From positions 31,848,866 through 31,912,865 of the forward strand of contig OZ023207.1 in assembly GCA_963995525.1 (NCBI GenBank): a stretch of 64,000 nucleotides of DNA. Reading direction: 5' to 3'. Below are positions 1 through 64,000 of the stretch, piece after piece. A program made the position numbers and the translations under genes. The notes below the pieces were generated by a model. The model searched no databases, was not told the origin of the DNA, and saw nothing but the letters and a program-made list of their open reading frames with translations. Source of the stretch: Escarpia spicata. Its lineage: Eukaryota; Annelida; Polychaeta; Sabellida; Siboglinidae. Position 1 is the stretch's first letter. Each line of letters starts with the position of its first letter.

Positions 1-496
1 TTAATTTTAGCCAGATACTTTGTTGCAAGTTTGTAGATGTACTTTGCTCATCATGTCCGATATATCTGACTAAAGATGCATTTAATATGAGATCCAGCTA
101 TATAATGGTAATGACGCCGAAACCGAGTAGGTGACTATAACACTAACTGTAGGTTTTTCTTCTACCCACGTGAGGGGTCTTTACTGCATTTGGCAGTCAT
201 ACACACCCGATTATAACTTAAGGCAAGTGTCCAATAGCTTAACCATTTTGGCATTCAGATACGTCTTTACTGACATAAATTATCAATTGCAATGTTGCTA
301 ACAATTAAGTGTCTTAACATCCTGTACAAACCGATTAAATTGGTAAGAACCATTATTATGGCATTAATTATTATAATGATTAACCCATGAATGAGCATGA
401 TGACAAGACAAATTTTGAAAGAAATAAAAGCATTATACTAGTTTTTTCTATGGGTTGTAAACTAACCCCAGAATGTTGTTGCCCGAGACCCAGAGA
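1..496. other. Upstream flank, no gene recognised
   Basis: AT-rich single-copy-looking sequence. I found no exon matching the missing N-terminal exon of the DYNLT2B gene, no RNA gene and no clear repeat here. The first DYNLT2B exon may lie here unrecognised or upstream of the window. Confidence 0.5.
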
Positions 497-835
497 GTGT
501 GTGGGGCACAGTGGTTAGGTGGAAGAGTACTGGACTCTTGTTCAGAGGAGCCAAGATTCAAACTCTGATGTCAGCCAGGTGGCGGTTCAGTACTGGTTTG
601 GCCTCTGTGTCAAAACTTGGGCAGTTTCGTTCAACTACATTGTCCATGTCTTTCAGAAGAGACACTATGACTGCCGTTGGTCCCTTCTATCTGGTGTCTG
701 TGCCAGGGGAATTAAAAGACCCCACGCAGAAAAATTGAAAAAAAACCTGCCGTGGACTGAACAGTGGTCTCATTTCTCAAACCCATATGACAATAATGGT
801 CAACTGCTTGACCAATGGTCATTAATGGAAGAAGA
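497..835 (+). mobile_element. tRNA-derived SINE, family C, with GAA-rich tail
   Basis: The copy begins with a tRNA-like head: an A-box-like 'cagtggttaggtgg' near 507 and a degenerate B box 'agattcaaact' near 555. About 250 bp of body follows, and it ends in a (gaa)n tail near 826-836. Only one copy is visible in the window, so the family assignment rests on architecture alone. Open frames across it are incidental. A family B SINE starts directly in or after its tail, a common nested arrangement. Confidence 0.55.
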
Positions 836-837
836 AG

Positions 838-1138
838 AAGAGCACTGTGGTGCAGTTGTTAACACATCCGCCACTGCCCGTGTACTGAGTTCAAAACATG
901 GACCAGGCAGGCATGGTAAATTTGGCTCTCAGCATTATAGGGACTGTGTATCCCTTGTGACTCTAAAATCATGGTAATGTTGGTCCCATCTCAGTTTGGA
1001 ACGTAAACGAACAACTGAGGACGACATGCACATGCAGTGACCCCCCTCAGTGCCAGCATAGAAAGGTCGGCTTGGTGATAATGTTATGAAAGAGGCCGAC
1101 TAGTTGAACGAAACCTAATATGACCATAACAGTGTAAC
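838..1138 (+). mobile_element. tRNA-derived SINE, family B, copy 1
   Basis: This copy aligns over its full length with the reverse complement of 30695-31003. Both share a tRNA-like head (gtagtggttagcacatccgcc-type A box, 'gagttcgaaa'-type B box). Both share a body with 'ctcagtgccagcata' and a 3' end near 'ctagttgaacgaaacc...gtgtaacc'. The B box here is decayed (gagttcaaaac), so this is an old copy. Confidence 0.75.
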
Positions 1139-1156
1139 CACAGCATATACAGAGTA

Positions 1157-2026
1157 CCATAAATTTCCGTGTATACTACGCCCCCATGTATAATAAGCAC
1201 CCTGACGTTTACTAAATTTTGATAGAATTTCTATATCGCCATGTATAATACGCACCCCGACTTTTTACATCAATCCCCAATTTCCCCGCTTCTAATATTT
1301 TGCTTGAACCCATGAATCCATCTCAGAATCGTAAACCTGTCACCTACGCAAGTTACGGCATTGCTGCCGGCTTGTTAGTGACTAGTGTGTAAGCACTACG
1401 TAACTTGTGCTATAGATTGCGCAACTGATTAAATCAGTGCTTGCTAGAACTTACATTGTGTCGTTCTGATTTCACTTTTAAATTAACACCAAGTTCTATT
1501 CTGAAATGCTACATGCAAACCTGGTATTTTCAACTGCGAAGCATACATGCACTACATTCGTCTTTATTTACATTCACAATATTTGCATTCACAACTTTAA
1601 ACTTGGAGTCACATTTGTTGACACCCGACCCGTGACGCGGGTATCGTTCACGTGATTCAGGAACGCCAATCATAGTGGGATGCTTCTCAGGCTGCGCTTC
1701 CCGGTCTCATACGATTCCCGCTCATTGCTCATTGATCATCGCGAGGTCAGACATATGGGCCCTCGTCTTTGTCATTTCTCGCTGCTAGTTTAGGGCTAGA
1801 GAGGCGGTTACGGGAGTGCGATTCTTGCCTTTCGTCTGCGTTGCTGCAGTGGTTTACGTGATTGTGACATCACGTCGACTTTAATAATATTGCTAGCAGC
1901 ATTATCCTGGTCTGAAAACATTGATAAATTGGTCAGAGAAAATCTTAGCACCATCTATAATACGCACCCCGACTTTTGAGTAAAAAGTGAAGGAAAAAAA
2001 TGTGTATTATACACGGAAATTTATGG
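1157..2026. mobile_element. Non-autonomous DNA transposon with TA target duplication
   Basis: The element is bounded by terminal inverted repeats CCATAAATTTCCGTGTATA (19 bp, left end at 1157; inverted at 2008-2026) and flanked on both sides by TA (1155-1156 and 2027-2028). Sub-terminal copies of 'gtataatacgcaccccgac' occur near 1243 and 1958. The interior has no transposase-length open frame, so it is non-autonomous. A TA duplication fits the Tc1/mariner-pogo group; the family is not established. Confidence 0.8.
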
Positions 2027-2144
2027 TAGTCAATTAATAGAATATTGCGGAGTGCTGGAAACAACCAGAAGAATTAGAAGCAGCTAGGAGGAAATGCTTT
2101 ATGAGTTGTGATAGATTTTAATTTGTCGTCGCTAACGTTTGCAG

Positions 2145-2278
2145 GTTTCGGGTGGTGATTGTGAAGGAGGCAATACACAGTGTAGTGATGGAGAACTTGG
2201 ACGGCAAGTCCTACAACGGGGAGGAGGTGATGGACTGGACTCGGGCCATCTCAGAACAGATCAAGGTCAAGCTCAGAG
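2145..2278 (+). CDS. DYNLT2B: DYNLT2B exon: N-terminal helices
   Basis: The acceptor is 'gtttgcag' ending at 2144. The donor is AGAG|GTAGGA after 2278. The exon starts with the third base of a split codon, then FRVVIVKEAIHSVV..., and ends RAISEQIKVKLR plus one base. That base completes an aspartate with the next exon. This is the dimerisation and helical part of the Tctex1 domain. Confidence 0.9.
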
Positions 2279-5200
2279 GTAGGAGGGTACAAAATACACT
2301 AACTTCATCAGCATCATTGTGCAGTGTCCCGTGGTTGGGCAAAGGCCTCAGCATGAGTTCTGCCTATCTTGCACAAAATCTGCCTGTCCTGCACAAGATC
2401 TGCCTGTCTTGAACAAGATCTGCCTGTCTTGCACTCTGACAGATGGTGCCCTTTCAGTTCTCGTCTAGTTCATCTCCACCGTCTCGTCGGTCTTCCTCTA
2501 GATAAGAGGATGTGCCTATAGGTTAAGCTATAGGTACACCGACTAGGGTCTTCTAATCTGTGTAAACTTCACAAATAGACATAAGCCAGCGCTACACCAT
2601 CCGCTACTTGGGATGTCCCACCCAAGCCAGCGCTACACCACCCGCTACTTGCGATGTCCCACCCAAGCCAGCGCTACACCACCCGCTACTTGCGATGTCC
2701 CACCCAAGCCAGCGCTACACCACCCGCTACTTGCGATGTCTCATCCAAGCCAGCGCTACACCACCCGCTACTTGCGATGTCCCACCCAAGCCAGTGCTAC
2801 ACCACCCACTACTTGCGATGTCCCATCCAAGCCAGTGCTACACCACCCACTACTTGTGATGTCCCATCCAAGCCAGCGCTACACCACCCGCTACTTGCGA
2901 TGTCCCATCCAAGCCAGTGCTACACCACCCGCTACTTGCGATGTCCCACCCAAGCCAGTGCTACACCACCCACTACTTGCGATGTCCCATCCAAGCCAGT
3001 GCTACACCACCCACTACTTGTGATGTCCCATCCAAGCCAGCGCTACACCACCCGCTACTTGCGATGTCCCACCCAAGCCAGTGCTACACCACCCACTACT
3101 TGCGATGTCCCACCCAAGCCAGTGCTACACCACCCGCTACTTGCGATGTCCCATCCAAGCCAGCACTACACCACCCACTACTTGTGATGTCCCATCCAAG
3201 CCAGTGCTACACCACCCGCTACTTGCGATGTCCCACCCAAGCCAGTGCTACACCACCCACTACTTGCGATGTCCCATCCAAGCCAGTGCTACACCACCCG
3301 CTACGTGCGATGTCCCATCCAAGCCAGCGCTACACCACCCGCTACTTGCGATGTCCCATCCAAGCCAGCACTACACCACCCACTACTTGCGATGTCCCAT
3401 CCAAGCCAGTGCTACACCACCCACTACTTGCGATGTCCCATCCAAGCCAGTGCTACACCACCCATTACGTGCGATGTCCCACCCAAGCCAGCGCTACACC
3501 ACCCGCTACTTGCGATGTCCCATCCAAGCCAGCACTACACCACCCACTACTTGTGATGTCCCATCCAAGCCAGTGCTACACCACCCACTACTTGCGATGT
3601 CCCACCCAAGCCAGTGCTACACCACCCACTACTTGCGATGTCCCATCCAAGCCAGTGCTACACCACCCGCTACGTGCGATGTCCCACCCAAGCCAGCGCT
3701 ACACCACCCGCTACTTGCGATGTCCCATCCAAGCCAGCACTACACCACCCACTACTTGCGATGTCCCATCCAAGCCAGTGCTACACCACCCACTACTTGC
3801 GATGTCCCATCCAAGCCAGTGCTACACCACCCGCTACGTGCGATGTCCCACCCAAGCCAGCGCTACACCACCCGCTACTTGCGATGTTCCACCCAAGCCC
3901 GACAATACTCTAGCCACATATGTGTGGCTGATACAGAGTTCTGAGCTGTACATAAGAAAAAGAAGAAGAAGATCATTTCCCTTCATAAGGTCTCCAGGTT
4001 GTGATGTCCATCGGTTATCTCATAGTCTACTGATGTGCCCTGTCCATATCCACTTCTGTCTTGATTTGTTCTATCACGTCTATAACCTTTGTCTTCTCTC
4101 TTACCCAGATGTTTGTTTTTCTCTCCCGATATGTGATGTTTAACATATTTCTTTCCATCTTTGTTTATGCGGCTGCTATCTACGTTCGTTGCCTGGATGG
4201 TGAGTGCCCATGTTTCCGCGCCGTATGTCATCGCTGGAAGTACGCATGAGTTGTAGACTTGTCTCTTCAAGCAGGTTCCCGAGTTACCCTTTGTGTTTGG
4301 CAAATGCAGTCCAGCCAGCCGTGATTCTTCTTTGAATCTTCTTGTCTTGGTTTTTGACTCTGATGCTGTATCGCTGTCCCAGATAGACGTAGCTTTCAAC
4401 GTTCTCTATCTGTGTTGTGTTGATATATATTGGTGTGTCATTTTCTAGCATCATTTTTGTCTTTAAAATGTTCAACTTCAGACCTTGTTTTACACCAGCT
4501 TACCCAACCTGAAACAGTGATATGTTATGGTATACACTTAGAAGTGGCCACTCTAAACTGTAATACAGTATGGGATTACGTTTCACTCTTGTTTATATTT
4601 CAGATCTCGGCTACAACCGGTACAAGTTTGTGGTGCAAGTGGTGATTGGAGAACAGAGGGGTGAGGGTGTCAAGTGAGTACCCCCGGGGTTAATAGTTCT
4701 AGGTTACCATGGCACAGTTGGATTAGAGTATATCGCCTGTGTGTGTAATAAACATGAAGAAGATATCCATTTTTTGAGATCATTCCTTACCTGCTTAAAA
4801 AAAAAAATTCTGATCAATTTTTTATTTCTGTCTGAGTTTTTGGCAGCAGTGTCTTTAGTACCAAGTGAACAAACTGAAAACTCCCAAGGTTAGCAATGCA
4901 TTTAGCACATTACAAATCATGTTCATTCAGGCCCTCATATTCACGCGTGTGTCAAGCAGGGTATACTTGGAGGGGGGGGGGGGGCAAAAACCTCCAAATG
5001 GTGTAGATAATTTGTTGCTGCTGCGCCGCCATAACTACGGCTTCTCTGCTGTCTCGGATCAGCTGGTGACACCAGAAGACATGCGGACTGCTATTGAACA
5101 TTTTTCATCGTCATAGCTTCAGCTCGACCGACTCATCTGTGACATCAGAAGACGGGGGGTTGCTGTTGAAAAATTGTTGTTGTTGCACTGCCGTAACTTC

Positions 5201-8200
5201 AGTCATGGAGGTACATTCAAAGTGGTCAGGGGGGCACGGTCAGGGGGCTCAGACAAAAAGGTGTGGGGGTGAGGACACACCAAATTCCAAAGGTTTAGGG
5301 GACACTTGTCTTCAAGCCCCCATGCCTATGATGTTTCATCCATCCACCCATCCGCTGTATACCAACATCATCTCTCTAAGATGCTTATGATTGCCTGTCT
5401 TACTAAGTGACATTGGTGGATCTGCACACATTTCTCTTGATTGGTTCACGTTGTAATATTACTTTCTCATACACTTAATGAGAGCCTGTTGTAGAAAGAA
5501 CTCTTCTTTAAAGAAGCAAAAAAGATTACGTTATATTCATTAATGGTCATAACAGATTAACTTATTTATTTCTTACACCTCACTGATTATGCCATGTTTT
5601 AATTAATTTTATCACTATTCTCCTATTTTTCATATACCTAGCAAATTTATTACTTAGTATTATTTATTTAACTAACAAGTTTTTGCACTTATGTTTTTCA
5701 TGTATTTTAATGCCTCAGAATGGACTTTTGTCTACATTCATGGTGCTTATTATTTACTTATTATTATAATATTTGGGAGTTAATAGTTTTAGTCATATAT
5801 AGTTGGCTCAGTGATGTAATTGGATTTGGTCGTTAGACGTGCTAACTTGTGAAAGTGTGAATAGTTTTGTTATAGTATGTAAAGCCAGACCATTTTTGCC
5901 ATTTATTGCAGGATTTCAACAGTGCCTAGTTGAAATGAACTTAGTAATATCATATGTACATATGCCACAAACACGCTAGCTAGCATCTTGTAATGAATAC
6001 TGGGTATACTCATTTTTTGCAAGTTGATTCTAAAATGAGGCAAGCAGCCAACTGAGGAAGCAGTTCAATGCCACCGTGACTGGGTGATTTCTCGCACATG
6101 TGGTTTTGTCTTTCAGAATGGGCTGTAGATGTTTCTGGGATTCTGACACGGACAACTATGCACAAGACATTTTCATGAATGTAAGTGACTCTTAGAAAAA
6201 TAATAGTGTTGTCTACTATGAGGGGTGTAAAGGTGAGTTCTTATATAGCGCAGTATCCAGTCCTCAGGACTGCTCATAGCACGTTACACTTTACTCCCTG
6301 GCAGACTTGTTCTTATATAGCGCAGTATCCAGTCCTCGGGACAGCTCATAGCACGTTACACTTTACTCCCTGGCAGACTTGTTCTTATATAGCGCAGTAT
6401 CCAGTCCTCGGGACTGCTCATAGCACGTTACACTTTACTCCCTGGCAGACTTGTTCTTATATAGCGCAGTATCCAGTCCTCAGGACTGCTCATAGCACGT
6501 TACACTTTACTCCCTGGCAGACTTGTTCTTATATAGCGCAGTATCCAGTCCTCAGGACTGCTCATAGCACGTTACACTTTACTCCCTGGCAGACTTGTTC
6601 TTATATAGCGCAGTATCCAGTCCTCGGGACTGCTCATAGCACGTTACACTTTACTCCCTGGCAGACTTGTTCTTATATAGCGCAGTATCCAGTCCTCGGG
6701 ACTGCTCATAGCACGTTACACTTTACTCCCTGGCAGACTTGTTCTTATATAGCGCAGTATCCAGTCTTCGGGACTGCTCATAGCACGTTACACTTTACTC
6801 CCTGGCAGACTTGTTCTTATATAGCGCAGTATCCAGTCCTCAGGACTGCTCATAGCACGTTACACTTTACTCCCTGGCAGACTTGTTCTTATATAGCGCA
6901 GTATCCAGTCCTCGGGACTGCTCATAGCACGTTACACTTTACTCCCTGGCAGACTTGTTCTTATATAGCGCAGTATCCAGTCCTCGGGACTGCTCATAGC
7001 ACGTTACACTTTACTCCCTGGCAGACTTGTTCTTATATAGCGCAGTATCCAGTCCTCGGGACTGCTCATAGCACGTTACACTTTACTCCCTGGCAGACCT
7101 GTTCTTATATAGCGCAGTATCCAGTCCTCAGGACTGCTCATAGCACGTTACACTTTACTCCCTGGCAGACTTGTTCTTATATAGCGCAGTATCCAGTCCT
7201 CAGGACTGCTCATAGCACGTTACACTTTACTCCCTGGCAGACCTGTTCTTATATAGCGCAGTATCCAGTCCTCAGGACTGCTCATAGCACGTTACACTTT
7301 ACTCCCTGGCAGACTTGTTCTTATATAGCGCAGTATCCAGTCCTCGGGACTGCTCATAGCACGTTACACTTTACTCCCTGGCAGACTTGTTCTTATATAG
7401 CGCAGTATCCAGTCCTCGGGACTGCTCATAGCACGTTACACTTTACTCCCTGGCAGACCTGTTCTTATATAGCGCAGTATCCAGTCCTCAGGACTGCTCA
7501 TAGCACGTTACACTTTACTCCCTGGCAGACTTGTTCTTATATAGCGCAGTATCCAGTCCTCAGGACTGCTCATAGCACGTTACACTTTACTCCCTGGCAG
7601 ACCTGTTCTTATATAGCGCAGTATCCAGTCCTCAGGACTGCTCATAGCACGTTACACTTTACTCCCTGGCAGACTTGTTCTTATATAGCGCAGTATCCAG
7701 TCCTCAGGACTGCTCATAGCACGTTACACTTTACTCCCTGGCAGACTTGTTCTTATATAGCGCAGTATCCAGTCCTCGGGACTGCTCATAGCACGTTACA
7801 CTTTACTCCCTGGCAGACTTGTTCTTATATAGCGCAGTATCCAGTCCTCGGGACTGCTCATAGCACGTTACACTTTACTCCCTGGCAGACTTGTTCTTAT
7901 ATAGCGCAGTATCCAGTCCTCAGGACTGCTCAAAGTGCTATACACGTTACTCCCTGGCAGACCTGTTCTTATATAGCGCAGTATCCAGTCCTCAGGACTG
8001 CTCATAGCACGTTACACTTTACTCCCTGGCAGACTTGTTCAATTGAACACCATCTCAACTTCTCTGCGAAGCATTCAGCCACACTGCAATTAATGCGTGA
8101 AGACTATTCGTATAGAAATGTCACCACTATCTATAGCTAGGTACTCATTCATACAGCTGAGTGAACTGGAGCAACGTAGAGTGAACAGACTTGCCCAAGG

Positions 8201-9576
8201 TTTGACACCGCTGCACAGGATTCGAACCCAGGTTCTCTCGGTTGAGAGGCCGTAGCCCTAGCCACTGCACCACGGCGCTACATTGTGGTTAGTGGTTAGT
8301 ACATTAAACTCTCTATCGAGAGACTCCGGATTTGAATCCTCTTGTCGCCATTTTAAACCTTGGGCAAGTTCATTTTATTCAGCTGTAAAGATGAGTACCT
8401 GGCTGTAGACAGCAGTGGATGTTTGTGTATGAATAGTTTTCATGCAGTAATTGCAACATGGCTGAATGCATCCGAGAAAAGTTGAGATGGTGTTCGATTG
8501 AACAGGTCTGCCAGGGAAGTGTAAAGCCCTTTGAACAGTCTTAAGGACTGGTTACTGCTCTACCTAAAAACTTACTTTCACTGTAGCACTCCTGGCTTGC
8601 AAGGATGTTAATGTTTAGTGATGACTCATCTAAATACATCCTCAAACTTGATATATTGTATGAATTTTGTGTGTGAAATGCAGTCTGTTTTAGGGAAAAA
8701 ACAATCCTATCCAGTTTTTATAGATTTTTTCAAAAGGAATAAAAAATACTGTGATAAAAACATGCCACATTTTCTAGGTTGAAATCCATATTTTTTACTT
8801 GAAATTCTACATAAATGTGTATTACATTTTCATGAAACAGCTTGTATCTTGGTCGAGATTAACCATCCGCTAGTGTGCAAAACATACCTACGTCAAACAA
8901 AACCCAGTATGTTTTGTTAAAAATCTTCCTGGTATCAAACACATTATCACTGTAAATTTAATTATAATTTATTCATGTGTCACAATTACAAAAATAATAT
9001 GTACTTTGTCATAATTTTTACACACGAAGCACAACCATGTTAAAACAGGATATACTTGTAATTCTCCATAAGAACATCTTTACAGTACATTACGAGAAGT
9101 CTGTAGGATGCAGCGGAGGTGGATAAATATAGTTTCTTGTGTGCACCTCTGCAGCCGAACATCAACTAACAAACTGAAGGCAGTTGAAGAACTTCTAAAT
9201 TTGGTCTAGGCAGATTTCCTACGAAGTCTAGTGGATTTGATTTGATGTAGGAGCATTTTGTAGCCGGATGAATTACATTACTTGATCAGAATTGGCATAC
9301 TAATTAGGGCAAATTTTATATTACCAAAAGAAGCAATTTTTGATTCATTTGGATGGTCTCACAAAATTTAAAGTGAAAAAGTTTCAACAACAAAATATGG
9401 CCGAGCCTAATGCCAAAGGCATCATTGTGTAACTACTGTATGGACCCGGTGGCTTTTGATGGCAGTCTTGTTAAATCTATCATTATTGTGTGGATGTTTT
9501 CACTTGCACGTTCTTTGTTTGTTTTCAGGACACCATGTTCTGTATGGCAGCAGCCTTTGGAGTCTACTTTTATTAG
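2145..9576 (+). CDS. DYNLT2B: DYNLT2B (TCTEX1D2)-like Tctex1-type dynein light chain, exons 2 to last (5' exon not seen)
   Basis: Four exons join in phase: 2145-2278, 4604-4673, 6117-6180 and 9529-9576 (TAG 9574-9576). All have AG acceptors and GT donors. The joined product runs from FRVVIVKEAI through IKVKLRDLGYNRYKF, VVQVVIGEQRGEGVK, MGCRCFWDSDTDNYA to AAAFGVYFY-stop. This is the Tctex1 fold, and the VVQVVIGEQRGEGV and CFWD.DTDNY blocks are diagnostic for the DYNLT2B subfamily. In other animals the protein is a light chain of the cytoplasmic dynein-2 complex used in intraflagellar transport. The visible part is about 118 residues against roughly 140 for the family. The short N-terminal exon is missing and probably lies upstream or was not recognised. 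All introns are loaded with repeats. Confidence 0.92.
2361..2433 (+). repeat. Short 20-bp tandem repeat
   Basis: About 3.7 copies of a 20-bp unit containing 'atctgcctgtcttg(c/a)acaag', just inside the intron after the first recognised exon. Confidence 0.7.
2584..3899 (+). repeat. 41-bp minisatellite (about 32 units) with 369-bp higher-order repeat
   Basis: The unit contains 'gctacaccacccgctacttg' and 'cgatgtcccacccaagcc'. Variants differ at a few positions (cgc/tgc/cac; ccacc/ccatc; ttg/gtg). The rare 'acgtgcg' variant recurs near 3301, 3465, 3670 and 3834. It therefore alternates 164 and 205 bp, which gives a nine-unit 369-bp higher-order period. Open frames of up to 408 codons arise because 41 bp x 3 is a stop-free 41-codon cycle. 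The array is intronic in DYNLT2B. Confidence 0.95.
3957..4497 (-). pseudogene. 5'-truncated, frameshifted RTE-like LINE 3' end
   Basis: Read on the - strand, two overlapping frames carry the end of a non-LTR reverse transcriptase and its C-terminal domain. The first has LKLNILKTKMML and IENVESYVYLGQRYS, then RRITAGWTAFAKHKG. The second, after a frameshift near 4290-4310, has CLKRQVYNSCVLPAMTYGAE and TWAL. These blocks are typical of RTE-type and related APE LINEs. The - strand copy ends in a CTT-rich tail at about 3957. It starts abruptly near 4497, so it is 5'-truncated and dead. It sits directly beside the 41-bp array inside a DYNLT2B intron. Confidence 0.8.
4498..6116 (+). other. DYNLT2B introns around exon 4604-4673; no other gene
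   Basis: Apart from the exon at 4604-4673 this holds intron sequence. There is a run of 13 G at 4972-4984, a weakly duplicated segment around 5000-5215 (ccgtaact/cttc...gacatcagaagac), and AT-rich DNA from 5400 to 6100. No further exon or element is recognised. Confidence 0.6.
4604..4673 (+). CDS. DYNLT2B: DYNLT2B exon: central beta strands
   Basis: The acceptor is 'tttatatttcag' ending at 4603 and the donor is AA|GTGAGT after 4673. The exon encodes (D)LGYNRYKFVVQVV and IGEQRGEGV. It is 70 bp, with phases that fit both neighbours exactly. The VVQVVIGEQRGEGV block is the strongest subfamily signature in the gene. Confidence 0.93.
6117..6180 (+). CDS. DYNLT2B: DYNLT2B exon: CFWD motif
   Basis: The acceptor is 'ttgtctttcag' ending at 6116 and the donor is AAT|GTAAGT after 6180. 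The exon encodes (K)MGCRCFWDSDTDNYAQ then DIFMN. The CFWD motif is the family hallmark. The exon is 64 bp and leaves phase 0. Confidence 0.93.
6237..8038 (-). repeat. 72-bp tandem array (about 25 units) formed from a SINE family A tail
   Basis: On the - strand each unit reads gtctgccagggagtaaagtg, then a hairpin (agcagtcctgaggactggat), then actgcgctatataagaac. The units are nearly identical; they differ at c/t in 'gac(c/t)tg' and a/g in 'cct(c)a/gg'. The array is continuous with the SINE body at 8039-8280, so it is an expansion of that element's 3' end. A 651-codon open frame on the + strand is incidental (72 = 24 codons). Confidence 0.95.
8039..8280 (-). mobile_element. tRNA-derived SINE family A (body and head) whose tail is the 72-bp array
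   Basis: On the - strand the head starts at about 8280 with 'tagcgccgtggtgcagtggc'. The B box is 'gggttcgaatcc' near 8220. The body includes 'gaatgagtacc' and 'gagaagttgagatggtgttc', and it runs straight into the 72-bp array. Five other copies of this family (8281, 18433, 25331, 36913, 38090) have a single tail unit, so the multi-unit tail is derived. Confidence 0.85.
8281..8576 (+). mobile_element. SINE family A, head-to-head with the preceding copy
   Basis: Begins 'ttgtggttagtggttagtac', B box 'ggatttgaatcc' near 8331. It has the family body (gagtacctggctgtagacag; gagatggtgttcgattgaac) and one degenerate tail unit ending near 'ggttactgctctacct'. With the element at 6237-8280 it makes an inverted pair. 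Confidence 0.85.
8577..9528 (+). other. Last DYNLT2B intron, nothing further recognised
   Basis: AT-rich intron sequence leading to the acceptor 'tttgttttcag' ending at 9528. I see no repeat, element or extra exon. Confidence 0.6.
9529..9576 (+). CDS. DYNLT2B: DYNLT2B terminal exon
   Basis: The acceptor 'gttttcag' ends at 9528. The exon reads DTMFCMAAAFGVYFY and then TAG at 9574-9576. The AAFG..Y(F/Y)Y ending is the conserved C terminus of the family. The first AATAAA downstream that I see is near 11125. If it is used, the 62-bp array lies in the 3' UTR; this is not established. Confidence 0.92.
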   Translation, partial: DTMFCMAAAFGVYFY

Positions 9577-9690
9577 ATAAAATGTGGATATTGTATGTGT
9601 GGTGTGAACAATGTCGTGGTGGTTCTCTCAAGCAGTCGGTGACTGGACGAGGATCTTCACGGCTAGCGATTGGAGTCTGCACTTTACCAG

Positions 9691-10840
9691 AGACATCAAG
9701 ATCATTGCTCCAGACATTGTACAGATCAAGCCAATACTGCGCACTGTATCAGACATGTCAAGATCATTGCTCCAGACATTGTACAGATCAAGCCAATACT
9801 GCGCACTGTATCAGACATGTCAAGATCATTGCTCCAGACATTGTACAGATCAAGCCAATACTGCCCACTGTATCAGACATGTCAAGATCATTGCTCCAGA
9901 CATTGTACAGATCAAGCCAATACTGCGCACTGTATCAGACATGTTAAGATCATTGCTCCAGACATTGTACAGATCAAGCCAATACTGCGCACTGTATCAG
10001 ACATGTCAAGATCATTGCTCCAGACATTGTACAGATCAAGCCAATACTGCGCACTGTATCAGACATGTCAAGATCATTGCTCCAGACATTGTACAGATCA
10101 AGCCAATACTGCCCACTGTATCAGACATGTCAAGATCATTGCTCCTGATATTGTACAGATCAAGCCAATACTGCGCACTGTATCAGACATGTCAAGATCA
10201 TTGCACCAGATATTGGACCGATCAAATCAGTACTGCACAGTGTATTAGAGATGTCAAGATCATTGCTCCAGACATTGTACAGGTCAAGTCTGTATTGCGC
10301 ACTGTGTTAGACATGTCAAGATCATTGCTCCAGACATTGAACAGATCAAGTTAACAGTGTTCACTATATCAGAGACATCAAATTATTGCTCCAGACATTG
10401 AACTGATCAAGTCTGTAGTGCGCACTAAATCAGATACATCAACATCATTGCTCCAGACATTGAACTGATCAAGACTGTAATGCGCACTAAACCAGATACA
10501 TCAACATCATTGCTCCAGACATTGAACTGATCAAGACTGTAATGCGCACTAAACCAGATACATCAACATCATTGCTCCAGACATTGAACTGATCAAGACT
10601 GTAATGCGCACTAAACCAGATACATCAACATCATTGCTCCAGACATTGAACTGATCAAGACTGTAATGCGCACTAAACCAGATACATCAACATCATTGCT
10701 CCAGACATTGAACTGATCAAGACTGTAATGCGCACTAAACCAGATACATCAACATCATTGCTCCAGACATTGAACTGATCAAGACTGTAATGCGCACTAA
10801 ACCAGATACATCAACATCATTGCTCTAGACACTGAACTGA
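9691..10840 (+). repeat. 62-bp tandem array, two sub-blocks
   Basis: The first block (about 9691-10350) has the unit 'tcaagatcattgctccagac' + 'attgtacagatcaagccaat' + 'actgcgcactgtatcagacatg'. The second (about 10360-10840) is a very homogeneous variant with 'gaactgatcaagactgtaat' and 'cactaaaccagataca'. Both have period 62. The array begins about 115 bp after the DYNLT2B stop codon. Confidence 0.93.
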
Positions 10841-11378
10841 TGATTTATGTATGTCACATGTTAAGAATGCTTTAATAGTTTCTAGAGGTAACTCTGCAAA
10901 TCCACTCCCAACTTGAAATTACTTGTTCCAAATTTATAATGGCTGATTCTAACATTTGAGTTTTTGAAATTAATTAATTTTAAAACAATTGCATTCTCAT
11001 CAGCTCTGCATTGAGTGGTGCAGACAGTGGTGCCATCTACCTTGTAGTTAAGGATGTTAACAATTGCAAATTTTTTAAACAAGTTTCCATTTTTGACAAA
11101 ACGATCCTTTTATGAATCAAACAATAAACACATTGGGAACTGTTGCGTCTGTATTGCTTTGACATTAATCAGGTTTGTGGTTTATAGGTAGCACCACACA
11201 TATATTCAACCCCTTTCCATCATACTAGTTTAAATATCTGTACACGTTATGTTATAACGTGAGGTGTATTTTTTCTAAACAGTTTGATTCATACTATTTA
11301 GTTGTTGAAAATAAACTTATGAAAGTTGTGGTTGTTTTGAATAGGATGAGTTTTTATTGCTTTTCATTGCCATCAGAT
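10841..11378. other. AT-rich spacer between arrays
   Basis: Single-copy-looking AT-rich DNA with AATAAA hexamers near 11125 and 11308 on the + strand, possible polyadenylation signals for DYNLT2B. No other feature seen. Confidence 0.5.
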
Positions 11379-14300
11379 TATTGAGTGTGTCCACCAAGTC
11401 CTCCAGTATCTACAACCATTCAGGGTGTGTGCAGTGTTCATTATTGAGTGTGTCCACCAAGTCCTCCAGTATCTACAACCATTCAGGGTGTGTGCAGTGT
11501 ATCAGACATGTCAAGATCATTGCTCCAGACATTGTTGAGTGTGTTCACCAAGTCCTCCAGTATTTACAACCATTCAGGGTGTGTGCAGTGTTCATTATTG
11601 AGTGTGTCCACCAAGTCCTCCCATATCTACAACCATTCAGGGTGTGTGCAGTGTTCAGTATTGAGTGTGTCCACCAAGTCCTCCAGTATCTACAACCATT
11701 CAGGGTGTGTGCAGTGTTCATTATTGAGTGTGTTCACCAAGTCCTCCAGTATCTACAACCATTCAGGGTGTGTGCAGTGTTCATTATTGAGTGTGTCCAC
11801 CAAGTCCTCCCGTATCTACAACCATTCAGGGTGTGTGCAGTGTTCATTATTGAGTGTGTCCACCAAGTCCTCCAGTATCTACAACCATTCAGGGTGTGTG
11901 CAGTGTTCATTATTGAGTGTGTCCACCAACTCCTCCAGTATCTACAACCATTCAGGGTGTGTGCAGTGTTCATTATTGAGTGTGTCCACCAAGTCCTCCC
12001 GTATCTACAACCATTCAGGGTGTGTGCAGTGTTCATTATTGAGTGTGTCCACCAAGTCCTCCCGTATCTACAACCATTCAGGGTGTGTGCAGTGTTCATT
12101 ATTGAGTGTGTCCACCAAGTCCTCCCGTATCTACAACCATTCAGGGTGTGTGCAGTGTTCATTGTTGAGTGTGTTCACCAAGTCCTCCAGTATCTACTAC
12201 CATTCAGGGTGTGTGCAGTGTTCATTATTGAGTGTGTCCACCAATATCTACAACCATTCAGGGTGTGTGCAATGTTCATTATTGAGTGTGTCCACCAAGT
12301 CCTCCAGTATCTACAACCATTCAGGGTGTGTGCAGTGTTCATTATTGAGTGTGTCCACCAATATCTACAACCATTCAGGGTGTGTGCAATGTTCATTATT
12401 GAGTGTGTTCACCAAGTCCTCCAGTATCTACAACCAGTCAGGGTGTGTGCAGTGTTCATTATTGAGTGTGTTCACCAAGTCCTCCAGTATCTACTACCAT
12501 TCAGGGTGTGTGCAGTGTTTATTATTGAGTGTGTCCACCAATATCTACAACCATTCAGGGTGTGTGCAGTGTTCATTATTGAGTGTGTCCACCAAGTCCT
12601 CCAGTATCTACTACCATTCAGGGTGTGTGCAGTGTTCATTATTGAGTGTGTCCACCAAGTCCTCCAGTATCTACAACCATTCAGTGTGTGTGCAGTGTTC
12701 ATTATTGAGTGTGTCCACCAAGTCCTCCAGTATTTACAACCATTCAGGGTGTGTGCAGTGTTCATTATTGAGTGTGTCCACCAAGTCCTCCCGTATCTAC
12801 AACCATTCAGGGTGTGTGCAGTGTTCATTATTGAGTGTGTCCACCAAGTCCTCCAGTATCTACAATCATTCAGGGTGTGTGCAGTGTTCATTGTTGAGTG
12901 TGTTCACCAAGTCCTCCAGTATCTACTACCATTCAGGGTGTGTGCAGTGTTCATTGTTGAGTGTGTTCACCAAGTCCTCCAGTATCTACTACCATTCAGG
13001 GTGTGTGCAGTGTTCATTGTTGAGTGTGTTCACCAAGTCCTCCAGTATCTACAACCATTCAGGGTGTGTGCAGTGTTCATTATTGAGTGTGTCCACCAAG
13101 TCCTCCAGTATCTACAATCATTCAGGGTGTGTGCAGTGTTCATTGTTGAGTGTGTTCACCAAGTCCTCCCGTATCTACAACCATTCAGGGTGTGTGCAGT
13201 GTTCATTATTGAGTGTGTCCACCAAGTCCTCCAGTATCTACAATCATTCAGGGTGTGTGCAGTGTTCATTGTTGAGTGTGTTCACCAAGTCCTCCAGTAT
13301 CTACTACCATTCAGGGTGTGTGCAGTGTTCATTGTTGAGTGTGTTCACCAAGTCCTCCAGTATCTACTACCATTCAGGGTGTGTGCAGTGTTCATTGTTG
13401 AGTGTGTTCACCAAGTCCTCCCGTATCTACAACCATTCAGGGTGTGTGCAGTGTTCATTGTTGAGTGTGTCCACCAAGTCCTCCAGTATCTACAATCATT
13501 CAGGGTGTGTGCAGTGTTCATTGTTGAGTGTGTTCACCAAGTCCTCCAGTATCTACTACCATTCAGGGTGTGTGCAGTGTTCATTGTTGAGTGTGTTCAC
13601 CAAGTCCTCCAGTATCTACAACCATTCAGGGTGTGTGCAGTGTTCATTATTGAGTGTGTCCACCAAGTCCTCCAGTATCTACAACCATTCAGGGTGTGTG
13701 CAGTGTTCATTATTGAGTGTGTCCACCAAGTCCTCCCGTATCTACAACCATTCAGGGTGTGTGCAGTGTTCATTGTTGAGTGTGTTCACCAAGTCCTCCA
13801 GTATCTACTACCATTCAGGGTGTGTGCAGTGTTCATTATTGAGTGTGTCCACCAAGTCCTCCCGTATCTACAACCATTCAGGGTGTGTGCAGTGTTCATT
13901 GTTGAGTGTGTCCACCAAGTCCTCCCGTATCTACAACCATTCAGGGTGTGTGCAGTGTTCATTGTTGAGTGTGTTCACCAAGTCCTCCAGTATCTACTAC
14001 CATTCAGGGTGTGTGCAGTGTTCATTATTGAGTGTGTCCACCAATATCTACAACCATTCAGGGTGTGTGCAATGTTCATTATTGAGTGTGTCCACCAAGT
14101 CCTCCAGTATCTACAACCATTCAGGGTGTGTGCAGTGTTCATTATTGAGTGTGTCCACCAATATCTACAACCATTCAGGGTGTGTGCAATGTTCATTATT
14201 GAGTGTGTTCACCAAGTCCTCCAGTATCTACAACCAGTCAGGGTGTGTGCAGTGTTCATTATTGAGTGTGTTCACCAAGTCCTCCAGTATCTACTACCAT

Positions 14301-17300
14301 TCAGGGTGTGTGCAGTGTTTATTATTGAGTGTGTCCACCAATATCTACAACCATTCAGGGTGTGTGCAGTGTTCATTATTGAGTGTGTCCACCAAGTCCT
14401 CCAGTATCTACTACCATTCAGGGTGTGTGCAGTGTTCATTATTGAGTGTGTCCACCAAGTCCTCCAGTATCTACAACCATTCAGGGTGTGTGCAGTGTTC
14501 ATTATTGAGTGTGTCCACCAAGTCCTCCAGTATTTACAACCATTCAGGGTGTGTGCAGTGTTCATTATTGAGTGTGTCCACCAAGTCCTCCCGTATCTAC
14601 AACCATTCAGGGTGTGTGCAGTGTTCATTATTGAGTGTGTCCACCAAGTCCTCCAGTATCTACAATCATTCAGGGTGTGTGCAGTGTTCATTGTTGAGTG
14701 TGTTCACCAAGTCCTCCAGTATCTACTACCATTCAGGGTGTGTGCAGTGTTCATTGTTGAGTGTGTTCACCAAGTCCTCCAGTATCTACTACCATTCAGG
14801 GTGTGTGCAGTGTTCATTGTTGAGTGTGTTCACCAAGTCCTCCAGTATCTACAACCATTCAGGGTGTGTGCAGTGTTCATTATTGAGTGTGTCCACCAAG
14901 TCCTCCAGTATCTACAATCATTCAGGGTGTGTGCAGTGTTCATTGTTGAGTGTGTTCACCAAGTCCTCCCGTATCTACAACCATTCAGGGTGTGTGCAGT
15001 GTTCATTATTGAGTGTGTCCACCAAGTCCTCCAGTATCTACAATCATTCAGGGTGTGTGCAGTGTTCATTGTTGAGTGTGTTCACCAAGTCCTCCAGTAT
15101 CTACTACCATTCAGGGTGTGTGCAGTGTTCATTGTTGAGTGTGTTCACCAAGTCCTCCAGTATCTACTACCATTCAGGGTGTGTGCAGTGTTCATTGTTG
15201 AGTGTGTTCACCAAGTCCTCCCGTATCTACAACCATTCAGGGTGTGTGCAGTGTTCATTGTTGAGTGTGTCCACCAAGTCCTCCAGTATCTACAATCATT
15301 CAGGGTGTGTGCAGTGTTCATTGTTGAGTGTGTTCACCAAGTCCTCCAGTATCTACTACCATTCAGGGTGTGTGCAGTGTTCATTGTTGAGTGTGTTCAC
15401 CAAGTCCTCCAGTATCTACAACCATTCAGGGTGTGTGCAGTGTTCATTATTGAGTGTGTCCACCAAGTCCTCCAGTATCTACAATCATTCAGGGTGTGTG
15501 CAGTGTTCATTGTTGAGTGTGTTCACCAAGTCCTCCAGTATCTACTACCATTCAGGGTGTGTGCAGTGTTCATTGTTGAGTGTGTTCACCAAGTCCTCCA
15601 GTATCTACTACCATTCAGGGTGTGTGCAGTGTTCATTGTTGAGTGTGTTCACCAAGTCCTCCCGTATCTACAACCATTCAGGGTGTGTGCAGTGTTCATT
15701 GTTGAGTGTGTCCACCAAGTCCTCCAGTATCTACAATCATTCAGGGTGTGTGCAGTGTTCATTGTTGAGTGTGTTCACCAAGTCCTCCAGTATCTACTAC
15801 CATTCAGGGTGTGTGCAGTGTTCATTGTTGAGTGTGTTCACCAAGTCCTCCAGTATCTACAACCATTCAGGGTGTGTGCAGTGTTCATTATTGAGTGTGT
15901 CCACCAAGTCCTCCAGTATCTACAACCATTCAGGGTGTGTGCAGTGTTCATTATTGAGTGTGTTCACCAAGTCCTCCAGTATCTACAACCAGTCAGGGTG
16001 TGTGCAGTGTTCATTATTGAGTGTGTTCACCAAGTCCTCCAGTATCTACAACCAGTCAGGGTGTGTGCAGTGTTCATTATTGAGTGTGTTCACCAAGTCC
16101 TCCAGTATCTACTACCATTCAGGGTGTGTGCAGTGTTCATTGTTGAGTGTGTTCACCAAGTCCTCCAGTATCTACTACCATTCAGGGTGTGTGCAGTGTT
16201 CATTGTTGAGTGTGTTCACCAAGTCCTCCCGTATCTACAACCATTCAGGGTGTGTGCAATGTTCATTGTTGAGTGTGTCCACCAAGTCCTCCAGTATCTA
16301 CAATCATTCAGGGTGTGTGCAGTGTTCATTGTTGAGTGTGTTCACCAAGTCCTCCAGTATCTACTACCATTCAGGGTGTGTGCAGTGTTCATTGTTGAGT
16401 GTGTTCACCAAGTCCTCCAGTATCTACAACCATTCAGGGTGTGTGCAGTGTTCATTATTGAGTGTGTCCACCAAGTCCTCCAGTATCTACAACCATTCAG
16501 GGTGTGTGCAGTGTTCATTATTGAGTGTGTTCACCAAGTCCTCCAGTATCTACAACCATTCAGGGTGTGTGCAGTGTTCATTGTTGAGTGTGTTCACCAA
16601 GTCCTCCAGTATCTACAACCATTCAGGGTGTGTGCAGTGTTCATTATTGAGTGTGTCCACCAAGTCCTCCAGTATCTACAATCATTCAGGGTGTGTGCAG
16701 TGTTCATTGTTGAGTGTGTTCACCAAGTCCTCCCGTATCTACAACCATTCAGGGTGTGTGCAGTGTTCATTATTGAGTGTGTCCACCAAGTCCTCCAGTA
16801 TCTACAATCATTCAGGGTGTGTGCAGTGTTCATTGTTGAGTGTGTTCACCAAGTCCTCCAGTATCTACTACCATTCAGGGTGTGTGCAGTGTTCATTGTT
16901 GAGTGTGTTCACCAAGTCCTCCAGTATCTACTACCATTCAGGGTGTGTGCAGTGTTCATTGTTGAGTGTGTTCACCAAGTCCTCCCGTATCTACAACCAT
17001 TCAGGGTGTGTGCAGTGTTCATTGTTGAGTGTGTCCACCAAGTCCTCCAGTATCTACAATCATTCAGGGTGTGTGCAGTGTTCATTGTTGAGTGTGTTCA
17101 CCAAGTCCTCCAGTATCTACTACCATTCAGGGTGTGTGCAGTGTTCATTGTTGAGTGTGTTCACCAAGTCCTCCAGTATCTACAACCATTCAGGGTGTGT
17201 GCAGTGTTCATTATTGAGTGTGTCCACCAAGTCCTCCAGTATCTACAACCATTCAGGGTGTGTGCAGTGTTCATTATTGAGTGTGTTCACCAAGTCCTCC

Positions 17301-18205
17301 AGTATCTACAACCAGTCAGGGTGTGTGCAGTGTTCATTATTGAGTGTGTTCACCAAGTCCTCCAGTATCTACAACCAGTCAGGGTGTGTGCAGTGTTCAT
17401 TATTGAGTGTGTTCACCAAGTCCTCCAGTATCTACTACCATTCAGGGTGTGTGCAGTGTTCATTATTGAGTGTGTCCACCAATATCTACAACCATTCAGG
17501 GTGTGTGCAATGTTCATTATTGAGTGTGTTCACCAAGTCCTCCAGTATCTACTACCATTCAGGGTGTGTGCAGTGTTCATTATTGAGTGTGTTCACCAAG
17601 TCCACCAATATCTACAACCATTCAGCGTGTGTGCAGTGTTCATTATTGAGTGTGTTCACCAAGTCCTCCAGTATCTACAACCATTCAGGGTGTGTGCAGT
17701 GTTCATTATTGAGTGTGTTCACCAAGTCCTCCAGTATCTACAACCATTCAGGGTGTGTGCAGTGTTCATTATTGAGTGTGTCCACCAAGTCCTCCAGTAT
17801 CTACAACCATTCAGGGTGTGTGCAGTGTTCATTATTGAGTGTGTCCACCAATATCTACAACCATTCAGGGTTTGTGCAGTGTTCATTATTGAGTGTGTCC
17901 ACCAAGTCCTCCAGTATCTACAACCATTCGGGGGGTGTGCAGTGTTCATTATTGAGTGTGTCCACCAAGTCCTCCAGTATCTACAACCATTCAGGGTTTG
18001 TGCAGTGTTCATTATTGAGTGTGTCCACCAAGTCCTCCAGTATCTACAACCATTCGGGGTGTGTGCAGTGTTCATTATTGAGTGTGTCCACCAAGTCCTC
18101 CAGTATCTACTACCATTCAGGGTGTGTGCAGTGTTCATCATTGAGTGTGTCCACCAAGTCCTCCAGTATCTACAACCATTCAGGTTGTGTGCAGTGTTCA
18201 CTGTG
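11379..18205 (+). repeat. 60-bp satellite-like array, 6.8 kb, with 48-bp short units
   Basis: The unit is 'ttattgagtgtgtccaccaa' + 'gtcctccagtatctacaacc' + 'attcagggtgtgtgcagtgt' with few variable sites. Some units lack 12 bp (gtccaccaatatctac, for example near 12240, 12355, 14040). A block of about 1.63 kb starting near 12060 recurs 1,800 bp downstream (30 units) with only scattered differences. Stop-free frames of over 2,250 codons in two + frames, and shorter ones on the - strand, follow from the 60-bp period. There is no initiation context, composition or splice evidence for a protein. Confidence 0.95.
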
Positions 18206-18432
18206 TAACTGATGCAGACCAGGGGCCAGTTTCACGAGGTGGCTAAGAACGTTCTTAACGCCAAGATGATTGTCTTGGTGAATGATGCAATTTTTGTAAT
18301 ATAAGCGAACATGGGAGTTTACGCAAACACCACTAAGGAACTGTGTAACTTTAAGTATTCTTCATGAAACCTGCACCAGTTAAGGGGTTCCTGTAGTATC
18401 ACATACACTTCATTCCCTTCATCTTGTTTCCT

Positions 18433-18735
18433 GTGGAGCGCAGTGGCTAGAGCTTCAGACTCTCAACTGAGAGAACCTAGGTTCGAATCCTGTGCGGCGG
18501 TGTCGAACCTTGGGCAAGTTCGTTCACACTACATTGCTTCAGTTCACTAAGCTGTATGAATGAGTACCTGGCTATAGACAGTGGTGGATATTTGTGTACG
18601 AATAGTCTGCATATTAATCACAGCATGGCTGAATGTTTCCCAGAGAAGTCGAGATGGTGTTCGATTGAACTGCCAGAGAATAAAACTCTTTGAGCAGTCC
18701 TGACGACTGGATACTGCATCATGTAAAAATTTACC
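18433..18735 (+). mobile_element. SINE family A copy
   Basis: The best preserved head in the window: 'gtggagcgcagtggctagag', B box 'ggttcgaatcc' at about 18481. The body is 'gaatgagtacctggctatag' through 'gtcgagatggtgttcgattg'. A single tail unit (ctctttgagcagtcctgacgactggatactgc in two parts) is followed by 'atcatgtaaaaattt'. Confidence 0.9.
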
Positions 18736-20281
18736 TTTTTACCACCTAACGCTATGCGAGAAATGCATTTTTCAGGCTTGCCGAGTGAAGCTGTAGATTC
18801 TTCTCAGGCTACGGGTTGTACTACTGCGCTACACCTGGCATACATCCTACACAAATTTACTCAATCAGTCGTACTTCAGCCCACTTGCTGTTTTCTTTGG
18901 TGCTAGTTGCGGGACATAGACCTACACTCAATATCATAGACCAGTTCCACGTTGCAATTTCTATGGCTGTCCCCCACAATCTGAAATTTTTTAATATTAC
19001 GTTCAATGGATATATAAGTTTTATAGATCGGTATGCCAGGTGTATCAATGAACTCAGCCACCCCTGGCTAGAGGGTGGGTCGGGGTTGGGGGGGAAGTCG
19101 TTCATTTTCATGACATATAACTTGGAATTCAAGTCACACATCCCTAGGAAGGAACTTGGAAGGTATCTGTGGACAGGCTTGTATGCAATAAGTGTTAATT
19201 ACAGTGAAACCTTGCTTTACAGTCACCTTGGTAATACACAATTAAGGATAGTCCCACTAATATGGTCACATTGCTAATCAGCTTTAAATGCAACTTTGTA
19301 GGCGGTATACCTTCAGTGTATTTTTTCTAATATTAAGAACAATAATAGTGCATGCAATAAATGAGCAATAGACATTGTACATTTAATATACAAAATGTCA
19401 TAATCAACAAGCATGTGTATCCCACAAAATAACAAGTTTATTATGGCATGTTTACTAAAATACAATGTGAAGACGTGTACTCATAAAGCTAGTATGTACA
19501 AATACTTACTACGAACGGCAAGACACAAAAGCAGTCTGAGGACTCCATACACAGAAGGCACATAAAAGGAGCAGCTAACTTCTTAAAATGGTACATCTCA
19601 AAATGGAGCCATCAATGCATTCCAACAATTGTTACAAGTTATTTGTCACCAGGTTAGTAAGTACCAGTTATTAGAACACCATAAATGTGTCCAATTAGAG
19701 TAAATTTGTAAAGATATCATGGTTGTGAATATAAGACTCCTGTGGTGTCTAAAATGACTGCGACTCATTGAGAAAGCCCAAGTATCTCACTTATCACGTA
19801 TACGTAGATTTCCTAAAAAAAGAATAAAATCTTATCATAGTTATAGTAAAATCGTGTTAATAATATAAACTATTCTAACATTTGCCACCCAAAATGTGTT
19901 TTAACAAACATTTAAAATAAAATGTTAGCGTTATCCATTCACACATTATACCGGGCGAAACATTCACGTGACACAGAAAATGGCAAAACTATTACACAGC
20001 AGGGCAGATGTCAGAACAGGTATTGTTTTTTTATTACATAACATGATTTTACAATAACAAGATGAGACTTTGTGCCTTTAAAAGTTGTGACAAGTACGCC
20101 GATTCTTTCACTTAGTCACCAGGTGGCACCACAGACACCCAGCAAGTAAACGCCATTGGGCAGTGGCGATGAAGACGCCAGGACCAGAAACTGGACATAA
20201 GGCGTTGTTGCGATTAGTACAAAGCAGGCGAGAGTATATATATGTATATAAGGTCCAATGGATGTCTTCTCTAGTCCGTCC
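18736..20281. other. No gene recognised
   Basis: Mixed composition to about 19280, then AT-rich. Open frames at 18816-19277 (+) and 18857-19141 (-) overlap each other, have no recognisable domain, and look like chance. A - strand frame ending near 20116 has an acceptor-like 'tatgtccag' but no recognisable product. Confidence 0.5.
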
Positions 20282-20977
20282 GGATTAACATAATGGTCCG
20301 TAGATATGTGATGCTTGTAGTGTATGTACTTGTGTTTTGTAGAATCACACTCCACGCAGGATTAACATAATGGTCTGTAGATATGTGATGCTTGTAGTGT
20401 ATGTACTTGTGTTTTGTAAAATCACACTCCACGCAGGATTAACATAATGGTCCGTAGATATGTGATGCTTGTAGTGTATGTACTTGTGTTTTGTAGAATC
20501 ACACTCCACGCAGGATTAACATAATGGTCCGTAGATATGTGATGCTTGTAGTGTATGTACTTGTGTTTTGTAGAATCACACTCCACGCAGGATTAACATA
20601 ATGGTCCGTAGATATGTGATGCTTGTAGTGTATGTACTTGTGTTTTGTAGAATCACACTCCACGCAGGATTAACATAATGGTCCGTAGATATGTGATGCT
20701 TGTAGTGTATGTACTTGTGTTTTGTAAAATCACACTCCACGCAGGATTAACATAATGGTCCGTAGATATGTGATGCTTGTAGTCTATGTACTTGTGTTTT
20801 GTAGAATCACACTCCACGCAGGATTAACATAATGGTCCGTAGATATGTGATGCTTGTAGTGTATGTACTTGTGTTTTGTAGAATCACACTCCACGCAGGA
20901 TTAACATAATGGTCCGTAGATATGTGATGCTTGTAGTGTATGTACTTGTGTTTTGCAGAATCACACTCCATGCAGAT
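20282..20977 (+). repeat. 77-bp tandem array, nine units
   Basis: Nine nearly identical 77-bp units: 'ggattaacataatggtccgt', 'agatatgtgatgcttgtagt', 'gtatgtacttgtgttttgta', 'gaatcacactccacgca'. A 38-bp segment just downstream (about 21008, 'taaatacagattttgtggaa' onward) recurs near 21269. Confidence 0.93.
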
Positions 20978-21400
20978 CCGTACATGGAGTTTTCGTGGAT
21001 ATCCCGTAAATACAGATTTTGTGGAAGAATAGGTTTTAATACAGTAGTAATGCTGTTGTTTTATATATCTATAACAATACGGCTAATGTTGTATGTGCCG
21101 AAATGTGGGCTCTGTCATCCAGAGGTACAGGAGACTAGTATGGGCTGTCACAGGCCTGGCCTTGGGATGTAGAGCCCACATTTCTCTCTCTTTAACTTAA
21201 TCTCTTTAATAAACGTCATTCATTTGGCCTTATTTCATCACTATTCATGACTTGTGTTGGTGCTTGCATAAATACAGATTTTGTGGAAGAATAGGTTTTA
21301 ATATAGATACATGCGTTCTCGTGTTCATCATACAAGAACAACATTTAACGATACACTTTGTCGGAAACAAAATACTTTTGATGCTAGTCACATTACTAAT

Positions 21401-21668
21401 AAAACCAAGCAGGTTTGATGTGATGTACCATATAGTTAGTAGCAATCCCAACAAAACCTAGCAGGTTTGATGTGATGTACCATATAGTTAGTAGCAATCC
21501 CAACAAAACCTAGCAGGTTTGATGTGATGTACCATATAGTTAGTAGCAATCCCAACAAAACCAAGCAGGTTTGATGTGATGTACCATATAGTTAGTAGCA
21601 ATCCCAACAAAACCAAGCAGGTTTGATGTGATGTACCATATAGTTAGTAGCAATCCCAACAAAACCTA
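21401..21668 (+). repeat. 52-bp tandem array, five units
   Basis: The units start near 21401, 21453, 21505, 21557 and 21609. Each contains 'aaaacc(a/t)agcaggtttgatg', 'tgatgtaccatatagttagt' and 'agcaatcccaac'. Confidence 0.93.
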
Positions 21669-22102
21669 GCAATTTGGTCTTGCATAAGTATATTTTATTG
21701 TTATGAACAGTAGACGGCGACACGTGACTGAAATAAGAATGCTATCAACCGACTGACCAATGTAAAACGGGACTTATACAGAATTTCAAGTCACAAAGAC
21801 GGATCTCAACAAAACAAATGTGGCAAGTGCATGCAGATCACGCACGTGTGTGTGTGTGCGCGCGCGCGTTTGTGTGCGTGTGTGTAAGTGTACATGTGTT
21901 GGGAAGTGTGTTGATCATTCAGTTAGAGGTGTTAGTCTTCAATGTCCGTCACAGTTACAACAATGACAACGAGTCCACCCACAGTCTCACACCAGGTGGC
22001 AGTCTAAAGCTGTACAACGACTCCATGCAATGACTGTGCAAATGTAGCACAGACAGTCAATATAACCGGGATGTATCCACGCTCAAGATCCGTGACACTT
22101 AC
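21669..22102. other. Spacer with GT/GC microsatellite
   Basis: A (GT)n-(GC)n run at about 21846-21895 can adopt alternative DNA structures. On the - strand the interval 21917-22030 holds an acceptor-like 'catttgcacag' followed by an open stretch ending in TAA. It could be a terminal exon of the - strand gene, but I have no homology to support it. Confidence 0.4.
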
Positions 22103-22131
22103 TTCCTCGGCAGTGAAGGCAAAGTCTGTCG
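22103..22131 (-). CDS. Candidate micro-exon in the ECT2 tail (weak)
   Basis: On the - strand, 'ctttctatttcag' is followed by 29 nt and then 'gtaagt', a good acceptor-donor pair. In phase 0 it would encode RQTLPSLPR plus two bases. No homology is recognised; the support is only splice-site quality and position downstream of other - strand candidate exons. Confidence 0.2.
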
Positions 22132-22787
22132 CTGAAATAGAAAGTGAAAGTAACATCCCACTGACAAGGGACAGACTACAGGTAAAACTGTCACACTAAC
22201 TTAAAATTGATTTAGTCCATGATGAATCAGGTTCATTAATGATTAAATCTGCATTGAGTGAATAATTAAATAATATGCAAGATGGCTTAAGTTTAATAAG
22301 ATCCTTTTATTAACATCTCAGGGTACTTACTTTGACCGTTATAACGGGTAACTTGTTAAACTGAGTAGCCTTATTTCTGAAGTGGAGCCGTTTTTGCAGA
22401 ATTACATCTGAGCCCAGCAACAATAATCTCATGTGTCCAACAAATTCAACAAAACAAAATGAAACAAATTACAAACAAGCATGATGTATTTGATATTTTT
22501 GTTTACAAAATTAGTATAAATTGAGTAAACAAAAGAAGTGAGTAGGGTCTTTTAAACTGCCAGCAGATTTCAATCCCAAAAAGCGGCAAGTCTGTAGTTT
22601 GTGTTACTGACGACAGAGTTGACCAGCAGCTCAAGTTAATGACACAGAGAGATACACAAATTTACAAAGCACATACCATGCAGTGTTAGTAGCCACAGGC
22701 AGGCCAGTCAAACTCAAACTATGTTGGGTTGTCGGATTTCAGGGCGGAAGTTGGCATCATAGGACCATTGATGGTCATGTGCCTTAC

Positions 22788-22832
22788 GGACAGTGGCGTT
22801 CTCATTATGGCAGAGATGGGGGAGTCAGCATC
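22788..22832 (-). CDS. Candidate 45-bp ECT2 tail exon
   Basis: On the - strand, 'gactgtctgttgtag' precedes 45 nt encoding DADSPISAIMRTPLS, and 'gtaagg' follows. It enters and leaves in phase 0, as do the other candidate tail exons (22933, 25755, 28570). The composition looks coding. Vertebrate ECT2 also ends in a serine/proline/basic tail, but that part is poorly conserved, so assignment to ECT2 is inference. Confidence 0.35.
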
Positions 22833-22932
22833 CTACAACAGACAGTCACGCATGAGAGGGCAGAGAGAGGGTTAATGCTGGGGAGAGGGTTAATAAGCAA
22901 GAAGTTATTGGCACGGCTGTTGAAACTTTCAC

Positions 22933-22977
22933 GGTTGTCTTCTGTGAGTCTGTGTCGATGTCTCCAGTTAATCTAAT
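22933..22977 (-). CDS. Candidate 45-bp ECT2 tail exon abutting the 56-bp array
   Basis: On the - strand the last array unit ends 'gacctcgtag', and the next 45 nt read IRLTGDIDTDSQKTT in phase 0. A weak donor 'gtgaaa' follows, and a stop lies further on in the same frame. If real, the array stops exactly at the splice acceptor. The donor is poor and there is no homology. Confidence 0.25.
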
Positions 22978-25051
22978 CTACGAGGTCAATCATGTGCTGC
23001 CAACAAACAGTAGCCCTCTGGTGTGTGCGCCATCTACGAGGTCAATCATGTGCTGCCAACAAACAGTAGCCCTCTGGTGTGTGCGCCATCTACGAGGTCA
23101 ATCATGTGCTGCCAACAAACAGTAGCCCTCTGGTGTGTGCGCCATCTACGAGGTCAATCATGTGCTGCCAACAAACAGTAGCCCTCTGGTGTGTGCGCCA
23201 TCTACGAGGTCAATCATGTGCTGCCAACAAACAGTAGCCCTCTGGTGTGTGCGCCATCTACGAGGTCAATCATGTGCTGCCAACAAACAGTAGCCCTCTG
23301 GTGTGTGCGCCATCTACGAGGTCAATCATGTGCTGCCAACAAACAGTAGCCCTCTGGTGTGTGCGCCATCTACGAGGTCAATCATGTGCTGCCAACAAAC
23401 AGTAGCCCTCTGGTGTGTGCGCCATCTACGAGGTCAATCATGTGCTGCCAACAAACAGTAGCCCTCTGGTGTGTGCGCCATCTACGAGGTCAATCATGTG
23501 CTGCCAACAAACAGTAGCCCTCTGGTGTGTGCGCCATCTACGAGGTCAATCATGTGCTGCCAACAAACAGTAGCCCTCTGGTGTGTGCGCCATCTACGAG
23601 GTCAATCATGTGCTGCCAACAAACAGTAGCCCTCTGGTGTGTCCGCCATCTACGAGGTCAATCATGTGCTGCCAACAAACAGTAGCCCTCTGGTGTGTGC
23701 GCCATCTACGAGGTCAATCATGTGCTGCCAACAAACAGTAGCCCTCTGGTGTGTGCGCCATCTACGAGGTCAATCATGTGCTGCCAACAAACAGTAGCCA
23801 TCTGGTGTGTGCGCCATCTACGAGGTCAATCATGTGCTGCCAACAAACAGTAGCCCTCTGGTGTGTGCGCCATCTACGAGGTCAATCATGTGCTGCCAAC
23901 AAACAGTAGCCCTCTGGTGTGTGCGCCATCTACGAGGTCAATCATGTGCTGCCAACAAACAGTAGCCCTCTGGTGTGTGCGCCATCTACGAGGTCAATCA
24001 TGTGCTGCCAACAAACAGTAGCCCTCTGGTGTGTGCGCCATCTACGAGGTCAATCATGTGCTGCCAACAAACAGTAGCCCTCTGGTGTGTGCGCCATCTA
24101 CGAGGTCAATCATGTGCTGCCAACAAACAGTAGCCCTCTGGTGTGTGCGCCATCTACGAGGTCAATCATGTGCTGCCAACAAACAGTAGCCCTCTGGTGT
24201 GTGCGCCATCTACGAGGTCAATCATGTGCTGCCAACAAACAGTAGCCCTCTGGTGTGTGCGCCATCTACGAGGTCAATCATGTGCTGCCAACAAACAGTA
24301 GCCCTCTGGTGTGTGCGCCATCTACGAGGTCAATCATGTGCTGCCAACAAACAGTAGCCCTCTGGTGTGTGCGCCATCTACGAGGTCAATCATGTGCTGC
24401 CAACAAACAGTAGCCATCTGGTGTGTGCGCCATCTACGAGGTCAATCATGTGCTGCCAACAAACAGTAGCCATCTGGTGTGTGCGCCATCTACGAGGTCA
24501 ATCATGTGCTGCCAACAAACAGTAGCCCTCTGGTGTGTGCGCCATCTACGAGGTCAATCATGTGCTGCCAACAAACAGTAGCCCTCTGGTGTGTGCGCCA
24601 TCTACGAGGTCAATCATGTGCTGCCAACAAACAGTAGCCCTCTGGTGTGTGCGCCATCTACGAGGTCAATCATGTGCTGCCAACAAACAGTAGCCCTCTG
24701 GTGTGTGCGCCATCTACGAGGTCAATCATGTGCTGCCAACAAACAGTAGCCCTCTGGTGTGTGCGCCATCTACGAGGTCAATCATGTGCTGCCAACAAAC
24801 AGTAGCCCTCTGGTGTGTGCGCCATCTACGAGGTCAATCATGTGCTGCCAACAAACAGTAGCCCTCTGGTGTGTGCGCCATCTACGAGGTCAATCATGTG
24901 CTGCCAACAAACAGTAGCCCTCTGGTGTGTGCGCCATCTACGAGGTCAATCATGTGCTGCCAACAAACAGTAGCCCTCTGGTGTGTGCGCCATCTACGAG
25001 GTCAATCATGTGCTGCCAACAAACAGTAGCCCTCTGGTGTGTGCGCCATCG
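22978..25051 (+). repeat. 56-bp array, about 37 almost identical units
   Basis: The unit is 'ctacgaggtcaatcatgtgc' + 'tgccaacaaacagtagccct' + 'ctggtgtgtgcgccat'. Only a handful of single-base variants occur (gtccgcc near 23641; agccatctgg near 23798, 24412, 24468). That is the highest homogeneity of any array here, so it expanded or homogenised recently. The period is not a multiple of three and no long frame results. Confidence 0.97.
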
Positions 25052-25330
25052 GGCAGATGAATTTGTGTCTTTGTGGCATTGATCAAACTGTTCCACTTGA
25101 CTAAGGAAGCATATTGCTCAGCGATATGCAATCCATTCCATTTGTCGAATTATAGCCTAGGGCCTGGTTTGGCAAGATGAAACTTATGACCTATCTTTAA
25201 AACTTCAACTTTTAAGACCTATTCAAGGTGTTACAAATGCAAGTTCCAATTTGCAACTTGATAAGACCAGCAGGGAAATGGTGAAAGAACTGTTGGTCAC
25301 CACAAACACCTGGACACTGTTAAAAAAAGT

Positions 25331-25660
25331 AAAGGTAAGTTCTTACGTAGCGCAGTATCCAGTTCTCAGGATTACTCAAAGCGCTTTACACTTTACTCCC
25401 TGGCAGACCTGTTCAATCGAACACCATCTCGACTTCTCTGGGAAGCATTCAGCCACGTTGCAATTAGTGCGCGAAGATTATTCGTACACAAATATCCACC
25501 ATTATCAATAGCCAGGTACTCATTCATACAGCTGAGTGAACTGAAGCAACGTAAAGTGAATGAACGTGCCCAAAGTTCGACACCGCAGCACATGATTCAA
25601 ACCCGGGTTCTCTCAGTCAAGAGTCCAAAGCTCTAGCCACTGTGCCACTGCACTCCACTG
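25331..25660 (-). mobile_element. SINE family A copy
   Basis: On the - strand, from head near 25660 ('tggagtgcagtggcacagtg'), B box 'gggtttgaatc' near 25600, the family body, and one tail unit ending '...actgcgctacgtaagaactt' at about 25331. The tail has GCGC on both sides of the hairpin (aagcgctttgag...), the ancestral-looking state. Confidence 0.9.
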
Positions 25661-25754
25661 TTACTGTTAGTAGATGTTGTGTCGTGCTGCACACTGGACA
25701 TAGATGGACGGTCAGCGGGGCAGCATGCTTGGACACACCTATGTCCACACTTAC

Positions 25755-25832
25755 TCTGCCAAGCATCGAGAAGCGCCTCTTGATTCTTTTGCGGTAACGA
25801 GTAGCAGCGACCTTCACCTCAACCTCACCCCC
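25755..25832 (-). CDS. Candidate 78-bp ECT2 tail exon, basic
   Basis: On the - strand, a pyrimidine-rich acceptor 'gtccgctttccaccag' precedes 78 nt encoding GGEVEVKVAATRYRKRIKRR followed by FSMLGR. A consensus donor A|GTAAGT follows. It is phase 0 to phase 0, matching the donor of the last confident ECT2 exon and the other candidates. The basic cluster would suit ECT2's basic tail. No direct homology is recognised, so this is a splice-model call. Confidence 0.4.
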
Positions 25833-26620
25833 CTGGTGGAAAGCGGACAGAACGCCAGAACGTAACCAGAACAAGTCAATATAGAGAATGTCACTCGGGC
25901 CTGCGCCATTGTTTAAATCAACGGCCCCCTCATGGAAGCAACTGGGGGTCAATCATTGTTTTATTTATATTGTATTCATGACTGCGAATAGTATAACTGA
26001 TATTGGCGCGGTACCATTTAGAAAAAAAATTTCACCCTGAAATTTTTTTTTTATTAATATGGACTAAGGGAAAATAGTAGGAAATTTAAGTTCTTCCATG
26101 GACAGACTACCATATATCATCTTAGCTGCTAGCAGTTATGTATGGGTCAATAATGGAAGGATCCCTGTTGTGTCATGGTGCCCCACGGTTACCATATACG
26201 TACGAAAACAGATTATCTCTTGAGAAACACAATCACTACAGAATCATCATGACAATATGTATCAGCGCTAATCATATCAATTCTTGTTACTGTAAGATTG
26301 TTTATCCCATAGACAAATGGCGCTTAATCGATCGAAAGTTGTAGGTTGTTGTGTGAAGCCGTTGATCGTCAATTTACAATATGGTTCCTGCACTATTAAT
26401 CCCAGAGTGCTCTAGTTATGTTCCAGTAGCTCTGGCTTAACTAAGAAGTTCCACGAGACTGACTATTGCAGTATCTGAGGGTTATTTAGTGCATGCCTCA
26501 CAGGCTCATAGGCTGCTGATCAAAGCTAGCTTAGTTAAAACTATATTCAAATACATAGGATCAAGTAGTCTAAGATCAAATTTGTTCTGTCAGAGATAAA
26601 CCGACAAGGACACATTTAAT
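25833..26620. other. No gene recognised
   Basis: Single-copy-looking sequence with AT-rich stretches; nothing further supported. Confidence 0.5.
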
Positions 26621-27795
26621 AAGGCCAGACACGGCAGGTAGATAGGATTATTTTTTAATTTGTGCAAACAGTTCAATTTTTTCTGCCCAATGCATGAAAT
26701 GGGTCCTACTGAGTAAAATATATATTGAACTTTTTTTAGCCAGACCCCCCGTTTCCATGGTAACAAACAAAATGGCCACCATTTTGAGCAAATGTTGGCA
26801 AATTTGGAAAAGCTGCAATTTTTTATTGAATCAATATATAGTTATAATTCTTACAAATCCATGTTCTCTAGAGATACTATTGTGAAATGATCAGAGCATT
26901 TTTTGAAATGTTGTTTTTATTTTTTAAATAATTTGTTGGTAAAATACAAAAACATATCTTGTTTTTTTGTAATAAATTTGGCTATATCTTTCAAACTATT
27001 CATGATTTTTTTTAAAGTGTCTGATCGTTGCACACAGTAGAATATGCTGAATGCACCACTGAAAACATTATTTATATAGCATAATTATTCCGAGAGATAT
27101 CCCGTTTCCAAATGCAGAAATTTGAAGAAAAATGTTTTTGAGAAAATGGCTGTCAAAGATTGCATAATGGATTTCATTACATGATATCGACATGCTTGAT
27201 CCATGATTAAAACTCACTTACAGGTATGTAATTGTCATAGAAGTGAACTTTATTGATAGTATGCATACAAAGGTATAATAATCTGGCAAAAAAACATTTT
27301 CAGTATTTTTTTTCAAAAAACACCTTTTCACCTGGGGTGTCTGGCCTTGTTTTCAGTATTGCATTCAGCATATTCTACTGTGTGCAATGATCGGACACTT
27401 TTTTATGAATGAATGAATGAATAGTTTTAAAGATATAGCCATATTTGTTGCCAAAAAACAAGATTTTTTTCATATTTTACCAAATAATTATTTCAAAAAT
27501 AAAAACACATTTCAAAAAATGCTCTGATCATTTCACAATAGAATCTATAGAGAACATTGATTTGCAAGAATTATAACTATATATGGATTCAATAAAAAAT
27601 GGCAGTTTTTCCAAATTTGCCAATATTTTCTCAAAATGGTGGCCATTTTGTTTGTTACCATGGAAACGGGGGTCTGGCTGAAAAAAGTTCAATATACATT
27701 TTACTCAGCAAGACCCATTTCATGCATTGGACAGAAAAATTGAACTGTTTGCACAAATAAAAAAATTATCCTATCTACCTGCCGTGTCTGGCCTT
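26621..27795. mobile_element. Foldback element with 446-bp inverted arms
   Basis: The left arm 26621-27066 starts aaggccagacacggcaggta. Its inverted copy is the right arm 27350-27795, which ends tacctgccgtgtctggcctt. The arms are highly similar but not identical. The 283-bp loop ends near 27354 in 'ggtgtctggcctt', a second terminus-like motif. A simpler element 26621-27355 with short terminal repeats therefore seems to have gained an inverted copy of its left part. There is no coding capacity. The target duplication is not clear (TTAA-like bases flank both ends). Confidence 0.85.
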
Positions 27796-27837
27796 AAAAC
27801 AAAGTAATAAGTACAACTGATGTGCACTACGAAACAT

Positions 27838-28600
27838 GGTGTCGTGGTGACGTGTTTGTGCACTATGCTACTTACTTTGAGGGTGTCGTGGTGACGTGTT
27901 TGTGCACTATGCTACTTACTTTGAGGGTGTCGTGGTGACTTGCTTGTGCACTATGCTACTTACTTTGAGGGTGTCGTGGTGACTTGCTGACACTTACTGT
28001 GAGGGTATCGCGGCAGCGTGTTTGTGCACTACGACACTTACTGTGAGGGTGTCATGGTGACGTGTTTGTGCACTATGACACTTACTGTGAGGGTGTCTTG
28101 GTGATGTGTTTGTGCACTATGACACTTACTGTGAGGGTGTCGTAGTGACGTGTTTGTGCACTATGTCACTTACTGTGAGGGTGTCGTGGTGATGTGTTTG
28201 TGCACTATGTCACTTACTGTGAGGGTGTCGTGGTGATGTGTTTGTGCACTATGACACTTACTGTGAGGGTGTCCTGGTGATGTGTTTGTGCACTATGACA
28301 CTTACTGTGAGGGTGTCGTAGTGACGTGTTTGTGCACTATGTCACTTACTGTGAGGGTGTCGTGGTGATGTGTTTGTACACTGTGACACTTACTGTGAGG
28401 ATGTCATGGTGACGTGTTTGTGCGCTATCACACTTACTGTGAGGGTGTCGCAGCAGCGTGTTTGTACACTATGACACTTACTGTGAGGGTGTCGCAGCAG
28501 CGTGTTTGTACACTATGACACTTACTGTGAGGGTGTCATGGTGACATGTTTGTGCGCTATCACACTTACTGTGAGGGTGTCGCGGCGGCGTGTTTGTGCA
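27838..28600 (-). repeat. 44-bp array repeating a splice donor
   Basis: About 17 units. On the - strand each reads 'gtgcacaaacacgtcaccac' 'gacaccctcacagtaagtgt' 'cata'. It includes CTCACA|GTAAGT, identical to the donor of the candidate exon 28570-28650 that forms its right (upstream) end. The array thus repeats the last ~25 nt of that exon, its donor and the first intron bases. Confidence 0.9.
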
Positions 28601-28650
28601 GGAGTGCCGATGCTCATTTGGTCGACGAGATCGGAGTACGACACAGCACC
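28570..28650 (-). CDS. Candidate 81-bp ECT2 tail exon
   Basis: On the - strand, acceptor 'ccgccacggtag', then 81 nt encoding GAVSYSDLVDQMSIGTPAQT followed by RRRDTLT, then the consensus donor GTAAGT. It is phase 0 at both ends, so it splices in frame to the ECT2 exon 31477-31666. Its 3' end is the source of the 44-bp array, the same behaviour seen at confirmed ECT2 exons. That pattern is indirect support. I recognise no homologue for the peptide itself. Confidence 0.45.
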
Positions 28651-28693
28651 CTACCGTGGCGGGAACATAACAGAGCCAGTGTAACAGGCCGAG

Positions 28694-29076
28694 AGGACCA
28701 TGCCAGAAGGAGGTCCCTTGGAGGACCATGCCAGGAGTAGTTCCCTTCAAGGACCATGTTATAAGTAGGTCCCTTTTATGACCTTGTTATAAGTAGGTCC
28801 CTTTGACGACCATGTTATAAGTAGGTCCCTTCAAGGACCATGTTATAAGCAGGTCCCTTTGAGGACCACATTACAAGTAGGTCCCTAAAGGACCATGTTG
28901 CAAGTAGGTCCTGTTGAGAACCATGCTAGAAGTAGGTCTCTTCGAGGACCATGTTAGAAATAGGTATCTTCAAGGACCATGTCAGAAGTAGGCCCTTTCA
29001 AAGACCATGTTAAAAGAAGGTCCCTTTGAGGACAATGTTGTAAGAAGGTCCCTTCTAGGACCATGTTAGAAGTAGG
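28694..29076 (+). repeat. 28-bp array, diverged
   Basis: About 13 units of 'gaccatgttataagtaggtc' + 'ccttcaag', with considerable divergence between units; older than the neighbouring arrays. Confidence 0.85.
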
Positions 29077-29726
29077 TATTATTTCCAAGATGGTTTGCAC
29101 TAATGACATGTTTAGGCTTAACATTTTAATTGTTATAATACACAGCAGAAACTTAAATGTAATAACTTGTGCAATTATTTGCAGAAACAAATAAGACGAA
29201 ACACAAACTAAACTTAGGAGCCTCCTTCTGGCACGTGTAGCCTGACACAACTGAGGATCAAAGGTCATAGGGTCAGGTGTTGTTGTGCATTGCACTTGCG
29301 AGTGCATGCACGGTACACAGGCCTACTTATAGCATGGCATATTTCTCCGCCCTGTTACACGAGCACAACTACATGTATAAATAAATGTGACGGGTCGCGA
29401 CAATTCAAACCCTAAGGTACAGCATTTCAGTTTTGCAATTTTATCAAGCCATCCATGTGAGTCAGTTTGTTGCAAAGTTACGTGTGGTTGAACTGACCCA
29501 CCTGAAAAATTAAAGTTAGATATATTTGCATGTAAATCATACACCAGAGTAAATGAAGACCGGTACTTTCGCTCCTGTGATGATATTGAGTTTTTTTTTC
29601 AGTTTTGTTAAATGTACCTTACGGTCCAAACCACTGCGGCCTGTCACAAATAATAAAATAAATAAAAGACAGCAAATAAATAAATAAACAGCAAGCAAGT
29701 AAACAAACAGAAGTAAAAGAAAACTC
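29077..29726. other. No gene recognised
   Basis: Single-copy-looking sequence. An A/T-rich simple stretch (aaataaataaa-like) near 29650-29700 precedes the next array. Confidence 0.5.
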
Positions 29727-29998
29727 CTTATTTAGTGCAGTATCTAATCTTGGACTGGTCAATGTGCTCCGTCCCTCTGCTCCACCATCAAACTTATTTA
29801 GTGCAGTATCTAATCTTGGATTGTTCAATGTGCTCCGTCCCTCTGCTCCACCATCAAACTTATTTAGTGCAGTATATAATCTTGGACTGTTCAATGTGCT
29901 CCGTCCCTCTGCTCCACCATCAAACTTATTTAGTGCAGTATATAATCTTGGACTGTTCAATGTGCTCCGTCCCTCTGCTCCACCATCAAACTTATTTA
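29727..29998 (-). repeat. 66-bp array, four units, open on the - strand
   Basis: Four units with period 66 (22 codons). The - strand frame repeats FDGGAEGRSTLNSPR then LDTALNK. It is uninterrupted through all units but has no recognised splice sites or homology. Confidence 0.85.
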
Positions 29999-30694
29999 TT
30001 AATTTATAAACCCAACAGAATCTCCAGACTTACGCTGCAATTAAAACTGGCCTAATGCCCAACCTTAATAAAGTACAACCTGACTAGGGCAACCACCTTC
30101 TTCACAGCCAGAAACCTCTCTCAAAACAGGTGCAGGTAGATAATGAGAATGAAAAGTACTTAATTTTTATATTTGTAATAGTTATTACGCTATAACATTG
30201 TTAGTAGTTGTTACTCTGTTCATACAGAGTGAACTTGTAAACTGTCTCTTGATGATAACTCAATGATCACATTTTGCTTGTCAGTGTGATCTGGTCACTT
30301 TTAAGCAGGTAAAAATAACAATCTCATCCTTGTTTTATATAATCATTGATCACGTTTGGCAGGTACATAATTGTTAGAAAGAATGCATGAGAGTGGTCCC
30401 CGAAGACAGGTTCGACTGGATAGTATTGTCAGTGCAACCATGCGGCTGCTGAAACATCAGTATTCCTGGTGTAGTGACCTGTCGAAACGGAAATTTATGT
30501 TTGACACTGACAATGCTGAAATCTCAAAGCGAGTAATATTATTGACTAATACTGTAATTGGCCACAAAACGATTGTAGATGGTCGGACAGGTAATTACGT
30601 TTTTTTCAGTGAATAGCTATTTGATGTGCACCTAGTTTCCTAGTTGTTTCCAGCGCTCAGCAACATTCTATTAACTGACTGGTCTGTATTATTG
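29999..30694. other. No gene recognised
   Basis: Contains an 81-codon + strand frame (30371-30616) with no domain I recognise and with in-frame stops immediately upstream. I do not call it a gene. Confidence 0.5.
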
Positions 30695-31003
30695 TGGTTA
30701 CAATGTAATGGTCTCATTCAACTAGTTAGCCTTTTTCAGAACATTATCGTCCAAACCAACCTTTATATGCTGGCACTGAGGGTGGTCACTGTCAGGGTGA
30801 TTGTCGTCCTCAGTGGTTCTTTTACGTCCCAAATTGAGACGGGACCGACATTATCGTGATCTCACGAGTCACGAGGAATACACTGTCCACAATGTTTAGG
30901 TTTTTACACCAAATATCATGCCTACCCGGTCCAGGTTTCGAACTCAGAGCGCTGGCATGCCAGGCGGATGTGCTAACCACTACACTAGCCGAGCTCCTGG
31001 TTG
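30695..31003 (-). mobile_element. SINE family B, copy 2
   Basis: On the - strand the head is 'ggctagtgtagtggttagca' near 31000, with B box 'gagttcgaaacc' near 30938. The body contains 'ccctcagtgccagcatataa' and ends 'ccattacattgtaacc' near 30700. It matches 838-1138 along its length and is the better preserved of the two. Confidence 0.85.
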
Positions 31004-31476
31004 GAATCAAAACCAACGAAAACAACAACTGATTCAGTGCACCCAACACTAAACTGCTATTCCCAGAGAAAACACTAACCGCCTGTCCAACAATCCACAC
31101 ACTGTTTTGTTTACCCGATACTGCATTAACCAATCAAATTACTCGCTTTCATATTTAGGCGATTTCAGTACCGAGGATAAATCGACGACTCAAGAAGTTG
31201 ACATGCTGGGATACTGATGTATGCAGCCGCCCTACCGTAATGACAGAATGCATTCAGACAGTTTTCAGATGAACGAAAAAAAAATTTAAAATAAAATTAT
31301 TCTGTACTGTATCTGTCTGAATACATAGTTGGAATGTAAGTATTTGAATAGCGCATATTTGGGACACACAAAAAAATAATTTATTGATAGATTTCATTAT
31401 TTTAGGTGTCCAAACACAGACAGTAATTACGGAATCTGGAGTTGATAGATTACACAAGAAGAGTTGAGGTACTGAC
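31004..31476 (-). other. ECT2 intron after exon 31477-31666
   Basis: AT-rich intron sequence downstream (on the - strand) of the donor CTCACG|GTCAGT at 31477. Nothing else recognised. Confidence 0.6.
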
Positions 31477-31666
31477 CGTGAGTTCTGTGGCGAGGCGCAT
31501 GGCCTTGAAGTCACTGCCAGGGGTGTTGAGGAGGTAGGGGTTGATGGAAGCTGACGACACGTCTCGGTGGCGTGGACTCGCCAGCTGTGTCATGCTCGAC
31601 ATTGCTCGCTTCAACTTACGCGGTGTCTTGTTGAAGGAGAACGCTCGACTCACGCGCTTACTGAAC
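31477..31666 (-). CDS. ECT2: ECT2 exon: basic tail with RAFSFNKTPRK
   Basis: The acceptor is GACCCGTAG|GTTCAG (edge at 31666) and the donor is CTCACG|GTCAGT (edge at 31477). The exon is 190 bp. It completes an arginine, then reads FSKRVSRAFSFNKTPRKLKR and on to ATELT, leaving phase 0. RAFSF.KTP is the ECT2 tail signature, preceding a serine- and proline-rich stretch. Its acceptor is tandemly repeated upstream (29-bp array). Confidence 0.9.
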
Positions 31667-32215
31667 CTACGGGTCACATGACACGCTTACTGAACCTACG
31701 GGTCACATGACACGCTTACTGAACCTATGGGTCACATGACACGCTTACTAAACCTACGGGTCACATGACACGCTTATTGAACCTACGGGTCACATGACAC
31801 ACTTACTGAACCTATGGGTCACATGACACGCTTACTAAACCTACGGGTCACATGACACGCTTACTGAACCACGGGTCACATGACACGCTTACTGAACCAC
31901 GGGTCACATGACACGCTTACTGAACCTACGGGTCACATGATACGCTTACTGAACCTACGGGTCACATGACACGCTTACTGAACCTACGGGTCACATGATA
32001 CGCTTACTGAACCTACGGGTCACATGACACGCTTACTGAACATTTGGATCACATGACACACTTACTGAACCTATGGGTCACATGACGTGTTTACTGAATC
32101 TACGGGTCACATGACACAGTTAAGGTGGCATGACACAGTTACCTACCTGTTGCGCTTCACAAAAATGTAGAACTAAAAAAACTGTGATATTTAAAAAAGA
32201 CTCTTGATGTCAATG

Positions 32216-32251
<36 letters not shown>

Positions 32252-35200
32252 GCTCTAATATTATGCACTACTGAGATATTGGAGCACATACATTACAGTC
32301 TATGAATGCACATGCATATTGCTACCATCAAGAAAACTGACTTTGATGATTTGATGTGGTAACTTGTGAAAATGTGAATAGATTTACATTACATTTATGT
32401 GTGCAGAGAATACTGAGAAACAAATATTACCTGTTAATGAGGTGTCGACTGCCCACTTCACTGGTGTCGATGCTCAGTGTCTGAGAGTCAACCGTTGTTA
32501 GAAGTGTTTCCTGCAAGAAACAAACAGAGCTTCTGAAACAGTGTCTACCTGCAACATGTGCCTATGTACCTTGGCTATAGTTTGGTGTATTCAACATACA
32601 CGGGTGTTTCCCAGTAAGACATTTTGTACTTTTGCACCATTACTAATTCTGGCTCTGGTTGGGTGTGGCACTGGTTGGGTGTGGCTCTGGTTGGGTGTGG
32701 CTCTGGTTGGGTGTGGCTCTGGTTGGGTGTGGCACTTGTTGGGTGTGGCTCTGGTTGGGTGTGGCACTGGTTGGGTGTGGCTCTGGTTGGGTGTGGCTCT
32801 GGTTGGGTGTGGCACTTGTTGGGTGTGGCTCTGGTTGGGTGTGGCTCTGGTTGGGTGTGGCACTTGTTGGGTGTGGCTCTGGTTGGGTGTGGCACTGGAT
32901 GGGTGTGGCACTGGTTGGGTGTGGCACTGGTTGGGTGTGGCACTGGTTGGGTGTGGCACTGGTTGGGTGTGGATCTGGTTGGGTGTGGCTCTGGTTGGGT
33001 GTGGCACTTGTTGGGTGTGGCTCTGGTTGGGTGTGGCTCTGGTTGGGTGTGGCACTGGTTGGGTGTGGCTCTGGTTGGGTGTGGCTCTGGTTGGGTGTGG
33101 CTCTGGTTGGGTGTGGCTCTGGTTGGGTGTGGCTCTGGTTGGGTGTGGCACTGGTTGGGTGTGGCTCTGGTTGGGTGTGGCTCTGGTTGGGTGTGGCTTT
33201 GGTTGGGTGTGGCTCTTGTTGGCTGTGGCACTGGTTGGGTGTGGCTCTGGTTGGGTGTGTCTCTGGTTGGATGTGTCTCTTGTTGGCTGTGGCACTGGTT
33301 GGGTGTGGCTCTGGTTGGGTGTGGCTCTTGTTGGGTGTGGCTCTGGTTGGGTGTGACTCTTGTTGGCTGTGGCACTGGTTGGGTGTGGCTCTGGTTGGGT
33401 GTGGCACTGGTTGGGTGTGGCTCTGGTTGGCTGTGGCACTGGTTGGCTGTGGCACTGGTTGGGTGTGGCTCTGGTTGGGTGTGGCTCTGGTTGGGTGTGA
33501 CTCTTGTTGGCTGTGGCACTGGTTGGGTGTGGCTCTGGTTGGGTGTGGCACTGCTTGGGTGTGGTTCTGGTTGGGTGTGGCACTGGTTGGGTGTGGCTCT
33601 GGTTGGGTGTGGCTCTGGTTGGGTGTGGCTCTGGTTGGGTGTGACTCTTGTTGGCTGTGGCACTGGTTGGTTGTGGCTCTGGTTGGGTGTGGCTCTGGTT
33701 GGGTGTGGCACTGCTTGGGTGTGGCTCTGGTTGGGTGTGGCACTGGTTGGGTGTGGCTCTGGTTGGGTGTGGCACTGGTTGGGTGTGGCTCTGGTTGGGT
33801 GTGGCTCTGGTTGGGTGTGGCTCTGGTTGGGTGTGGCTCTGGTTGGGTGTGGCTCTGGTTGGGTGTGGCACTGCTTGGGTGTGGCTCTGGTTGGGTGTGG
33901 CACTGGTTGGGTGTGGCTCTGGTTGGGTGTGGCACTGGTTGGGTGTGGCTCTGGTTGGGTGTGGCTCTGGTTGGATGTGGCACTGGTTGGGTGTGGCACT
34001 GGTTGGGTGTGGCTCTGGTTGGGTGTGGCTCTGGTTGGGTGTGGCTCTGGCTGGGTGTGACACTGGTTGGGTGTGACTCTTGTTGGCTGTGGCTCTGGTT
34101 GGGTGTGGCACTGGTTGGGTGTGGCTCTGATGGGGTGTGGCACTGGTTGGATGTGGCTCTGGTTGGGTGTGGCACTGGTTGGGTGTGGCTCTGGTTGGGT
34201 GTGGCTCTGGTTGGGTGTGGCACTGGTTGGGTGTGACTCTTGTTGGCTGTGGCACTGGTTGGGTGTGGCACTGGTTGGGTGTGGCACTGGTTTGGTGTGG
34301 CTCTGGTTGGGTGTGGCACTGGTTGGGTGTGGCTCTGGTTGGGTGTGGCACTGGTTGGGTGTGGCTCTGGTTGGGTGTGGCTCTGGTTGGATGTGGCTCT
34401 GGTTGGGTGTGGCACTGGTTGGGTGTGGCACTGGTTGGGTGTGGCTCTGGTTGGGTGTGGCACTGGTTGGGTGTGGCTCTGGTTGGGTGTGGCTCTGGTT
34501 GGGTGTGGCACTGGTTAGGTGTGGCTCTGGTTGGGTGTGGCACTGGTTGGGTGTGGCTCTGGTTGGGTGTGGCTCTGGTTGGGTGTGGCTCTGGTTGGGT
34601 GTGGCACTGGTTGGGTGTGGCTCTGGTTGGATGTGGCTCTGGTTGGGTGTGGCACTGGTTGGGTGTGGCTCTGGTTGGGTGTGGCACTGGTTGGGTGTGG
34701 CTCTGGTTGGGTGTGGCACTGATTGGGTGTGGCTCTGGTTGGGTGTGGCACTGGTTAGGTGTGGCTCTGGTTGGGTGTGGCACTGGTTGGGTGTGGCTCT
34801 GGTTGGGTGTGGCTCTGGTTGGGTGTGGCTCTGGTTGGGTGTGGCACTGGTTGGGTGTGGCTTTGGTTGGGTGTGACTCTGGTTGGGTGTGGCACTGGTT
34901 GGGTGTGGCTCTGGTTGGGTGTGGCTCTGGTTGGGTGTGGCACTGGTTGGGTGTGGCACTGGTTGGGTGTGGCTCTGGTTGGGTGTGGCTCTGGTTGGGT
35001 GTGGCTCTGGTTGGGTGTGGCACTGGTTGGGTGTGGCTCTGGTTGGGTGTGGCACTGGTTGGGTGTGGCTCTGGTTGGGTGTGGCACTGATTGGGTGTGG
35101 CTCTGGTTGGGTGTGGCACTGGTTAGGTGTGGCTCTGGTTGGGTGTGGCACTGGTTGGGTGTGGCACTGGTTAGGTGTGGTTCTGGTTTTACATTGCACA

Positions 35201-37917
35201 ATTTCTGTCTGTTCAAAGTGCTTCACAGTAGTTTTTTCAACAGGTCTTCAATCTAATTTGCGTACAAGATATGTTAAAAATTGTGTCTTCAGTGCTGTTT
35301 TAAATGATGTTGCCTGTTACATGCTGAAGGAAACTATTAATTTTGATGAAATAAACTAGCAAACATGACTATTCTCTGGATGCCGCTACATCGACACTAA
35401 CACCAAACACTGCTTCCCAAAGTATCCGTAACTGTTGAGGTCAATTTGAGTTTTTTACATAAATACATGGACACAAATCCAACGACACTTTACAACATTA
35501 TCACTGTGTAACAGCATAACAAGAAATATTGTAATATGTGAAATAAACAAAACATTAACACTTGCTCTGTAACTTGTATTAGTCTTGGAACAATAAAATA
35601 ATTAATAACATAGAAAAACAATACACTATTGACAAAACTCTCTGCAATTAAGTTGGATTTATTATTGCGTAAAAGTTATTCTTAGATAACAGTGGTGATT
35701 TTCTTCCAACTTGCAAGAGGTGGCATTGTAAACAACTGGTAAGACAACAAAGAAAAGCCTGCCACTTGAAGAAACTTAAGACACTAGTGTATTCTTACCA
35801 TGGCAGTAGTGCATCCTTACTTAGGCACTAGTGCATCCTTACCTTTGTCCACTGCACTAACACGCACATCTGTGAAATGTTTCAACAACATGCCTCTGTA
35901 GTCTCACAAAGGCACCCACTAATTCACACATTTAGTAGTAAAACATGTTTTTCACCCATTAGCCTTAAAAAGGGTATATTAAACTGGTGACATGCCAACT
36001 GAATAAACATAGATAATGGAAATCCATGAGGAGTCAAATATATATGAATAGATCCACCAGTGTGTCCTACATAGGTCCCTGTATTGTAATAATACTAATA
36101 CAATAATTGAGAATAGAATGTTGGCTTGTCAGCCATAGGTGTCAGAATTAATGGAGGCATATCTACCAATAATTCTATGTCAACTCAACAACATTTAAAT
36201 AATGTTATAAGTATATATTTTTTAAACTGGCAGTTCTCGGTCATGTAATCTTGCTAAGAGGGAGACAGAGATACGCAGACTGCCTGAGAGAAAAGTTGGG
36301 CTCACATAGTCAGCTCAATACATGCTGTTGCAGATAGTCTTACTAAGAGAGAGCTGTAAAGTCTGACTGAGTGAAGAAGTTAGACTCGTAGTCAGCTCAA
36401 CACATGCTGTTGCAGATAGTCTTACTAAGAGAGAGCTGTAAAGTCTGACTGAGAGAGAAGTTAGACTCACATAGTCAGCTCGACACATGCTGTTGCAGAT
36501 AGTCTTACTAAGAGAGAGCTGTAAAGTCTAACTGAGTGAAGAAGTTAGACTCACGTAATCAGCACGACACGTGCTGTTGCAGATAGTCTTGCTGAGTGTC
36601 GTGAGGAAGTCTATCTTCCTCACTGCCTCGTCCACCAGGCTGAAGGCATACCTTCGCTCCTCCTCATTCATCTTCTTTGTGATGAGGGCAAACACGTTCT
36701 TACAGTCCACATCTGATGGGACAAACACATTCTTACAGTCGACATCTGATGGGGCAAACACGTTCTTACAGTCGACATCTCATGGGGCAAACACGTTCTT
36801 ACAGTCGACATCTGATGGGGCAAACACGTTCTTACAGTCGACATCTGATGGGGCAAACACGTTCTTACAGTCGACATCTGATGGGGCAAACATATATAAA
36901 AAAGGTTTATATAGTTCTTATATAGAGCAGCATCCAGTCCTCATGACTGCTCAAAACACTTTACTCCCTGGCAGACCTGTTCAATCAAACACCATCTTAA
37001 CTTCTCTGAGAAGCATTCAGCCACGCTGCAATTAATGTGCAAAGACTACTCATACACAAGTATCCACCACTGTCTATAGCCAGGTACTCATTCATACAGG
37101 TGAGTGAACTGCAGCAACGTATAGTGAACAAACTTGCCCAAAGTTTGACACCGCCGCACAGGATTCGAACTCGGTTTCTCTCGGTCGAGAGTCTGAAGCT
37201 CTAGCCACTGCACCGCGGCGCTCCACAAACTTAGCAAAGTGGCAGTGTGCAAGAAAAACACCAATTGACAGAAATACAAACTACCATTGTAAAGTTAAAT
37301 AACTGATGAAATAAGACAAAACCAGCACGCATACTTATTATGGATATCTGTGCTGTCGTTATGTTGTTATCCTGATATTTCATTAACCTTTGTATGCGTT
37401 AACAAATATCCTTATATGAACCTCGCATTATGATCTGTACACCTATGTGATGAGTTGGCAATGTCCTTATATGAACCTGTATATGAACTATGCCACATGA
37501 ACCGAGCACCTACACGAAGAGTAGATAATCTCCTGCATATATGAACTGTGTATGAACACTGACCTGTGAATGTAGCACCTACCTGATGAGTTGACAATGA
37601 CCTGTGAATGTAGCACCTACCTGATGAGTTGACAATGACCTGTGAATGTAGCACCTACCTGATGAGTTGACAATGACCTGTGAATGTAGCACATACCTGA
37701 TGAGTTGACAATGACCTGTGAATGTAGCACCTACCTGATGAGTTGACAATGACCTGTGAATGTAGCACCTACCTGATGAGTTGACAATGTCGACGACACG
37801 TTTTATACTAGACAGCTGCATCACTTCGATGTGCTTGAATGCCTTCTGCGGTGTCTTTGCGCCGTGCGGTGTCGCCGTCTTCGATGAGTTCAGCACCTTC
37901 ACACGTCGCTTACACAA
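31477..37917 (-). CDS. ECT2: ECT2 RhoGEF, C-terminal exons (end of PH domain and basic tail); 5' exons beyond the window
   Basis: Four - strand exons join exactly in phase: 37773-37917, 36555-36712, 32431-32510, 31477-31666. The joined peptide runs LCKRRVKVLNSS...KAFKHIEVMQLSSIKRVVDI, then DVDCKNVFALITKK...LSKTICNSTCRADY, then ETLLTTVDSQTLSIDTSE, then RFSKRVSRAFSFNKTPRKLK. It follows vertebrate ECT2 through the last PH strands, the C-terminal PH helix (TIC.AD) and the hallmark TRAFSFSKTPKR-type basic tail. ECT2 activates RhoA at the central spindle and is required for cytokinesis. BRCT, DH and most PH exons must lie right of 64000, since upstream exons are at higher coordinates. The next upstream intron is therefore over 26 kb and contains the satellite and a LINE. 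Smaller 3' exons are proposed at 28570, 25755, 22933 and 22788. Confidence 0.9.
31651..32121 (-). repeat. 29-bp array repeating the ECT2 splice acceptor
   Basis: About 16 units. On the - strand each unit is 'gttcagtaagcgtgtcatgt' 'gacccgtag', that is, GTAG|GTTCAGTAAGCG. This is the acceptor of exon 31477-31666 plus its first 12-14 nt. Units near 32040-32110 and a few others carry point changes or single-base deletions. Confidence 0.95.
32122..32430 (-). other. ECT2 intron with (AC)n microsatellite
   Basis: Intron sequence. The (AC)n tract occupies about 32219-32249. No other element seen. Confidence 0.7.
32431..32510 (-). CDS. ECT2: ECT2 exon: linker after the PH domain
   Basis: The acceptor is 'ttgtttcttgcag' (edge 32510) and the donor is AACAG|GTAATA (edge 32431). 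The exon is 80 bp, encoding ETLLTTVDSQTLSIDTSEVG then SRHLIN plus two bases. It aligns with the acidic ENLIYTADPESF-type linker of vertebrate ECT2. Unlike its neighbours, neither of its splice sites is tandemly repeated. Confidence 0.88.
32648..35190 (+). repeat. 16-bp G-rich minisatellite, about 159 units
   Basis: The unit is 'ggttgggtgtggctct' or '...gcact', with occasional variants. The regular GG/GGG spacing on the + strand gives potential for two-tetrad G-quadruplexes; the - strand, which is the ECT2 sense strand, is C-rich. Because 16 x 3 is stop-free, all frames are long (up to 883 codons), and none looks like a gene. It lies inside an ECT2 intron. Confidence 0.95.
35191..36229 (-). 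other. ECT2 intron, AT-rich
   Basis: Plain AT-rich intron sequence; no element, exon or repeat recognised. Confidence 0.6.
36230..36600 (-). repeat. ~83-bp array of an ECT2 exon end and its donor
   Basis: About four copies spaced 82-84 bp (marker 'gttgcagatagtctt' at 36327, 36409, 36492, 36576). The copy at 36576 is the true exon end. On the - strand each copy resembles the last ~45 nt of exon 36555-36712 plus TGTGAGTC. The donor is intact in the copies near 36300 and 36470 and broken by a small deletion near 36385. Confidence 0.85.
36555..36712 (-). CDS. ECT2: ECT2 exon: end of PH domain
   Basis: The acceptor CCATCAG|ATGTGGAC has its edge at 36712 and the donor TAC|GTGAGT has its edge at 36555. 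The exon is 158 bp. With one base from the previous exon it reads DVDCKNVFALITKKMNEEER, then RYAFSLVDEAVRKIDFLTTL, then SKTICNSTCRADY. The NVFAL strand and the C-terminal helix with TIC...AD match the ECT2 PH domain. Both its acceptor and its donor lie in tandem arrays. Confidence 0.9.
36699..36896 (-). repeat. 33-bp in-frame array repeating the ECT2 splice acceptor
   Basis: Six units at a strict 33-bp spacing. On the - strand each is 'atgtcgactgtaagaacgtg' 'tttgccccatcag', so each contains a CATCAG|ATGT acceptor plus the first ~20 nt of exon 36555-36712. The period is 11 codons and the frame (DVDCKNVFAPS) stays open through the array. Confidence 0.95.
36913..37224 (-). mobile_element. SINE family A copy inside an ECT2 intron
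   Basis: On the - strand, head 'ggagcgccgcggtgcagtgg' near 37224, B box 'gagttcgaatcc' near 37168, full body, one shortened tail unit ending 'ctctatataagaactatata' at about 36909. It lies between the two ECT2 exons whose boundaries are amplified. Confidence 0.9.
37436..37790 (-). repeat. 38-bp array repeating the ECT2 splice donor
   Basis: Six close copies spaced 38 bp ('acctgatgag' at 37581, 37619, 37657, 37695, 37733, 37771), with degenerate copies back to about 37436. On the - strand each unit is 'gtcaactcatcaggtaggtg' 'ctacattcacaggtcatt'. That is the end of exon 37773-37917, its CAG|GTAGGT donor, and a following acceptor-like 'cattcacag|g'. Confidence 0.95.
37773..37917 (-). CDS. ECT2: ECT2 exon: PH-domain strand KHIEVMQLSSIKRVVDI
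   Basis: The acceptor is 'ctttgttgtag' (edge 37917) and the donor is TCATCAG|GTAGGT (edge 37773). The exon is 145 bp = 48 codons + 1. It encodes LCKRRVKVLNSSKTATPHGA, then KTPQKAFKHIEVMQLSSIKR, then VVDIVNSS. The CKRR start and the FKHIEVMQLSSIKRVVDI strand align with the equivalent segment of vertebrate ECT2. Confidence 0.88.
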
Positions 37918-38084
37918 CTACAACAAAGGTAAGCTCTTATACAAAGGTAAGTAAAGGCAAGTTTTTATGTAAAGGTAAGTACTTAAAGGTAAGTTCCTAT
38001 ATAGAGTAGTACTTATCCACTCCTCATCTTACACACTTGGAAGAAAGGCAAGTTCATATATAGAAGTAAGTTGTTGGTATGGTC

Positions 38085-38290
38085 ATGGCGGCATCCAGTC
38101 CCCAGGAATGTTCACAATACTGCTCACTTCACTCCCTGGCCGACAGGTTTAATTGAACACCAAACTCAATTTCTCAAGGAAGCATTCAGTCAACTATATG
38201 TCAAGAGTGTTTAAAGCCAGGCACTCCTTCATACAGCTGAGTGAACTGAGACAACGTGGAGGGAACTAAATTACCCAAGCTTGTAAATAA
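38085..38290 (-). mobile_element. Decayed, 5'-truncated SINE family A copy
   Basis: Matches the family from tail unit (ggcatccagtccccaggaatg) to mid-body (cagctgagtgaactgagaca) on the - strand, but lacks the tRNA-like head. The flank 37925-38010 carries several 'aaaggtaagt' repeats, a motif also found beside the SINE 3' end at 25331. Confidence 0.7.
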
Positions 38291-38316
38291 GAGTAAGAGA
38301 ATTCAAAAACAGCTTC

Positions 38317-39649
38317 AAAACTAAGAACACTGTGACTAAGATGGAGATCTGCTAAGAGCGGTGTGGCAGTTACACAGAACTAAGAAGAACACTGTGACTA
38401 AGATGGAGATCTGCTAAGAGCGGTGTGGCCGTTACACAGAACTAAGAAGAACACTGTGACTAAGATGGAGATCTGCTAAGAGCGGTGTGGCCGTTACACA
38501 GAACTAAGAAGAACACTGTGACTAAGATGGAGATCTGCTAAGAGCAGTGTGGCAGTTACACAGAACTAAGAAGAACACTGTGACTAAGATGGAGATCTGC
38601 TAAGAGCGGTGTGGCCGTTACACAGAACTAAGAAGAACACTGTGACTAAGATGGAGATCTGCTAAGAGCGGTGTGGCCGTTAACCAGAACTAAGAAGAAC
38701 ACTGTGACTAAGATGGAGATCTGCTAAGAGCGGTGTGGCCGTTACACAGAACTAAGAAGAACACTGTGACTAAGATGGAGATCTGCTAAGAGCAGTGTGG
38801 CCGTTACACAGAACTAAGAAGAACACTGTGACTAAGATGGAGATCTGCTAAGAGCGGTGTGGCCGTTACACAGAACTAAGAAGAACACTGTGACTAAGAT
38901 GGAGATCTGCTAAGAGCGGTGTGGCCGTTACACAGAACTAAGAAGAACACTGTGACTAAGATGGAGATCTGCTAAGAGCGGTGTGGCCGTTACACAGAAC
39001 TAAGAAGAACACTGTGACTAAGATGGAGATCTGCTAAGAGCAGTGTGGCAGTTACACAGAACTAAGAAGAACACTGTGACTAAGATGGAGATCTGCTAAG
39101 AGCGGTGTGGCCGTTACACAGAACTAAGAAGAACACTGTGACTAAGATGGAGATCTGCTAAGAGCGGTGTGGCCGTTAACCAGAACTAAGAAGAACACTG
39201 TGACTAAGATGGAGATCTGCTAAGAGCGGTGTGGCCGTTACACAGAACTAAGAAGAACACTGTGACTAAGATGGAGATCTGCTAAGAGCAGTGTGGCCGT
39301 TACACAGAACTAAGAAGAACACTGTGACTAAGATGGAGATCTGCTAAGAGCGGTGTGGCCGTTACACAGAACTAAGAAGAACACTGTGACTAAGATGGAG
39401 ATCTGCTAAGAGCGGTGTGGCCGTTACACAGAACTAAGAAGAACACTGTGACTAAGATGGAGATCTGCTAAGAGCGGTGTGGCCGTTACACAGAACTAAG
39501 AAGAACACTGTGACTAAGATGGAGATCTGCTAAGAGCAGTGTGGCCGTTACACAGCACTAAGAAGAACACTGTGACTAAGATGGAGATCTGCTAAGAGCG
39601 GTGTGGCCGTTACACAGAACTAAGAAGAACACTGTGACTAACATGGACT
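38317..39649 (+). repeat. 62-bp array, about 21 units, with 496-bp higher-order repeat
   Basis: The unit is 'cagaactaagaagaacactg' 'tgactaagatggagatctgc' 'taagagcggtgtggccgtta' 'ca'. Variant 'gttaaccag' occurs near 38681 and 39177, and 'gcagtgtggcag' near 38546 and 39042. Both are 496 bp apart, which is eight units. The array joins the 72-bp satellite directly near 39645. Confidence 0.95.
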
Positions 39650-42600
39650 GGACACTGCGCTATATAAGAACAGGTCTGCCAGGGAGTAACGTGTATAGCG
39701 CTTTGAGCAGTCCTGAGGACTGGATACTGCGCTATATAAGAACAGGTCTGCCAGGGAGTAACGTGTATAGCACTTTGAGCAGTCCTGAAGACTGGATACT
39801 GCGCTTTATAAGAACAGGTCTGCCAGGGAGTAACATGTATAGCACTTTCAGCAGTCCTGAGGACTGGATACTGCGCTATATAAGAACAGGTCTGCCAAGG
39901 AGTAACGTGTATAGCGCTTTGAGCAGTCCTGAGGACTGGATACTGCGCTATATAAGAACAGGTCTGCCAGGGAGTAACGTGTATAGCACTTTGAGCAGTC
40001 CTGAGGACTGGATACTGCGCTATATAAGAACAGGTCTGCCAGGGAGTAACGTTTAAAGCGCTTTGAGCACTCCTGAGGACTGGATACTGCGCTATATAAG
40101 AACAGGTCTGCCAGGGAGTAACGTGTAAAGCGCTTTGAGCAGTCCTGAGGACTGGATACTGCGCTATATAAGAACAGGTCTGCCAGGGAGTAACGTGTAT
40201 AGCGCTTTGAGCAGTCCTGAAGACTGGATACTGCGCTATATAAGAACAGGTCTGCCAGGGAGTAACGTGTATAGCACTTTGAGCAGTCCTGAAGACTGGA
40301 TACTGCGCTATATAAGAACAGGTCTGCCAGGGAGTAACGTGTATAGCACTTTGAGCAGTCCTGAAGACTGGATACTGCGCTATATAAGAACAGGTCTGCC
40401 AGGGAGTAACGTGTATAGCACTTTGAGCAGTCCTGAAGACTGGATACTGCGCTATATAAGAACAGGTCTGCCAGGGAGTAACGTGTATAGCACTTTGAGC
40501 AGTCCTGAAGACTGGATACTGCGCTATATAAGAACAGGTCTGCCAGGGAGTAACGTGTATAGCACTTTGAGCAGTCCTGAAGACTGGATACTGCGCTATA
40601 TAAGAACAGGTCTGCCAGGGAGTAACGTGTATAGCACTTTGAGCAGTCCTGAAGACTGGATACTGCGCTATATAAGAACAGGTCTGCCAGGGAGTAACGT
40701 GTATAGCACTTTGAGCAGTCCTGAAGACTGGATACTGCGCTATATAAGAACAGGTCTGCCAGGGAGTAACGTGTATAGCACTTTGAGCAGTCCTGAAGAC
40801 TGGATACTGCGCTATATAAGAACGGTCTGCCAGGGAGTAACGTGTATAGCACTTTGAGCAGTCCTGAAGACTGGATACTGCGCTATATAAGAACAGGTCT
40901 GCCAGGGAGTAACGTGTATAGCACTTTGAGCAGTCCTGAAGACTGGATACTGCGCTATATAAGAACAGGTCTGCCAGGGAGTAACGTGTATAGCACTTTG
41001 AGCAGTCCTGAAGACTGGATACTACGCTATATAAGAACAGGTCTGCCAGGGAGTAACGTGTATAGCACTTTGAGCAGTCCTGAGGACTGGACACTGCGCT
41101 ATATAAGAACAGGTCTGCCAGGGAGTAACGTGTATAGCACTTTGAGCAGTCCTGAAGACTGGATACTGCGCTATATAAGAACAGGTCTGCCAGGGAGTAA
41201 CATGTATAGCACTTTGAGCAGTCCTGAGGACTGGACACTGCGCTATATAAGAACAGGTCTGCCAGGGAGTAACGTGTATAGCACTTTGAGCAGTCCTGAG
41301 GACTGGACACTGCGCTATATAAGAACAGGTCTGCCAGGGAGTAACGTGTATAGCACTTTGAGCAGTCCTGAGGACTGGATACTGCGCTATATAAGAACAG
41401 GTCTGCCAGGGGGTAACATGTATAGCACTTTGAGCAGTCCTGAGGACTGGACACTACGCTATATAAGAACAGGTCTGCCAGGGAGTAACATGTATAGCAC
41501 TTTGAGCAGTCCTGAAGACTGGATACTACGCTATATAAGAACAGGTCTGCCAGGGAGTAACATGTATAGCACTTTGAGCAGTCCTGAGGACTGGATACAG
41601 CGCTATATAAGAACAGGTCTGCCAGGGAGTAACATGTATAGCACTTTGAGCAGTCCTGAGGACTGGATACTGCGCTATATAAGAACAGGTCTGCCAGGGA
41701 GTAACGTGTATAGCACTTTGAGCAGTCCTGAGGACTGGATACTGCGCTATATAAGAACAGGTCTGCCAGGGAGTAACGTGTATAGCACTTTGAGCAGTCC
41801 TGAAGACTGGATACTGCGCTATATAAGAACAGGTCTGCCAGGGAGTAACATGTATAGCACTTTGAGCAGTCCTGAAGACTGGATACTGCGCTATATAAGA
41901 ACAGGTCTGCCAGGGAGTAACATGTATAGCACTTTGAGCAGTCCTGAGGACTGGACACTACGCTATATAAGAACAGGTCTGCCAGGGAGTAACATGTATA
42001 GCACTTTGAGCAGTCCGGAGGACTGGATACTGCGCTATATAAGAACAGGTCTGCCAGGGAGTAACATGTATAGCACTTTGAGCAGTCCTGAAGACTGGAC
42101 ACTGCGCTATATAAGAACAGGTCTGCCAGGGAGTAACATGTATAGCACTTTGAGCAGTCCTGAGGACTGGATACTGCGCTATATAAGAACAGGTCTGCCA
42201 GGGAGTAACATGTAAAGCACTTCGAGCAGTACTGAGGACTGGACACTGCGCTATATAAGAACAGGTCTGCCAGGGAGTAACATGTAAAACACTTTGAGCA
42301 GTCCTGAAGACTGGATACTGCGCTATATAAGAACAGGTCTGCCAGGGAGTAACATGTATAGCACTTTGAGCAGTCCTGAAGACTGGATACTGCGCTATAT
42401 AAGAACAGGTCTGCCAGGGAGTAACGTGTATAGCACTTTGAGCAGTCCTGAAGACTGGATACTGCGCTATATAAGAACAGGTCTGCCAGGGAGTAACGTG
42501 TATAGCACTTTGAGCAGTCCTGAAGACTGGATACTGCGCTATATAAGAACAGGTCTGCCAGGGAGTAACGTGTATAGCACTTTGAGCAGTCCTGAAGACT

Positions 42601-45600
42601 GGATACTGCGCTATAATAGAACAGGTCTGCCAGGGAGTAACGTGTATAGCACTTTGAGCAGTCCTGAAGACTGGATACTGCGCTATATAAGAACAGGTCT
42701 GCCAGGGAGTAACGTGTATAGCACTTTGAGCAGTCCTGAGGACTGGATACTGCGCTATATAAGAACAGGTCTGCCAGGGAGTAACATGTATAGCACTTTG
42801 AGCAGTCCTGAGGACTGGACACTACGCTATATAAGAACAGGTCTGCCAGGGAGTAACATGTATAGCACTTTGAGCAGTCCTGAAGACTGGATACTACGCT
42901 ATATAAGAACAGGTCTGCCAGGGAGTAACATGTATAGCACTTTGAGCAGTCCTGAGGACTGGATACTGCGCTATATAAGAACAGGTCTGCCAGGGAGTAA
43001 CATGTATAGCACTTTGAGCAGTCCTGAGGACTGGATACTGCGCTATATAAGAACAGGTCTGCCAGGGAGTAACATGTAAAGCACTTCGAGCAGTACTGAG
43101 GACTGGACACTGCGCTATATAAGAACAGGTCTGCCAGGGAGTAACATGTAAAGCACTTTGAGCAGTCCTGAAGACTGGATACTGCGCTATATAAGAACAG
43201 GTCTGCCAGGGAGTAACATGTATAGCACTTTGAGCAGTCCTGAAGACTGGATACTGCGCTATATAAGAACAGGTCTGCCAGGGAGTAACGTGTATAGCAC
43301 TTTGAGCAGTCCTGAAGACTGGATACTGCGCTATATAAGAACAGGTCTGCCAGGGAGTAACGTGTATAGCACTTTGAGCAGTCCTGAAGACTGGATACTG
43401 CGCTATATAAGAACAGGTCTGCCAGGGAGTAACATGTATAGCACTTTGAGCAGTCCTGAGGACTGGACACTACGCTATATAAGAACAGGTCTGCCAGGGA
43501 GTAACATGTATAGCACTTTGAGCAGTCCTGAAGACTGGATACTACGCTATATAAGAACAGGTCTGCCAGGGAGTAACATGTATAGCACTTTGAGCAGTCC
43601 TGAGGACTGGATACTGCGTTATATAAGAACAGGTCTGCCAGGGAGTAACATGTATAGCACTTTGAGCAGTCCTGAGGACTGGATACTGCGCTATATAAGA
43701 ACAGGTCTGCCAGGGAGTAACATGTATAGCACTTTGAGCAGTCCTGAGGACTGGATACTGCGCTATATAAGAACAGGTCTGCCAGGGAGTAACGTGTATA
43801 GCACTTTGAGCAGTCCTGAAGACTGGATACTGCGCTATATAAGAACAGGTCTGCCAGGGAGTAACATGTATAGCACTTTGAGCAGTCCTGAAGACTGGAT
43901 ACTGCGCTATATAAGAACAGGTCTGCCAGGGAGTAACATGTATAGCACTTTGAGCAGTCCTGAGGACTGGACACTGCGCTATATAAGAACAGGTCTGCCA
44001 GGGAGTAACGTGTATAGCACTTTGAGCAGTCCTGAGGACTGGATACTGCGCTATATAAGAACAGGTCTGCCAGGGAGTAACATGTAAAGCACTTCGAGCA
44101 GTACTGAGGACTGGACACTGCGCTATATAAGAACAGGTCTGCCAGGGAGTAACATGTAAAGCACTTTGAGCAGTCCTGAAGACTGGATACTGCGCTATAT
44201 AAGAACAGGTCTGCCAGGGAGTAACATGTATAGCACTTTGAGCAGTCCTGAGGACTGGACACTGCGCTATATAAGAACAGGTCTGCCAGGGAGTAACATG
44301 TATAGCACTTTGAGCAGTCCTGAAGACTGGATACTGCGCTATATAAGAACAGGTCTGCCAGGGAGTAACATGTATAGCACTTTGAGCAGTCCTGAGGACT
44401 GGACACTGCGCTATATAAGAACAGGTCTGCCAGGGAGTAACATGTAAAGCACTTCGAGCAGTACTGAGGACTGGACACTGCGCTATATAAGAACAGGTCT
44501 GCCAGGGAGTAACATGTAAAGCACTTTGAGCAGTCCTGAAGACTGGATACTGCGCTATATAAGAACAGGTCTGCCAGGGAGTAACATGTATAGCACTTTG
44601 AGCAGTCCTGAGGACTGGACACTGCGCTATATAAGAACAGGTCTGCCAGGGAGTAACATGTATAGCACTTTGAGCAGTCCTGAAGACTGGATACTGCGCT
44701 ATATAAGAACAGGTCTGCCAGGGAGTAACGTGTATAGCACTTTGAGCAGTCCTGAAGACTGGATACTGCGCTATATAAGAACAGGTCTGCCAGGGAGTAA
44801 CGTGTATAGCACTTTGAGCAGTCCTGAAGACTGGATACTGCGCTATATAAGAACAGGTCTGCCAGGGAGTAACGTGTATAGCACTTTGAGCAGTCCTGAG
44901 GACTGGATACTGCGCTATATAAGAACAGGTCTGCCAGGGAGTAACATATATAGCACTTTGAGCAGTCCTGAGGACTGGACACTACGCTATATAAGAACAG
45001 GTCTGCCAGGGAGTAACATGTATAGCACTTTGAGCAGTCCTGAAGACTGGATACTACGCTATATAAGAACAGGTCTGCCAGGGAATAACATGTATAGCAC
45101 TTTGAGCAGTCCGGAGGACTGGATACTGCGCTATATAAGAACAGGTCTGCCAGGGAGTAACATGTATAGCACTTTGAGCAGTCCTGAAGACTGGACACTG
45201 CGCTATATAAGAACAGGTCTGCCAGGGAGTAACATGTATAGCACTTTGAGCAGTCCTGAGGACTGGATACTGCGCTATATAAGAACAGGTCTGCCAGGGA
45301 GTAACATGTAAAGCACTTCGAGCAGTACTGAGGACTGGACACTGCGCTATATAAGAACAGGTCTGCCAAGGAGTAACATGTAAAGCACTTTGAGCAGTCC
45401 TGAAGACTGGATACTGCGCTATATAAGAACAGGTCTGCCAGGGAGTAACATGTATAGCACTTTGAGCAGTCCTGAAGACTGGATACTGCGCTATATAAGA
45501 ACAGGTCTGCCAGGGAGTAACGTGTATAGCACTTTGAGCAGTCCTGAAGACTGGATACTGCGCTATATAAGAACAGGTCTGCCAGGGAGTAACGTGTATA

Positions 45601-48600
45601 GCACTTTGAGCAGTCCTGAAGACTGGATACTGCGCTATATAAGAACAGGTCTGCCAGGGAGTAACGTGTATAGCACTTTGAGCAGTCCTGAAGACTGGAT
45701 ACTGCGCTATATAAGAACAGGTCTGCCAGGGAGTAACGTGTATAGCACTTTGAGCAGTCCTGAAGACTGGATACTGCGCTATATAAGAACAGGTCTGCCA
45801 GGGAGTAACGTGTATAGCACTTTGAGCAGTCCTGAGGACTGGATACTGCGCTATATAAGAACAGGTCTGCCAGGGAGTAACATGTATAGCACTTTGAGCA
45901 GTCCTGAGGACTGGACACTACGCTATATAAGAACAGGTCTGCCAGGGAGTAACATGTATAGCACTTTGAGCAGTCCTGAAGACTGGATACTACGCTATAT
46001 AAGAACAGGTCTGCCAGGGAGTAACATGTATAGCACTTTGAGCAGTCCTGAGGACTGGATACTGCGCTATATAAGAACAGGTCTGCCAGGGAGTAACATG
46101 TATAGCACTTTGAGCAGTCCTGAGGACTGGATACTGCGCTATATAAGAACAGGTCTACCAGGGAGTAACATGTAAAGCACTTCGAGCAGTACTGAGGACT
46201 GGACACTACGCTATATAAGAACAGGTCTGCCAGGGAGTAACATGTAAAGCACTTTGAGCAGTCCTGAAGACTGGATACTGCGCTATATAAGAACAGGTCT
46301 GCCAGGGAGTAACATGTATAGCACTTTGAGCAGTCCTGAAGACTGGATACTGCGCTATATAAGAACAGGTCTGCCAGGGAGTAACGTGTATAGCACTTTG
46401 AGCAGTCCTGAAGACTGGATACTGCGCTATATAAGAACAGGTCTGCCAGGGAGTAACGTGTATAGCACTTTGAGCAGTCCTGAAGACTGGATACTGCGCT
46501 ATATAAGAACAGGTCTGCCAGGGAGTAACATGTATAGCACTTTGAGCAGTCCTGAGGACTGGACACTACGCTATATAAGAACAGGTCTGCCAGGGAGTAA
46601 CATGTATAGCACTTTGAGCAGTCCTGAAGACTGGATACTACGCTATATAAGAACAGGTCTGCCAGGGAGTAACATGTATAGCACTTTGAGCAGTCCTGAG
46701 GACTGGATACTGCGCTATATAAGAACAGGTCTGCCAGGGAGTAACATGTATAGCACTTTGAGCAGTCCTGAGGACTGGATACTGCGCTATATAAGAACAG
46801 GTCTGCCAGGGAGTAACATGTATAGCACTTTGAGCAGTCCTGAGGACTGGATACTGCGCTATATAAGAACAGGTCTGCCAGGGAGTAACGTGTATAGCAC
46901 TTTGAGCAGTCCTGAAGACTGGATACTGCGCTATATAAGAACAGGTCTGCCAGGGAGTAACATGTATAGCACTTTGAGCAGTCCTGAAGACTGGATACTG
47001 CGCTATATAAGAACAGGTCTGCCAGGGAGTAACATGTATAGCACTTTGAGCAGTCCTGAGGACTGGACACTGCGCTATATAAGAACAGGTCTGCCAGGGA
47101 GTAACGTGTATAGCACTTTGAGCAGTCCTGAGGACTGGATACTGCGCTATATAAGAACAGGTCTGCCAGGGAGTAACATGTAAAGCACTTCGAGCAGTAC
47201 TGAGGACTGGACACTGCGCTATATAAGAACAGGTCTGCCAGGGAGTAACATGTAAAGCACTTTGAGCAGTCCTGAAGACTGGATACTGCGCTATATAAGA
47301 ACAGGTCTGCCAGGGAGTAACATGTATAGCACTTTGAGCAGTCCTGAGGACTGGACACTGCGCTATATAAGAACAGGTCTGCCAGGGAGTAACATGTATA
47401 GCACTTTGAGCAGTCCTGAAGACTGGATACTGCGCTATATAAGAACAGGTCTGCCAGGGAGTAACATGTATAGCACTTTGAGCAGTCCTGAGGACTGGAC
47501 ACTGCGCTATATAAGAACAGGTCTGCCAGGGAGTAACATGTAAAGCACTTCGAGCAGTACTGAGGACTGGACACTGCGCTATATAAGAACAGGTCTGCCA
47601 GGGAGTAACATGTAAAGCACTTTGAGCAGTCCTGAAGACTGGATACTGCGCTATATAAGAACAGGTCTGCCAGGGAGTAACATGTATAGCACTTTGAGCA
47701 GTCCTGAGGACTGGACACTGCGCTATATAAGAACAGGTCTGCCAGGGAGTAACATGTATAGCACTTTGAGCAGTCCTGAAGACTGGATACTGCGCTATAT
47801 AAGAACAGGTCTGCCAGGGAGTAACGTGTATAGCACTTTGAGCAGTCCTGAAGACTGGATACTGCGCTATATAAGAACAGGTCTGCCAGGGAGTAACGTG
47901 TATAGCACTTTGAGCAGTCCTAAAGACTGGATACTGCGCTATATAAGAACAGGTCTGCCAGGGAGTAACGTGTATAGCACTTTGAGCAGTCCTGAGGACT
48001 GGATACTGCGCTATATAAGAACAGGTCTGCCAGGGAGTAACATGTATAGCACTTTGAGCAGTCCTGAGGACTGGACACTACGCTATATAAGAACAGGTCT
48101 GCCAGGGAGTAACATGTATAGCACTTTGAGCAGTCCTGAAGACTGGATACTACGCTATATAAGAACAGGTCTGCCAGGGAGTAACATGTATAGCACTTTG
48201 AGCAGTCCTGAGGACTGGATACTGCGCTATATAAGAACAGGTCTGCCAGGGAGTAACATGTATAGCACTTTGAGCAGTCCTGAGGACTGGATACTGCGCT
48301 ATATAAGAACAGGTCTGCCAGGGAGTAACATGTATAGCACTTTGAGCAGTCCTGAGGACTGGATACTGCGCTATATAAGAACAGGTCTGCCAGGGAGTAA
48401 CGTGTATAGCACTTTGAGCAGTCCTGAAGACTGGATACTGCGCTATATAAGAACAGGTCTGCCAGGGAGTAACATGTATAGCACTTTGAGCAGTCCTGAA
48501 GACTGGATACTGCGCTATATAAGAACAGGTCTGCCAGGGAGTAACATGTATAGCACTTTGAGCAGTCCTGAGGACTGGACACTGCGCTATATAAGAACAG

Positions 48601-51600
48601 GTCTGCCAGGGAGTAACGTGTATAGCACTTTGAGCAGTCCTGAGGACTGGATACTGCGCTATATAAGAACAGGTCTGCCAGGGAGTAACATGTAAAGCAC
48701 TTCGAGCAGTACTGAGGACTGGACACTGCGCTATATAAGAACAGGTCTGCCAGGGAGTAACATGTAAAGCACTTTGAGCAGTCCTGAAGACTGGATACTG
48801 CGCTATATAAGAACAGGTCTGCCAGGGAGTAACATGTATAGCACTTTGAGCAGTCCTGAGGACTGGACACTGCGCTATATAAGAACAGGTCTGCCAGGGA
48901 GTAACATGTATAGCACTTTGAGCAGTCCTGAAGACTGGATACTGCGCTATATAAGAACAGGTCTGCCAGGGAGTAACATGTATAGCACTTTCAGCAGTCC
49001 TGAGGACTGGACACTGCGCTATATAAGAACAGGTCTGCCAGGGAGTAACATGTAAAGCACTTCGAGCAGTACTGAGGACTGGACACTGCGCTATATAAGA
49101 ACAGGTCTGCCAGGGAGTAACATGTAAAGCACTTTGAGCAGTCCTGAAGACTGGATACTGCGCTATATAAGAACAGGTCTGCCAGGGAGTAACATGTATA
49201 GCACTTTGAGCAGTCCTGAGGACTGGACACTGCGCTATATAAGAACAGGTCTGCCAGGGAGTAACATGTATAGCACTTTGAGCAGTCCTGAAGACTGGAT
49301 ACTGCGCTATATAAGAACAGGTCTGCCAGGGAGTAACATGTATAGCACTTTGAGCAGTCCTGAAGACTGGATACTGCGCTATATAAGAACAGGTCTGCCA
49401 GGGAGTAACATGTATAGCACTTTGAGCAGTCCTGAGGACTGGACACTGCGCTATATAAGAACAGGTCTGCCAGGGAGTAACATGTAAAGCACTTCGAGCA
49501 GTACTGAGGACTGGACACTGCGCTATATAAGAACAGGTCTGCCAGGGAGTAACATGTATAGCACTTTGAGCAGTCCTGAAGACTGGACACTGCGCTATAT
49601 AAGAACAGGTCTGCCAAGGAGTAACATGTAAAGCACTTTGAGCAGTCCTGAAGACTGGATACTGCGCTATATAAGAACAGGTCTGTCAGGGAGTAACGTG
49701 TATAGCACTTTGAGCAGTCCTGAGGACTGGATACTGCGCTATATAAGAACAGGTCTGCCAGGGAGTAACGTGTATAGCACTTTGAGCAGTCCTGAGGACT
49801 GGATACTGCGCTATATAAGAACAGGTCTGCCAGGGAGTAACATGTATAGCACTTTGAGCAGTCCTGAGGACTGGACACTGCGCTATATAAGAACAGGTCT
49901 GCCAGGGAGTAACATGTAAAGCACTTCGAGCAGTACTGAGGACTGGACACTGCGCTATATAAGAACAGGTCTGCCAGGGAGTAACATGTAAAGCACTTTG
50001 AGCAGTCCTGAAGACTGGATACTGCGCTATATAAGAACAGGTCTGTCAGGGAGTAACATGTATAGCACTTTGAGCAGTCCTGAAGACTGGATACTGCGCT
50101 ATATAAGAACAGGTCTGTCAGGGAGTAACGTGTATAGCACTTTGAGCAGTCCTGAGGACTGGATACTACGCTATATAAGAACAGGTCTGCCAGGGAGTAA
50201 CATGTATAGCACTTTGAGCAGTCCTGAAGACTGGACACTACGCTATATAAGAACAGGTCTGCCAGGGAGTAACATGTATAGCACTTTGAGCAGTCCTGAG
50301 GACTGGATACTGCGCTATATAAGAACAGGTCTGCCAGGGAGTAACATGTATAGCACTTTGAGCAGTCCTGAGGACTGGATACTGCGCTATATAAGAACAG
50401 GTCTGCCAGGGAGTAACGTGTATAGCACTTTGAGCAGTCCTGAAGACTGGACACTGCGCTATATAAGAACAGGTCTGCCAGGGAGTAACGTGTATAGCAC
50501 TTTGAGCAGTCCTGAAGACTGGATACTGCGCTATATAAGAACAGGTCTGCCAGGGAGTAACGTGTATAGCACTTTGAGCAGTCCTGAAGACTGGATACTG
50601 CGCTATATAAGAACAGGTCTGCCAGGGAGTAACGTGTATAGCACTTTGAGCAGTCCTGAAGACTGGATACTGCCTGGATACTGCGCTATATAAGAACAGG
50701 TCTGCCAGGGAGTAACATGTATAGCACTTTGAGCAGTCCTGAGGACTGGACACTGCGCTATATAAGAACAGGTCTGCCAGGGAGTAACATGTAAAGCACT
50801 TCGAGCAGTACTGAGGACTGGACACTGCGCTATATAAGAACAGGTCTGCCAGGGAGTAACATGTAAAGCACTTTGAGCAGTCCTGAAGACTGGATACTGC
50901 GCTATATAAGAACAGGTCTGCCAGGGAGTAACATGTATAGCACTTTGAGCAGTCCTGAGGACTGGACACTGCGCTATATAAGAACAGGTCTGCCAGGGAG
51001 TAACATGTATAGCACTTTGAGCAGTCCTGAAGACTGGATACTGCGCTATATAAGAACAGGTCTGCCAGGGAGTAACATGTATAGCACTTTCAGCAGTCCT
51101 GAAGACTGGATACTGCGCTATATAAGAACAGGTCTGCCAGGGAGTAACATGTATAGCACTTTGAGCAGTCCTGAAGACTGGATACTGCGCTATATAAGAA
51201 CAGGTCTGCCAGGGAGTAACATGTATAGCACTTTGAGCAGTCCTGAGGACTGGACACTGCGCTATATAAGAACAGGTCTGCCAGGGAGTAACATGTAAAG
51301 CACTTCGAGCAGTACTGAGGACTGGACACTGCGCTATATAAGAACAGGTCTGCCAGGGAGTAACATGTATAGCACTTTGAGCAGTCCTGAAGACTGGACA
51401 CTGCGCTATATAAGAACAGGTCTGCCAAGGAGTAACATGTAAAGCACTTTGAGCAGTCCTGAAGACTGGATACTGCGCTATATAAGAACAGGTCTGTCAG
51501 GGAGTAACGTGTATAGCACTTTGAGCAGTCCTGAGGACTGGATACTGCGCTATATAAGAACAGGTCTGCCAGGGAGTAACGTGTATAGCACTTTGAGCAG

Positions 51601-54600
51601 TCCTGAGGACTGGATACTGCGCTATATAAGAACAGGTCTGCCAGGGAGTAACATGTATAGCACTTTGAGCAGTCCTGAGGACTGGACACTGCGCTATATA
51701 AGAACAGGTCTGCCAGGGAGTAACATGTAAAGCACTTCGAGCAGTACTGAGGACTGGACACTGCGCTATATAAGAACAGGTCTGCCAGGGAGTAACATGT
51801 AAAGCACTTTGAGCAGTCCTGAAGACTGGATACTGCGCTATATAAGAACAGGTCTGTCAGGGAGTAACATGTATAGCACTTTGAGCAGTCCTGAGGACTG
51901 GATACTGCGCTATATAAGAACAGGTCTGCCAGGGAGTAACATGTAAAGCACTTTGAGCAGTCCTGAAGACTGGATACTGCGCTATATAAGAACAGGTCTG
52001 TCAGGGAGTAACGTGTATAGCACTTTGAGCAGTCCTGAGGACTGGATACTGCGCTATATAAGAACAGGTCTGCCAAGGAGTAACGTGTATAGCACTTTGA
52101 GCAGTCCTGAAGACTGGATACTGCGCTATATAAGAACAGGTCTGCCAGGGAGTAACATGTATAGCACTTTGAGCAGTCCTGAGGACTGGATACTGCGCTA
52201 TATAAGAACAGGTCTGCCAGGGAGTAACATGTATAGCACTTTGAGCAGTCCTGAGGACTGGACACTACGCTATATAAGAACAGGTCTGCCAGGGAGTAAC
52301 ATGTATAGCACTTTGAGCAGTCCTGAAGACTGGATACTACGCTATATAAGAACAGGTCTGCCAGGGAGTAACATGTATAGCACTTTGAGCAGTCCTGAAG
52401 ACTGGACACTACGCTATATAAGAACAGGTCTGCCAGGGAGTAACATGTATAGCACTTTGAGCAGTCCTGAGGACTGGATACTGCGCTATATAAGAACAGG
52501 TCTGCCAGGGAGTAACATGTATAGCACTTTGAGCAGTCCTGAGGACTGGATACTGCGCTATATAAGAACAGGTCTGCCAGGGAGTAACATGTATAGCACT
52601 TTGAGCAGTCCTGAAGACTGGACACTGCGCTATATAAGAACAGGTCTGCCAGGGAGTAACGTGTATAGCACTTTGAGCAGTCCTGAAGACTGGATACTGC
52701 GCTATATAAGAACAGGTCTGCCAGGGAGTAACGTGTATAGCACTTTGAGCAGTCCTGAAGACTGGATACTGCGCTATATAAGAACAGGTCTGCCAGGGAG
52801 TAACGTGTATAGCACTTTGAGCAGTCCTGAAGACTGGATACTGCCTGGATACTGCGCTATATAAGAACAGGTCTGCCAGGGAGTAACATGTATAGCACTT
52901 TGAGCAGTCCTGAGGACTGGACACTGCGCTATATAAGAACAGGTCTGCCAGGGAGTAACATGTAAAGCACTTCGAGCAGTACTGAGGACTGGACACTGCG
53001 CTATATAAGAACAGGTCTGCCAGGGAGTAACATGTAAAGCACTTTGAGCAGTCCTGAAGACTGGATACTGCGCTATATAAGAACAGGTCTGCAAGGGAGT
53101 AACATGTATAGCACTTTGAGCAGTCCTGAGGACTGGACACTGCGCTATATAAGAACAGGTCTGCCAGGGAGTAACATGTATAGCACTTTGAGCAGTCCTG
53201 AAGACTGGATACTGCGCTATATAAGAACAGGTCTGCCAGGGAGTAACATGTATAGCACTTTCAGCAGTCCTGAAAACTGGATACTGCGCTATATAAGAAC
53301 AGGTCTGCCAGGGAGTAACATGTATAGCACTTTGAGCAGTCCTGAAGACTGGATACTGCGCTATATAAGAACAGGTCTGCCAGGGAGTAACATGTATAGC
53401 ACTTTGAGCAGTCCTGAGGACTGGACACTGCGCTATATAAGAACAGGTCTGCCAGGGAGTAACATGTAAAGCACTTCGAGCAGTACTGAGGACTGGACAC
53501 TGCGCTATATAAGAACAGGTCTGCCAGGGAGTAACATGTATAGCACTTTGAGCAGTCCTGAGGACTGGACACTGCGCTATATAAGAACAGGTCTGCCAGG
53601 GAGTAACATGTAAAGCACTTTGAGCAGTCCTGAGGACTGGATACTGCGCTATATAAGAACAGGTCTGCCAGGGAGTAACATGTAAAGCACTTTGAGCAGT
53701 CCTGAAGACTGGATACTGCGCTATATAAGAACAGGTCTGCCAGGGAGTAACATGTATAGCACTTTGAGCAGTCCTGAGGACTGGACACTGCGCTATATAA
53801 GAACAGGTCTGCCAGGGAGTAACATGTAAAGCACTTCGAGCAGTACTTAGGACTGGACACTGCGCTATATAAGAACAGGTCTGCCAGGGAGTAACATGTA
53901 AAGCACTTTGAGCAGTCCTGAAGACTGGATACTGCGCTATATAAGAACAGGTCTGTCAGGGAGTAACATGTATAGCACTTTGAGCAGTCCTGAGGACTGG
54001 ATACTGCGCTATATAAGAACAGGTCTGCCAGGGAGTAACATGTAAAGCACTTTGAGCAGTCCTGAAGACTGGATACTGCGCTATATAAGAACAGGTCTGT
54101 CAGGGAGTAACGTGTATAGCACTTTGAGCAGTCCTGAGGACTGGATACTGCGCTATATAAGAACAGGTCTGCCAAGGAGTAACGTGAATAGCACTTTGAG
54201 CAGTCCTGAAGACTGGATACTGCGCTATATAAGAACAGGTCTGCCAGGGAGTAACATGTATAGCACTTTGAGCAGTCCTGAGGACTGGATACTGCGCTAT
54301 ATAAGAACAGGTCTGCCAGGGAGTAACATGTATAGCACTTTGAGCAGTCCTGAGGACTGGACACTACGCTATATAAGAACAGGTCTGCCAGGGAGTAACA
54401 TGTATAGCACTTTGAGCAGTCCTGAAGACTGGATACTACGCTATATAAGAACAGGTCTGCCAGGGAGTAACATGTATAGCACTTTGAGCAGTCCTGAAGA
54501 CTGGACACTACGCTATATAAGAACAGGTCTGCCAGGGAGTAACATGTATAGCACTTTGAGCAGTCCTGAGGACTGGATACTGCGCTATATAAGAACAGGT

Positions 54601-57600
54601 CTGCCAGGGAGTAACATGTATAGCACTTTGAGCAGTCCTGAGGACTGGATACTGCGCTATATAAGAACAGGTCTGCCAGGGAGTAACATGTATAGCACTT
54701 TGAGCAGTCCTGAAGACTGGACACTGCGCTATATAAGAACAGGTCTGCCAGGGAGTAACGTGTATAGCACTTTGAGCAGTCCTGAAGACTGGATACTGCG
54801 CTATATAAGAACAGGTCTGCCAGGGAGTAACGTGTATAGCACTTTGAGCAGTCCTGAAGACTGGATACTGCGCTATATAAGAACAGGTCTGCCAGGGAGT
54901 AACGTGTATAGCACTTTGAGCAGTCCTGAAGACTGGATACTGCCTGGATACTGCGCTATATAAGAACAGGTCTGCCAGGGAGTAACATGTATAGCACTTT
55001 GAGCAGTCCTGAGGACTGGACACTGCGCTATATAAGAACAGGTCTGCCAGGGAGTAACATGTAAAGCACTTCGAGCAGTACTGAGGACTGGACACTGCGC
55101 TATATAAGAACAGGTCTGCCAGGGAGTAACATGTAAAGCACTTTGAGCAGTCCTGAAGACTGGATACTGCGCTATATAAGAACAGGTCTGCCAGGGAGTA
55201 ACATGTATAGCACTTTGAGCAGTCCTGAGGACTGGACACTGCGCTATATAAGAACAGGTCTGCCAGGGAGTAACATGTATAGCACTTTGAGCAGTCCTGA
55301 AGACTGGATACTGCGCTATATAAGAACAGGTCTGCCAGGGAGTAACATGTATAGCACTTTCAGCAGTCCTGAAAACTGGATACTGCGCTATATAAGAACA
55401 GGTCTGCCAGGGAGTAACATGTATAGCACTTTGAGCAGTCCTGAAGACTGGATACTGCGCTATATAAGAACAGGTCTGCCAGGGAGTAACATGTATAGCA
55501 CTTTGAGCAGTCCTGAGGACTGGACACTGCGCTATATAAGAACAGGTCTGCCAGGGAGTAACATGTAAAGCACTTCGAGCAGTACTGAGGTCTGGACACT
55601 GCGCTATATAAGAACAGGTCTGCCAGGGAGTAACATGTATAGCACTTTGAGCAGTCCTGAAGACTGGACACTGCGCTATATAAGAACAGGTCTGCCAAGG
55701 AGTAACATGTAAAGCACTTTGAGCAGTCCTGAAGACTGGATACTGCGCTATATAAGAACAGGTCTGTCAGGGAGTAACGTGTATAGCACTTTGAGCAGTC
55801 CTGAGGACTGGATACTGCGCTATATAAGAACAGGTCTGCCAGGGAGTAACGTGTATAGCACTTTGAGCAGTCCTGAGGACTGGATACTGCGCTATATAAG
55901 AACAGGTCTGCCAGGGAGTAACATGTATAGCACTTTGAGCAGTCCTGAGGACTGGACACTGCGCTATATAAGAACAGGTCTGCCAGGGAGTAACATGTAA
56001 AGCACTTCGAGCAGTACTGAGGACTGGACACTGCGCTATATAAGAACAGGTCTGCCAGGGAGTAACATGTAAAGCACTTTGAGCAGTCCTGAAGACTGGA
56101 TACTGCGCTATATAAGAACAGGTCTGTCAGGGAGTAACATGTATAGCACTTTGAGCAGTCCTGAGGACTGGATACTGCGCTATATAAGAACAGGTCTGCC
56201 AGGGAGTAACATGTAAAGCACTTTGAGCAGTCCTGAAGACTGGATACTGCGCTATATAAGAACAGGTCTGTCAGGGAGTAACGTGTATAGCACTTTGAGC
56301 AGTCCTGAGGACTGGATACTGCGCTATATAAGAACAGGTCTGCCAGGGAGTAACGTGTATAGCACTTTGAGCAGTCCTGAGGACTGGACACTGCGCTATA
56401 TAAGAACAGGTCTGCCAGGGAGTAACGTGTATAGCACTTTGAGCAGTCCTGAGGACTGGACACTGCGCTATATAAGAACAGGTCTGCCAGGGAGTAACGT
56501 GTATAGCACTTTGAGCAGTCCTGAAGACTGGATACTGCGCTATATAAGAACAGGTCTGCCAGGGAGTAACATGTATAGCACTTTGAGCAGTCCTGAGGAC
56601 TGGATACTGCGCTATATAAGAACAGGTCTGCCAGGGAGTAACATGTATAGCACTTTGAGCAGTCCTGAGGACTGGACACTACGCTATATAAGAACAGGTC
56701 TGCCAGGGAGTAACATGTATAGCACTTTGAGCAGTCCTGAAGACTGGATACTACGCTATATAAGAACAGGTCTGCCAGGGAGTAACATGTATAGCACTTT
56801 GAGCAGTCCTGAAGACTGGACACTACGCTATATAAGAACAGGTCTGCCAGGGAGTAACATGTATAGCACTTTGAGCAGTCCTGAGGACTGGATACTGCGC
56901 TATATAAGAACAGGTCTGCCAGGGAGTAACATGTATAGCACTTTGAGCAGTCCTGAGGACTGGATACTGCGCTATATAAGAACAGGTCTGCCAGGGAGTA
57001 ACATGTATAGCACTTTGAGCAGTCCTGAAGACTGGACACTGCGCTATATAAGAACAGGTCTGCCAGGGAGTAACGTGTATAGCACTTTGAGCAGTCCTGA
57101 AGACTGGATACTGCGCTATATAAGAACAGGTCTGCCAGGGAGTAACGTGTATAGCACTTTGAGCAGTCCTGAAGACTGGATACTGCGCTATATAAGAACA
57201 GGTCTGCCAGGGAGTAACGTGTATAGCACTTTGAGCAGTCCTGAAGACTGGATACTGCCTGGATACTGCGCTATATAAGAACAGGTCTGCCAGGGAGTAA
57301 CATGTATAGCACTTTGAGCAGTCCTGAAGACTGGACACTGCGCTATATAAGAACAGGTCTGCCAGGGAGTAACGTGTATAGCACTTTGAGCAGTCCTGAA
57401 GACTGGACACTGCGCTATATAAGAACAGGTCTGCCAGGGAGTAACGTGTATAGCACTTTGAGCAGTCCTGAAGACTGGATACTGCGCTATATAAGAACAG
57501 GTCTGCCAGGGAGTAACGTGTATAGCACTTTGAGCAGTCCTGAAGACTGGATACTGCGCTATATAAGAACAGGTCTGCCAGGGAGTAACGTGTATAGCAC

Positions 57601-59082
57601 TTTGAGCAGTCCTGAAGACTGGACACTGCGCTATATAAGAACAGGTCTGCCAGGGAGTAACGTGTATAGCACTTTGAGCAGTCCTGAAGACTGGACACTG
57701 CGCTATATAAGAACAGGTCTGCCAGGGAGTAACGTGTATAGCACTTTGAGCAGTCCTGAAGACTGGATACTGCGCTATATAAGAACAGGTCTGCCAGGGA
57801 GTAACGTGTATAGCACTTTGAGCAGTCCTGAAGACTGGATACTGCGCTATATAAGAACAGGTCTGCCAGGGAGTAACGTGTATAGCACTTTGAGCAGTCC
57901 TGAAGACTGGATACTGCGCTATATAAGAACAGGTCTGCCAGGGAGTAACGTGTATAGCACTTTGAGCAGTCCTGAGGACTGGATACTGCGCTATATAAGA
58001 ACAGGTCTGCCAGGGAGTAACATGTATAGCACTTTGAGCAGTCCTGAGGACTGGACACTACGCTATATAAGAACAGGTCTGCCAGGGAGTAACATGTATA
58101 GCACTTTGAGCAGTCCTGAGGACTGGATACTGCGCTATATAAGAACAGGTCTGCCAGGGAGTAACGTGTATAGCACTTTGAGCAGTCCTGAAGACTGGAT
58201 ACTGCGCTATATAAGAACAGGTCTGCCAGGGAGTAACATGTATAGCACTTTGAGCAGTCCTGAGGACTGGATACTGCGCTATATAAGAACAGGTCTGCCA
58301 GGGAGTAACGTGTATAGCACTTTGAGCAGTCCTGAGGACTGGATACTGCGCTATATAAGAACAGGTCTGCCAGGGAGTAACGTGTATAGCACTTTGAGCA
58401 GTCCTGAAGACTGGATACTGCGCTATATAAGAACAGGTCTGCCAGGGAGTAACGTGTATAGCACTTTGAGCAGTCCTGAGGACTGGATACTGCGCTATAT
58501 AAGAACAGGTCTGCCAGGGAGTAACGTGTATAGCACTTTGAGCAGTCCTGAAGACTGGATACTGCGCTATATAAGAACAGGTCTGCCAGGGAGTAACGTG
58601 TATAGCACTTTGAGCAGTCCTGAGGACTGGACACTACGCTATATAAGAACAGGTCTGCCAGGGAGTAACATGTATAGCACTTTGAGCAGTCCTGAGGACT
58701 GGACACTACGCTATATAAGAACAGGTCTGCCAGGGAGTAACGTGTATAGCACTTTGAGCAGTCCTGAGGACTGGACACTGCGCTATATAAGAACAGGTCT
58801 GCCAGGGAGTAACGTGTATAGCACTTTGAGCAGTCCTGAGGACTGGACACTACGCTATATAAGAACAGGTCTGCCAGGGAGTAACATGTATAGCACTTTG
58901 AGCAGTCCTGAGGACTGGACACTACGCTATATAAGAACAGGTCTGCCAGGGAGTAACATGTATAGCACTTTGAGCAGTCCTGAGGACTGGACACTACGCT
59001 ATATAAGAACAGGTCTGCCAGGGAGTAACATGTATAGCACTTTGAGCAGTCCTGAAGACTGGACACCGCGCTATATAATAAT
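39650..59082 (+). repeat. 72-bp macrosatellite, about 270 units, derived from SINE family A tail
   Basis: The unit is 'aacaggtctgccagggagta' 'acgtgtatagcactttgagc' 'agtcctgaggactggatact' 'gcgctatataag'. It matches the single 3' tail unit of the SINE copies at 18433, 25331 and 36913 and the expanded tail at 6237-8038. Most units carry GCAC where the SINE has GCGC, consistent with CpG decay before amplification. Rare units contain TAA (gtaaagcacttcgagcagtactg) and come in pairs; an 11-bp internal duplication (tgcctggatac) marks four units. Frames of up to 2,702 codons are array artefacts. It sits in the ECT2 upstream intron. Confidence 0.97.
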
Positions 59083-59216
59083 AACAAGATAACTTCTATT
59101 GCGCCTAAATCCTTGGAAACCAAGCTCAGAGGCGCATCAAAACAAAAGGGTTGGTCAATCTCAAAATCCATAAGTAGCTTTTCAGTTGTCAACAGATGGG
59201 TCAGGGCGCTAGGGAG

Positions 59217-62200
59217 CTACGGTGGATAAGCAAGGTTGTAAAGATATGTTTTTAAATGACGACGGAATTTTGTAATATTTTCAACTGATCTAACACTAAG
59301 AGGAAGCATATTCCAAAGAGTTGGTGCAGCAACAGAAAAAGCCCTAGTTCCAATGTTAGTGTTGACTCTAGAAACAAAAAGTAGGTCAGAACTAGATGAT
59401 CGAAGCTGGATAGATTTTCTTACAGGAGTAAGCAATAAATGCAAATAAGATGGTTGTTTATTGGACAGTGCCTGGTATGTAATGGTACATATCTTAAATA
59501 TTAGACGATACCGTACACGAAGCCAATGCAAAGACTTCAAAAGTGGCACAGAGCGAGCAAAACGAGGAGATCTTGTAACTACTCTTGCTAGACAATTTTG
59601 GACACGCTGAAGTTTTGTGATATCCTTGCTAGCGATATTATAAAGGAGGGAATTGCAATAGTCAAGTCTGCTGCTAACAAGCGCTGTTGCAATAGTCTTA
59701 GCAACAGAAAATGACATATACCGGCGAATACGGCGAAGATCACGAATATGATAAAAACAGCAGCGACATGTTTGAGATATATGTTGTCGGAAATTGAAGT
59801 TACTATCAAAGATCACTCCTAGATTCCGCACCGAGGTTGCTGGCGTTATATACTGATTCAAAATACGCGTAGGGAAAAAACCATCCAGTTTACAACGCTG
59901 CATTGGAGTACCAATAATGATCAATTCAGTTTTATTTGCATTTAATTTCAACTTGCTGTCAGTCATCCAATGGAAGATATCTTGAAGGCAATCACTAAGT
60001 TGGTTAAGGGAGCGATTTGTATCCGGGGTTGCCAACGAAATGTAGATCTGAGTATCATCAGCGTAAAGATGATGATCTAAGTTATGTCTTTCTATAACAG
60101 AGCTTAGTGGCGTGGTGTAAAGAGTAAAAAGCAAAGGCCCAAGAACAGAACCCTGGGGAACACCAAATAAAGTCGGCAGTGCAGCTGAAAAGCAGTTCCC
60201 AATCTTTATAGTTTGGTATCTATCAGTTAGATACGAAGAAAACCAGCTTAGAGCTGTGCCAGATATGCCGTACCACTTTAATAGGCGTTCAATGAGAATG
60301 CTGTGATCAATCGTGTCAAACGCGGCAGAGAGATCTAGTAAGGTAAGTGCAGTCACTTGACCATTATTAATGTTCAAGTTAATGTCATTATGAACCTTTA
60401 AGAGGGCAGTCTCTGTTGAATGAAACTGCCTATATGCTGATTGTGACACATTAGTTAAGATATTTGTGCTAATGTGAGACATTAGACGACTTGCTACAAC
60501 CTTTTCTAGTATTTTGGAAATGAAGCTGAGATTAGAAATAGGTCTATAACTGTTTAGGTCTTGTTTAGGCAGAGATGATTTCTTAAGAAGTGGTGTGACA
60601 TAGGCGTATTTAAAATCATCAGGAAAACAACCAGAGCAAAGTGATGCATTTATAATATTTGTTATAGGTCCAATTAGTGTATCGAGACATGCTTTTAGCA
60701 GTATTGTTGGAAATGGATCAAGTGCACAAGATTTATTTGGGGTGGACATAATTATTTTCCTAACTTCATCAACTGTTGCAGGTTCAAATGATACAAGTTG
60801 AGAATTTACTTGTGGAAAGTCCACACTGACATTACTTGTATTATGACGTGGGAAAGCAGAACGAATAATACTGATTTTATTCTTGAAGTGACTAGAGAAC
60901 GAATCACATAGAGACTTAATTGACACATGATCAGGTAGCGATGGAGTAGGCCGTCTGTGTAGAATGTTATTGATGCAGTTCCATAACTGACGCGGATTAT
61001 CAGACTTATTTATGACCATATCTGTAAAATAATCTGATTTAGCTTTAGCCATTTGTCTGTTACAGAGGTGACATTGCTTAGAATAGCGCGATCTATCTAA
61101 TGGCAAGCGTGATTTGCGCCATACACGCTCTAAATAACGACGACGCCTTTTAGATAGTATAATTTCGGAAGTCATCCATGGAGCCGGTGGCCTTTCTGAC
61201 ACCCATTTGGATTTTATAGGTGCATGTTTGTCAAGTAGTGCATTGAGTACTTGACAGTACTGTTTATATAAGTCAGATAGATGTTTTTTTGGATCTGTGA
61301 TAAGGTCAGATATAAGGATATCAGCCATTAAAGCTGTAATGTCAATCCTATGAATGGCTCTGTAAGACACATTGTGTTTCGCTTGTAAAGGGGCTATAGA
61401 ACCATTAATATTGGCAATGACAGTATGGTGGTCTGATAACCCATCTGAAACAGTAGGTGCTTGGATATTATTACAAGTTGAACGGGTTATCAAGAGGTCA
61501 AGCCAATGGCCATGTATATGTGTCGAAAAGGTAACATGTTGTTTCAAATCAAATGATGCCAGAATATCATCAAATGTAGTTGTAATTGAAGAAGGTATAT
61601 CCAAATGTAGATTAAAATCACCAAGAATGTAAAATTCTGAATGAATAACTGCCAGATTTTCCAACATATCCTGAAAGTCTTCAAAGAAACTGGCCGGATG
61701 TCCTGGAGGACGATAGATACAAACAAAGTGTGCGCAGAAAGAAGAATATGAAATTTCAGCACAGATGGACTCAAAACTAGAGTATTCAGGGTTAGAATGT
61801 AATTTAACTTTGAACTGCTGTGATATAAAAAAGCCAACACCACCTCCACGGCCGACTAAACGTGGTCGATGGTGAAAGGTGTAACCAGAAGGGGAAACGT
61901 CAGCAATGCATGCATGTGTATCATGTGGTCTGAGCCAGGTCTCAGTTACAGCTAGAATGTTTATTTTCTTTGAAATTAATAAATCACAAAGTGAGGCTGT
62001 CTTATCTCGTACAGATCGAATGTTTGTAGTGGCCACCCGAATGTTTCGTCTAACAGATGGCCCAGGATTGAGACTTACATCTCCTGCTAGTAATAAAATT
62101 ATTGCTAATTTCAATGTTGGCGTAGAGCGGGGGATTGGCAGTAACTTTCTATTATAACAAACATGAAGACATGGCAGACTATGCAACATTGAAATAGAAT

Positions 62201-62336
62201 AATGAATTTTAGTGTGATTAGGAAAAAGCACATTAAAATGATTAGATCTCAATGGTTTGCATAAAACAAAATCGATATCCCTTACAGCAACAGAGCAAGA
62301 CAAGCAGAAAACACCCAATAGGAATAATGGTGACAT
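59217..62336 (-). CDS. LINE polyprotein: 2A-like motif, APE endonuclease, reverse transcriptase
   Basis: 1,039 residues, uninterrupted; in-frame stops lie just upstream of the start ATG. Residues ~1-80 start with a hydrophobic, signal-like stretch (MSPLFLLGVFCLSCSVAV). Residues 85-93 are GDVSLNPGP, a 2A-like ribosome-skipping motif. The APE endonuclease (~98-310) keeps N105, E132 (TETWL), Y208 (YRPPG), D240/N242 (GDFN) and SDHH at 301-304. The RT spans about 520-810, with SYRPISNLSFISKILEKVV, AFDTIDHSIL, GVPQGSVLGPLLF and catalytic YADD at ~758-761. The C-terminal region (LDYCNSLLYN...LQRVQN...LKSLHWLRVRYRL) is typical of the L2/CR1 group. It performs target-primed reverse transcription of its own RNA. 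No separate ORF1 is visible. Confidence 0.95.
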   Translation of the reverse strand: MSPLFLLGVFCLSCSVAVRDIDFVLCKPLRSNHFNVLFPNHTKIHYSISMLHSLPCLHVCYNRKLLPIPRSTPTLKLAIILLLAGDVSLNPGPSVRRNIRVATTNIRSVRDKTASLCDLLISKKINILAVTETWLRPHDTHACIADVSPSGYTFHHRPRLVGRGGGVGFFISQQFKVKLHSNPEYSSFESICAEISYSSFCAHFVCIYRPPGHPASFFEDFQDMLENLAVIHSEFYILGDFNLHLDIPSSITTTFDDILASFDLKQHVTFSTHIHGHWLDLLITRSTCNNIQAPTVSDGLSDHHTVIANINGSIAPLQAKHNVSYRAIHRIDITALMADILISDLITDPKKHLSDLYKQYCQVLNALLDKHAPIKSKWVSERPPAPWMTSEIILSKRRRRYLERVWRKSRLPLDRSRYSKQCHLCNRQMAKAKSDYFTDMVINKSDNPRQLWNCINNILHRRPTPSLPDHVSIKSLCDSFSSHFKNKISIIRSAFPRHNTSNVSVDFPQVNSQLVSFEPATVDEVRKIIMSTPNKSCALDPFPTILLKACLDTLIGPITNIINASLCSGCFPDDFKYAYVTPLLKKSSLPKQDLNSYRPISNLSFISKILEKVVASRLMSHISTNILTNVSQSAYRQFHSTETALLKVHNDINLNINNGQVTALTLLDLSAAFDTIDHSILIERLLKWYGISGTALSWFSSYLTDRYQTIKIGNCFSAALPTLFGVPQGSVLGPLLFTLYTTPLSSVIERHNLDHHLYADDTQIYISLATPDTNRSLNQLSDCLQDIFHWMTDSKLKLNANKTELIIIGTPMQRCKLDGFFPTRILNQYITPATSVRNLGVIFDSNFNFRQHISQTCRCCFYHIRDLRRIRRYMSFSVAKTIATALVSSRLDYCNSLLYNIASKDITKLQRVQNCLARVVTRSPRFARSVPLLKSLHWLRVRYRLIFKICTITYQALSNKQPSYLHLLLTPVRKSIQLRSSSSDLLFVSRVNTNIGTRAFSVAAPTLWNMLPLSVRSVENITKFRRHLKTYLYNLAYPP

Positions 62337-63157
62337 AATTATGTTAGATTATTATCATATTTAGTAGAAAATAATAGACCAAAACCATATCATTTTATAT
62401 CATATAGATAATAAATAGTAAAGAATGTTAAACCCAGAGCTAAGGCTAAGCCTACGGCGTAACTGCCGTAAGTAAAAACTAAATTATATTTACAAGATCA
62501 GTAGAGTCTCAATTTTAACAATAAAGCCTACTTTATTTAATTAGAAAATGTTGAACCGGGGCCAACTCCGGTAACTAAATTGAGACTTACAGGCCTATTA
62601 AGGGAGGAAGAACTATTTATATTTATTATAATTCACTCAGTCAGCCGTAGCCTTAGTCTTAGATAGGCAGAAACTGACTGTAGTATCAATCACTCAAAAG
62701 TCTCAATGGCAATTAACTGCACCATGATTCCTTTTTAAATACCGTATTTATTATACTAATATAAAATGCCAATAGTAATCTAAAAGGTCAATTAAAAAAA
62801 ACCACAGGCAGCATGTTTTGTAACTTCATCATTTAACAGTATAATTGGTACAAACGACAACATTTAAACAAACAAAAAACTGAACATTGCCGACCGGCGA
62901 AAGAGAGCGATAATCATAACGGCTTTAAGTTAACGCCGGTTTTATTAAGTTGAATATGACAGGACCAAAACTTGTTAAAATATGCTTATAATTTAAATAT
63001 ACTTAGCTTATGGTTCAATTCTTGATGATGTAGCACTTTACAACTTACATAACATTAAAAGTAATCTATTTAAAATAATTAGTATGATATAATTGAACAT
63101 TAAACGAAGGATAAATTTTGAAAGTAAACATTATGCCACGCCCCCTAGCGACCAATC
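62337..63157 (-). promoter_or_regulatory. LINE 5' UTR, presumed internal promoter region
   Basis: About 820 bp between the LINE 5' end and its ORF, AT-rich, with no open frame. Full-length non-LTR elements carry an internal promoter here; I cannot point to specific elements beyond position. Confidence 0.5.
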
Positions 63158-64000
63158 AATATAAGAACAGGTCTGCCAGGGAGTAACGTGTATAGCACTT
63201 TGAGCAGTCCTGAAGACTGGATACTGCGCTATATAAGAACAGGTCTGCCAGGGAGTAACGTGTATAGCACTTTGAGCAGTCCTGAGGACTGGACACTGCG
63301 CTATATAAGAACAGGTCTGCCAGGGAGTAACGTGTATAGCACTTTGAGCAGTCCTGAGGACTGGATACTGCGCTATATAAGAACAGGTCTGCCAGGGAGT
63401 AACATGTATAGCACTTTGAGCAGTCCTGAAGACTGGATACTGCGCTATATAAGAACAGGTCTGCCAGGGAGTAACATGTATAGCACTTTGAGCAGTCCTG
63501 AGGACTGGATACTGCGCTATATAAGAACAGGTCTGCCAGGGAGTAACATGTATAGCACTTTGAGCAGTCCTGAAGACTGGATACTGCGCTATGTAAGAAC
63601 AGGTCTGCCAGGGAGTAACATGTATAGCACTTTGAGCAGTCCTGAGGACTGGATACTGCGCTATATAAGAACAGGTCTGCCAGGGAGTAACATGTATAGC
63701 ACTTTGAGCAGTCCTGAGGACTGGATACTGCGCTATATAAGAACAGGTCTGCCAGGGAGTAACATGTATAGCACTTTGAGCAGTCCTGAGGACTGGATAC
63801 TGCGCTATATAAGAACAGGTCTGCCAGGGAGTAACATGTATAGCACTTTGAGCAGTCCTGAGGACTGGATACTGCGCTATATAAGAACAGGTCTGCCAGG
63901 GAGTAACGTGTATAGCACTTTGAGCAGTCCTGAGGACTGGATACTGCGCTATATAAGAACAGGTCTGCCAGGGAGTAACATGTATAGCACTTTGAGCAGT
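63158..64000 (+). repeat. 72-bp macrosatellite, continuation to window end
   Basis: About 11.7 further units, same orientation and sequence class as 39650-59082. This shows that the LINE split a pre-existing array, which continues beyond the window. Confidence 0.97.

Follow-up and report, generated by a model that had tools for sequence, protein, structure and literature searches.

Minisatellite arrays straddling splice junctions of ECT2 and other genes in the annelid Escarpia spicata resemble lancelet mirages

Tandem repeats that span an exon-intron boundary, with a unit composed of exonic plus intronic sequence, are known from lancelets as "mirages" and have been described there in Adh3, the globins BflGb6 and BflGb9, troponin C, and PGBD5 (PMC3087553, PMC3902484). 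In the available portions of these papers, either the donor or the acceptor side may be duplicated, AG or GT signals are present in many, not all, of the copies, and array length is unstable, varying between haplotypes or somatically. RT-PCR results were read by the authors as undisturbed splicing (PMC3087553), and mirages were proposed to create introns (PMC3087553, PMC3902484). Cited in the same work is the Rogers model, in which an intron is gained when AG/GT proto-splice sites are tandemly duplicated (PMC3087553). Human genes in segmental duplications also carry internal tandem repeats, whose expansions can occur at exon-intron boundaries and change gene structure (PMC2812944). For annelids, a paper on an earthworm metallothionein gene describes intronic minisatellites (PMC12783039). 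Within the terms searched, a library of open-licence papers yielded no earlier report of splice-junction arrays in an annelid, and no earlier count of such arrays over a sample of junctions was found in that library.

The arrays described here, from the siboglinid Escarpia spicata, match lancelet mirages in structure, a known kind of array met here in a second phylum; what would be new is this occurrence outside the lancelets and the count over a junction sample. Despite the literature match, a lancelet origin of the genome is rejected on its mitochondrial COX1: among 120 listed hits, the best named one is a Siboglinidae cluster at 86%, with mostly annelids and then gastropods behind it, and an environmental protein matches at 94%, although its letters suggest translation with a different code. 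The window, meaning the whole 64,000-nucleotide stretch analyzed (contig OZ023207.1, positions 31,848,866 to 31,912,865), contains several exons of ECT2 on its minus strand. An earlier note, made from the letters of the window, had delimited ECT2 exons, and its coordinates proved correct: spliced together, exons A–D give a single open frame of 191 residues that matches human ECT2 in PDB 6L30 (E = 7.2e-23, residues 3–156), the match covering exons A, B, and C together with roughly 29 residues at the start of D. In a search for the RhoGEF family, no further exon could be assigned to the part of the window upstream of ECT2 or to the DNA immediately beyond it, nor elsewhere in the window, and the study is therefore confined to the 3′ part of the gene. 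All five arrays that the earlier note had reported were recovered by Tandem Repeats Finder (TRF; Table 1). Four of the eight ECT2 junctions (two donors and two acceptors) lie inside arrays whose units hold the splice site together with 12–36 bp of exon, as had been claimed, and each array straddles one junction only. The 44-bp array likewise covers the donor of candidate exon E, an exon without homology support. In the 38-bp array, the donors of the six full copies score equally. The acceptor of exon A, both junctions of C, and the donor of D fall outside arrays.

Table 1. ECT2 exons and the minisatellite arrays at their junctions (positions are those of the window)
Feature	Position	Strand	Remarks
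ECT2 exon A	37773..37917	-	Open frame; matches human ECT2 (6L30); donor within array
38-bp minisatellite, 6.2 copies	37556..37789	-	TRF; over exon A donor, 17 bp exonic
33-bp minisatellite, 6.4 copies	36680..36892	-	TRF; over exon B acceptor, 33 bp exonic
ECT2 exon B	36555..36712	-	Open frame, aligned to 6L30; acceptor and donor each within an array
83-bp minisatellite, 3.8 copies	36280..36590	-	TRF; over exon B donor, 36 bp exonic
ECT2 exon C	32431..32510	-	Open frame, aligned to 6L30; both junctions outside arrays
29-bp minisatellite, 16 copies	31655..32117	-	TRF; over exon D acceptor, 12 bp exonic
ECT2 exon D	31477..31666	-	Aligned to 6L30, SKRVSRAFSF... resembling human SKKVTRAFSF; acceptor within array
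Candidate ECT2 exon E	28570..28650	-	Open, 27 codons, phase 0 at both ends, AG before, GTAAGT after; without homology support
44-bp minisatellite, 17.6 copies	27838..28600	-	TRF; over candidate exon E donor, 31 bp exonic

Measured against all non-exonic points of the region 25100–38300, 0.22 of the eight ECT2 junctions would be expected within such arrays, and the probability of at least four is 3e-5, a value that is post hoc, the gene having been picked by the earlier reader, and that assumes the junctions to be independent of one another. With the rate of the genome sample described below (15/272), at least four of eight has a probability of 5e-4, and a cluster of this kind in one gene picked genome-wide as striking need not surprise. 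Arrays cover 64% of the window versus 9% of the sampled loci.

The assembly comprises 1097 contigs with a total of 1.06 Gb. Exons of its protein kinase, chaperonin, and kinesin genes were located through family searches, and TRF was applied to short surrounding stretches. Used were 91 of 137 kinase matches, 43 of 46 chaperonin matches, and 22 of 124 kinesin matches, for a total of 156 exons with 312 sides. The sample is non-random in that families and exons were picked by the analyst; the kinase exons were chosen by hand, mainly omitting intronless-looking matches and those without fetched sequence. A side was counted as usable when a splice site with a positive value on a home-made score was present no more than 30 bp from the homology edge, which retained 272 of the 312 sides; among the 40 dropped in this strict count is the donor of locus L107, a clear straddling case. 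A side was taken as straddled when an array extended 4 bp or more into the exon.

By this measure, 15 of the 272 usable sides, or about one junction in eighteen, are straddled (5.5%, 95% interval 3.1–8.9%; the count has a built-in limit on exonic overhang). They comprise eight acceptors and seven donors, spread over eight different large contigs, with 11 of 152 sides in kinases, 2 of 78 in chaperonins, and 2 of 42 in kinesins. Given how densely array ends occur in the flanking introns, 5.0 such events are expected (rate ratio 3.0, p = 5e-4), or 3.8 when units of at least 25 bp are considered (ratio 4.0, p = 7e-5). Across seven settings the rate ratio ranges from 2.9 to 4.6 and p from 0.002 to 0.00001. 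An earlier count restricted to kinases and made with a different control found 9 straddled sides among 136 versus 2.7 expected. Three of the 15 cases are less clear: L053 has a weak donor and two copies, the L049 acceptor array reaches just 4 bp into the exon and has a poor site in its next copy, and L039 has lost the AG in its next copy. Between 4 and 60 bp outside the exons, 10 array ends were seen versus about 5 by a hand calculation from the same densities; array ends are thus about twice as frequent as background just outside exons, and part of the junction excess may belong to a more general exon-proximal excess. No array end was found at least 50 bp inside a kinase or chaperonin exon (binned to 250 bp, with no overhang limit). 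Since the straddling exceeds local density at sampled junctions of kinase, chaperonin, and kinesin genes elsewhere in the genome, the earlier suggestion of a process local to ECT2 does not hold. The survey of arrays against splice junctions that the earlier note had proposed for the whole genome thereby returns an enrichment for 272 sampled junctions of this genome.

Set beside the available descriptions of lancelet mirages, the worm arrays share three traits. The repeat spans the boundary, with exon and intron in one unit, at 4 of 8 ECT2 junctions as well as at the 15 sampled ones; donor and acceptor sides are both affected, two each in ECT2 and seven and eight in the sample; and, of the 20 arrays, 17 retain a usable-looking splice site in the neighboring copy, in keeping with signals present in many copies, not all. 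The differences lie in the host, here an annelid, and in the count over 272 sampled junctions, which reveals an excess. Whereas mirage splicing is supported by RT-PCR in the lancelet, that of ECT2 is argued from reading frame, and whereas length instability is a mirage trait, the worm arrays are known from one assembly. The repeats of human segmental-duplication genes are likewise minisatellite expansions that can sit at exon-intron boundaries, but about half of them lie in coding sequence (according to the available text of PMC2812944); the worm arrays extend into introns and reach into the exon by about one unit or less.

The copies themselves bear on how the arrays are maintained. Variation was measured by wraparound alignment of the non-anchor copies in those arrays, 16 out of 20, that hold roughly three copies or more, and amounts to 4.7% in the splice core (26/555), 2.8% in the intronic part (68/2441), and 3.2% in the exon-derived part (73/2306); a superseded alignment without indels had given 15%, 11%, and 7% for core, intron, and exon. 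The core is, if anything, more variable than the intronic part (p = 0.03). With variation in the core not below that in the rest of the unit, the splice core is evidently not protected. The unit lengths of the 20 arrays leave remainders of 0, 1, and 2 on division by three in 8, 7, and 5 cases, with 6.7 multiples of three expected. The retention of sites in neighboring copies is as expected from homogeneous arrays; its three exceptions are L039, the L049 acceptor, and L134, the last of which was read in the wrong register. In ECT2, splicing from the first or second decoy of the exon A donor would break the frame and splicing from the third would keep it, the two nearest decoys of the exon B acceptor are in frame and would insert 11 or 22 residues, and splicing to the first or second decoy of the exon D acceptor would break the frame and lead to an early stop.

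We consider it likely that these arrays are tolerated tandem duplications across junctions, whose copies remain alike through array turnover, with splicing at the copy nearest the exon. The founding event would be a short local tandem duplication with a unit straddling the exon-intron junction. Such a duplication would be tolerated since an intact exon edge, splice site included, survives, which a duplication within the exon would usually not allow. Further copies would then accumulate, extending into the intron, and ordinary turnover would keep them alike, such that decoy splice sites stay intact unselected. Splicing is presumed, from the sequence, to occur at the exon-proximal copy. A straddling founder combined with selection on exons would explain both the short exonic overhang and the lack of array ends 50 bp or more inside sampled kinase and chaperonin exons. 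As to the excess at junctions, we infer two potential causes: a mutational bias, i.e., a higher founding rate at exon edges, may be at work, or arrays there may persist longer, with one copy pinned by selection and able to rehomogenize the others. A stronger version of the former, in which some animal genomes possess a mutational process, for example one linked to transcription or splicing, that preferentially founds duplications across junctions and places several percent of junctions in hypervariable minisatellites, is offered tentatively and is more doubtful than the tolerance of such duplications.

The main competitor to tolerated duplication with array turnover is coincidence in a minisatellite-rich genome, in which arrays would arise at random, survive only where an exon edge stays intact, and show no true excess at junctions. 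The array coverage reported above for the window and the sampled loci is compatible with coincidence, as are counts merely 3–4 fold over the null, two families that alone lack a clear excess (chaperonins, 2/78; kinesins, 2/42), and the choice of ECT2 for being striking. Against it, the same 15 events face an expectation of 3.3–5.1 in the five settings that retain them all, and the remaining two give 13 versus 3.3 and 10 versus 2.2, with p between 0.002 and 0.00001 throughout; the kinase-only count (9/136 versus 2.7) points the same way, and coincidence accordingly seems unlikely. Assembly or collapse artefact is, of all the readings, the one to which we give the least credence: tandem arrays are assembly-prone, but the 15 sampled cases are distributed across eight large contigs, most of them have diverged copies, and the adjoining exons are still open.

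Two further explanations had been raised in the earlier note, and both appear very improbable. Selection to maintain redundant splice sites, or regulatory ones, could account for intact sites in most neighboring copies and for the 33-bp array at the exon B acceptor with its two in-frame decoys, but decoy cores vary no less than the remainder of the unit (4.7% versus 2.8–3.2%), unit lengths show no bias toward multiples of three (8 of 20), and the next copy of the A donor or the D acceptor would disrupt the frame; the suggestion thus finds no support in the arrays. Intron gain in which exon segments containing AGGT are tandemly duplicated has been put forward for the globins of lancelets (PMC3087553) and, in humans, for some duplicated genes (PMC2812944), and the ECT2 arrays share with the Rogers model tandem copies of segments bearing splice signals. 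The model would have a single array join donor to acceptor, whereas the two ends of the A–B intron bear unrelated arrays of 38 and 33 bp, and every ECT2 array is limited to one junction; the A–B intron was therefore not created by one array. This comparison, in which donor and acceptor together should derive from one unit family, was made in ECT2, at the A–B intron, where intron gain is left unsupported.

If several percent of junctions do reside in unstable arrays, gene structure may differ between individuals with the protein unchanged, and annotation pipelines may place exon edges wrongly at such sites. The lancelet mirage observation becomes countable and testable across phyla, and the arrays offer material on how the spliceosome chooses among near-identical neighboring sites. 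Were preferential founding across junctions to prove true, minisatellites would constitute a standing source of alternative splice sites and of length polymorphism in genes.

DYNLT2B, located in the same window, had been described in the earlier note as free of such arrays. Three open frames in the window matched a search motif, and two of them (4564–4674 and 6088–6192, plus strand) we take to be DYNLT2B. The description stands for these two presumed frames, neither of which overlaps a TRF array, and is thereby checked in part; the array nearest to them starts at 6237.

Tandem arrays make up 64% of the window, two very large examples of which are listed in the table below. A satellite with a 72-bp unit accounts for 19 kb and picks up again beyond an interrupting stretch that carries the open frame of a non-LTR retrotransposon. 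This retrotransposon-bearing stretch looks to have been inserted into the satellite array.

Also observed was a dispersed element of ~300 bp, SINE-like as judged by eye, with four long copies in the window. The element matches 16 other fetched loci as well, a count that excludes L001, which lies within the window. The 72-bp satellite unit is similar to part of this element, which may be its source.

Coordinates and properties of repeat features (window-relative unless a locus is named)
Feature	Position	Strand	Details
SINE-like element, long copy	36893-37240
SINE-like element, long copy	25338-25658
SINE-like element, long copy	18440-18717
SINE-like element, long copy	8291-8572
72-bp satellite	39645-59078		269 copies
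72-bp satellite, resumed	63159-64000
Non-LTR retrotransposon open frame	59220-62348	minus	1043 aa; reverse-transcriptase motif spotted by eye, not by family search
Very large array	11530-18200		63-bp unit, 107 copies
Very large array	32650-35188		32-bp unit, 79 copies
39-bp array	L002 1500-1664
L049 acceptor-side array			106-bp unit; ends 4 bp inside exon
L049 donor-side array			181-bp unit; donor covered

Elsewhere in the genome, the stretch L002 contains a 39-bp array that shares 71% similarity with a portion of the region around the 38-bp array of ECT2; the two arrays are probably unrelated. Among the sampled exons, a kinase exon (L049) is flanked by arrays on each side.
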